Assembly: GCA_016935665.1 (NCBI GenBank)
Contig: JAFGQN010000014.1
Location: 1 to 42,888 of the forward strand
Source of the DNA: Deltaproteobacteria bacterium
Lineage (GTDB): Bacteria; Myxococcota_A; Polyangia; JAAYKL01
Direction: 5' to 3'
Length of the DNA stretch: 42,888 bases
Shown: piece by piece, positions 1-42,888 of the stretch
Position numbering within the stretch: position 1 is the first letter of the stretch
Layout: every line of letters starts with the position of its first letter
Position numbers and translations under genes: made by a program
The notes under the pieces: generated by a model
What the model was told of the DNA's origin: nothing
Seen by the model: only the letters and a program-made list of their open reading frames with translations
Database searches by the model: none

Positions 1-12
1 AGATTTTTTTAT

Positions 13-90
<78 letters not shown>

Positions 91-130
91 AACTTTCCCC
101 CGCTGCGGGCGCAGCAAAAGGAGTTTATGA

Positions 131-739
131 ATGCCGAGAGTGGTCTCCCAAATTGGAATTCTGATAATTGATGATGATAAGGAAATCTGTGATTACATGG
201 AAACCTTTCTCGCGCGGGACGGATTTCTTGTAAAAGCACTGACTTCTCCACAGGATGCGGTTGAAGAGGTAAAAACCGGTCGATATCATTTGGTTATCCT
301 CGATTTGATGATGCCAAAAATCGACGGCATCGAGCTTCTTGGACAGATTCGCAAAGTGGATACCGATATAGCGGTAATTATTTTCACGGGCTATCCATCT
401 TTGGAGACAGCCGTGGCCTCAATGAAATTGGACGTGGTCGATTACATTAAAAAGCCGTTTAATCCTGAAGAGTTCAGTCAGGTTATTGAACGGGTGATTA
501 AGCGCAAGGGATTGGCGAGAAGTCCAGAAGAAGAACTGCACAAGGTGATTGGCAGCAGTATACGGGAATTGCGTAAGGAGAATGGCTTGACGTTGAAACA
601 GATGGCCAGACGGACGTCACTTTCAGTTTCGTTATTGTCACAGATTGAACGTGCAGAGAGTTCGGCATCCATTTCTTCTTTGTATAAAATTGCACTTGCA
701 TTGGATACGCCCATTACATCTCTTTTTGGGGACTTTTAA
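131..739 (+). CDS. Response regulator with receiver domain and XRE-type HTH output
   Basis: 202 residues. Residues 8-125 form a CheY-like receiver: acidic pocket D14-D16, phospho-acceptor D58 in LVILDLMMP, switch T86 in FTGYP, and conserved K108 in KKPF. Residues about 138-200 form an XRE/Cro-type helix-turn-helix ([20 protein letters not shown], then [21 protein letters not shown]). The inferred role is a DNA-binding regulator controlled by phosphorylation, probably by the histidine kinase encoded 32 bases downstream. AAAGGAG at 117-123 sits 7 bases before the ATG. XRE output after a receiver is less common than OmpR, NarL or NtrC output. The fold assignments are firm, but the targets are unknown. 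Confidence 0.93.
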
Positions 740-771
740 CTTTTCCTTTTTAAGTTCGACAAGGTGCCACC

Positions 772-2025
772 ATTTCTGACGGTAGGGAACATAAGTCGAG
801 AAAACGTCAATCAACCGGTGGAGCTACTGGACGTGAGCTGGACCAACTCTGTCGGTTCGCCGCGAGTCTGGGAACCACCCTCGATGTGGATACCCTCGTT
901 CAGGACGCAGTGGAGCCGCTGGTTTCCATGGCCGGTGCAGATCGCATCATGATTGCCATCGCGCAAAACGATGCGCGCCTACTCATTCCCGAAGCGTCCA
1001 ACTGGGATCTTATTGCATCCGCCAAAGGCATACCCGCTCCACCCGTGGCGTCGCTGGGAACCGAAGCGGTCACATTTGAAAGTGTGAGTATGCTGCCGCC
1101 GCAGATCAGCAGTCGCGTGGGCGAACTTCCCGGACATATTGCAGTTGTGCCATTGTGGGCACATGCTCATCTTCGTGGCGTCATTATGTTGGCTCGCACC
1201 AGGGGCAGATTCTCTCCTCATGTATTGAAAATGTTGACAACCGCCGGACGACAGTTGGCGCTCGCCGTTGAAAATTCCCGATTATTGGCCGATTTGCAGG
1301 ATTCGTATCGCAAATTAATGGATACACAGGAAGATCTGATTCGAGCGGAGCGTCTGGCGGCTCTGGGGCAGCTATCAGCGACCATGGCTCACGAAATACG
1401 GAATCCTCTTGCTACGATTTTTTCGGCAATTTCACAAATCAGAAAGCAACGTAAGCCTGAGCTGGCATCCACGTTACTGGATATCGCCGAGGAGGAGGCA
1501 TCGCGGTTGAATACCATGGTGGCGGAACTGTTAAAGTTTGCCCGGCCACGAAAACCGCTGCTCGAAGAAGGAGAACTTCTGACATCTGTTCGGGCGGCCG
1601 TTGAAGGAATTTGTGCCGCGAAGGACGTTGAAGATGGGTTGGTGGAAATTGATCCGGCGTCTGTTGACGTGACATGCGTTTTCGACAACGACTTGCTGTC
1701 TCATGCGTTGGATATTCTCCTGGACAATGCTTTGGCAGCATTGGAAAACAGGATGGATGGCAAGGTGCTGGTTGTTGTAAGACCTCAGGAGATGGGTGCG
1801 GCTGTTGAGATTAGGGATAATGGTGTGGGGATTCCAGGGGAACTGATGTCCAAGATTTATGAGCCGTTTTTTTCAACCAAACCAACGGGAACCGGATTGG
1901 GGCTGCCTACAGTGAAACGGATTGCGGAAGACCATCGTGGAAGCCTGGAAATTGAGTCAACTTCGGGAACAGGAACCGTAGTTCGATTGTTCATACAAAC
2001 CAGACAAAGACATTTTTCATCCTAG
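772..2025 (+). CDS. GAF-domain sensor histidine kinase (start codon uncertain)
   Basis: A soluble histidine kinase with no membrane segment. An N-terminal GAF domain is followed by a coiled linker (SYRKLMDTQEDLIRAERL) and HisKA with the phospho-His in MAHEIRNPL. The HATPase_c domain has N-box LLDNALAA, G1 DNGVGIP, F-box EPFFSTK and G2 GTGLGL. It probably phosphorylates the upstream receiver-XRE protein. The first standard start is GTG at 886 (379 aa), which would cut into the GAF domain. In the same frame coding continues upstream as DQLCRFAASLGTTLDV, typical of the start of a GAF domain, back to a TAA at 751. No ATG, GTG or TTG lies in that stretch. ATT at 772, five bases after AAGGTG (761-766), is my best guess and gives 417 aa. 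The phospho-His is residue 169 counted from GTG886 and 207 from ATT772. Confidence 0.88.
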   Translation: MSDGREHKSRKRQSTGGATGRELDQLCRFAASLGTTLDVDTLVQDAVEPLVSMAGADRIMIAIAQNDARLLIPEASNWDLIASAKGIPAPPVASLGTEAVTFESVSMLPPQISSRVGELPGHIAVVPLWAHAHLRGVIMLARTRGRFSPHVLKMLTTAGRQLALAVENSRLLADLQDSYRKLMDTQEDLIRAERLAALGQLSATMAHEIRNPLATIFSAISQIRKQRKPELASTLLDIAEEEASRLNTMVAELLKFARPRKPLLEEGELLTSVRAAVEGICAAKDVEDGLVEIDPASVDVTCVFDNDLLSHALDILLDNALAALENRMDGKVLVVVRPQEMGAAVEIRDNGVGIPGELMSKIYEPFFSTKPTGTGLGLPTVKRIAEDHRGSLEIESTSGTGTVVRLFIQTRQRHFSS

Positions 2026-2043
2026 CGAGAGGTAGATTAGAAG

Positions 2044-2631
2044 ATGCGAGTGCAAGAAGTAATTACAACAGCGATTTTCTATCTGGGTGTCATTTCTGTA
2101 GTGACGGCGTGTAAAACTGAGGAGCCGGAATGTGTACCATCCGGAAAGGTGAATGTAGTTGGGGTGGAGAAAACGCCTTTGCCATCGAGGGATTTGAAAA
2201 AAGCCCGAGAGAATCTGGATCAGTGCCACGCATGTGTGTATTCACAACATGGATTTTACTCCTGTCAGACCGCCTGGCAGACCAGAAAAAAGGAATCCAG
2301 AGTTGAGTTGAGAAAAATGGCACGGGAAAAAGCCTGCGAGGATGCGGGATACGAAACTGGGAAATGTCCCGATAGCGCCATTAAGCTGGTTCAGTGTAAA
2401 GGGGATAAACCGGCAAAGGAAACCGAGTTGACCAAATCGTTTCGCAGGTTATTGAAGAATGCCGGAAAAGGTGATTCTCATTTGATTATCGGCAGAGACG
2501 ATATCCCATCTGAAAAACCAACACCGCAGGAAACAAATGATAGTCCATCCGCGGCTTCCACTGATGCGCCTGTGGAATCCGCGCCGGCCACAGCAAAAGA
2601 TGTTCCAGGCACTGGTCCCATACTGGAGTGA
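2044..2631 (+). CDS. Small secreted lipoprotein, function unknown
   Basis: 195 residues. A short hydrophobic N-terminus ends in a lipobox-like VVTAC (Cys23), predicting a lipid-anchored envelope protein. The central part is Lys/Arg-rich with several cysteines (DQCHACVYSQHGFYSC, and others further on) that could form disulfides in the periplasm. The last 50 residues are low-complexity Pro/Ala/Ser/Thr. It starts 18 bases after the histidine kinase stop, with GAGAGG upstream, so it is probably co-transcribed with the two-component genes. I recognise no family. Confidence 0.8.
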   Translation: MRVQEVITTAIFYLGVISVVTACKTEEPECVPSGKVNVVGVEKTPLPSRDLKKARENLDQCHACVYSQHGFYSCQTAWQTRKKESRVELRKMAREKACEDAGYETGKCPDSAIKLVQCKGDKPAKETELTKSFRRLLKNAGKGDSHLIIGRDDIPSEKPTPQETNDSPSAASTDAPVESAPATAKDVPGTGPILE

Positions 2632-2753
2632 TTCATTGTGTCGCGATGATGGCGGTTTTAGGCGCCCCTGGATTAAAAAGCCGTGTCTGAATTCTGTTTA
2701 AACGCTCAATAGAGATTGTACACCGAAACGCCTTTGGCGCCCAAATTGCGAAT

Positions 2754-2775
2754 CCGATACTGTCGGGCCTTTTTT
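2754..2775. terminator. Weak hairpin plus T-run between convergent genes
   Basis: CCGA (2754-2757) can pair with TCGG (2763-2766) around a 5-base loop. Three bases later comes a run of six T (2770-2775). It lies between the + strand lipoprotein gene and the - strand carboxypeptidase gene, where a terminator is expected. The stem is only four pairs long, so this is a weak candidate. Confidence 0.25.
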
Positions 2776-2785
2776 GGGACTGCAC

Positions 2786-3697
2786 TTAATCTTCCAGTAT
2801 CGAATTTTTTTCAGTGGAGGAAAGTCTGGCCAACTGACCATGGATAAAGGGGCGGTTTCGCTTTCCGTGGGCCCCCGGGTATCCAGTGGCGACTGGGATT
2901 CCAAGGTGTTCCAGATTTCGATGCAACACAGTATTCACCGATACTCCATCGGGACCAGGGCTACAATTGGTAAATTCCCCAAGAACAATGCCGCGAGCCC
3001 TGGAGAGTACCCCGCATCTGCTCAGTTGAACCAGGCATCTTTCGATTCTATAGGGCGTCTCTCCCACATCTTCCATAAAGAGAATACAGTCCCTGGCAAA
3101 ACTATCCGGCAGAGTGCCAATCATGTGAGCGAGCATGGTCAGGTTGCCGCCGATCAGGGGGCCGGTTGCGTCTCCTTGTGATATAGTTTCAAGGGCACAT
3201 TGACGCGGGTGGTTGCCTTTTCCAAGAAGAAGGTGCATGTCATTGATGTCGGTTGGGGGATATTGGGACAGACTTTGTGCCATCGGGCCGTGAATGCTCA
3301 TAATTCTGTGGTATGCCCAGACATGAACCAGTAATGCAGTGATATCGGAATTGCCGATAATCCATTTGGGAGCCGCTGCGAATTTCTTAAAATCCAGGGT
3401 ATCCAAAAGAGGCGACATGCCAAATCCGCCCCGAGCGCAAAGTATTGCTGCACAATTGTCGTCATCCAGGGCTTCCTGAAGCGCTTGAGACCGATGTTCA
3501 ACGGTTCCCGCCCAAAAGCCATCCCTATGAAAGACGTCTTTGCCCAGCAGGTATGGGTATTGAATCAAAGTGCTGCTTTGCTGCAACACTTGTTTGTCAA
3601 CAGGTCCGGATGGTGCAATTATCCGGATTCGATCCTTAGGTTGCAAGGCGGCAGGATAAATTCCCTCAAAAACTGATATAGTCCTTTTGTGGGTCAT
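2786..3697 (-). CDS. LD-carboxypeptidase / MccF-like peptidase (S66 family)
   Basis: 303 residues, the usual S66 length. Family motifs are in order: oxyanion-type turn CARGGFG (88-93), nucleophile S117 in IGNSDIT, GGNLTML (183-189), catalytic E209 in FMEDVGE, and catalytic H278 in GAHGKRN. Known S66 enzymes cleave the L-Lys/DAP-D-Ala bond of murein tetrapeptides during cell-wall recycling, or act on microcin C-like peptides. No signal peptide is seen, which fits a cytoplasmic recycling role. Its ATG overlaps the stop of the preceding gene (ATGA), so the two are translationally coupled. Confidence 0.93.
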   Translation of the reverse strand: MTHKRTISVFEGIYPAALQPKDRIRIIAPSGPVDKQVLQQSSTLIQYPYLLGKDVFHRDGFWAGTVEHRSQALQEALDDDNCAAILCARGGFGMSPLLDTLDFKKFAAAPKWIIGNSDITALLVHVWAYHRIMSIHGPMAQSLSQYPPTDINDMHLLLGKGNHPRQCALETISQGDATGPLIGGNLTMLAHMIGTLPDSFARDCILFMEDVGETPYRIERCLVQLSRCGVLSRARGIVLGEFTNCSPGPDGVSVNTVLHRNLEHLGIPVATGYPGAHGKRNRPFIHGQLARLSSTEKNSILED

Positions 3698-4803
3698 CGA
3701 ATATTGAGTTCACCACAGGTTTCGAGCAGAGAGACCAGAAATTCTTCGAGGATTTCTGCCATTTTTTCGTCCTGTGAGACTTTCGACAGGTTTTCTTCCA
3801 TTATAGCGTTTGCACCCTCAGCTTCTGCCAACACGTTAAGAGTATTGAAAATTTCGTCGTCGATGACAGGCAGCTGGAACAGAACCTCCATTCTTTCGTG
3901 AATAAGGTCTTCGTCCTTATCCATGGCAACAGCTTTGTACGCGTCAATTGCCGCGTCATATGCGTCGTCGTCATCCAGAATACGCAATGTCATCTGCGCC
4001 AGCTCATCTGTCATTCTGGGATGCGTCAGAACATCCACGGCAAGTGATCGCATGGATTTTTGCAGCGACTTCAGCTTGCCCATTTGTTTGAGCAGTCGAA
4101 CCATCTCTTTTTCGGCTGAACCTTCGCAGTTCTTTATCCATTCCTCTACCTTGTCCGCGGTTTCCTCCGAGCTGCCCTTAACCGCCAGATTCAATGTGAT
4201 GGCAAACAGCTTTTGCGATACTTTGGGAGACATGTTTCCCTGGATGGTCGCTGTGGCCAGCTGTCCCTGAATTTTCAGCATGGGCATCAGTTTTTTTATG
4301 ACGATTTTCATTCGCTCGTCTTTGATCAACTCATTTTTTATTCTTTCCTCGAGAATTTCCTTGGCGACTGCTGTGCCACGTGTTTTCACTTTCTTTTTGT
4401 AGTCGGAAACGCCACCAGAGGCGATGGCTTTGCCTAGAAGTGTGAGTTTGTTTTTCACCCCGGAGGTGGCTTCATCGGAAATTTTATCTATTTTTTTCTT
4501 CACATCTTTTTGCTTAAAGACGTTGGAAATCAAATCCCCAATGGCCTCCTGCACCTTTTCGGATTCAACCGTTTTCTCCGCAAGAGTCATGGCCATTTCT
4601 TTGCCGGCGTCTGTTACTTCCCTGGCTGCTTCTTCTCCCAGCCAGCGCACAATCTGGCTTTCGGCCTGCGTTTGTTCCGAACTTGTTTCGGTATCCTGTG
4701 TGTCCTCAGGCGTTCCGGTTTTAGGTTTTTTGGAACCACAACTCGCACATAACAGCGCAGATATAGTCATTGTTGCCACAGGTACGAATAGAGAAGTTTT
4801 CAT
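3694..4803 (-). CDS. Helical envelope lipoprotein, function unknown
   Basis: 369 residues from the ATG at 4803, chosen because GGAGGT lies just upstream and a signal sequence (MKTSLFVPVATMTISALLCA) follows at once. The open frame extends upstream without any such signal. Export as a lipoprotein is likely, although the candidate box CASC is not classical. The mature part is charged and strongly helix-forming: long Lys/Glu-rich segments, repeated leucines and no cysteine-rich or catalytic motif. I know no family for it. The gene is coupled by a 4-base overlap to the LD-carboxypeptidase gene, suggesting a shared envelope role. Confidence 0.75.
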   Translation of the reverse strand: MKTSLFVPVATMTISALLCASCGSKKPKTGTPEDTQDTETSSEQTQAESQIVRWLGEEAAREVTDAGKEMAMTLAEKTVESEKVQEAIGDLISNVFKQKDVKKKIDKISDEATSGVKNKLTLLGKAIASGGVSDYKKKVKTRGTAVAKEILEERIKNELIKDERMKIVIKKLMPMLKIQGQLATATIQGNMSPKVSQKLFAITLNLAVKGSSEETADKVEEWIKNCEGSAEKEMVRLLKQMGKLKSLQKSMRSLAVDVLTHPRMTDELAQMTLRILDDDDAYDAAIDAYKAVAMDKDEDLIHERMEVLFQLPVIDDEIFNTLNVLAEAEGANAIMEENLSKVSQDEKMAEILEEFLVSLLETCGELNIR

Positions 4804-4948
4804 TTTACCTCCAGGAAAACGTTCTATGTTGGAATTGTAATAATAGGGCACAAAATGCAATGTGAAAAGAATAATGCCAGAAAGTGACGGTAGATTTTCC
4901 GGTGAAAACAAAGAAGTCTGAAACAACGCAGCAATGTGGCCGCTCTTG

Positions 4949-5419
4949 TTACTGGAAGTAGTAATTCATCACAATCGCGTTTTCGCCGGTATCACTGTAG
5001 TATCGTTTTCGCAGCCCGCTAACGAGAAAACCGCTTTTTTCATATAAAGCGCGTGCTCCGGCGTTGGATTCGCGCAACTCAAGGGTGATGACCGCTTTGT
5101 GTTCAAGGCGACCAAGTTGAATGATATGGTCGAGGAGGCGTTTGCCAATGCGTTGTTGACGAAACGGTGGCCGAACAGCCACTTTTAAAATCTGATATTC
5201 ATCTGCGATGGACCAAAAGCTGATGTATCCGACAGGGGTATCGTTGCACAGTGAAATATATGTTCTGGACCAACTGAGTTCCTCCAGCTCATTTTGAAGA
5301 GATGCCCTATCCCATGGGTGAGAAAAGCACTCGTTTTCAATGGCAAAGATGGCATCGAGGTGCTGCAGATTGGCCTGAATGATAATGTCAGGTATTTGAA
5401 GTTCACAATGACTGGTCAT
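4949..5419 (-). CDS. rimI: Ribosomal-protein-alanine N-acetyltransferase family (RimI, GNAT)
   Basis: 156 residues from the ATG at 5419. An in-frame start at 5554 would overlap the upstream gene by 118 bases and add unconserved sequence. GNAT signatures are clear: DIIIQANLQHLDAIFAIENE, acetyl-CoA loop RPPFRQQRIGKRLL (Q/R-x-x-G-x-G/A type), then LELRESNAGARALYEKSGF and RKRYYSDTGENAIVM, the last two characteristic of RimI. The known role is N-terminal acetylation of ribosomal protein S18 in the cytoplasm. The ribosome-binding site is weak, so translation may depend on coupling to the upstream gene, which ends 17 bases before. Confidence 0.9.
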   Translation of the reverse strand: MTSHCELQIPDIIIQANLQHLDAIFAIENECFSHPWDRASLQNELEELSWSRTYISLCNDTPVGYISFWSIADEYQILKVAVRPPFRQQRIGKRLLDHIIQLGRLEHKAVITLELRESNAGARALYEKSGFLVSGLRKRYYSDTGENAIVMNYYFQ

Positions 5420-5436
5420 TTTACACTGGACAACGG

Positions 5437-6150
5437 TTATTTGGGAAAACGGATGCTCCCCTGTTTTTCGAATTGAGCGAGCCACTCCGTCAATATACGC
5501 TGAAGTTTCCGGTTTCTCACCAGGTGTTCGTACACTTCCTGCGCCTGTTCCCATGAACTGCCCGCGAGAGGGTGGTCACCTTTTTGAAAAAGTTTTTTCA
5601 GTTCTCCCTGTGAGGGCATTTGAATCTTGTCCGCCATATACTGCAGCTGTACACGGCAAAGTTGAAAATTTGAAAACCAGAATTCCAAATCCGCCTGGCT
5701 TGTGCCACATTGACTGAGCAGTTTCTGGATCGCCTGTGGGCCCCCCCCCTGCACTGTAAACCGCGATAACCATTTTCTTCTTTTGGTGGAATCTACCGTT
5801 TCTCCAATCTGCATGGCGACGTGAGACAAAACCCGCACGATGACGCCCAGCCGTCTGGCCTTCAGTTTGATAATGCTGTCAACGGGCTGCGATTGCCAGT
5901 CTGCTCCGTGGTTAAAGACCAGCAGCACACGTGCCAGAAGTTCCACATCGCTGTTTAATACCAGCAGAGCCGCGGATTCGTCTGTCTGGTTGAAGCTGAT
6001 AACCGATGCAATACCATCCAGCAGAATTTCGGACTCTTTTGGGGGCTCGGCAGCGGCGAGATGACCGCCAGAGTCCCAAAACGCACTGGCGAACACGAGT
6101 GCACACAGGAAAAGGGACTTATTCGTCAATGTGATAGTGCCCTTTGTCAT
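5437..6150 (-). CDS. Secreted helical protein of unknown function
   Basis: 237 residues from the ATG at 6150. A TTG at 6129, with AAAGGG upstream, is an alternative. Both keep the signal peptide (SLFLCALVFASAFW, then an AAAEPP cleavage region). The rest is helix-rich and lacks motifs I recognise. The start overlaps the end of the UPF0158 gene by 32 bases, so the genes form one operon with rimI behind. A run of nine G on the coding strand (5741-5749) codes for GGG in VQGGGPQ and is a possible slippage site. Confidence 0.7.
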   Translation of the reverse strand: MTKGTITLTNKSLFLCALVFASAFWDSGGHLAAAEPPKESEILLDGIASVISFNQTDESAALLVLNSDVELLARVLLVFNHGADWQSQPVDSIIKLKARRLGVIVRVLSHVAMQIGETVDSTKRRKWLSRFTVQGGGPQAIQKLLSQCGTSQADLEFWFSNFQLCRVQLQYMADKIQMPSQGELKKLFQKGDHPLAGSSWEQAQEVYEHLVRNRKLQRILTEWLAQFEKQGSIRFPK

Positions 6151-6913
6151 TGGCGATAAACTCCAGAAATGCCGCAGCGATGGGAAGCGCTTTGGAGGGG
6201 ATGAGATCCACCAGTTCATGGGATTTTCGTCGAAGGTTTGTGCCAAAGTTGCGCGATTGACTTGCAGAGTACCGATTTCTGCGGACCGTCTCGAACTTCC
6301 GGGTGGATGCGCCTTCCTGCCAGGGCGCGGAATTGCTGGCGACGATGTTTTTGGCTTTCAACCATTCCGCAATGTGCGCCTGCAGTTTTTCCGACCGTTT
6401 GGCGAACCAGACTTCCCGTTTGTCCGGGTCCTGAACCAGAACATCCTTAAAGCGTCTGAATGCGCCTTTCCCGTCCACGGCGATGTTGAGCTTGTCCTTG
6501 AGGGGGCAGTCTTCCATCTCCTCGATGTACTCCTCCATCCAGCGATACTGCTCACGGGAGGAAATCGGTTCAATGTACACGTATGACGGATCTGCTTCCA
6601 CTTCCTGCAACCGCCGCTCCGCATTGTCAGTGCCATTGAAAATGCGGATGACATCGCCGCTGCTTTTATTTAGAAAACTGTGCAGTTCCGGCGAGTTGTT
6701 TTCCAGAGCGCCCTCCAGCTCAGCCCAGTCAATGGCCACCAGGGTTGAACCTGGGGGAACGTCTATGGGCGCAGGCTCGCTCATGGGTGCACCGTCCCAG
6801 TTGAGCGAATCATCGCTGGTGACTGGATGGGTTTCCTTTTCTGCAGTACTGAGTTCAGTAACAGAATTGACGTCAACATCGCTATTGGAGTTTGCGTAGG
6901 GATTATCACTCAT
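6119..6913 (-). CDS. UPF0158 family protein
   Basis: 264 residues from the ATG at 6913, which has AGGAG seven bases upstream. The core matches UPF0158 as I know it: IEPISSREQYRWMEEYIEEM, then AVDGKGAFRRFKDVL, then a VWFAKRSEKLQAHIAEWLK segment. The molecular function of the family is not established. The N-terminal 60 residues are acidic and low-complexity. About 80 further basic residues follow the conserved core, making this longer than usual members. First gene of a - strand run with a candidate promoter at 7032-7061. Confidence 0.82.
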   Translation of the reverse strand: MSDNPYANSNSDVDVNSVTELSTAEKETHPVTSDDSLNWDGAPMSEPAPIDVPPGSTLVAIDWAELEGALENNSPELHSFLNKSSGDVIRIFNGTDNAERRLQEVEADPSYVYIEPISSREQYRWMEEYIEEMEDCPLKDKLNIAVDGKGAFRRFKDVLVQDPDKREVWFAKRSEKLQAHIAEWLKAKNIVASNSAPWQEGASTRKFETVRRNRYSASQSRNFGTNLRRKSHELVDLIPSKALPIAAAFLEFIANDKGHYHIDE

Positions 6914-7031
6914 TTTCTTCTCCTGCGTTAAGAGTTCAAGCATTCCACCCATATCATTGTTGCAACCTTTTCGCCGCCCGCAAACCGGTTGTCCGGTGGA
7001 TGATAATAGCTGAGTCACAATTACTCACGGG

Positions 7032-7061
7032 ACTATAGCCCAGATCAACAAAAAAAATCAA
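7032..7061 (-). promoter_or_regulatory. Candidate sigma-70 promoter for the UPF0158 operon
   Basis: On the - strand TTGATT (7061-7056) and TATAGT (7037-7032) are separated by 18 bases. Both are close to the consensus -35 and -10 hexamers. Transcription would begin near 7025, giving a leader of about 110 bases before the ATG at 6913. Pattern match only. Confidence 0.45.
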
Positions 7062-7173
7062 TTTGGCAATCCATATTCGGTACAAATTCCGTTTTTTTGA
7101 AGGGTAATGTCATCAAAGGTATGGATTTTCAGGCAAAAAAAACGACCACCTGTTGTGCCTTGCAGGAGCCCCT

Positions 7174-7872
7174 TTACTGCGCCAGCTTGTAGCCTTGACC
7201 GTATACCGTCAGAATATGGCGAGGTTTGGCGGGGTTTTTTTCAACAACTCGCCGAAGTTTGAGGATAAAGTTGTCAATGGTTCGGTTGGTGGGATTAGCG
7301 TCAATGCCCCACACCGCATCCAGTATTTCATCCCGCGACACGGGCTCACCCCGACGTTCGTCCAGCACGTGGAGTATCGCAGTCGCATAGAAACCCAAAT
7401 CCGTTTGCTTGTTTCCCACCACTGCCGTGTAAGTGTCCACGTTGATTTCTGCATCGCCCACCTTAATCAGCCGTGATGAATTATGATCCCGTCCTGGGGC
7501 GATACGGCGAAAAATGGCGCGAACCCTGGCGAGCAGCTCGCCTATGGAAAATGGCTTGGTCACGTAATCATCGGCCCCGGATTCCAGTCCGCGAATGATG
7601 TCGTTTTCCTGAGATCGGGCCGACAGAATGAGAATTGGGGTAGTGGTATCCCGCTTGCGGATGGTGGAGCAGACATTGAACCCGTTCATGCCGGGGAGCA
7701 TTAAGTCCAGAATAATCAGGTCGGGATTTAATGTTTCAGCCTGCTCAACCCCTTTTTCGCCGGTTTGCGCAGCATGGACACTGTAGCCCTCGAATTCGAA
7801 GGCATCGGTAAGGCCGAGCACCAAATCGGTTTCATCCTCTATCAATAAAATGGTTTTGACGTCCTTTGTCAT
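7174..7872 (-). CDS. OmpR/PhoB-type response regulator
   Basis: 232 residues from the ATG at 7872. A TTG immediately before it is possible, but AAGG is spaced 8 bases from the ATG. The receiver domain spans residues 6-120, with the phospho-Asp in LIILDLMLPG (D56 from this start), SAR switch and K in DDYVTKPF. The C-terminal winged helix spans about 135-230, with the recognition region DEILDAVWGIDANPTNRTID and the terminal hairpin HILTVYGQGYKL. It binds DNA as a dimer when phosphorylated. No histidine kinase is adjacent, so it is an orphan regulator here. The sequence just upstream carries PhoB-like spaced repeats. Confidence 0.95.
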   Translation of the reverse strand: MTKDVKTILLIEDETDLVLGLTDAFEFEGYSVHAAQTGEKGVEQAETLNPDLIILDLMLPGMNGFNVCSTIRKRDTTTPILILSARSQENDIIRGLESGADDYVTKPFSIGELLARVRAIFRRIAPGRDHNSSRLIKVGDAEINVDTYTAVVGNKQTDLGFYATAILHVLDERRGEPVSRDEILDAVWGIDANPTNRTIDNFILKLRRVVEKNPAKPRHILTVYGQGYKLAQ

Positions 7873-7882
7873 CAACGCAACC

Positions 7883-7907
7883 TTACCAAATTATTACCGA
7901 TTGGTAA
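7883..7907. promoter_or_regulatory. Direct and inverted TTACC repeats before the OmpR-type gene
   Basis: TTACCAA (7883-7889) and TTACCGA (7894-7900) are 7-base direct repeats with a 4-base spacer, the 11-base period used by PhoB/OmpR regulators. TTGGTAA (7901-7907) adds an inverted copy. The block overlaps the ribosome-binding region of the regulator gene, so it could serve autorepression. No binding data can be inferred from sequence alone. Confidence 0.4.
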
Positions 7908-8078
7908 ACTTATAGCGTGTGGCGTGCACGGTATCCCAACGTAGGCAATGGGACGTATCGCGATTCAACAGAGAACGAGGGCATCATCTTCGTGTGATTT
8001 ATTCGTAATTTTTTTTGGGGGAGATTTTTCAGGGCGCATTTTTGGGTTTTCGGTAGACACACCCAATAAAAAAATCAG

Positions 8079-9293
8079 CTATTCGACAACTATCACCTGC
8101 TCCACGTTGCAGGCCAACTCAACCTTTACTCCCTCTACGTCGCCAGATTCCAACGTGCCGCATGCATCTTCACAAAACTCAATAGTCGTATGAGCGTCGT
8201 TCGTCCAGCGCCATCCCTTTCCTGTCTTACAGTTGTCATCTCTTGGAATCTGTTCTCCATCAAATTTGACCATCACCAGGTCGTAATTCACATCGGGGTT
8301 ATCAAAGCCGCCAACTTCAAATTCACAACTGACAACCACTTTTTCAACAATCTGACTCAAGGCATCCGTTAATTCTTCTCCATTATCGGCTTGCAGATAT
8401 TGAACAAAATCTGTGCCGCCTGCTGCGGCAATCGCATTCAGCTGTTCAGGGTCTGCGCCTTCTCCAAAACCTATAACAATGGTTTTAATCCCATGCTGGT
8501 CCCTCAGTTCGGTTGTCACTTCCGCCAGTTGCTCAGCAGAGGGGTAGGTACTCAGTTCTCCGGGGACACCGGGTCCGCCCCCGCACGAATCAGTACCATC
8601 TGAAATGATCACCAGATAACTGCTGCTGCTGCCATCGAGGAACGCGGGTGCGTAATCAGAATTGGTGTAATTCAACATTGCAAGAAGCAGAGGGGTGGAA
8701 ATGCTCAACATCGTGTTCTCCAGTTCATCATTGATGGTGGACGCGTTGTTCAGCGACACATCGTGTATCACCACATCACCTACGGAACAGACGTTTTCGT
8801 CGCCGACATCTTCCAGACTGGTCCCTCGGGGAAACAGGTCCAGCCCAAATTCAATATCGTTTTCGTAGGCCGTCACCATTGCATCAATCGCCTGTTTGGC
8901 GGTGTCCCATTTATTGTTATCCATCATTGACGATGATTTATCTTCAAGGAGCATCACCCGAGTAAACACACGATCGATTTGTGACGAAAGCGTTTCACAG
9001 GCCTCAAACGCTCCACTGTCTGAGTCCAAGTCATCTTCCTGTCCAGTATCTTCATCCTCATTTTCCCGCTCTTTGTCGCTGTTTGAATCGAAATCGTCAT
9101 CCTGCCCCTCATCTTCAGAGTCTGAGTCAACCGCCTCTCCGGTATCCTTCTCGTCACTCTGACCGCCATTTTCAGTGTCAATTGTTTCATCCCCATCACC
9201 ATGCTTGTCGTCAGTGGTACTATTCACACTACACCCCGACCAGAGCAGTACCAATACCAGTGGAAAAAAAAGTGCGAACAAATACTGCCTCAT
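8079..9293 (-). CDS. VWA-domain lipoprotein with acidic linker
   Basis: About 404 residues. The second of two adjacent ATGs (9293) has better spacing from GGGAG than the first (9296). The signal peptide ends in lipobox LWSGC. An Asp/Glu/Ser-rich linker of about 75 residues follows, then a von Willebrand A domain with the metal site DKSSS in VMLLEDKSSSMMD and the later strands SSYLVIISDGTDSCGG and KTIVIGFGEG. The C-terminus contains paired cysteines. It is probably a surface or periplasmic metal-dependent binding protein. Similar acidic-linker VWA lipoproteins are common in Myxococcota. The gene is alone or last in its transcription unit. Confidence 0.9.
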   Translation of the reverse strand: MRQYLFALFFPLVLVLLWSGCSVNSTTDDKHGDGDETIDTENGGQSDEKDTGEAVDSDSEDEGQDDDFDSNSDKERENEDEDTGQEDDLDSDSGAFEACETLSSQIDRVFTRVMLLEDKSSSMMDNNKWDTAKQAIDAMVTAYENDIEFGLDLFPRGTSLEDVGDENVCSVGDVVIHDVSLNNASTINDELENTMLSISTPLLLAMLNYTNSDYAPAFLDGSSSSYLVIISDGTDSCGGGPGVPGELSTYPSAEQLAEVTTELRDQHGIKTIVIGFGEGADPEQLNAIAAAGGTDFVQYLQADNGEELTDALSQIVEKVVVSCEFEVGGFDNPDVNYDLVMVKFDGEQIPRDDNCKTGKGWRWTNDAHTTIEFCEDACGTLESGDVEGVKVELACNVEQVIVVE

Positions 9294-9683
9294 CATATTC
9301 TCCCATCGTTAAAAAAAGGTTAAAAGGGTACATGTGTTTCAACGGACATTTTAAAGCGACAGAGCAACAGGTTTGTAAACGTGATGATCAAAAATACTTC
9401 ATAATCAGCAAAAAAAGCCGAAGAACTTCTATTGAGAACGACGTGACCTGTTCTATTAATAGAAACACATTTGCCCTGCATTAGTAAAGTCGGAAACTAC
9501 TTTCTTTGATTTTACGGTTCCACCTGTAAATCGAGAGTTTGCAGCGGCTTATGAGGTATATGGGTATATGAAGGCATACGGGGCACGTAACAAAGTTGAA
9601 CTGCCTCGAAAGCAGTACGACTTTTGTGCCGGCAAAAAAATCGTGAATGCAGCGTTTGTCTTTGCGAAAATTGTGACAGATTT
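9294..9683. other. A+T-rich non-coding stretch upstream of the VWA gene
   Basis: No convincing gene is seen on either strand. It holds a perfect 14-base palindrome TTCTATTAATAGAA (9451-9464) and a similar TTCTATT-GAGAA copy at 9427-9438, a possible operator for the VWA lipoprotein gene. Longer open frames here are rich in Lys, Arg, Cys and Phe and do not look coding. Confidence 0.4.
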
Positions 9684-9905
9684 TTAGAGACAGCCTGCCG
9701 CCCAGCATTCTTCTTCGCAAAATCTGCAATTTACAGCTTTTTTTAAGTTTAAAGACCAAGCATAGTCTGCATCGATTTCCACAGAATAGCCAGGGTACAA
9801 TGTGTTCTTTAACGACACGTTGTGTATTGCGTTTTTGCACTGGGGCCCAGGGCCAGCTAATCCCATACGGTTTTTTTGATGTACTCTTGCAGAAAAAAGT
9901 TGCAA
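9684..9905 (-). CDS. Possible small cysteine-rich protein or gene remnant
   Basis: 73 residues from a TTG at 9905. The last 60 residues look protein-like (GLAGPGPQCKNAIHNV, VEIDADYAWSLNLKK, NCRFCEEECWAAGCL) with balanced codons and six cysteines. No good ribosome-binding site is seen, and an internal ATG (MGLAGPG) also lacks one. The frame stays open upstream into the end of the preceding gene in another frame. It may be the 3' end of a longer broken secreted protein gene. I do not recognise a family. Confidence 0.3.
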   Translation of the reverse strand: MQLFSARVHQKNRMGLAGPGPQCKNAIHNVSLKNTLYPGYSVEIDADYAWSLNLKKAVNCRFCEEECWAAGCL

Positions 9906-9918
9906 CGAACGACATGGT

Positions 9919-10554
9919 TTAAACAGAGGCTGGGGATTTCCGTGTCACGATCAACTCATAGTTGTAAACTTTTTCTTCGACTGCGGTTTCGTTTGCCGTA
10001 TCGGGATTCAGCAACTGAAATCCGTAATGAAATTCCGGATTAAGTCCTGCAGAAAAAAATTTTTCCGCGTCTCGTTTCCCTCTAATTTTTAGAAACATTC
10101 GGCAAACAGTTTCTCGGCAACTCAGGTGACGCACATCTATTTTGTGGTTGAGAAGTGAATTGGAGACTGACTTTATTTCCCTCTCCATCTGCTGCGTCCA
10201 CTCTTCATTGTGGACTTCAGAAACCCAGGTATCTCGCCAAACTGCATGGTTGGGCCCGGCATCATCAGCGGCAGCGATTTCCTCCTCGCCTGGCGCATCA
10301 CAAAGCGTCGAATCCTCCACCATTTTCATATGCTGCATGGCAATGGCCATTTGTTTCATTTTCAGTTGCCGGGAACGAAGAGCTTCCGGGGGGTGGTCTC
10401 TGACGTGACGCCCTTCATCCTGCGATATCGTCCCCATTTCATCATTTTGTTGCAGCAGTGTCGATTCGTTGTCAAAAAGTGTCCAGCTGCAGACACAAAA
10501 CGCTCCAATCACGAATAAACAGGAAAGCACAAAAATTACGACTATTTTTTTCAT
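9919..10554 (-). CDS. Membrane-anchored protein with conserved Cys pair, unknown function
   Basis: 211 residues from the ATG at 10554. The longer open frame adds an unconvincing 26 residues. One N-terminal hydrophobic segment (MKKIVVIFVLSCLFVIGAF) acts as anchor or signal, followed by a polar Met/Gln-rich linker. The C-terminal domain EEWTQQMEREIKSV, then VRHLSCRETVCRMFLKI, resembles uncharacterised Myxococcota envelope proteins in which two cysteines six residues apart sit in a small alpha/beta fold. No catalytic motif is visible. It follows the secreted-protein gene by 85 bases on the same strand. Confidence 0.75.
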   Translation of the reverse strand: MKKIVVIFVLSCLFVIGAFCVCSWTLFDNESTLLQQNDEMGTISQDEGRHVRDHPPEALRSRQLKMKQMAIAMQHMKMVEDSTLCDAPGEEEIAAADDAGPNHAVWRDTWVSEVHNEEWTQQMEREIKSVSNSLLNHKIDVRHLSCRETVCRMFLKIRGKRDAEKFFSAGLNPEFHYGFQLLNPDTANETAVEEKVYNYELIVTRKSPASV

Positions 10555-10639
10555 TGCTGCCAAAACCTCTCTTGCAAACAACGTATCGCTCACAACACAG
10601 AGAAAACAAGATGCCTCAATGTAAAACGGCAATCTTTAC

Positions 10640-11173
10640 TCATTTTGTAAACGTGCGCTGATTGAGAAACTGACCGTCATGACAATACGCGCGTGCTGCT
10701 TCGTTTTCTGTTTGAGTGGACAGACAGTATCCCGAGTTGTTGTTCACACCCCATATTTTTACTTCATCCCAATATGGGGTGCCCTGGGGATATCTTTCCT
10801 CGCCAGCCAGTATCACTCGATCAAAAAACAGCGCATCTCCACCGTAAGTTGTAAACCGAATCTCAGACACTTCGTAATAAGTGAATTCATCGCTCTCCCA
10901 GCAAATATTCGTGGCAAGTGCCGGCATATTGTACCACTCCTCCACTTCATTAATGGCGCCTTGATAAAATGTATACCAGGTCGATCCCACTTTAGCCTCA
11001 ACTTTAACACTGCTGTTTGTTCCAGCCCATGTCGGGTATCCGTTCACCCCGTAGGTATCCACACAAATCGAAACGTGGTCATTGCTGAATGCGTTGGCGC
11101 TTCCTGTTAAACCAATGGCCACTATGCATGCGGCACAAATTGCAATTACATTCCTGAATGTCTGATTTTTCAT
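10640..11173 (-). CDS. Secreted protein of unknown function
   Basis: 177 residues from the ATG at 11173, which has AAGGGAAG upstream. An upstream extension lacks a signal sequence. A classical signal peptide ends at GSANA before FSNDHVSICV. The mature protein of about 150 residues is rich in Tyr, Trp, Gly and Thr, with four cysteines spread along it, consistent with a disulfide-bonded beta-sandwich. It has strand-like repeats such as VKVEAKVGSTWYTFYQGA. No family is recognised. Periplasmic or extracellular location is the only firm inference. Confidence 0.72.
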   Translation of the reverse strand: MKNQTFRNVIAICAACIVAIGLTGSANAFSNDHVSICVDTYGVNGYPTWAGTNSSVKVEAKVGSTWYTFYQGAINEVEEWYNMPALATNICWESDEFTYYEVSEIRFTTYGGDALFFDRVILAGEERYPQGTPYWDEVKIWGVNNNSGYCLSTQTENEAARAYCHDGQFLNQRTFTK

Positions 11174-11755
11174 AATTCTTCCCTTTTTTTTTAGGTTCAG
11201 GCGTTTGCTCGAACCGGTTGATTGCAGCAGATGCCTTGAAACACAACGACGTCTGCTGGGTTGGCCTGGACAAAATTGCAACCGCGAAATAAACGAAATT
11301 TGGGGACTCTTTTCAAAAAAAGACCCCTCGGTTCTTCACTCAAAATGTCAGCCTAAATTATGTTCGTAACTTATGTTCATACGGTGGCAGAAAGCCTGGC
11401 CAGCGATAAAAATGTAATATTTTTTTTGTAGTCCTCATCCCCTTTGAAAGGGGACTTGAATACTCGGATTTGTTGTCTTGTGGCGATGTTGATTAAAATA
11501 GTAAACGAATACAATTCGTTTCACGGTGGAATATTCGTATTTCAGGACCAACCCCGTTGTCCTCTCTTTGCAGACCTTAAAACCCCGGATTTTACAAGAG
11601 GAGCGACTGCAAATGTTGTATTCGAATAGAATGTGTTGACCTACGCATTACGAAAACGTGCGTCATTTTTGACCAATCGGGCATTCAGTGCCTGTTTGGA
11701 TTCTCAATCGGGTTTGGAAGCACGGTGTTTCACAGGGGAAAACACTGGGTAGCGG
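11174..11755. other. Non-coding stretch
   Basis: About 580 bases without a supported gene. It lies downstream of the DUF4340 operon and upstream of the secreted-protein gene on the - strand, so it should hold a terminator and a promoter. A GTGTTT/AAACAC inverted repeat (11725-11745) lies just after the DUF4340 stop but has no T-run. Short open frames here have no coding character. Confidence 0.5.
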
Positions 11756-13960
11756 TTACTTTGCGGTGCACACCGCTTTTAAATCGCGTAGAAGCCTGGC
11801 GGGAAGGATGAATGAAATGTTGAGTCCCTCGCGAGTGGCCCGGATGCCGTCGTTTTGGGGCGTTGTGTCTCCAAACAAAAGCGTGGCAGGCGGTGTGTTG
11901 TCGTCGCCATGGAATTCGATTCGGGCGGTTTGCGGAGTCAGTCGAGGCGTGAAGGCGTCCGTGTCGATGGCCTTTGCAGCGCCAAAATCAGTTACAATGC
12001 GCTCCATGGCATCGCTGTCGATGGTGCAGTCGGTGGATTGCCATTGCTCTGCCGATTTTGTTGCCACAAATTTTGTATCTGCGTCTTTGAATACCACTTT
12101 GCGGATATTGCTGGATTCAATCGACAGCAGATTTCGCGCGGCCATGGGGGAGAGCAGGAACGATGTGTACTGGTTATCCACAGAAAATATGATTTCGGGC
12201 TTTTCCTTTATGCGTGCGAACCGTGTGCCGCTATCCGCCGAAGCGCCAATTTCTATTGTGGCCTCACCGGTTTGGGTATCGTTTTGTGTTTCTCCGTCGT
12301 GGGTATGCACAATGTACGAGACTGTGACTGTGGCCAGCATTTTGTCTGCGGCAAATGGATCGTTCGATGCCTCGGGATACGCCGCAACCGGTGTTTCACA
12401 GGATAGCGACAACAGCTTTTTAATTTTGGTGTTGTCCGCTTCGGCAGCTGCAGGTGAATCGATGCGCCAATTGCCATCGACCTTTTTAAGCTGTTGGAAT
12501 GTTTTGCCATTGCTCTTGATTTGTGCTGCCGTGACATCATGGACACTGCATTGGGTCATGACTTTTTTGCGAAACCGAAGGGGATACGGTTCCAGCAGCG
12601 GCAGAATGTCCTTTGAGAACAGCAGCCATCCGGCGGACCCATCGCGCTGGACCAGCAGTTGACCGGTATTGGACGGGTCTTCGAATACGGATAACGCTGC
12701 TGTTTTTCCGTCGCCGGTTTGCGCGTTCACTTTAACAAGAGGGGGGGCGTTCTTTGCTGGAAACAGCTGTGTATTGTCACTTTGGTCTGTTGTGTCTCCC
12801 GGTGTGGACGTCGGCGGGAACAAAATGGTTGTGGCGCTTTTTTTCGACAGCTCGTCAAACAGCACCGAAAATTCGGTCTGACTGGTCTCATCGTCGGTCA
12901 GTCCGCTGACATGCCACGATGAATCCGCTTTGACCAGCTCGATTTTGTCTTGTCCCTTTTCGAGAACAACCCGTTCCAGGGTATCGGCTAAAATGGGGAG
13001 AAGTCGCTTTTCGAAGTATCGTTCTTTGGGGCGTTCCAAAAGGGAGCGAAACGACTCCGCGATACAATGCACCGCCGGTTTGCCTTCAATTCGCGCAAAT
13101 ACGGCATCTTCCCCACAATCGGCACCCAATTCCACCGTTTCGGTCCCACCGTTTTGAGTAGAGAGGGAGATGGTGGGAGCGTTGTTATCAAATCCGTATG
13201 GCGCAACATCTTTGGGATGATCGTCCACAAATTTAATGACTTCCAGATTCGCGGTTTTTGAAACGAGCTGGGCCAATTCAGTGGCGGCCCCGGCGATGAT
13301 TCGGTCTCCATCCTCCAGCTGCCAGGTGCCATTGGTGGTGTCACGGGTGGCACGCAATGGTCCTTTTGATGTTTTCACAACAAACCCCGAAATCTCCTGG
13401 GCGTTCAGCTGCAGCAGGTGTTTATCCCGCAGGTCGTTGACACCTTTATTAACCGATTCCAGAAAATCGACGCTGGCCACAAAAAAGTGGTTGGGCTGCG
13501 AATCCACATAGACATAAACGCCATCCTGATCCGGCACGTTGGCGCCAACGGTAAAAGAAACCTTTTTGTTCCTGAAATGGACGGCGCCTTTGACCTTCGG
13601 CGTATCGAAGCCAAATCGTTTGTCGGAACGGGGCGCATCCACAATGCGCTTGTAAATAAGAAAATCAAAGGCGGAGATAAGTGCCTGCACCTCTGTGTCG
13701 TCTGCCCGCAAATCCGCGGGTTCCGTGATGCGCCAAACCTCCTCCTCGCCGGGGGCGGTCTCGCTGGCGGCGAGGGTCACTTTGCCGTTTTCGGTTTCCA
13801 GTTCAATTTTGTCCACCAAATCCGCGCGCAACGTCTCAAACACGTTTTGCGAACGCGCCTTTTTTTCGTCTGTGGACATTAATCGCTCATCCACCGCAAA
13901 AATATAGATGAAAAGCAGCAACGCAATGGAGAGGATAATGAGTACGGTACGGTTTTTCAT
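11756..13960 (-). CDS. DUF4340 domain protein of a Gld-like ABC operon
   Basis: 734 residues from the ATG at 13960, with GGAGGAAGTG directly upstream. One N-terminal membrane segment (RTVLIILSIALLLFIYIFAV) anchors a long periplasmic part. That part shows repeated DUF4340-type units: KVTLAASETAPGEEEVWRIT, FTVGANVPDQDGVYVYVDSQ, then similar strand pairs near the middle and the end (KFVATKSAEQWQS). DUF4340 proteins typically follow GldG-like proteins in ABC operons. Their exact role is unknown. Its start codon shares one base with the stop of the GldG-like gene. Confidence 0.9.
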   Translation of the reverse strand: MKNRTVLIILSIALLLFIYIFAVDERLMSTDEKKARSQNVFETLRADLVDKIELETENGKVTLAASETAPGEEEVWRITEPADLRADDTEVQALISAFDFLIYKRIVDAPRSDKRFGFDTPKVKGAVHFRNKKVSFTVGANVPDQDGVYVYVDSQPNHFFVASVDFLESVNKGVNDLRDKHLLQLNAQEISGFVVKTSKGPLRATRDTTNGTWQLEDGDRIIAGAATELAQLVSKTANLEVIKFVDDHPKDVAPYGFDNNAPTISLSTQNGGTETVELGADCGEDAVFARIEGKPAVHCIAESFRSLLERPKERYFEKRLLPILADTLERVVLEKGQDKIELVKADSSWHVSGLTDDETSQTEFSVLFDELSKKSATTILFPPTSTPGDTTDQSDNTQLFPAKNAPPLVKVNAQTGDGKTAALSVFEDPSNTGQLLVQRDGSAGWLLFSKDILPLLEPYPLRFRKKVMTQCSVHDVTAAQIKSNGKTFQQLKKVDGNWRIDSPAAAEADNTKIKKLLSLSCETPVAAYPEASNDPFAADKMLATVTVSYIVHTHDGETQNDTQTGEATIEIGASADSGTRFARIKEKPEIIFSVDNQYTSFLLSPMAARNLLSIESSNIRKVVFKDADTKFVATKSAEQWQSTDCTIDSDAMERIVTDFGAAKAIDTDAFTPRLTPQTARIEFHGDDNTPPATLLFGDTTPQNDGIRATREGLNISFILPARLLRDLKAVCTAK

Positions 13961-15447
13961 CACTTCCTCCTTCTCTGAATCACAGTGATACCAATGCCAA
14001 CAATCAGGAAAAATTCGATGAGCAGTGCGGTGAGAATATTGGCGAAATCGCTTTCGGTGATGAGCAGTTGCACCTGTTCGGGGTTTTTGGCGCTGATGGA
14101 AATCATTTCTTTTTTTACTGTGAGCCAACCCACAAGGGACGACCAGAAATCCCTATTGAACAGACTGGCATTGATAAACAGTTCTTCGCTGAGAAAGTCG
14201 CTGTCGCCCACCACCACCATCCGTCCCGCTTCTTCCCCATTTTTGGTTCCTTTAACGGAAGCCATGGCAATGGTCAGCGGTCCGTCCGAATCGAATTCAT
14301 CCTGTTCCGGTGTGAGATTTCCCCCTTGAATGGAAGCCAGATCCGTCTCCCCCCAGCTGACCGGGGACGTGGTGGCCAGAATGTCTGAGATGACGTCCTT
14401 GTTTGACAGCTGTTTCATGGAACGAACAATGGAGAACACCACCGGCGACGGCATGCCCTGCTGCCTTGCCAAATGGCGAACCGATTCGTGGGTGTAAAAT
14501 CTGTCGGCAACAAACGTCACCGGCGTTTCGGAAATAAGGCGTCTGGGCTCGGTTTCGAGAATAAAGTCGTTGCGCAATTCAATACCGGCGGCTGCGGTCA
14601 CGGATTCCAATCCGGATGGGAAAAATTTGTTCCCTTCAAACATGGGATCCAGCAGCAGCATGACGCGCCCACCTCGGTTGAAATAGTTACCAATCATTTC
14701 AGCTTCACTTTTAAAAAAAGTGCTTTTGGGACCGGCCACAACCACGGTATCGCATTTTTTTGGAATGCCGTCTTCGCGAATGGAGATGGCCCTGGTTTCA
14801 AACCCGTCCAGGGTCAGCTCCTTTTTAATGTGTCTGAGGGAATCCCGGTCGCTGCCTTCGTATTTCCACTCGCCATGTCCCTGTGTAAAACAAATTGTCT
14901 GTTTCACTTTGGCGGTGACGTCGATGAGTGCCGCGGTGAGTTCGTTTTCGGCGCGAAATCGCATTTTGGGCGCTTCACCGGTCATCTTCGGATCATCCCC
15001 AAATTCCTGAAATGAATCCGAGGGCAGAAATTTCACATTGTCGCCGCACACCACCAGGACGCCTGCTTCCAGACCCGCTTCACCAAACTCGTTCACTTTG
15101 ACTTTGCCATACTGGCTTTGAATAAGCTGGAACTGCTCCGGGTCCTGATCGGGATCGAGAATATCGACATGTATCTGCTTGTTCAGCTGCGTGTAACCTT
15201 CCAGTACGTCCTCGAGGTGCCCAAACAGGGGGTCTGTCCTGGACCACAGCACATACATGGTTACCTTGTCATCAATGCCACCGACAACGGCGTTTGTCTT
15301 CGCGGAGAGTGTGTACAATTGGGCGTTTGTCCAGTCCAGGCGCGCATAATGACGCGCGCCCAGGTAGTTCACCATAATGACAATCGCCAAAAGCCCCATC
15401 AGGGATATGGTAACGTTGAGTGATAATTGTATTTTTCGCGAATTCAT
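13960..15447 (-). CDS. GldG-like ABC-associated protein
   Basis: 495 residues from the ATG at 15447, eight bases after GGAGG. A GTG at 15456 would overlap that site. An N-terminal membrane segment (SLMGLLAIVIMVNYLG) is followed by the typical region LDWTNAQLYTLSAKT and a large soluble domain with VLWSRTDPLFGHLEDVL, ICFTQGHGEWKYEGSDRDSL and GGRVMLLLDPM, all hallmarks of the GldG / ABC-type uncharacterised family. A second membrane segment lies at the C-terminus. In Bacteroidota GldG works with GldA and GldF in gliding. Outside that phylum the role is open. The start overlaps the permease stop (ATGA). Confidence 0.92.
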   Translation of the reverse strand: MNSRKIQLSLNVTISLMGLLAIVIMVNYLGARHYARLDWTNAQLYTLSAKTNAVVGGIDDKVTMYVLWSRTDPLFGHLEDVLEGYTQLNKQIHVDILDPDQDPEQFQLIQSQYGKVKVNEFGEAGLEAGVLVVCGDNVKFLPSDSFQEFGDDPKMTGEAPKMRFRAENELTAALIDVTAKVKQTICFTQGHGEWKYEGSDRDSLRHIKKELTLDGFETRAISIREDGIPKKCDTVVVAGPKSTFFKSEAEMIGNYFNRGGRVMLLLDPMFEGNKFFPSGLESVTAAAGIELRNDFILETEPRRLISETPVTFVADRFYTHESVRHLARQQGMPSPVVFSIVRSMKQLSNKDVISDILATTSPVSWGETDLASIQGGNLTPEQDEFDSDGPLTIAMASVKGTKNGEEAGRMVVVGDSDFLSEELFINASLFNRDFWSSLVGWLTVKKEMISISAKNPEQVQLLITESDFANILTALLIEFFLIVGIGITVIQRRRK

Positions 15448-16178
15448 CCGTTCCACCTCCTGGCGCCCAACACCTGTACCGTGGCAAAAATGGAGAAAAC
15501 GGCCACCGATGCGTAGTAAACCAGTCTGCGGGTGTCCACAATGCCTTTGGCAAAATCTTCCATGTGCCCCATTAAATCGATGTACTCGAAAAACGATTGT
15601 GCGCTGAGACCATCCACCCAGCGAAATAAACCGCTAAGAAAAAGAGCCATCATGACCGCGAATGTGATCAGGGCGGCCACAATCTGATTGCGTGTCAATG
15701 CGGAACACAGAATACCCACCGCGGCGAGCATGGCGCCAATGCCAAATGTGCCCAGGTATCCCGAAAGGACCGGGCCCATGTCAATGGTGGAATAGAACGC
15801 CAATATGGCGGGATACAACAGTGTGGGCAGCCACATGATGGTATAAAAGGAGAGACAGCTGATGTATTTGGCCAACACAATGCGTGTATCGCTGACCGGA
15901 GCGGTTGTCAGTGTTTCCAAAGTGCCGGAATGCTTTTCCTCCGCAAAAGAACGCATGGTAATGAGCGGCGTCAAAATGAGCACCACCAGCCAGAACAGCA
16001 CCCAGGAAAAGAGCATTTCCATTGGTGCGCCAGGCGCGGGGGCGCCCGCTGTGAGAAAGCGAACAATCAGATAAAACATTACCGCGTTCAGCAGTGCGCT
16101 GGCGCCAATCACCACGTAGGCCACTGGCGAATAAAAGAAGGCGGCGAATTCCCGCCGAATTTGCCAAAGCATATTCAT
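15444..16178 (-). CDS. ABC-2 type permease (GldF-like)
   Basis: 244 residues with about six hydrophobic segments. The typical ABC-2 element TPLITMRSFAEEKHSGTLET follows the second. The N-terminus QIRREFAAFFYSPVAYVV is characteristic of GldF-like permeases. It forms the membrane part of an exporter with the ATPase encoded immediately upstream (4-base overlap, ATGA) and the GldG-like protein downstream (another 4-base overlap). The substrate is unknown. Confidence 0.93.
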   Translation of the reverse strand: MNMLWQIRREFAAFFYSPVAYVVIGASALLNAVMFYLIVRFLTAGAPAPGAPMEMLFSWVLFWLVVLILTPLITMRSFAEEKHSGTLETLTTAPVSDTRIVLAKYISCLSFYTIMWLPTLLYPAILAFYSTIDMGPVLSGYLGTFGIGAMLAAVGILCSALTRNQIVAALITFAVMMALFLSGLFRWVDGLSAQSFFEYIDLMGHMEDFAKGIVDTRRLVYYASVAVFSIFATVQVLGARRWNG

Positions 16179-17191
16179 TTGGAGCGCTCCTTTGGCTCGG
16201 TTGGTCTAGCCTGACCGTCTGTTGCGGCAAAATCCGCAGTGGCAGCAGCGTCGGATTCCTGTGTGATTATCTCAACAAAAATGTCTTCCAGACTTTGTGC
16301 GATAGATTGCATTCCCAGCAGTTTGAATCCTCTTGCCACTGCCGCATCAAAAATCTGCTCACAAATATTTGCGGCCGAATTATTGCCGGGGGTCCAGATA
16401 AGCTGAAATTGGGACGGCGAATTTTTTACTGTAATCGATTCAATTCCGGGAATCCGTTTCAGCGTCTCAAAAGCGACGCTGTTGGGATCTTTTACCTCCA
16501 CCACAATCGACTGTCCCCGCTGCTGGAGTTGTGCGCGAAGTTCGCCCGGACGTCCCTGTCCCACAATTTTTCCCTTGTTGATGATAATGACTCGGGAGCA
16601 AACGGCCTCCACCTCCGGCAGAATGTGACTGGAAAGAATAACCGTTCGTTCGCGCCCAAGCGCTTTGATGAGTTCACGTACATCTCGAATCTGGTTGGGA
16701 TCCAAGCCCACAGTGGGTTCATCGAGTATCAGAATTTTGGGATCAGCCAAAAGCGCATCGGCGAGTCCCACTCGCTGGCGATATCCCTTGGACAGTTGAC
16801 CGATGATTCGATGCTCCACGTCTTTAATTCGGCAGCGAGCGATGGATTTGTTAATTGCGTCGTTGCGGTATGCTCGTGAGATGCCTTTTAAACCGGCGCG
16901 GTAGGTAAGGTATTCTCGTACACGCAATTCGGGGTACAGAGGAACGTTTTCAGGCAAATATCCGATGACGGTTTTGACCCCCTCCGCGTCTTCGAAAATG
17001 TCCTTTCCGTCGATGGTGACCTTGCCGGACGACGCGCCATGGGAGCAGGTAAGGACTTTCAGCGTCGTGCTTTTGCCGGCGCCGTTGGGTCCCAGAAATC
17101 CGACAATTTCGTGTTTACCAATCTCAAATGAAATATCATCCACCGCATCAACGGCGGCGTATCTTTTGGTCAGATGTTCGACTTTTATCAA
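16175..17191 (-). CDS. ABC transporter ATP-binding protein (GldA-like)
   Basis: 338 residues from a TTG at 17191. The GTG at 17200 would place the Shine-Dalgarno GGAGG on its own start codon, whereas the TTG lies 8 bases after it. Walker A is GPNGAGKST (about residue 35), followed by Q-loop region GYLPEN, signature LSKGYRQRVG, Walker B ILILDEPT and switch His in ILSSHIL. An extra C-terminal domain of about 100 residues follows, as in GldA-like and other ABC-2 ATPases, with an Ala/Thr/Glu tail. First gene of the operon ATPase, permease, GldG-like, DUF4340. Confidence 0.95.
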   Translation of the reverse strand: MIKVEHLTKRYAAVDAVDDISFEIGKHEIVGFLGPNGAGKSTTLKVLTCSHGASSGKVTIDGKDIFEDAEGVKTVIGYLPENVPLYPELRVREYLTYRAGLKGISRAYRNDAINKSIARCRIKDVEHRIIGQLSKGYRQRVGLADALLADPKILILDEPTVGLDPNQIRDVRELIKALGRERTVILSSHILPEVEAVCSRVIIINKGKIVGQGRPGELRAQLQQRGQSIVVEVKDPNSVAFETLKRIPGIESITVKNSPSQFQLIWTPGNNSAANICEQIFDAAVARGFKLLGMQSIAQSLEDIFVEIITQESDAAATADFAATDGQARPTEPKERSK

Positions 17192-17646
17192 CGGTTTCAC
17201 CTCCAGGGCGAGGGTTTGCAGGGATTTGTTCCCAAATGTTATTTGGTATTAAAAGAAGTTGTTCCCAAAGTGAAGTAATGGGACCTTTGTTGGACAAATA
17301 ACAATTGAATGCGGCTGTGAATTCCGGAGGTGGAGAGGTTATTTGAGCTCGCAGAACGGAAAATTGGCTGATCGCCAGGGGGATTGCGAAATATCCGAAA
17401 TATATGGATTTTATGATTCCGTTGACATTTAAATTCACTCATGAGATATTTGTACTACCACTCCTGTTTGAGTGGGTTTGAACTTAACGCAAATGCAGCA
17501 GCTCAATATTATGTATCTGCTTTTGACGTTTTGGGGGTCAACGGGTCAAATATTTTTTTGAGCTGTTTCTGATGCAATTAATCACCACTGGAGAGTGGAA
17601 AAACAGAATTACTTAACCAGGATGTATTCAAAAAAGGAAGTGCCAA
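17192..17646. promoter_or_regulatory. Divergent intergenic region with two related hairpins
   Basis: This region separates the - strand ABC operon from the + strand poly-Asp lipoprotein gene and should hold both promoters. Two hairpins share a stem: CCACTC/GAGTGG (17458-17463 with 17470-17475, loop of six) and CCACT/AGTGG (17585-17589 with 17594-17598, loop GGAG). No assignable promoter boxes stand out, and open frames here are not convincing. Confidence 0.4.
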
Positions 17647-19245
17647 ATGGAAAGAACAGAGAAACTGTATATGGTTCTGTACCTTTTGTCCCTGCTATTA
17701 ATGCTGGGGACAGTGGGGTGCGGTGGAAGCGATGATGCAACCGATGACAATAGCAGCGACGGTCAGGACGACTCCAACGGCGACGATGACGACGACGATG
17801 ATGACGACGATGACGATGACGATGATGATGATGATGACGACGACGACGATGATGACGACGATGACGATGATGATGACGATGATGATGACGATGACGACGA
17901 TGATGATGATGATGACGATGACGATGACGACACCGAAACCACCGGCGTTGTTGGCGATTATACAGTAAGCGCCGGCGGGTACTGGTCATCGGGGCCGGTT
18001 CACGGATACGCCTGGACCTCCGCCGTTATTGAGGGTAGCACGATTGAACCCGAAGATTATGCCGATTTGGCTGAAGGCGAAGACTTGTGCGCCAAAGGTG
18101 TTGTTGCGCCGGATGCCGATTACGGCGGTGTGGGCCTTTTGGGAATGAACGTGAATCAGGAAGAGGGCGAAGAAACCGCTATTGAAACGTTTATTCCATC
18201 CGGCGAAGGTCTTTATGTAAACATTTCCAATCCTGGCGGATCCACAGTACGGGTTCAGATTCAGGGCCCCAACGGCGAGGATGATCCGGACGACAGATGG
18301 TGTGCCGCAGTAAACAAAACGGGCGGTGTGCTGATTCCCTGGGAAAAATTCAATACCGAGTGCTGGAATGATAAAGGAAATACATACAATTTCGAAAAAA
18401 TTACGGCCATTATTATGCTGGTTCCAGGAAGCAATACAACAGAAGTTGAATTCGATTTGTGCGTCCATGATTTGTCAGTGGACGGCGAAGCCAGCTCTGG
18501 CGATGACGATGACGACGATGACGACGACGATGATGATGAAATTGAATATACCGGAATGGGAACGCTGATAAATGGAGATTCCTCCACCGATGTAACCCGC
18601 AATGGTAAGAATTACGCCGTGCAGAGCAACACCTGGGGCGACAACGACGCGACACAGAAAGTGACCTACGAAGGCACATCCTTTGTTGTGGTTGAGCAGA
18701 CCGGAGACAACGGTGCCGATGGCGCTCCGGTGTCTTATCCGTCTGCATTTATTGGCTCTAACTTTGGCCGGGAGGTCGAGGGAGACAACCTTCCCATTCT
18801 GGTCAGTGAAATCGAGAGCGTGGAGACCGGCTGGATTTGGGACGATGGCGGGGCAAGTGGCCAGTACAACGCAGCATATGACGTATGGTTCAGCGAAACC
18901 GCTGCTGGTGATGAGGGTAATCCATCCGGTGGCTGGCTGATGGTGTGGCTCTATGATCCGGATCAGAAGCAGCCTCGTGGCAAAAAAATAGCGTCCGGTG
19001 TAACTGTGGCCGGCATTGATGGCTCTTGGGATGTGTGGGCCGACGAAACATGCATTAGTTACGTATCCACTTCAAAACTTTCCAGCATGGAATTTGACCT
19101 GAATCTGTTCATTCAGGATGCCACCGGCGTTAATACCGGAGTAATTTCAGATGATATGTATTTGACCAATGTTTTCGCCGGGTTTGAAATCTGGAGCGGT
19201 GGAATAGGTCTTACGTCCGTGGATTTCTATGCAGAAGTGAAATAG
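17647..19245 (+). CDS. Lipoprotein with poly-Asp tract, carbohydrate-binding-like domain and GH12-like domain lacking its nucleophile
   Basis: 532 residues. The lipobox is GTVGC (Cys25). After a polar segment come 50 consecutive Asp (17782-17931). Residues about 98-280 form a beta-rich domain with GYWSSGPVHGYAWT, LCAKG, RWCAAVNKTGGVLIPWEKF and CW, reminiscent of carbohydrate-binding domains on secreted glycanases. A second run of 12 Asp (18502-18537) links to residues about 298-532, which align by eye with glycoside hydrolase family 12: SYPSAFIG, QYNAAYDVWFS, QPRG, DMYLTNVFAGFEIWSGG. GH12 needs two Glu. The acid/base is kept (E514), but the nucleophile position in the usual TEIMIW motif reads GWLMVW (W430). 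It is therefore probably a surface glycan-binding protein rather than an enzyme. GGAAG precedes the ATG. Confidence 0.85.
   Translation: MERTEKLYMVLYLLSLLLMLGTVGCGGSDDATDDNSSDGQDDSNGDDDDDDDDDDDDDDDDDDDDDDDDDDDDDDDDDDDDDDDDDDDDDDDDDDTETTGVVGDYTVSAGGYWSSGPVHGYAWTSAVIEGSTIEPEDYADLAEGEDLCAKGVVAPDADYGGVGLLGMNVNQEEGEETAIETFIPSGEGLYVNISNPGGSTVRVQIQGPNGEDDPDDRWCAAVNKTGGVLIPWEKFNTECWNDKGNTYNFEKITAIIMLVPGSNTTEVEFDLCVHDLSVDGEASSGDDDDDDDDDDDDEIEYTGMGTLINGDSSTDVTRNGKNYAVQSNTWGDNDATQKVTYEGTSFVVVEQTGDNGADGAPVSYPSAFIGSNFGREVEGDNLPILVSEIESVETGWIWDDGGASGQYNAAYDVWFSETAAGDEGNPSGGWLMVWLYDPDQKQPRGKKIASGVTVAGIDGSWDVWADETCISYVSTSKLSSMEFDLNLFIQDATGVNTGVISDDMYLTNVFAGFEIWSGGIGLTSVDFYAEVK
17782..17931 (+). repeat. Imperfect GAC/GAT repeat coding for 50 Asp
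   Basis: Fifty Asp codons in a row with an irregular mix of GAC and GAT. A 30-base unit at 17788-17817 recurs exactly at 17839-17868, so the tract has grown at least partly by internal duplication rather than only by single-codon slippage. Confidence 0.9.
18502..18537 (+). repeat. Second GAC/GAT tract coding for 12 Asp
   Basis: Twelve consecutive Asp codons separate the carbohydrate-binding-like domain from the GH12-like domain, acting as an acidic interdomain linker. Confidence 0.85.
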
Positions 19246-19448
19246 CGCTTTCCCTGGCCCCGTCCTCCCCGATAATATTCTGTTGAATGCTTTTGGCGAC
19301 TCCGTTTGCGTTCTTAAATTCCATTTCTTGATGAAATATGAGTTGATGTAGTCTTTTTTTATAAATAGTAACAAACGGTTTTGCCTGCCTCTAAATCATC
19401 CATCATATTTTAACTTTGCTACAAATACTAAAACCGAAGGAGCTCAAT

Positions 19449-20633
19449 ATGTCATTGATTACAGGCGTTGGATTCAGTACACATCGGAACCCCAGGCAGG
19501 CTGGTATGGATGCTGCGAAGGAAGCAATGGAAAAGGCGGGCATAGACAAACCGGATTTCGTGTTTCTTTTTGCGACAGTGGGATACCGGCAGGAACCGCT
19601 TTTGGAAGCTGTTCGGCAAACGACTGGAAAGGCGCCTTTAAGTGGTTGTTCGGGAGAGGGCATCATTATTAATGGCGAGGTGCACGAAACAAATTTTGGT
19701 GTGGTGGTATCTGTAGTGAAATCGGACGAGGTGTTCTTTTCCAATGCCCATGCGGTGGGCATGAGCAAGGATGCGGACGCCATGGGCCGTAAAATTGCCG
19801 ATGCGCTCAGACATGACGAGGCGGATGATGCGTTGGCGCTCATTGCGTTTGCCGATGGGTTAACTCTGAATTTTGATGCCATGCTGCGCGGCGTGATGTA
19901 CAAGTGTGAGTCTGTGAATGCGATTCCCATGCTCGGTGGCACGGCCAGCGACGACTGGAGTTTTTCGGCCACATATCAGTATTGCAATGACACCGTTTTT
20001 CAGGATGGCGCCGTGGTGACGCTGGTGCGTGGCGAGGCGGAGATGTACAACGGTTCCAGACACGGTTGCGTCCCCATTGGCGACGAACGCACAGTTACTA
20101 AAGCCGAAGCCAATAAAATTTTGGAAATTGATGATCGCCCGGCATTGGAGGTGATTGATGAATATCTTACTGCAGACGAAAAACAAGGCGATTGGAGCGC
20201 AACGAATGTGTACCTGGCCATTGGTGTGCGTGCACCGGAATACATGAACAAATATGACGACTACCTGATTCGCTTCATGCCGATGCGCGATAATGAAGCG
20301 GTTTATGTGCCCACTGAAATTGAACCCGGTACAAAATTTTATATGACTCGACGAGATCACGACAAAATTTCCAGCGGCAATCAGCGTCTCGCCGAAGAAA
20401 TTCACGAGGGACTCAAAGGGCGCGTGCCTCGCCTGATGCTGCAGATTGAATGCATCGGCCGTGGTAAAGTGATTTTCGAAAACACCGAGAAGCAGCAACT
20501 GCTTAAAAATATGCAGGAAGCCGTGTCGAAGGAAGCCAACTGGTTTGGGCTGTACACGTACGGCGAATTTGGTCCGGTGGGGGGGGTGAACAGCTTCCAC
20601 AATTACAGTTTAATTCTAACTGCAATCGTCTAG
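19449..20633 (+). CDS. FIST domain signal-transduction protein
   Basis: 394 residues from the ATG at 19449, six bases after GGAG. The N-terminal FIST domain has FVFLFATVGYRQEPLLEAV, LSGCSGEGIIINGE, ALALIAFADGL and IPMLGGTASDDWSF. The C-terminal FIST_C domain ends in GLYTYGEFGPVGGVNSFHN. FIST proteins are thought to be small-ligand sensors that work with histidine kinases or chemotaxis proteins. The histidine kinase gene starts 78 bases downstream, making it the probable partner. The protein is cytoplasmic, with no signal or membrane segment. A run of eight G lies in the 3' end of the gene (20579-20586). Confidence 0.93.
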   Translation: MSLITGVGFSTHRNPRQAGMDAAKEAMEKAGIDKPDFVFLFATVGYRQEPLLEAVRQTTGKAPLSGCSGEGIIINGEVHETNFGVVVSVVKSDEVFFSNAHAVGMSKDADAMGRKIADALRHDEADDALALIAFADGLTLNFDAMLRGVMYKCESVNAIPMLGGTASDDWSFSATYQYCNDTVFQDGAVVTLVRGEAEMYNGSRHGCVPIGDERTVTKAEANKILEIDDRPALEVIDEYLTADEKQGDWSATNVYLAIGVRAPEYMNKYDDYLIRFMPMRDNEAVYVPTEIEPGTKFYMTRRDHDKISSGNQRLAEEIHEGLKGRVPRLMLQIECIGRGKVIFENTEKQQLLKNMQEAVSKEANWFGLYTYGEFGPVGGVNSFHNYSLILTAIV

Positions 20634-20711
20634 TGTGTGTGGTGTTCCCGAGACCATCCGAAAGGGATGTGTGGTGTTGATTTTCCCTCAAAAAAGACTG
20701 AAAGTGGTTCT

Positions 20712-22778
20712 ATGGAAAAATTCACATTGAAAACGAACGTTCTTGAGGAAGGCAAAAAGGCGCCCGATAAAGACGCGGATTCGTTGCGAAACGAAAACCA
20801 GAATTTGCGAAACCAGGTCCGATTGCTGATGGCGGCAGAGTCTAAACTGTACACATTGCAGGAGCATTTAAATCAGCAGCAGCAGATATACGCCAAGCTG
20901 GCGGAATTGGGAAGAAAGCTGAACACGCTTTTGAACGTGGACGAGATTTGCAAAATTCTGGTGAACTTTGTTGTATACGAATTGAATTTTGAGCGGTGTG
21001 TAGTGTTGCTGGAGAGCAAGCGGCCCGGTGAGGCCGGCAAACTGCGCGTGAATTCGTGCGAAGGTTATTACGATGATGCGGAAATGGATGCCGTGATGAA
21101 TGCGGAGTTCCAGGTGGAATCGCCGGTGCTCGCGGAGTTGGGAGATGAGGGGACCCATCTTTGCGTCAAGGAAGATCACTCGTGTGATAAGTGTGCCATT
21201 ATCCGGGAGGTTTTTTTTCTGGACGAGTTTTTCCTGTTTCCGCTTACCCGAAAAGAGGAGGGGATTTCCGGCTGCATACTTGTGGGCAATTCAAAGCGTC
21301 AGGCGCGGTATCAAACACGGGTCGATTCGGGCGATGACACCCTGGTACCCCTCACCAGTCTGGTGCGTCAGGCCAGCATCACGCTGGCCAATGTGAATTC
21401 CTATAACGCCCTTGAAGACGAACGGGCACGGCTGGATATAATGGTGGCGGAGCGAACCCAGGAGTTGTCCCGCGCATTGGATTCAGCCAATGAAGCGGTG
21501 CGACTGAAAGGGGAATTTCTGGCAAAAATGTCCCATGAGTTGAGAACGCCGCTCAATTCGATTGTGAATGTCCCGGCAGCGCTGGCCGCAGATTATCGGG
21601 AAGTGGATGTCTATGTGTGCAGTGGGTGTAGCGCTGAATTTCAATCGGACACTGATGAATCAGAGACGCCCTGCCCCGAGTGTGGCGAGAAATTGGAACG
21701 ACAGATGATGACCATATGTGAGGGCGATCCCGCAGAGCATTTGAGCTTTTTAAATCTGGTGAAGCAACAGGGAACCCATCTGCTGAGTCTCGTGGAGGAT
21801 GTGCTCAATTTCTCTAAGATGGAAAGTGGTAAAATTACATTGAACTATGAAGCGGTGGGATTGTATCACCTGCTCGGTGAGGTGGAACAGACCATGCGAC
21901 TTTCAATTCGCGACAGCGCGCGTTGTATCCGTTATTTCAGGCCGGAACACGACGTGGAACTGGTGGTGGATGAAACCAAGCTAAAGCAGGTGCTGATTAA
22001 CCTTATTAATAATGCGGTAAAATTTACGCGCCATGGGGGCGAGATAGATGTTCACGCCACATTGTCAGGAGGAATTGATCCCCATGTGCGCTTTCAGGTG
22101 CGGGACGACGGAATTGGTATCCCTTACAATCAACAGGAAATTATTTTTGAGAGTTTCAGGCAGGTGGATGGCTCCAGTACACGGGTTCACGGCGGTACCG
22201 GTTTGGGACTGTCGATTGCCAGGCAATTGGTAGACCTTCACGGTGGCCAGATTTCCGTGCAAAGCGAATTGGGGAAAGGCAGTCGGTTTATTTTTGATAT
22301 TCCACTTCATCCCGCACAGCGGTTTCCGTCCAAAGCGCCGCTCCCCCCAAAGCCGGAAGATTTAAAGGATGAACTGGCAGAAATCGATTGTCCGGTGAAA
22401 GGCAGTGGAACGGTTGTGGTGGTGGACAACGATTCCAGTTTACTGGCCGTGGCCAGAAAAATCCTGCAGCGCGAAGGTTACACTGTGATATGCGTCCAGG
22501 ATCCGACGGAAGCCGTGGCAGTGGTTCATCGGGAACAACCGAAAATACTGATTCTCGACGTACAGATGCCAGGAATGGATGGGTTTGCCGTGTACGAAGA
22601 GTTTCGTAAATCAAAAGCACTTCGGGAAATGGTAGTGTTGTTTTCAACAGGTGATGAGAGCGAAAAGGAGAAAGTGTTGTCTCTTGGTGAAGTATGGCTC
22701 GGCAAGCCCTGGAATACGGGTATTATGACGGCAGAGGCCCTTGAGCGCTATTGCGAAGACCGAAGGTTTCGGATATAA
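20712..22778 (+). CDS. Hybrid histidine kinase with GAF, zinc-ribbon-like insert and C-terminal receiver
   Basis: 688 residues from the ATG at 20712. An open frame from 20637 has no better site. Order: coiled coil (about 20-70), GAF-like sensor (75-235) with a CxxC in HSCDKCAII, linker helix, and HisKA with phospho-His 275 in MSHELRTPL. Between the two HisKA helices sit about 48 extra residues with Cys303-x2-Cys306 and Cys321-x2-Cys324 (YVCSGC, then PCPECG), a zinc-ribbon or rubredoxin-knuckle pattern. Then follow HATPase_c ([28 protein letters not shown]) and a receiver with phospho-Asp 616 in LILDVQMPG. It is cytoplasmic and probably receives its signal from the FIST protein. Phosphate may pass to the separate receiver encoded next. 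Confidence 0.93.
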
Positions 22779-22837
22779 CTTGTTTATATATTTCTGCGGT
22801 ACGGGCGCTATCAGCAGCTCTTTGAAAGGGGCACTCA

Positions 22838-23308
22838 ATGTTACGGAAATTTGATCGCACCGCCAGGCGATTCTCCAACGAAAAAGTGGAATTTGACAAG
22901 GTTTTGTATGTGGAAGACGAGGATGCCAACTGGAACGTCGCAGAGCTTCATTTGCGTGACAAGTATAATATCAAGCGCGCCAAAAACGCCACCGAAGCGT
23001 TTGAGCTTTTAAAAAAGGAAAAATTCAACCTTATTTTGCTCGATATTCAACTGGCAGGGTCTGCCTTTGATGGCATTCAAGTGTGTCGTATTTTAAGGCG
23101 TCATCCGGACCAGCGCATTCCCAGCATGGCCAAAGATCTGCAGTGCGACAAAATTCCGATAGTGTTTGTGACGGCGTATTCCGAGCGGTACTCCAAAGAT
23201 TATCTCACCAAAGAAGTGGGCGGCGACGATGTGGTCACCAAGCCGGTGGACTTTACGCGCCTCACACTGGTTTCATCCCGCCTGATCATCAAAAGCATTC
23301 GTCGCTGA
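22838..23308 (+). CDS. Stand-alone receiver-domain response regulator
   Basis: 156 residues made of one receiver domain: acidic pocket YVEDEDAN, phospho-Asp D69 in LILLDIQLAG, switch Thr in VFVTAYSERY, Lys in VVTKPVDF. About 18 basic residues precede the domain and no DNA-binding output follows. It may act by protein contact or as a phosphate sink for the hybrid kinase encoded 59 bases upstream. AAAGGGG precedes the ATG. Residues between strand 4 and the preceding helix are longer than usual (HPDQRIPSMAKDLQCDKI). Confidence 0.92.
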   Translation: MLRKFDRTARRFSNEKVEFDKVLYVEDEDANWNVAELHLRDKYNIKRAKNATEAFELLKKEKFNLILLDIQLAGSAFDGIQVCRILRRHPDQRIPSMAKDLQCDKIPIVFVTAYSERYSKDYLTKEVGGDDVVTKPVDFTRLTLVSSRLIIKSIRR

Positions 23309-23330
23309 GTTTTCCAAACAGTTTAGTTGT

Positions 23331-23387
23331 ACCCCGAGGAGGCTGAGTTACAGCTGAACAATCAGCGAATTGCGCATGTCCTGGGGT
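23331..23387 (+). promoter_or_regulatory. Possible structured leader before the NeuB-like cassette
   Basis: ACCCC-g-AGGA (23331-23340) can pair with TCCTGGGGT (23379-23387), nine pairs with one bulge. Inside, GCTGA (23353-23357) forms a tight hairpin with TCAGC (23362-23366) around ACAA. A second GCTGA (23342-23346) could compete for the same TCAGC. No T-run follows, so a plain terminator is less likely than a leader or attenuator. It matches no riboswitch I know. Confidence 0.35.
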
Positions 23388-23480
23388 CATTTTGTATCCG
23401 GTGGGTAAAATAATTGGAAGTTTGGCCGTTAGTAGCTCTGTGACCGAAACGACCTGAACATTGCCCAGGGGGATGCATTT

Positions 23481-24338
23481 ATGAAAACGGCCTTTATTGC
23501 AGAGGTGTCCAGCAACCACCGGCAGAATCTGGATAGATGTCTGGATTTTATTGACGTTAGCGCTCAGATTGGCTGTGATGCTGTTAAATTTCAGTTGTTT
23601 AAACTGGATGAGCTATTTGCTCCGGAAATTGTTTCCCGCAGCGAAAATCACGCGCGTCGGCGTCAGTGGGAGTTACCAGTGGCGTTTTTACCGCGTCTGA
23701 GGGACCATTGTGATGCCCGCCAGATTCGCCTTGGTTGCACGCCCTTTTATCTGGCAGCGGTGGATGCGCTCGTGCCCTATGTGGATTTTTTAAAGATTTC
23801 GTCTTACGAAATCCTGTGGCAGGAACTTCTGGCGAAATGCGCGCAATCGGGTAAGCCCATCATCCTCTCCACCGGTATGGCCACCATGGCGGAAGTGAGT
23901 GAGGCAGTGGGGATAATAAAAGAAAACGGCTGCACAGACCTCACTGTGTTGCAATGTGTATCGGCATATCCCACACCCGTGAATGAATGCAATCTCAATG
24001 TGATAGATGCATATCGTCGCCATTTTGCAGTTAAAGCGGGCTGGTCGGATCATAGTGTGTCGCCGTCGGTGATGTATCGCGCCGCTTTCGAATTGCATGC
24101 CGATGTCATTGAATTTCATCTGGACCTGGATGGGGATGGCGCAGAATACGCAGCGGGACACTGTTGGCTGCCCCACGAAATTGCATTGGTGATTCGAACG
24201 ATAAAGGAAGGATATGCGGCGGGGGGCGATGGAGAAAAACGACCGGTATCGTCGGAGCTTTCAGACAGGGATTGGCGGGCGGACCCGACGGATGGGCTTC
24301 GTCCATTTAAGTTTATGAGAAAGGACTGGCAGCCTTGA
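23481..24338 (+). CDS. NeuB-family (nonulosonate) synthase without SAF domain
   Basis: 285 residues, a single TIM-barrel domain. Family enzymes condense phosphoenolpyruvate with an aldose to make sialic, legionaminic or pseudaminic acid. Motifs: EVSSNHRQNLDRCLDFI, K36 and Q38 in AVKFQLF, KISSYEI, STGMATMAEV, LQCVSAYPTP, metal His191 in GWSDHS, and His213 in IEFHLD. Most relatives read EKH here and carry a further SAF domain of about 60 residues that covers the partner active site. Both differences are notable. It is therefore a divergent synthase whose substrate may not be a standard ManNAc-type sugar. GGGGG precedes the ATG. The stop overlaps the next start (TTGA). Confidence 0.85.
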   Translation: MKTAFIAEVSSNHRQNLDRCLDFIDVSAQIGCDAVKFQLFKLDELFAPEIVSRSENHARRRQWELPVAFLPRLRDHCDARQIRLGCTPFYLAAVDALVPYVDFLKISSYEILWQELLAKCAQSGKPIILSTGMATMAEVSEAVGIIKENGCTDLTVLQCVSAYPTPVNECNLNVIDAYRRHFAVKAGWSDHSVSPSVMYRAAFELHADVIEFHLDLDGDGAEYAAGHCWLPHEIALVIRTIKEGYAAGGDGEKRPVSSELSDRDWRADPTDGLRPFKFMRKDWQP

Positions 24339-26125
24339 AAACGCCCCTGTTGGCCATTGTTCAGGCGCGCATGGGCTCCACGCGACTGCCTGGAAAATCC
24401 TTAAAACCGATTTGTGGAAAACCGTTGATTTTTCATGTGGTGGAGCGTCTGGAACTGAGTCGTCGCATTACCGATATTGTGGTGGCCACCAGCGAATCAG
24501 AAAAAGACACCCCATTGGCACATGCCCTTGATGCCGCGGGTGTTGGAGTGGTGCGGGGCAGTGAACATAACGTCCTTTTGCGATTTGCAAAGGCCGCCAA
24601 CGGATACACCGGGAACTATCTGGTGCGAGTGACCGGTGATGCACCGTTCGTGGACGCAATGGCCATCGATCGAATGGTGGACACTCTGGCAGAGGCAAAC
24701 GTCGATTTCTTTGACCTGGCGCCGGGGGTGGCGCCCATTCACGAAGGGTTTGAAGTGTTTAGCCGCAGCGCGTTTGAAAGACTGTTGCAGCTGGCGGGTA
24801 CCGATGCGGTGGCGATGGAACATGTGACGGGGTATTTTAAACTGCATCCGGAGTTTGTATCGCGTGTAGTCATCAATGTCCCTGAATCAGAACAGTTTGC
24901 GGGGGCGCGCATGTCTGTGGATACCCCCGCGGACATAGTGTTTGTGGAGACTGTGTATCAGCGATTGGGTTGTCACGTTCCGTATGCGAACGTGACCGAC
25001 ATTGTGTCTCTGTTGCGCGCGGAACCTGCGTTGCTAAGGCTTAATCAGCATGTGCGGCAAAAGGCGCTGACCCACAAAGCGCTCCGCGTGGCGTTTATTT
25101 GCGAGAGTGGTGGCGTCGTCGGCTATGGTCATTTATCCCGGATACTGGCGCTGGCGGAGGTGTTGCGAGATGCGTTTTCGTGCGCCAATCGAATATACGT
25201 GATGGGTGACCAGGACAGTGTGAACAGGGTGCATATAAGAGGCCTTTGGGCGATGGGTATCGACGACCATTACTGGGACAAAGGCTGGTTGGACGAGGCG
25301 CCGGATGTGGCGGTGATTGATGTGCTGAATCGACTGACGCCTCAAACGCTGATGGGGTTTGAACAGATGGGCATACAGACCGTGTTGATAGACGACGGCA
25401 GCGATCGCCGTTTGGTGGCGGACATGGTGTGTTACGCGGCTGTTCCCCAGGTGGATGACATGAACTGGGAACGCTTCAGCGGCCAGATGCTTCGGGGATT
25501 CGAGTACGCCATTGTGGACCCTGTCTATATCGCGCCACCAAAGAGAACGCCGCAGGATATGTTGCGGTTGCTGGTATCCATGGGGGGCAGCGATCCGGCC
25601 GATTTTACCCAATTGTCTCTTCGCGCACTGAGCCTGTTACAATCACCTGTGTCCCTGCATGTCACGGTGGTGATTGGACCGGGATGCAAACGACGCAGGG
25701 AAATCGAAACGGCGGCCAACGCTCTGTCGGCGACAGTATCGCTGGTGATTGCACCTGAAAACCTGCGTGATCTAATGGAAGCATCCGACATGGCCATGGT
25801 GTCGTTTGGGGTCACTGCGTATGAAGCGGCGGCGATGGAGTTGCCGGCCGTATATTTGTGTCTGAGTGATGACCACGCAAAAAGTGCATCGCCTTTTGTT
25901 GACGCGGGTGTGGCGACAGTGGGCGGCGTGTATCCCGCTGCAATGGATGCTGCCCGATTAAGTGAGGCCATTGAAACCATGATGGTTCACTGCAGGGAGA
26001 TGTACACCAGCGGTGGCGTGCCGTTGCGCATTGCCGAAAAAATCCGTCAGGGCACGATGCGTGTCGCCGAAGAGATAATGCAACTGAAGAAAGTGCCGAC
26101 GACCACGATGGCAGGCGGGCAATGA
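24335..26125 (+). CDS. Fused CMP-sugar cytidylyltransferase (SpsF-like) and PseG/SpsG-like hydrolase
   Basis: 596 residues from a TTG overlapping the upstream stop. Residues 1-240 form a nucleotidyltransferase: QARMGSTRLPGKSL, VVATSESEKDTPLA, RVTGDAPFVD, MSVDTPAD. Residues about 252-590 resemble the PseG UDP-sugar hydrolase, a GT-B-like fold: GYGHLSRILALAEVL with the likely catalytic His266, LIDDGSDR, LVSMGGSDP and SFGVTAYEAAAMELP. PseG releases UDP from a UDP-linked sugar before the NeuB-type step, and the first domain would charge the product with CMP. Fusing the two brackets the synthase encoded just before. No C-terminal acetyltransferase is present. Confidence 0.88.
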   Translation: MKTPLLAIVQARMGSTRLPGKSLKPICGKPLIFHVVERLELSRRITDIVVATSESEKDTPLAHALDAAGVGVVRGSEHNVLLRFAKAANGYTGNYLVRVTGDAPFVDAMAIDRMVDTLAEANVDFFDLAPGVAPIHEGFEVFSRSAFERLLQLAGTDAVAMEHVTGYFKLHPEFVSRVVINVPESEQFAGARMSVDTPADIVFVETVYQRLGCHVPYANVTDIVSLLRAEPALLRLNQHVRQKALTHKALRVAFICESGGVVGYGHLSRILALAEVLRDAFSCANRIYVMGDQDSVNRVHIRGLWAMGIDDHYWDKGWLDEAPDVAVIDVLNRLTPQTLMGFEQMGIQTVLIDDGSDRRLVADMVCYAAVPQVDDMNWERFSGQMLRGFEYAIVDPVYIAPPKRTPQDMLRLLVSMGGSDPADFTQLSLRALSLLQSPVSLHVTVVIGPGCKRRREIETAANALSATVSLVIAPENLRDLMEASDMAMVSFGVTAYEAAAMELPAVYLCLSDDHAKSASPFVDAGVATVGGVYPAAMDAARLSEAIETMMVHCREMYTSGGVPLRIAEKIRQGTMRVAEEIMQLKKVPTTTMAGGQ

Positions 26126-26126
26126 A

Positions 26127-27359
26127 ATGGATGGAGGTATGCAAAAAAGAACCATTCTGTTTGTGGCGGGCAGCATTGAAACAGTGCCGGCGGTGAAACT
26201 GGCCAATGAGATGGGACTGCACACGGTGGTCAGCGATGGCAATCCCAATGCCGCCTGTTTCGATATTGCCGATGACCGCATTGTGGCCGATACCTACAAC
26301 GTGTCGCAATCGCTGCAACAGGCGATGGCGTATCACCGGACAGTGCGTCCCATTGATGGCGTTATTTGCGTGGCGTCGGATGTCCCGCTCACCGTGGCCA
26401 CTATTGCACAGGCACTGGGGTTGCAGGGTATTTCGGTTACTGCCGCCAAACTGGCGTCTGATAAATTGGCCATGAAGGAACGGTTTGTGCGGGACGGCGT
26501 GCGGGTGCCCTGGTTTACGCAGGTACATTCTGCCGCGTCGCTAAAAGAGGTGGTGGCGCAAAAAGAAATACTGTTGATTATTAAACCGGTGGACAGCAGG
26601 GGAGCCCGAGGGGTGATCCGTCTTCTACGGAACGTGGATTTGGATTGGGCGTATCAACAGGCCCGCGCCCATTCTCCTACAGGGCGCGTGATGGTGGAGG
26701 AATTCATTGAGGGACCGCAGGTCAGTACGGAAACACTCATGCTGAATGGATGGGCACATACGCCGGGGTTCTCGGACAGAAACTATTCACTCCTGGAGAA
26801 ATACGCCCCGTTCGTGATTGAGGATGGGGGCGATCTTCCCAGCAATTTGCCGGCTGAGGTGCAGGACAAAATACGAACACTTGTTCAAAAAGCAGCCATC
26901 AGCATGGGGGTGGTGCACGGTGTGGTCAAAGGCGATATTGTGGTTCGCGATGGTGAACCAATGGTAATTGAACTGGCGGCCCGCTTAAGCGGCGGTTATT
27001 TTTGCACCCACGAAATTCCCATGAATACAGGCGTCGATTTACTGGGCGCAGCGATTCGTGTGGCCCTTAATGAAGTTGTGGCGCCCGAAGAGTTGACGCC
27101 TCGTTTTATGAAGTGCATTTCGCAACGATATCTGTTTCCAAAGGAGGGAAGGGTGGTGGCCATTGAGGGGGTGGCAAGTGTCTCGAAGCGACCTGGAATG
27201 GAGTTCGTTGAAATTAAAGTGAAACCTGGAGACATTATCGGAAAAATGGAGAGTCATCCGGCGCGGGCGGGTCTGGTCATTGCCAGTGGCGACACACGGG
27301 CACAGGCAATGGAAAGAGCGGCTCAAGCGGTACAAGACATTGTGGTGAAGGTGGAATGA
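26127..27359 (+). CDS. ATP-grasp ligase
   Basis: 410 residues. An N-terminal Rossmann-like pre-domain (TILFVAGSIETVPAVKLANE) is followed by ATP-grasp motifs: LIIKPVDSRGARGV, EEFIEGPQVSTETLM and VIELAARLSGGYFCTHEIP with the Mg-binding Glu/Asn-type region. A C-terminal beta domain follows. Such enzymes couple ATP to carboxylate-amine or carboxylate-thiol bond formation. Directly after nonulosonate genes it could ligate an amino acid to the acidic sugar or its precursor (inference). It starts one base after the preceding stop. An internal ATG four codons later sits too close to its GGAGG to be favoured. Confidence 0.88.
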   Translation: MDGGMQKRTILFVAGSIETVPAVKLANEMGLHTVVSDGNPNAACFDIADDRIVADTYNVSQSLQQAMAYHRTVRPIDGVICVASDVPLTVATIAQALGLQGISVTAAKLASDKLAMKERFVRDGVRVPWFTQVHSAASLKEVVAQKEILLIIKPVDSRGARGVIRLLRNVDLDWAYQQARAHSPTGRVMVEEFIEGPQVSTETLMLNGWAHTPGFSDRNYSLLEKYAPFVIEDGGDLPSNLPAEVQDKIRTLVQKAAISMGVVHGVVKGDIVVRDGEPMVIELAARLSGGYFCTHEIPMNTGVDLLGAAIRVALNEVVAPEELTPRFMKCISQRYLFPKEGRVVAIEGVASVSKRPGMEFVEIKVKPGDIIGKMESHPARAGLVIASGDTRAQAMERAAQAVQDIVVKVE

Positions 27360-29342
27360 ATGCTAAAGTTGTACTCTCTTTTTCATCTCAATCTGCTGTA
27401 TTCATCCATTGAAGTGGTAGAGCGTCCGGCTGTAGTGGCGCGATGCTACTGGCCCCTGTTGAAGCTGGCGCATGCGGGGGTTCCCATTGCAGTGGAGGCC
27501 AGTGGGATGACGTTGCAGTTGATTCAGAATGCGGATGGGGAATTTGTAGCCGAATTGAAGCGACTGATAAAAGTGGGAAAAATTGACTTTGTGGGAAGTG
27601 GTTATACACAGCTGATTGGTCCGTTGGTACCGTGGCAGGTGAACGTGTGGAATCAGCACCATGGGATGGCGCTGTATGAACAGATGCTTGAGGCGCGCCC
27701 CAAAATCGCACTGGTAAATGAAATGGCATATTCGGCTGGACTGGTGAGGCATTATCTCGAAGCGGGATACGCCGCGTTGGTGATGGACTGGAACAATCCC
27801 AGAAAGTATCATCCGGAGTGGCCCCATGAACAGCAGTATCGACTGGCAAAGGTGGAAACACGGGATGGAAATCTCAAGCTTATCTGGAGCAATTTTGTTT
27901 CTTTCCAAAAGTTTCAGCGCGTGGTGCATGAGGAATTGAGTGATACGGCATACCTTTCGTGGCTTATGTCTCATCGCTCAGCGGATGAGCGACTTTTTTC
28001 ACTGTACAGCGGCGATGTGGAAGTATTTGATTACAGACCCGGTCGATACGCCACCGAAGCGCCTCCGAATGTGGGCAGCGAGTGGAAGAATATTGATGCC
28101 GTATACCAAAAGTTGCAGCAGGAGGACGGCATTCAACTGATACGGTTGAGCGACGTGTTACAGGAGCAGGGAGATGTGGCAACAGCGCCATTGCAGTTGG
28201 AATCACCGGCACAGCCAATTCCTGTGAAGAAACAGGAAAAATACAACATCATCCGGTGGGCGCTAACGGGCAGAGATGACCAGAAGATAAATACGGCATG
28301 TTATCGATATTTCCATTCCATCAAAGACAGCGATGACGTCGAGCAGCAGCGAAACGCATGTTATTTATGGTCCAGCGACTTTCGAACGCACATTACCGAT
28401 GCCAGATGGCGGGAATATTCAAATCAAATCAAAAAGGCCGAAGGCTTGCATCACGGGCGCGCACGAATAGAAATTTCTTTAGAAAACGGGGGAAGGGAAG
28501 TTTTGGCACACCCCGTTGAACTGCCATATGTTACATCGACGCTCACTGTGATTCAGAAAGGCAATGACCTTGTTGTGAAATCGCCGGCATTGTTGCTGCG
28601 CTTGAATCTGCGCCGTGGCCTCGCTATCTCGGAACTGCGGTTTTTAAATGTCTGCGATGCACCGTTGCTTGGAACATTACCTCATGGCTATTACGAGGAC
28701 ATTTCGTTTGCAGCGGATTTCTATACCGGTCACACCGTAATAGAGCGTCCGGCAGAGCATAAGCAAACAGATTTGGCACCTTGTCTGCCAACGGTATCCT
28801 TATCTTCAGACGCGGTCGATTTTTACTTTGAAAACAATATGGATGGATTCACATCACAAAAACGCATTTGTGTGTCTTTGACTGACAGCACTGTAATTCT
28901 GGATAATCGACTTCACTTGCCCAAAAGAAGTGCGGCATTGATACGTCCCATGCATGTGACGTTTTTTCCGGAATCATTTAACCGCAAAAAGTTGTTTTAT
29001 GCCACTCACAACGGCGGTCAGGCATTCGAGAAATATGCATTGCAGCAAAGCGAAGTCCATCATTCGGAACCCGTGTCTCCCCTGATTTCTGCCAAACATG
29101 GTCTGGGGGCAACAGAAGGTCTGGTAGTGGTGGGCGATGACCGTGTGCAGGTGCGTTGCGAGCACGACAATACCGTGGGATACGTCATTCCCGCAATCAA
29201 GTACACGCCTGTGGATGGCGACAGGTTTTTTTTAAGACTGCAGTACTCGGCGCAGGAGCTGGATGAAACATTCAGAGAAAGCGACATGCCTCAAAAAATT
29301 CATACCCGGTATAGATTGAGTGCAGCAAAGGAAAAAAAGTGA
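27360..29342 (+). CDS. GH57-fold protein (glycoside hydrolase family 57-like)
   Basis: 660 residues. The N-terminal 290 resemble the GH57 barrel: LLKLAHAGVPIAVEASGMTL, GKIDFVGSGYTQLIGPLVP, the Glu-containing LVNEMAYSAGLVRHYLEAGY, and YSGDVEVFDYRPGRYATE. The C-terminal half is beta-rich, as in many GH57-type alpha-glucan or mannosyl enzymes. No signal peptide is present, so it acts in the cytoplasm, odd for a degradative hydrolase and better fitting a transferase or biosynthetic step. It begins directly after the ATP-grasp stop. The substrate cannot be told, and a catalytic Asp in the second motif is not certain. Confidence 0.75.
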   Translation: MLKLYSLFHLNLLYSSIEVVERPAVVARCYWPLLKLAHAGVPIAVEASGMTLQLIQNADGEFVAELKRLIKVGKIDFVGSGYTQLIGPLVPWQVNVWNQHHGMALYEQMLEARPKIALVNEMAYSAGLVRHYLEAGYAALVMDWNNPRKYHPEWPHEQQYRLAKVETRDGNLKLIWSNFVSFQKFQRVVHEELSDTAYLSWLMSHRSADERLFSLYSGDVEVFDYRPGRYATEAPPNVGSEWKNIDAVYQKLQQEDGIQLIRLSDVLQEQGDVATAPLQLESPAQPIPVKKQEKYNIIRWALTGRDDQKINTACYRYFHSIKDSDDVEQQRNACYLWSSDFRTHITDARWREYSNQIKKAEGLHHGRARIEISLENGGREVLAHPVELPYVTSTLTVIQKGNDLVVKSPALLLRLNLRRGLAISELRFLNVCDAPLLGTLPHGYYEDISFAADFYTGHTVIERPAEHKQTDLAPCLPTVSLSSDAVDFYFENNMDGFTSQKRICVSLTDSTVILDNRLHLPKRSAALIRPMHVTFFPESFNRKKLFYATHNGGQAFEKYALQQSEVHHSEPVSPLISAKHGLGATEGLVVVGDDRVQVRCEHDNTVGYVIPAIKYTPVDGDRFFLRLQYSAQELDETFRESDMPQKIHTRYRLSAAKEKK

Positions 29343-29346
29343 CGCC

Positions 29347-30789
29347 ATGACACGTATATCGCCCAGGGTGTTGTTTCTCGGTATTGATGCGATGATGCCG
29401 GAGGTGGTGTTTGACAATCTGCATCGGTTTGCCAATATCCGAAGGCTGTGTGCCACGGGTGCCAGCTGCTCGTACGATGCCTATACCTATGGGTACGGTT
29501 CAAGAGACAACTGGTTGAGCATATACACTGGACTGACGCCAAAGCAGCACGGTTGCAAAAACAATATTATGACGGCAACTGGAAAAGTGCCGACAAGCAG
29601 AGACTACGCCCAAAGCCGTCCCTTTTGGACGGTATTGAATGACTTTCAGACGTCTGTGGGAATGTGGCGGGGAATCATCACATCGCCGCCGGCCGATGTA
29701 GATGGGTACATGTTATGTGCGGAGCCCAAAACACTGCCTGGAATGAACAGGCCCACGCACATTTCTTTGAATACCACGCCAGCCAAACGGGAGATACTCA
29801 CGCTGATTGAAGGAGAACTGCGAAGGCCGCCATTGCCGGAAACACTGGCACAGTTTGGCCTGGACTGGGAAACATTCAAAGATAACGTGCAGAAATACGA
29901 GTACATTATTTCTGATGATTTCTTTGAAGAGGGTGTCACTTACTTCAAACAGGAAACCGAGTACTTCACCGAAAACATGATTCGTATGCAAAAAGCGCAT
30001 CCACAGGATGTCTTGTTTTATTACACTTCCATTATGGATTTGGTGCAGCATTTTCAGGTTCACGAGCAAAGTCTGGAGCGAATCAAACGGTGTGTGGATG
30101 CGGTGGACGCAGCCATTGGTCGATTTATTGATGAGATTGCACCGGACAATATCATTTTACTCTCCGACCACGGTACTGAATCGTTCGGCTCGCTTTTTCC
30201 GGGCATGCCAGTCGAAGTGCAGCGGGAAGCATTTGGCATGCGCGACAAGGCAGTCTGGCTGAGCGATGGCAACATTGCCGTGCATGCCGCCAACGGATCA
30301 TTTCTGATGGGGGCTCACGCCCTTAAAGGCTTTTGCCTGATTCATGGCAAATCGGTGCGTCAAACCCAAATTCAGCATATGCGCACCGTGGACTTCTATC
30401 CCACCTTCCTTGAGCTTTTGGGCATTCCAGTGCCAGAAGGGCGAGAAGGATTTGTTTTGGATATTTTTGAAAAACCGCTGATAAATGTGTCCCGACTGAT
30501 TCATGTGCCCCCATTTGAAGAAATCGCCATTATCCAAACCAACGAAGTGGCCAGGGAAGGAGACACCATAAATGCCGTTTTTTTGGAAAACCGTTTTGCC
30601 CACATTACGGTGTTTGGCCAGGAAAAGTACCGCAACGCCTTTTTGAAAAACGGCCGTGTATCCAGGTTTGAGCCAGTGATCGACGCCGTTGTTCCCATGG
30701 AAAAACTACTGGCATTTGACAAAGTGATGGTGGGCAATCCCAATCCGTTTGACGCAGAACATCCATATGTGGAGATTGATTTGAAGTAG
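29347..30789 (+). CDS. Alkaline-phosphatase-superfamily phosphodiesterase/phosphatase
   Basis: 480 residues from the ATG at 29347. A GTG at 29320 would overlap the previous gene. Superfamily metal motifs: D14 in LFLGIDAMMPE, the loop RDNWLSIYTGLTPKQHG with the probable Ser/Thr nucleophile, FYYTSIMDLVQHF, D274-H275 in LLSDHGTESF, and a further His in FLMGAHALKG. The fold is that of type I phosphodiesterases/nucleotide pyrophosphatases and sulfatases, so the leaving group could be phosphate, nucleotide or sulfate. No signal peptide is present. Last gene of the five-gene cassette, four bases after the GH57-like gene. Confidence 0.82.
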   Translation: MTRISPRVLFLGIDAMMPEVVFDNLHRFANIRRLCATGASCSYDAYTYGYGSRDNWLSIYTGLTPKQHGCKNNIMTATGKVPTSRDYAQSRPFWTVLNDFQTSVGMWRGIITSPPADVDGYMLCAEPKTLPGMNRPTHISLNTTPAKREILTLIEGELRRPPLPETLAQFGLDWETFKDNVQKYEYIISDDFFEEGVTYFKQETEYFTENMIRMQKAHPQDVLFYYTSIMDLVQHFQVHEQSLERIKRCVDAVDAAIGRFIDEIAPDNIILLSDHGTESFGSLFPGMPVEVQREAFGMRDKAVWLSDGNIAVHAANGSFLMGAHALKGFCLIHGKSVRQTQIQHMRTVDFYPTFLELLGIPVPEGREGFVLDIFEKPLINVSRLIHVPPFEEIAIIQTNEVAREGDTINAVFLENRFAHITVFGQEKYRNAFLKNGRVSRFEPVIDAVVPMEKLLAFDKVMVGNPNPFDAEHPYVEIDLK

Positions 30790-30937
30790 AACTGGTGCGA
30801 AATGTGGATAGACCCTTTTTTGCATCAGAGAAGCTTGTCAGCATTTTGGGTCCTGCCGAGTCGCATGCTCTAACTGCAACTGGACGCAATCAACTCCAAC
30901 AGGATTCGGTTCAGCTGTTTGCCAGGTATGGATTCTG

Positions 30938-31636
30938 TTATCTGGCAATTATCCGCACCACATGTGGATACTCGACGCCCGGAAGCGGGGCAAAATTTAT
31001 ACCCTGCCTAATGGCGTATATGTCGAAACCAGAGGCTTTAAGTTCTCCCAACAGCGTGGGGACGTGCAGGTAGCGGCGGTAGTGATTTCCTTCCCAATGT
31101 TCACGATGGGTTGTGGCGGAGGCATCGAAATCCAGTGTGGTACGCGCTTCAATTGCGAACAGGTGACCGTTGTACACCATTTGTCGTGCGTTGCGAAACA
31201 GGGTTTCCTGGGCGTTGTTGTCTATGGCATGGAGCGAAAATCGCGAGTAAATGTTGGTAGGCAGTGGCGTATAGAATCTGGAAAAATCACCCTGGTGCGT
31301 CTCCACCGTCACATTGCTGTTGCGCGCGTGTTGTGTGAGCAGCATCAATGCCGCCGCAGACTGGTCGATGGCCGTAACACAAAAACCGCTTTGCGCCAGG
31401 TACACCGAGTCTCTGCCGTTTCCACATCCCAAATCAACAATACGTGATTTGCGACGAGGAAAAATGGATTCCACACAATCAAGACAAAAATTACTGGGTG
31501 TTGTGTGGACGCGGTTATCCGGTGTTTCTTTGTAGTATCTGTTCCAGTATGCGTTAATTTTCTCCTCTGGGGTTTGGGCTGGAATTTCGTGAGGCATCAC
31601 GAAATCATCGACGTACAATACGTTTACGGATTCCAT
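30938..31636 (-). CDS. SAM-dependent methyltransferase (class I)
   Basis: 232 residues from the ATG at 31636, five bases after AGGAG. A GTG at 31642 would overlap that site. Motif I is IVDLGCGNGRDS, followed by TAIDQSAAAL and YSRFSLHAID. The pattern RFSLHAI..AQE, with the C-terminal GVEYPHVVRIIAR, resembles small-molecule methyltransferases of glycan and lipid loci. It is convergent with the phosphodiesterase gene, with 148 bases between and no clear terminator there. The substrate is unknown. Confidence 0.85.
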   Translation of the reverse strand: MESVNVLYVDDFVMPHEIPAQTPEEKINAYWNRYYKETPDNRVHTTPSNFCLDCVESIFPRRKSRIVDLGCGNGRDSVYLAQSGFCVTAIDQSAAALMLLTQHARNSNVTVETHQGDFSRFYTPLPTNIYSRFSLHAIDNNAQETLFRNARQMVYNGHLFAIEARTTLDFDASATTHREHWEGNHYRRYLHVPTLLGELKASGFDIYAIRQGINFAPLPGVEYPHVVRIIAR

Positions 31637-31999
31637 CTTCACTCCTGATGTTTACGTGAGCCGCTGAAAACTCAGCGATTCCAACCGGCTCTATGAAGTA
31701 TGTCGGTTGGGGATTTTCAAAGTTTAGGAGGAATTTTGGAGTTTCTGTCAATTGACAGGTCGGGTTATGGGGGGAATAGAATTTTTTGGAATCCCATTTT
31801 ATGGGATGTGTTTGTTACAAATCGTCTCAATACGCAGGAAATGATCAGGCCCGGCGACCAGAAAAAGAATACGCTGTTGGGGATTCGTCACGATTTAATT
31901 TCTTTTGAACTTGACCGTTTGAATAAGAAAGAAAACGCAATTCAAAAGTTTTGAGTGCTTCATCGAAATTGGCGCAGTCTTAGACCCACGGAGATGTGG
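31637..31999. other. Divergent intergenic region, no gene supported
   Basis: It separates the - strand methyltransferase gene from the + strand sulfotransferase-like gene and presumably holds both promoters. An 84-codon open frame (31700-31954) has no ribosome-binding site and no recognisable similarity. Base composition turns clearly A+T rich from about here onward. Confidence 0.4.
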
Positions 32000-33424
32000 A
32001 TGGGTAAAAAAAGAAAAGTGATTTTGCATATTGGAATGCCAAAAACCGGAAGCTCCAGCATTCAAAGTATTTTGTACCGTTCCGCAAATTTCTTAAGGCA
32101 ACATGACGTTTACTATTCGACGTTATTGCATCATTGTAATCAAACGTTTTTTCCCATATTTGCCAAAAACACCCAAATGATACAACGCGCGCAAAAGGCG
32201 TGGTGGGGTGACATAATTGATATCGACAATATGGAGAGGAGATGGACAACGGAACTCGAAAAGTCTGACGGAACGAACTTTATCATTTCATCGGAGCTGC
32301 TATATCAGCCAAATTCAAGCACAGATGTTGAGAAATTGCACTCATTTCTCAAACGGTGGTTCGATGAATTTCTGGTTATCGCATACATAAGAGACCCAGC
32401 CAGCTACATTGTGAGCGTCAGCATACAGCAACTTAAAGCCGGCTTTTGTTACGATAGGTTGGCATTTGACATTTATGCGGCGATTAAGCTGAACAAAAAA
32501 ATCATTCTGCCGGGAATGTACAATTCGCTTGATGAATGGGAGCGGGTATTTGGCAGAGAAACGTTATGCGTTCGCCGATTCCGTCCGAATACTGCAAATG
32601 CCAATGATTTGATATCTGATTTCTTTGACGCAGCGGGATTATCATTTTTAAGACCACAGGAATTGGGTACAGTAAGAGACAATGAAGCTCTGGGTAAAAA
32701 TGGTATCCAACTGCTTGGGAATCTGAATAAACGCTATCCCATGTTGGACGTGCACAACCGTCCGAATTCCCTTAGAGGAAGGGAGAATTGGGAAATGCTG
32801 AAGCTGATTTCGAGAATTCCTGACGAAAAGTTCTGTGTCGACGTGGCGTGGTCAGGAATTGAAATAGGACTGGCGAATGAACAAATACGATTTATAAACA
32901 AATATCTGGCACCCGATGATCAGTTGCAGGAAATCCATGTGCCATTGGAATGTAGCCAGAAAACACGTGCCAATACCATATCGTCTGAATTTGTGACCGA
33001 CCTGGTTAACGAATATAACATTGAACTCCAAAATCGTACCCAAAATAAGTCTCAGAATTTTGCAGGTTATTACAACCTTCTATTGAAGTGGATGCGGGGA
33101 AATCTGAATGGACATAAGATATATGACAAACTGCTGGAAAAAGGACTTTGTCGAGTTTGCATTTATGGTTGGGGCAAAATTGGGGAGCTGTTTTACTATG
33201 AATGCAGAGAGTGCCCCGATATTGATGTTGTATTTGTCATCGACGAAAAAGACAGTATCGCGGCCCCTGTGAAGATTTACACTCCGAATGCGCTTCATTT
33301 GGATCTTGTTGATAGTGTGGATACTGTTGTTGTTACGCCGATATATGATTTGTTTCGTATTGAAAAAAAAATGAATGAACACGGTTTTACACGATTGTTA
33401 TCGATAGAGGATTTAGCATGGTAA
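32000..33424 (+). CDS. Sulfotransferase-like protein with C-terminal Rossmann-like module
   Basis: 474 residues from the ATG at 32000, six bases after GGAG. The N-terminal P-loop LHIGMPKTGSSSIQSIL is the 5'-phosphosulfate-binding loop of PAPS sulfotransferases. YIRDPASYIVSV matches the 3'-phosphate site, and SSELLYQP fits the family. Residues about 380-474 form a separate alpha/beta unit beginning VCIYGWGKIGELFY and ending in strands such as VDTVVVTPIYD, a module also seen at the end of the two GT2 proteins that follow. The likely job is sulfation of a glycan in the cytoplasm. Acceptor unknown. Confidence 0.82.
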   Translation: MGKKRKVILHIGMPKTGSSSIQSILYRSANFLRQHDVYYSTLLHHCNQTFFPIFAKNTQMIQRAQKAWWGDIIDIDNMERRWTTELEKSDGTNFIISSELLYQPNSSTDVEKLHSFLKRWFDEFLVIAYIRDPASYIVSVSIQQLKAGFCYDRLAFDIYAAIKLNKKIILPGMYNSLDEWERVFGRETLCVRRFRPNTANANDLISDFFDAAGLSFLRPQELGTVRDNEALGKNGIQLLGNLNKRYPMLDVHNRPNSLRGRENWEMLKLISRIPDEKFCVDVAWSGIEIGLANEQIRFINKYLAPDDQLQEIHVPLECSQKTRANTISSEFVTDLVNEYNIELQNRTQNKSQNFAGYYNLLLKWMRGNLNGHKIYDKLLEKGLCRVCIYGWGKIGELFYYECRECPDIDVVFVIDEKDSIAAPVKIYTPNALHLDLVDSVDTVVVTPIYDLFRIEKKMNEHGFTRLLSIEDLAW

Positions 33425-33446
33425 AAAAACACAACAGGAATTCAAA

Positions 33447-33614
33447 ATGAGGTCAATCAGGACATATATCATTAATCTGCCGAAAAATGAAAAATGCAGA
33501 AAGCATATGGATGCTTTGTGTAAAAAATATCAATTGGATTTTCAACGCGATAGTACAATTTGGGGTTGTCGACACATGATTCCTATCGTTAGCTGCTGCG
33601 TTGTTGATGTCTGA
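33447..33614 (+). pseudogene. Remnant of a GT25-family glycosyltransferase
   Basis: A 55-codon frame with a proper site (AGGA, seven bases before the ATG). It starts RTYIINLPKNEKCRKHMDAL, the typical N-terminus of GT25 (LPS biosynthesis) glycosyltransferases, followed by KKYQLDFQ. After about 36 residues the similarity stops and a TGA follows, whereas GT25 enzymes are about 250 residues. The next 140 bases stay open in the frame of the following gene and contain coding-like sequence (KLVPPHRLLKILCYKAIQ), perhaps the 3' end of the same broken gene. A deletion remnant is the best reading. Confidence 0.6.
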
Positions 33615-33757
33615 TTTTGTTGTGTTCGCAACCACGTGCGGAATATGTAAAATTAGTACCACCTCATAGATTACTAAAAATCTTGTGCTATAAAGCTATA
33701 CAAATTGAAAAATCATCCAGAAACGAAACGGACAAACTTTCAAAATCAGGAGGAATA

Positions 33758-35104
33758 ATGGTTCTTCCTCTCGTGACAATAATTATTCCCTGTTACCAGC
33801 AGTCACAATATCTGGAAGAAGCCTTTCGTTCCATAGAGTGTCAGCGATTCCCTTCGCTCGAAGTGATTGTAGTGGATGATGGTTCAACCCCTCCTGTGTC
33901 ACTGCCCGAAGGCATTTGGTCGTTTGAATTAAGACTTATCAGGCAAAACAATCTGGGACTATCTTCGGCCAGAAATACCGGGATACTTCACGCAAACGGA
34001 AAACTGATAAAGTTTCTTGATGCAGATGATATTCTGCTCGAAGGATGTTTACATCGCCAGACTGCAAATATAGATGCACATGGTACAGCAATAGGCATTA
34101 TTGGTTTTGAAATTCGCGACCATGTGAACCAGTTAACCAAAGAGGTTATCCCTCATTTTGGAGAGCATATTGGGGCATTTTCATTAATCAACATAGCACC
34201 AATTCACAGTTATATTTTTCCTTATCATCTGTTGCACAAAGTTGGTGGCTTCTCAACCGAAAAAAGAGTAAGTGGTGGGTACGAAGATTATGACCTTCTA
34301 CTTCGTTTGTGCATAGAGGGAATAGATGTCATAACTGTGCACTGTCTTGGTGTTGCGTACAATTTGCGACACGGAACCATGTCCACCGAATCAAAAAAAA
34401 TGGAACATGCGCGGATACAGGTATGGACTCACTTCGTACACATTTTCTTGAACCAAAATTCATCTGTAAGGTTAACGATTCTAATGTCAATACTGACCCA
34501 GGTGGCGTTTCTACTTGAAAACACGTCTGTCAGTGAAACGCCCCCATTGATAAAGTTGTTTCCGTTAATTGCGAAACACTTGGAACAACAAATTGACACA
34601 TTGGATTCGAATGAAATTATGTTACTCAAAATCCGGTTGCAAAAATTTCCCTGTGCAAAGATGCTTACAGGCGTATTGAATACCAGGAAACACGATGGGC
34701 ATCGTTCTTCCATCTCTGTTTCGAGCCAGGACATTATCGATTATCGTACGGTTCTTGGGAACGTCAACGCGCGATTTGATGACCAATGGCTTATACAACT
34801 GTTCTCGATTGTAAAGAAACATTGCGAACATTTTGCGATTTATGGCGCAGGCAAAATTGGAAGGCGTATAGCGGCAATTTTACAGTCCGCTGGTTTTTAT
34901 CCGAAATATTTTTTTGACAAAAATGCGGAAAACCTCAGGATAATGGAGAATGACTGCAGGTCTTCGCAAGACTCGATTACCATTAAAAATGTTGATGAGA
35001 TCGCCAGCTCCGATGTTCATCTTCTGGTGATTGGATCGGTATTTTATTATGAACAAATAGTCGCTATATTGAAACAGGAACATCCGGGAATGGAACTATT
35101 TTGA
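33758..35104 (+). CDS. GT2 glycosyltransferase with C-terminal Rossmann-like module
   Basis: 448 residues from the ATG at 33758, which follows AGGAGG. The frame is open further upstream, but without family similarity. GT-A features: VTIIIPCYQQSQYLEEAF, VIVVDDGST, LGLSSARNTGI and metal-binding D88-A-D90 in KFLDADD. VSGGYEDYDLLLRL is the acceptor-side motif. The last 95 residues start AIYGAGKIGRRIAAIL and continue with YFFDKNAENL, like the unit ending the neighbouring proteins. It probably adds one sugar to a surface glycan from a nucleotide-sugar donor. Cytoplasmic or membrane-associated. Confidence 0.88.
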   Translation: MVLPLVTIIIPCYQQSQYLEEAFRSIECQRFPSLEVIVVDDGSTPPVSLPEGIWSFELRLIRQNNLGLSSARNTGILHANGKLIKFLDADDILLEGCLHRQTANIDAHGTAIGIIGFEIRDHVNQLTKEVIPHFGEHIGAFSLINIAPIHSYIFPYHLLHKVGGFSTEKRVSGGYEDYDLLLRLCIEGIDVITVHCLGVAYNLRHGTMSTESKKMEHARIQVWTHFVHIFLNQNSSVRLTILMSILTQVAFLLENTSVSETPPLIKLFPLIAKHLEQQIDTLDSNEIMLLKIRLQKFPCAKMLTGVLNTRKHDGHRSSISVSSQDIIDYRTVLGNVNARFDDQWLIQLFSIVKKHCEHFAIYGAGKIGRRIAAILQSAGFYPKYFFDKNAENLRIMENDCRSSQDSITIKNVDEIASSDVHLLVIGSVFYYEQIVAILKQEHPGMELF

Positions 35105-35148
35105 AATTGTGATTCACCCGATACCGGTGTTATAACGGGAGGCATCTT

Positions 35149-36219
35149 TTGGGGAATACGATTGTTTCTGTAGTCATTACGACACGTAATCGCTCATCTC
35201 TTCTTGTACGAAGCATCAATTCGGTTAGAACTCAAATTTATCCTCATCTTGAAATCATAGTAGTAGATGACGCTTCCTCTGACAATACAGCTGAAGTGAT
35301 GCAATCATTGCTGCAATTGGACCATCGAATCATATACATCAAAAATGACGTCTGCCTGGGTGCAAATGCATCACGGAACAAGGGGATATTGAGTGCAAGA
35401 GGTGACTTTGTCGCGGGATTGGATGACGATGATGAATTTCTGCCGAACAGAATAGAGATATTATTGAAGCAGTACGATCCAGAGTATGCCTTCGTTACGT
35501 CCAATAATCTTTTAGACTATGGCAGCCATCAACGGCCTACCCAAATTCCGGAGGTTGTCAAACTAAAGGACATGTTGAGGGACAATGTTCTGTGCAATCA
35601 AGCACTTGTAAGTCGTTCGCGCATTATCGAAACTGGCCTGTACGACACAAAACTCAAAGCATGCCAGGATTATGATATGTGGATGAGGCTCATTCAACGG
35701 TTTGGCAATGTTAAAGTGGTTCATAACATCACGCAAGTTATTCATATGTCGAACGACAGCAATCGCATTTCGACGCATTCAAAAACAAAATTTAGCGGGT
35801 ATTTTAATTTTTATCGTAAATATAAACATTTGATGGATGAGAAAATCAGACGGCTGCATTTGTTTCGAATATACGATATTCGCAGTTCGCAGGAAGGTGT
35901 TAATCAACTGCCCAGAAAATTCCTTTTCAAACAGATTGACAATCTAAAGCCCGGTAGCCTCTGTATTTTCGGAACTGGAGAATTTATGAGAAGCATCTAT
36001 GGTGGACTGCGTTCGCGAAATATAGAGATAAAACTGTTTGTCGATTCAAATCCCAAAGTTCAATATTTGTTTGACATTCCTGTTGTCACACCCGATGAAG
36101 CCCTGGAAGCGGGAGAAACCTGTTTCTTGATTGCATCCGTTGAATACTGCAAAGAGATGATAGACACGTTGCAGCACCTTGCGGATGTTAAGAATAGATC
36201 TATATGTATCGTTGCATAA
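35149..36219 (+). CDS. GT2 glycosyltransferase with C-terminal Rossmann-like module
   Basis: 356 residues from a TTG at 35149, six bases after GGGAGG. No ATG is available near the conserved start. GT-A features: VSVVITTRNRSSLLVRSI, IIVVDDASSDNT, LGANASRNKGI, metal site LDDDDEF (D92-D94) and LKACQDYDMWMRL. Residues about 265-356 form the extra module: SLCIFGTGEFMRSIYGGL, LFVDSNPKVQ, FLIASVEYCKEM. The glycine pattern here is G-T-G-E rather than G-x-G-x-I-G, so the module may have diverged. Same operon direction as its neighbours. Confidence 0.87.
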   Translation: MGNTIVSVVITTRNRSSLLVRSINSVRTQIYPHLEIIVVDDASSDNTAEVMQSLLQLDHRIIYIKNDVCLGANASRNKGILSARGDFVAGLDDDDEFLPNRIEILLKQYDPEYAFVTSNNLLDYGSHQRPTQIPEVVKLKDMLRDNVLCNQALVSRSRIIETGLYDTKLKACQDYDMWMRLIQRFGNVKVVHNITQVIHMSNDSNRISTHSKTKFSGYFNFYRKYKHLMDEKIRRLHLFRIYDIRSSQEGVNQLPRKFLFKQIDNLKPGSLCIFGTGEFMRSIYGGLRSRNIEIKLFVDSNPKVQYLFDIPVVTPDEALEAGETCFLIASVEYCKEMIDTLQHLADVKNRSICIVA

Positions 36220-36271
36220 GCATAATTAAAAACATGCTTGCATCCGTTTCGTCAAGAAGAACAGTGAACGA

Positions 36272-38158
36272 ATGACAAATGTCGACAATACCAAATCCTT
36301 TAAGGAAAATCTTCTGGATACAGCGAATATCCTGTACCAGCAGGAACGCTATTGGGACGCACTTGACTCGTACATCCAATTCGCGCGCCAGTTTGGTATT
36401 GACGCAGTTCACACCCGGATCGCTGAATGCATAAATTGCGTCAATATCTCCGGTGAAATCCAACCGCGACATCTGGATTCTGTGACCACCATAATGTTGC
36501 ATAACGCTGGCACCCTGTACGCAGATACACATACAATTGAACGAGCGCGGAGTGATTGTTTGACGCTCGTTCGATCCGGTTCACATCCCCTTTCAACCAG
36601 GAAACTGGAAACTGGCAACACGTTTTCACCTGAAAATTCGCCTCGATCGACAAATGATTTTTACTGGTATGAAGCGTATTTTGACAAGTCTCGCAACACC
36701 AACACCAGCACCCACAATGTCATCGGCATCAGTGTTGTCATCCCCACTTACAATCGGCCCAATATACTCGGAATTACACTGGCGTGTCTCGCTCATCAAA
36801 AAACAATGCACCCTTTTGAAGTCATTGTGGCTGATGACGGGAGTTCGGTGGATATACTTGAAACAGTCAGGCATTTCGAGAACGTACTGGACATCAAATA
36901 TGTTCGGCAGCCGGACGATGGCTATCGACTCTGCGCAGTGAGAAATCTGGGAATCCGTACGGCAAAACATCCCTTTGTCGGAATACTGGATTGCGACATG
37001 GCCCCTTGTCGGACATGGGTTGAAGATACCGTCACTGCGCTTTCACAATGCGATGATATTGCGTTAATTGGTCCACGGAAATATGTGGACACATCTTTGG
37101 TATCCGCTAACGATGTACTTGAAAATCCAGATTTGGTTGAAAAGTTGCCAGAGATATATTCGAATAGGCAGGAAGAAAATTCTGTTTCGAATGGCGTATC
37201 GCTGGATTGGCGCATCGACTATTTCGAAAAGTCCGAAAACCTTCGTTTTAGCAACAATCCATTTTTGTTTTTCAGCGGAGGAAACGTGGCGTTCAAAAAG
37301 CAATGGATTGATAAGGTGGGAGGGTTCGACGAAGAATTCACGCAGTGGGGCAGAGAGGACAATGAATTCGGCTATCGGCTTTATAGGGAAGGATGCTTTT
37401 TCAAAGCATTCTGGGGTGCGCTTGCTTATCATCAGGAGCCCCCTGGAAAGGAAAATGAAACCGATAGAATCGCCGGGGCTGAAATTACTGCAAAGCTATT
37501 CCTGCAAAAGGTCCCCTATTATGGCCGTTCAACACTGCCTTTGGAGAAATCAGTTGTGTACACTATCCCCCTTGTGTCTCTGGTAATTGATGTGGATATT
37601 TTCGATGATGGACTCCGACGCAGTATTGACAGTATTTTGAATCAGACTTTTTCTGACCTGGAAATTGTCATTCGAGATGACGATTCCACAATATTTACGC
37701 GGGCAGCTTTGACTTCATATTACGGTTCAAATCCACGTATTCGACGCATTAATGTGAACAAAAAACGAACGGCATTACCGACATCTCTTAGCTCCATATG
37801 CAGAGGATTCTACATCGCACAAATTGCCAGGGGAAGGATACTTCACCCTCGTGCTGTTGCGCTTTGTATCGATATGCTTAAAAAAAATAAATCCATCGCT
37901 CTTATTCATGCATCAGAAGCACTACATCACTTGATTTTAGAACGAGATATGCCATCTATCAGCAGAAGCGAGGATGTCGAATTCAATACCACTCGTGGCA
38001 AAATATCTTTTAACGTCTTTCCGTTGAGAGCGTGGAATATCGCAGCAAGAATTGCAACGGTTTATAACGCAAATATAACTTCGACCGTTCCTGATATAGT
38101 TGGACTGCGTGAGGTTGGAGAATGTCTATTTGTTAACGAAAATGAGTTTTTCGAATAA
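36272..38158 (+). CDS. Chondroitin-synthase-like (KfoC-type) double GT2 protein with degenerate second domain
   Basis: 628 residues. About 140 N-terminal residues include a TPR-like helix pair (TANILYQQERYWDALDSYIQ). The first GT domain closely follows the KfoC/chondroitin polymerase pattern: ISVVIPTYNRPN, VIVADDGSS, YVRQPDDGYRLCAVRNLGI, metal site D240-C-D242, ALIGPRKY, GGNVAFKKQWIDKVGGFDE, W359-G-R-E-D-N-E and AYHQEPPGKENETDR. The second domain begins VSLVIDVDIFDDGLRRS and keeps ILNQTFSDLEI and ICRGFYIAQ. The expected D-x-D-D is replaced by A519-R-G-R522, and later acidic motifs are missing. It probably transfers only one sugar type. The donor may be GalNAc or GlcNAc by homology. Confidence 0.85.
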   Translation: MTNVDNTKSFKENLLDTANILYQQERYWDALDSYIQFARQFGIDAVHTRIAECINCVNISGEIQPRHLDSVTTIMLHNAGTLYADTHTIERARSDCLTLVRSGSHPLSTRKLETGNTFSPENSPRSTNDFYWYEAYFDKSRNTNTSTHNVIGISVVIPTYNRPNILGITLACLAHQKTMHPFEVIVADDGSSVDILETVRHFENVLDIKYVRQPDDGYRLCAVRNLGIRTAKHPFVGILDCDMAPCRTWVEDTVTALSQCDDIALIGPRKYVDTSLVSANDVLENPDLVEKLPEIYSNRQEENSVSNGVSLDWRIDYFEKSENLRFSNNPFLFFSGGNVAFKKQWIDKVGGFDEEFTQWGREDNEFGYRLYREGCFFKAFWGALAYHQEPPGKENETDRIAGAEITAKLFLQKVPYYGRSTLPLEKSVVYTIPLVSLVIDVDIFDDGLRRSIDSILNQTFSDLEIVIRDDDSTIFTRAALTSYYGSNPRIRRINVNKKRTALPTSLSSICRGFYIAQIARGRILHPRAVALCIDMLKKNKSIALIHASEALHHLILERDMPSISRSEDVEFNTTRGKISFNVFPLRAWNIAARIATVYNANITSTVPDIVGLREVGECLFVNENEFFE

Positions 38159-38179
38159 CAATTCATAGAGGATACGGTT

Positions 38180-38419
38180 ATGCAATTTGAGTATACGTTT
38201 CCCTTCAATGCATATCGACTCGGTCCATTTGTGAAACCGACTATTAGTGGACGTTTTGGTCTTCGTTCTCAATTCATTCAGCCAAGCGCCTATGATGCAG
38301 ACCATTCGAATATTTGCGGTACGCATCGGAGCCAATCCTATTTTAACGGCATTCCTGAGTTGTACCATGCCTTATGTTGCAACACTGGAATGTATTTTCA
38401 GGATAATAAACGTGACTGA
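38180..38419 (+). CDS. Small hypothetical protein coupled to the radical SAM gene
   Basis: 79 residues, ATG preceded by AGAGGA. The opening MQFEYTFPFNAYRLGPFVKP looks protein-like, and the remainder is polar with several Cys and Tyr. It has no known family. The end overlaps the proposed GTG of the radical SAM gene by 8 bases, which would allow coupled translation. It could instead be a broken 5' part of a gene, since coding character fades after about 30 residues. Confidence 0.4.
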   Translation: MQFEYTFPFNAYRLGPFVKPTISGRFGLRSQFIQPSAYDADHSNICGTHRSQSYFNGIPELYHALCCNTGMYFQDNKRD

Positions 38420-39665
38420 CTTTGTTCTCATTATGCCAGCCCTGCAAAAGGTTGTTGGAATTACCAACAGAGAGTTGTTGATTAAACCCACTCCTCATAG
38501 CAATATACCTTTGTCAGCTATTGCCATCGGTTCCTCGCTGGTTAAAAACGGATTGGACGTAAAAATTCTGGATTTCCATCTTCATTGTGCTGAAGATGAA
38601 AATGAACTGCTCGCAGAATATTGCAGAGGTGTAACGCACGTCGGTTTTAGTTGTATGACCAATCATATTCCTCATGGATTGAGACTCACAAAAAAAGTAA
38701 AAGGTATATATCCAACCATAAAAACAGTGTGGGGCGGCATACATCCTTCTCTGTTTCCGGAGATGACCATTCGCCATGATGCCATAGATTTTGTCGTCGT
38801 GGGTGAAGGCGAAGACCCGCTGCTTGCACTAATGAGAGGGGAGACGCATCCCAGACTATTTGTGAAGGACAGTGTATTCAACACCTCGGGCAAGAACTTC
38901 AAATATGGCTCGGCAACATCTTTGACAGAACCCAATTACGAGTTGATAAATCTGGAACAATATTTTTTTAAAAATCGCGGTGAACGAAATCTTCCGTTGT
39001 TGAGCAGTCGAGGTTGCCCATCTCGATGCACATTTTGTGTGAATACCGTTTTAAAAAACAAGTGGAGAGGATTCAGTGCTGAAACCACATGCAACCTTCT
39101 GGACTCACTCTGTCAGCGGTATCGACCTGAACACATATATTTTCTGGACGAAAACTTCTTCGTTGATAAAAATAGAGCGATTTCCATTGTGAAATATTTA
39201 TGTAATATTGATGCGACCTGGGGTGCGAACATTCGGTTGAGAACTTTTAATTCGCTGAGCGATGAAACACTCATGATGCTTAAAAAAAGTGGCATGAAGG
39301 AAATTCGCGCTGGTGCTGAAAGCGGTTCGAACAGAATTTTGCAAATCCTTAGAAAAGGTTTGACTGTTGAAGAAATTCGTCGGGCGGTCGAGAAGGCAGC
39401 GAATTTTGATTTGAAATTGATTCTGTCATTTATGCGTGACCTTCCCGATGAAACGAAGGAAGAGACACAACTTACACTAAATCTGGTACAATGGTGTGGC
39501 CAAAACGGTGTAACTGTCATTGGCCCCCAAATATTTCGACCGTATCCTGGGAGTGAGGAATATGACAAGCTTGTTCAACGGGGACTGAAAACGCCAGTTT
39601 CACTGGAGGAATGGGGAATGATTATTCAGAATGCAAATCACGATAGTATCTGGTACTTTCAATAA
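38412..39665 (+). CDS. B12-binding radical SAM enzyme
   Basis: 417 residues from a GTG at 38412 with AGGA nine bases upstream. The open frame reaches back to 38247 but adds hydrophobic sequence outside the family. The N-terminal B12-binding-like Rossmann domain has AIAIGSSLVKNGLDVKILD, THVGFSCMT, KTVWGGIHPSLFPE and VVGEGEDPLLALM. The radical SAM core has C202-x3-C206-x2-C209 in SRGCPSRCTFCVN for the 4Fe-4S cluster, IYFLDENFFVD and EIRAGAESGSNRILQIL. No DxHxxG His of cobalamin binding is evident, so cofactor binding is uncertain. In a glycan locus it may methylate or rearrange a sugar or lipid precursor. Confidence 0.85.
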   Translation: MTDFVLIMPALQKVVGITNRELLIKPTPHSNIPLSAIAIGSSLVKNGLDVKILDFHLHCAEDENELLAEYCRGVTHVGFSCMTNHIPHGLRLTKKVKGIYPTIKTVWGGIHPSLFPEMTIRHDAIDFVVVGEGEDPLLALMRGETHPRLFVKDSVFNTSGKNFKYGSATSLTEPNYELINLEQYFFKNRGERNLPLLSSRGCPSRCTFCVNTVLKNKWRGFSAETTCNLLDSLCQRYRPEHIYFLDENFFVDKNRAISIVKYLCNIDATWGANIRLRTFNSLSDETLMMLKKSGMKEIRAGAESGSNRILQILRKGLTVEEIRRAVEKAANFDLKLILSFMRDLPDETKEETQLTLNLVQWCGQNGVTVIGPQIFRPYPGSEEYDKLVQRGLKTPVSLEEWGMIIQNANHDSIWYFQ

Positions 39666-39968
39666 GCATACCGTACATTTTATATTTGCCCCCCAAAAGT
39701 GTTTATTATCTGACAGAGCAATGAAAAGTATTCTCGAAATAAAATCAATCGATATGGGAATTTTTTTTTAAAGGAGAATTTTGCAGTTGCAAGACAACCA
39801 ATCGCTGTAAAGGTCTAAAGTTACAGATTCTTTTTCCGATAAATGAATTGATGGTTGATGCAAAGAGAAAACATTTCGACTGTCGCAATGTCACATGTGA
39901 CATTTTTAGAAAAGTGTGCTGCCGGGCCAGAATGGCAACGGGAAATCAGGTGAGCGTTTAAGGAAAAA
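39666..39968. other. A+T-rich intergenic region with palindrome
   Basis: No gene is supported. AAGGAG (39771-39776) precedes a TTG-started 9-codon frame ending at 39810, probably a remnant. A perfect 18-base palindrome lies at 39887-39904. Confidence 0.45.
39887..39904. promoter_or_regulatory. Perfect 18-bp palindrome, possible operator
   Basis: AATGTCACATGTGACATT is its own reverse complement. It lies 65 bases before the next start codon, where an operator would sit. The T-run after it is short (TTT), so a rho-independent terminator for the upstream gene is a weaker reading. Confidence 0.45.
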
Positions 39969-40598
39969 ATGCGCCTTGTGAAACAGACTTCGAAAGTGAT
40001 CATTGGATTGGGGACGGGAAGATGTGGCACTGTATCTTTGGCAGCGCTGCTGAATGCCCAGGCAGATACGTATGTGACCCACGAATTTCGAACCGACGGC
40101 GTGCCACACGCGTTGCCGTGGAAATTCAATAAAACGTTGTTCGATGACTCACTGGCTATTTTGAACGGAATTCACGCAAGATTTATTGGAGATATATCTT
40201 TCTCGAATCTTCCCTACGTTAATGCATTTTTAGCGGAATTTGAAGATGTCAAATTTGTCATCATGAAACGAGACAAGCAAGAAACAATAGAAAGCTATAT
40301 GAGAAAGACTGAAGGCAGAAATCACTGGTATGCACATGGTGGAAATGGATGGCGATTGTGCAGTATTTGGGACGACAAATATCCCAAGTATCGCGAGACA
40401 GATAAGCGAACGGCTATTGGATTGTATTGGGAGGAGTACTACGAGCGATGTAATAAATTGTTAGCGATGCATCCGACCATTACACGTTTGGTAGCGACAT
40501 CGGATTTAAACATGGAGGACAAAGTAGAAAACCTGCTGCGATTTATTGGATTTGACAACCCGGTGGTCGTTGCAAATATCCGAAGGAATGCGAATTAG
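39969..40598 (+). CDS. Small sulfotransferase-like protein
   Basis: 209 residues, AAGGA five bases before the ATG. The P-loop VIIGLGTGRCGTVSLAALL (residues about 10-28) resembles the PAPS-binding loop of sulfotransferases. FVIMKRDKQETIESYMRK fits the 3'-phosphate-binding Arg/Ser segment, and the C-terminal part resembles the family (LLRFIGFDNP). Members act on sugars, lipids or small molecules. The second such enzyme in the locus, it supports a sulfated product. A kinase-like P-loop enzyme cannot be fully excluded. Confidence 0.8.
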   Translation: MRLVKQTSKVIIGLGTGRCGTVSLAALLNAQADTYVTHEFRTDGVPHALPWKFNKTLFDDSLAILNGIHARFIGDISFSNLPYVNAFLAEFEDVKFVIMKRDKQETIESYMRKTEGRNHWYAHGGNGWRLCSIWDDKYPKYRETDKRTAIGLYWEEYYERCNKLLAMHPTITRLVATSDLNMEDKVENLLRFIGFDNPVVVANIRRNAN

Positions 40599-40601
40599 CC
40601 A

Positions 40602-41132
40602 ATGGGGACATCACGAAGCTACTATTTAACAAATTTTTCTGAATATATTATCAAAAATCAGCCACGAAGGGTGCTGGATCTTGGTGTTGGTTTTGGAAAA
40701 AACGGTTTTCTGGTGAGAGAATATACGGACATTTGGTTGTGGCGTTACAGGAAAGAAGAATGGGAGACCATCATAGATGGCATTGAGATATATGAGCCGA
40801 ATATCAATCCCTGCAATCAGTATATATATGATGATATATTTATCGGTGATATCAAAATTCTACTACCCAGCATGGGAGAATATGATCTGATCGTGATGAC
40901 GGATGTACTTGAACACTTTGAAAAGAAGGATGCCGAGCGAGTAATGAAAGAAATAAAGGCTCATTCCACAGAATTTTTTGTCACTACACCAGTGCGCGTT
41001 GGGAACAGGGTTTTTAAAAAGGGCAATGTGCATGAATCACACATTTCCGGGGAGTGGAATCTGGCAGAGTTGGAACAGTTTGGACAAGTAAAAGTGCTCC
41101 AGGATCATACATATCAAATTACGTCGTTTTAG
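40602..41132 (+). CDS. SAM-dependent methyltransferase
   Basis: 176 residues. Motif I is RVLDLGVGFGKNGFLVRE, the acidic end of strand 2 is DGIEIYEPN, and motif IV region is YDLIVMTDVLEHFEKKDA. The C-terminus is short (FVTTPVRVGN, then a HESHISGEW segment). The HISGEW-type motif appears in methyltransferases of glycan loci. It starts three bases after the sulfotransferase-like stop, so it is co-transcribed with it. The acceptor is unknown. Confidence 0.85.
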   Translation: MGTSRSYYLTNFSEYIIKNQPRRVLDLGVGFGKNGFLVREYTDIWLWRYRKEEWETIIDGIEIYEPNINPCNQYIYDDIFIGDIKILLPSMGEYDLIVMTDVLEHFEKKDAERVMKEIKAHSTEFFVTTPVRVGNRVFKKGNVHESHISGEWNLAELEQFGQVKVLQDHTYQITSF

Positions 41133-41230
41133 TATGCAAAGACTAATTTCGGCTACTCAAAGGAGCATGGCGCAAATACGCCAATATATGTGTCGACTCG
41201 CAAATACCTGCGTTGAAAAGGGCGAAATAA

Positions 41231-41986
41231 ATGACGGAAAGAGTAATTTGGAAGTATTGGGAGACCAGAGGAATTAAGCCTACTTATATTGATTTCATTT
41301 CAGAAAAGCTGGCGAATAAAACGAGCGCGAGGATTGTTACTGTTACCAAAGAGACGCTAGCTGATTACCTGCCGAATCTAAATCCAGGTATTTTCAACGT
41401 CGAAGAGATGGCGCACAAAGCAGATCTGATTCGTACGCGCCTTGTGGAGAAATATGGAGGGATGTGGCTGGATTCAGATGCTGTTGTTTTGAAAAATATA
41501 GATCATCTTTTCGACTACCTTGATGACTATTCTTTTGTGGGTTTTAATGATGGCGCGTCATTATCAGGAAATAGCAAAGTCAGAGTAAACTGTTTTTTAA
41601 GTCGTCCAGATGGTGTCGTAATAAAATCCTGGGTGGCCCGTCAGGAAGAAATATTAAAAACAAAACTGAAGTTCTCGTGGACTGAAATTGGATCGGACAT
41701 ATTACATCCGCTATGTCAAAAAAACTGTGACCAGGTAAAAATTCTGGATTTTAAATTGATTGCACCTATCCCGTGGAACCAACGGGAGCGCTTTTATGAT
41801 GTGAATGAATTGGATGGTTATATCGACGACAATACGTTAATGATGATGCTTCACAACAAACTGGTGAGTGATGAAATAAAGCGCACACCGGTCGCGGAAC
41901 TTGTGTCCAGTAGCACTGTCCTTGGTCAGCTTTTAAGATATGAAGATAAGACGAGCTCCCGTTTGCCATCGATACATTTGATGTGA
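41231..41986 (+). CDS. GT32-type / capsular polysaccharide glycosyltransferase
   Basis: 251 residues, AAGGGCG before the ATG. It matches the capsular polysaccharide synthesis / GT32 pattern: VIWKYWETRGIKPTYID at the start, AHKADLIRTRLVEKYGGMWL followed by the metal-binding D81-S-D83, and later FNDGASLSGN and LMMMLHNKL. It transfers a sugar from a nucleotide donor, probably to the surface glycan made by this locus. The last + strand gene before a convergent methyltransferase gene. Confidence 0.85.
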   Translation: MTERVIWKYWETRGIKPTYIDFISEKLANKTSARIVTVTKETLADYLPNLNPGIFNVEEMAHKADLIRTRLVEKYGGMWLDSDAVVLKNIDHLFDYLDDYSFVGFNDGASLSGNSKVRVNCFLSRPDGVVIKSWVARQEEILKTKLKFSWTEIGSDILHPLCQKNCDQVKILDFKLIAPIPWNQRERFYDVNELDGYIDDNTLMMMLHNKLVSDEIKRTPVAELVSSSTVLGQLLRYEDKTSSRLPSIHLM

Positions 41987-42245
41987 ATTGAACCGGAGTA
42001 GTCTGGCAGCAATCATTGGAATAGTAGTCTCAGATTTTTCTGGTTGGTACGTGCGTGCAGCGTGTATTTCCAATCAACTTTGGATTCGTTTTTGCTTAAA
42101 ACGAGTGATTCTTTTTTAGTGTGTAAAACCGATCCGGTATTCGAGTACCTTTCATTTTCATATACTCATGAAAAATAGAAAACGAATCTATGATAATTGA
42201 TTGAGCAAATAAAGGTGCCAATTGGCCAGTTTCCATTGCAGTGAT

Positions 42246-42888
42246 TTATCGTGATGGCAGTTTGGTGTCGGTTCCAACAGAAACTTTCTTTGTCATTTTT
42301 GCTGAAACGATGCCATATCTTGCTGATGTGTTGGTATGGTCAAATGGTATGTTATCTTTTATGCTTTGATATATTCCTGATGATTTCTCGTAATGCTTTT
42401 CTTCATCAATTTCCATATCGTAAAAATGGTCCTGTAATAAATTCCATGTAAACGTAACGGGTTCACATGCTGTTGGTTCCGGATGAAGATCTGCGATTAA
42501 AAGGAAAGTGCCGCTCGGTTTCAATACACGTTTGATTTCAGAAACGGTCACTTTCAGGTCGTCAACATGATCAAGGGAATTGAACGAACAGACCACATCG
42601 AAGTAGTTGTCGGCAAAAGGAATGCTTTCCGATTTCCCGCGAAGAATTGTCATCTGCAGGTGTGAGTTCAATTTTTTATATTCATCCGCAAGCGGATCCA
42701 GTCCAATTCTCTCTAAAGCATTCTGTGCCCAATCCAGACTCCCTCTGGGACCGCATCCAATATCCAAAATTCTTTTTTGAGAATAAAATTCGTAGCTCAA
42801 ATGTAAGCGGTAACAGAACGGCGTTATTGATTTTTGCCGATTGTGTCGATAAGGGAGCGGCGGGGTTTGTCGGCGAAATGAGTCTTCC
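42246..42888 (-). CDS. SAM-dependent methyltransferase, 5' end beyond the window
   Basis: A methyltransferase domain with motif I RILDIGCGPRGSLDW, IGLDPLADEY, SIPFADNYFDVVCSFNSLDH and the family-typical EIKRVLKPSGTFLLIADLHP. A TTG at 42800 is possible, but the frame stays open with plausible coding sequence (SFRRQTPPLPYRHNRQK, then CYRLHLSYEF) to the last base of the window, so the gene is taken as partial. Convergent with the GT32-type gene. Only the 3' part can be judged. Confidence 0.82.
   Translation of the reverse strand, partial: EDSFRRQTPPLPYRHNRQKSITPFCYRLHLSYEFYSQKRILDIGCGPRGSLDWAQNALERIGLDPLADEYKKLNSHLQMTILRGKSESIPFADNYFDVVCSFNSLDHVDDLKVTVSEIKRVLKPSGTFLLIADLHPEPTACEPVTFTWNLLQDHFYDMEIDEEKHYEKSSGIYQSIKDNIPFDHTNTSARYGIVSAKMTKKVSVGTDTKLPSR

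Follow-up and report, generated by a model that had tools for sequence, protein, structure and literature searches.

A four-gene cassette with a SAF-less NeuB-type synthase, an ATP-grasp ligase and a GH57-fold protein as the probable core of a variant nonulosonate pathway

The question raised by this locus is which pathway would bring together a NeuB-type synthase, a cytidylyltransferase and a PseG-like hydrolase with an ATP-grasp ligase and a GH57-fold protein. An earlier note, made from the letters of the window (the whole 42,888-nucleotide stretch of DNA that was analysed), had described five tightly spaced genes of these families and had read them as one unit serving an uncharacterised CMP-activated sugar pathway. 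The host genome comprises 8.16 Mb in 249 contigs and is 95% complete.

Composition of the cassette and its recurrence across genomes

The open reading frames were verified, with five genes located within 23481-30789 on the + strand and separated by gaps of -4, +1, 0, and +4 when the ATG at 29347 is taken as the start of the fifth gene. Both this spacing and the family scans agree with the earlier description. The predicted products are a NeuB-type PEP-condensing synthase of the SfmA type without a SAF domain (23481..24338), a cytidylyltransferase fused to a PseG-like UDP-sugar hydrolase domain (24335..26125), an ATP-grasp carboxylate-amine ligase of the SfmE type with a LAL_C2 domain (26127..27359), a GH57-fold glycoside enzyme (27360..29342), and an alkaline-phosphatase-superfamily (Phosphodiest) protein (29347..30789; PF01663, 58 bits).

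The GH57-like protein was searched for in 284 genomes of the window's phylum, and an alignment of 11 such proteins was then searched against 84,980 genomes. The gene was present in 15 of the 284 phylum genomes, host included, and at least 101 relatives were recovered from the larger set, with 80 loci fetched. Locus records covered the Alpha-, Beta-, Gamma-, and Deltaproteobacteria, Verrucomicrobia, Chlorobi, Gemmatimonadetes, Actinomycetota, Nitrospirota, and others. Translated searches of the 80 loci placed an ATP-grasp gene near the GH57 gene in at least 70, a NeuB gene in at least 43, a cytidylyltransferase in at least 39, and PseG in at least 36, these counts being lower bounds because many contigs stop near the match. 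GH57 and ATP-grasp genes were co-oriented in 69 of the 71 loci holding both. Given this repeated co-occurrence, the first four genes constitute a conserved set and chance is excluded. Co-occurrence, the rarity of which would have counted against a common unit, is therefore common. The phosphatase-like gene had no relative in the 80 GH57 neighbourhoods by translated search and none in 94 by profile search, which rules it out as a fifth core member. The cassette core is genes 1-4 and the fifth gene is a local addition; the five-gene unit proposed earlier thus stands for the four members that recur together but not for the last.

Profile searches of the 94 loci also detected SDR genes in 56, SfmD-type methyltransferases in 50 (a broad family), flagellin in 48, PseC in 38, PseB in 35, Maf-like genes in 27 plus a few, a split transketolase in 27/25, FliS in 25, FliD in 23, and an IlvB-like TPP enzyme and a B12-type radical SAM protein in 16 each. 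Flagellar or Maf genes were found in the fetched flanks of 35 of the 50 loci that span 18 kb or more, a flagellin connection that the earlier note had missed. Among these 50 loci, IlvB occurred in 13, transketolase in 16, and both in none (p 0.004), although this mutual exclusivity is only a hint because the loci share descent and the test came only after the families had been explored. A deltaproteobacterial subtype (L083, L085, L087, L088, L091, L095, and L099) carries a B12-type radical SAM gene between the ATP-grasp and GH57 genes, with transaldolase and alcohol-dehydrogenase genes upstream in five of the seven loci (L085, L087, L088, L091, and L099). A distant relative of this radical SAM protein is encoded at 38247-39665 of the window.

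Additional features were observed elsewhere in the window. At 31955-36219, a sulfotransferase-like gene is followed consecutively by two GT2 glycosyltransferases, and the C-termini of these products contain look-alike Rossmann-type stretches (IYGAGKIG-like) with weak pairwise BLAST similarity (best E 0.001). A hybrid histidine kinase is encoded at 20637-22778, its HisKA domain apparently interrupted by a zinc-ribbon (PF09723, residues 326-357), and a predicted secreted protein at 17647-19245 bears two long poly-aspartate runs.

Predicted functions of the core proteins

The synthase (285 aa) matched PF03102 with 192 bits over residues 24-253, and the family scan yielded no SAF match in this protein. 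It scored 161 bits against the PseI model (cut-off 340) and was likewise far below the cut-off of the NeuB equivalog model. Identity to 29 cassette homologues was 43-60%, with K36, T87, K105, S108, S189, H191, and H213 invariant in the alignment, and the SAF-less proteins share a conserved tail (DR-W-ADP-DGLRP) at the position occupied by SAF in canonical NeuB. According to pairwise and profile alignments, the equivalents of Lys53, Thr110, Lys129, Ser213, His215, and the second metal-site His (His236) of 1xuu, the PEP/metal ligands of N. meningitidis NeuB, are invariant in the 30 cassette NeuBs. The PEP-binding residues, whose lack would have refuted the earlier reading, are thus conserved. 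The best PDB sequence match was SpsE of Bacillus subtilis (1vli), but the SpsE chain is 385 aa in length and SpsE/SpsF/SpsG are spore-coat polysaccharide enzymes, for which we know of no association with ATP-grasp or GH57 proteins. A single NeuB-family match is present in 16 of 28 cassette genomes, and most of these single matches are near the SAF-less type in size and score. Three further NeuB-family matches are present in the host (contigs C246, C58, and C242), which may therefore possess additional pathways of the nonulosonate or a related kind.

The second protein (596 aa, TTG start) matched CTP_transf_3 in its N-terminal part (117 bits, residues 7-207) and the PseG model TIGR03590 in its C-terminal part (104 bits, residues 251-516, under the cut-off of 154). 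A comparable fusion gene is found in Shewanella aquimarina (locus L119, 11929-13638). The third protein (410 aa) matched ATP-grasp_3 and LAL_C2 (75 bits). Structure prediction, the check proposed earlier for the ATP-grasp and GH57 proteins, yielded confident models with a ligase fold and a GH57 fold, respectively. The AlphaFold model of the ATP-grasp protein (pLDDT 96.2) had its top TM-score, among the matches listed, with the L-amino acid ligase BL00235 (3vot; 0.84/0.87). The fold is held in common with BL00235 and BacD and both the ATP-grasp and LAL_C2 domains are present, but identity to BL00235 is only 20%. By analogy with these enzymes, the window protein would be expected to perform carboxylate-amine ligation.

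The fourth protein (660 aa) matched GH57 (PF03065) with 38 bits. Its model (pLDDT 93.5) consists of a catalytic barrel and a C-terminal beta-sandwich that is mutarotase-like (Z about 19), and superposed on amylopullulanase 9k7c with a Z of 33.7 and an rmsd of 2.5 over 329 aligned residues. In alignment with the T. litoralis 4-alpha-glucanotransferase (1k1w), E121 and D219 correspond to E123 and D214, the nucleophile and the acid/base of that enzyme, and the pair E121/D219 is invariant in 65 of 65 GH57 homologues; the protein is accordingly predicted from its sequence to be catalytically intact. The fold and the catalytic Glu/Asp are common to 1k1w, 9k7c, and the window protein, but identity to these enzymes is about 11-14%, and the window protein has its own invariant motifs and a nonulosonate-cluster context. 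An alignment of 11 GH57-like proteins from the window's phylum contained several dozen invariant columns. Searches of open-licence literature found no described pathway of sialic-acid type containing GH57, and a conserved GH57 member of such a pathway appears to be new.

Genome-level partners and probable kinship with the Shewanella sfm operon

The absence of PseB, PseC, and PseH noted earlier holds for the window genes scanned but not for the genome, as contig C80 carries PseB (492 bits, above cut-off) adjacent to PseC (421.5 bits, cut-off 423.5). PseB above cut-off was found in 55 of the 284 phylum genomes, comprising 15 of 15 genomes with GH57 versus 40 of 269 others (Fisher 4e-12, kinship ignored), and in 26 of 28 cassette genomes. 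Profile searches for PseH yielded no match in the host genome and none above cut-off in the 28 cassette genomes. In controls, PseH was present in 2 of 284 phylum genomes, and among 103 genomes with PseB from the Shewanella order it was recognised in only 18. Its absence is weak proof that the ligase replaces PseH, since PseH is rare in controls and the significant Fisher values compare different clades.

Flagellin was detected in 24 of 25 cassette genomes tested, a count over cassette genomes only, and the host genome encodes six flagellins. The remaining genome (G314) has no detectable flagellin, so targets besides flagellin may exist. MptE-like (Maf) domains were present in 14 of 15 cassette genomes; the host carries two Maf-type proteins, one of which shows clear similarity to Maf proteins from other cassettes. 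Compared to the classical CMP-pseudaminic acid pathway (PseB-C-H-G-I-F; Campylobacter, Helicobacter), the host therefore contains PseB, PseC, PseG-like, NeuB-type, cytidylyltransferase, Maf-type, and flagellin counterparts, but has no PseH above cut-off, a SAF-less synthase, a fused cytidylyltransferase-PseG, and the additional ATP-grasp and GH57 proteins.

Literature searches combining GH57 with pseudaminic acid and flagellin, or ATP-grasp with nonulosonic acid, produced a single fitting report among open-licence papers (PMC3765264). The pathway is consequently not wholly uncharacterised, as the earlier note had held: this report describes sfmABCDE of S. oneidensis MR-1 (SO_3261-3265) as a flagellin-modification operon encoding a NeuB protein (290 aa), a TPP enzyme (581), an SDR (255), a methyltransferase (395), and an ATP-grasp protein (412) (PMC3765264). 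The fullest gene set was found in S. aquimarina L119, in the order Maf-NeuB-TPP-SDR-MT-ATP-grasp-GH57-CT/PseG-PseC-PseB-Maf (PseC 552 bits, PseB 549 bits), and its run of five genes of 290, 584, 248, 394, and 412 aa corresponds to sfmABCDE in order and length. Kinship with MR-1 is thus one of gene order and length, while the window NeuB and ATP-grasp proteins are homologous to the corresponding L119 proteins. The sfm NeuB and ATP-grasp proteins resemble those of the window (285 and 410 aa) in size, the former being of SAF-less length, and no GH57 is mentioned in the sections of the report that were consulted (PMC3765264). The TPP enzyme, SDR, and methyltransferase of the sfm type are absent beside the window cassette in this arrangement, with none in its operon according to ORF listing and family scan; neither a flagellar, TPP nor SDR gene adjoins the cassette, and glycosyl- and sulfotransferase-like genes do. 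A sigma-28-like box at 23406-23432, 48 bp upstream of the NeuB gene and similar to the sfmA box, was rejected as it ranked 12th in the window by score, and was also discounted because the host's own flagellin genes lack good boxes.

Flagellin modification in S. oneidensis requires PseB (PMC3120886). Modification is likewise lost in sfm mutants, the mass shift of sfmB, C, and D mutants equalling that of sfmA and the sfmE shift being slightly less, and deletion of sfmA abolishes the entire modification (PMC3765264). These phenotypes fit uneasily with a scheme in which SfmB-D merely make an acid for SfmE. The authors state that no clear PseH, PseG, PseI, or PseF was found, and describe a glycan with a core of mono-N-acetyl nonulosonate (274 Da, two nitrogens) and a nitrogen-free second part of 236, 250, or 264 Da (C9H16O7 to C11H20O7); this second part and the role of the ATP-grasp gene were left open there in 2013 (PMC3765264). 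The mono-acetyl, two-nitrogen core is as expected for a PseH-less route, with the second amine unacetylated.

Proposed pathway and alternative explanations

Taken together, genes 1-4 probably form the core of a variant nonulosonate pathway fed by PseB and PseC, with acylation by a ligase, a GH57 step, and flagellin as the target. In the proposed scheme, PseB and PseC, encoded elsewhere in the genome, would convert UDP-GlcNAc to a UDP-4-amino sugar, from which the PseG-like domain would strip UDP, the SAF-less NeuB would condense the free sugar with PEP, and the cytidylyltransferase domain would yield the CMP-sugar. The ATP-grasp protein may join a carboxylic acid to the free amine of the sugar, the site acetylated by PseH in the classical route, and the GH57-fold protein would be catalytically active in the cytoplasm, where it would hydrolyse or transfer a glycoside of an extra branch by a retaining mechanism. 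Maf-type transferases would then place the CMP-sugar mainly on flagellin. The genomics lend good support to the core route, which retains the earlier idea of a CMP-nonulosonate route with additional ATP-grasp and GH57 members that do not belong to the textbook pathways for sialic, legionaminic, and pseudaminic acid. The chemistry of the ligase and the GH57 protein, the order of steps, the position of the amide, and the GH57 substrate are predicted from gene content and fold. Flagellin is the likely, predicted target in the host organism, although the genes neighbouring the cassette look like surface-glycan genes.

These neighbours suggest that the host cassette could instead provide a CMP-nonulosonate that adjacent transferases build into a surface polysaccharide or glycolipid. 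The glycosyl-, sulfo-, and methyltransferase-like genes at 31955-41986 adjoin the cassette, three loci (L093, L097, and L109) have no flagellar genes in their fetched flanks, and G314 has no detectable flagellin. The near-universal flagellin of the cassette genomes, the flagellar or Maf genes near most long loci, and the flagellins and Maf-type proteins of the host itself argue against this destination, which we consider possible but rather unlikely. A more distant alternative is that the SAF-less NeuB makes not the nonulosonate core but an alpha-keto acid, which would be converted by TPP, SDR, and methyltransferase enzymes to the nitrogen-free side chain and attached by the ATP-grasp protein. 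Genes for these three enzymes accompany the cassette in other loci, and the reported 236-Da C9H16O7 has the composition of a C9 acid (C9H18O8) after loss of water, which fits a 6-deoxyhexose plus PEP followed by reduction (PMC3765264). This match is arithmetic on the published formula, however, and a glycosidic link fits equally; moreover, the genomes with a single NeuB-family match would be left with none for the core sugar, and the sfmA deletion described above removes the whole modification. On balance, this explanation appears improbable. It is more improbable still that the GH57-like protein serves housekeeping glycogen or maltodextrin metabolism and is linked by chance, as its fold and catalytic pair, found in glucan-active GH57 enzymes, might imply: the family is marked by invariant residues of its own, lies near ATP-grasp, NeuB, and PseG genes across phyla, and tracks PseB at the genome level. 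GH57 distances also correlate with NeuB distances (rho 0.60), a correlation for which common descent may account.

The preferred reading remains that of a PseB/PseC-fed variant nonulosonate pathway directed at flagellin. The link between nonulosonates and flagellin is known in outline. A broader version, in which ATP-dependent ligation replaces CoA-dependent N-acetylation, the GH57 step is essential, and the product represents a new class of flagellar glycan, is advanced only tentatively. For annotation, a starch-enzyme label is probably inappropriate for the GH57 proteins of such cassettes. The cassette ties the open questions on the Shewanella glycan to a defined set of genes that recurs in many phyla, and adds a GH57-fold enzyme to it, and it occurs in cultured organisms, including Shewanella aquimarina, Kordiimonas, Plasticicumulans, and Methylomicrobium.
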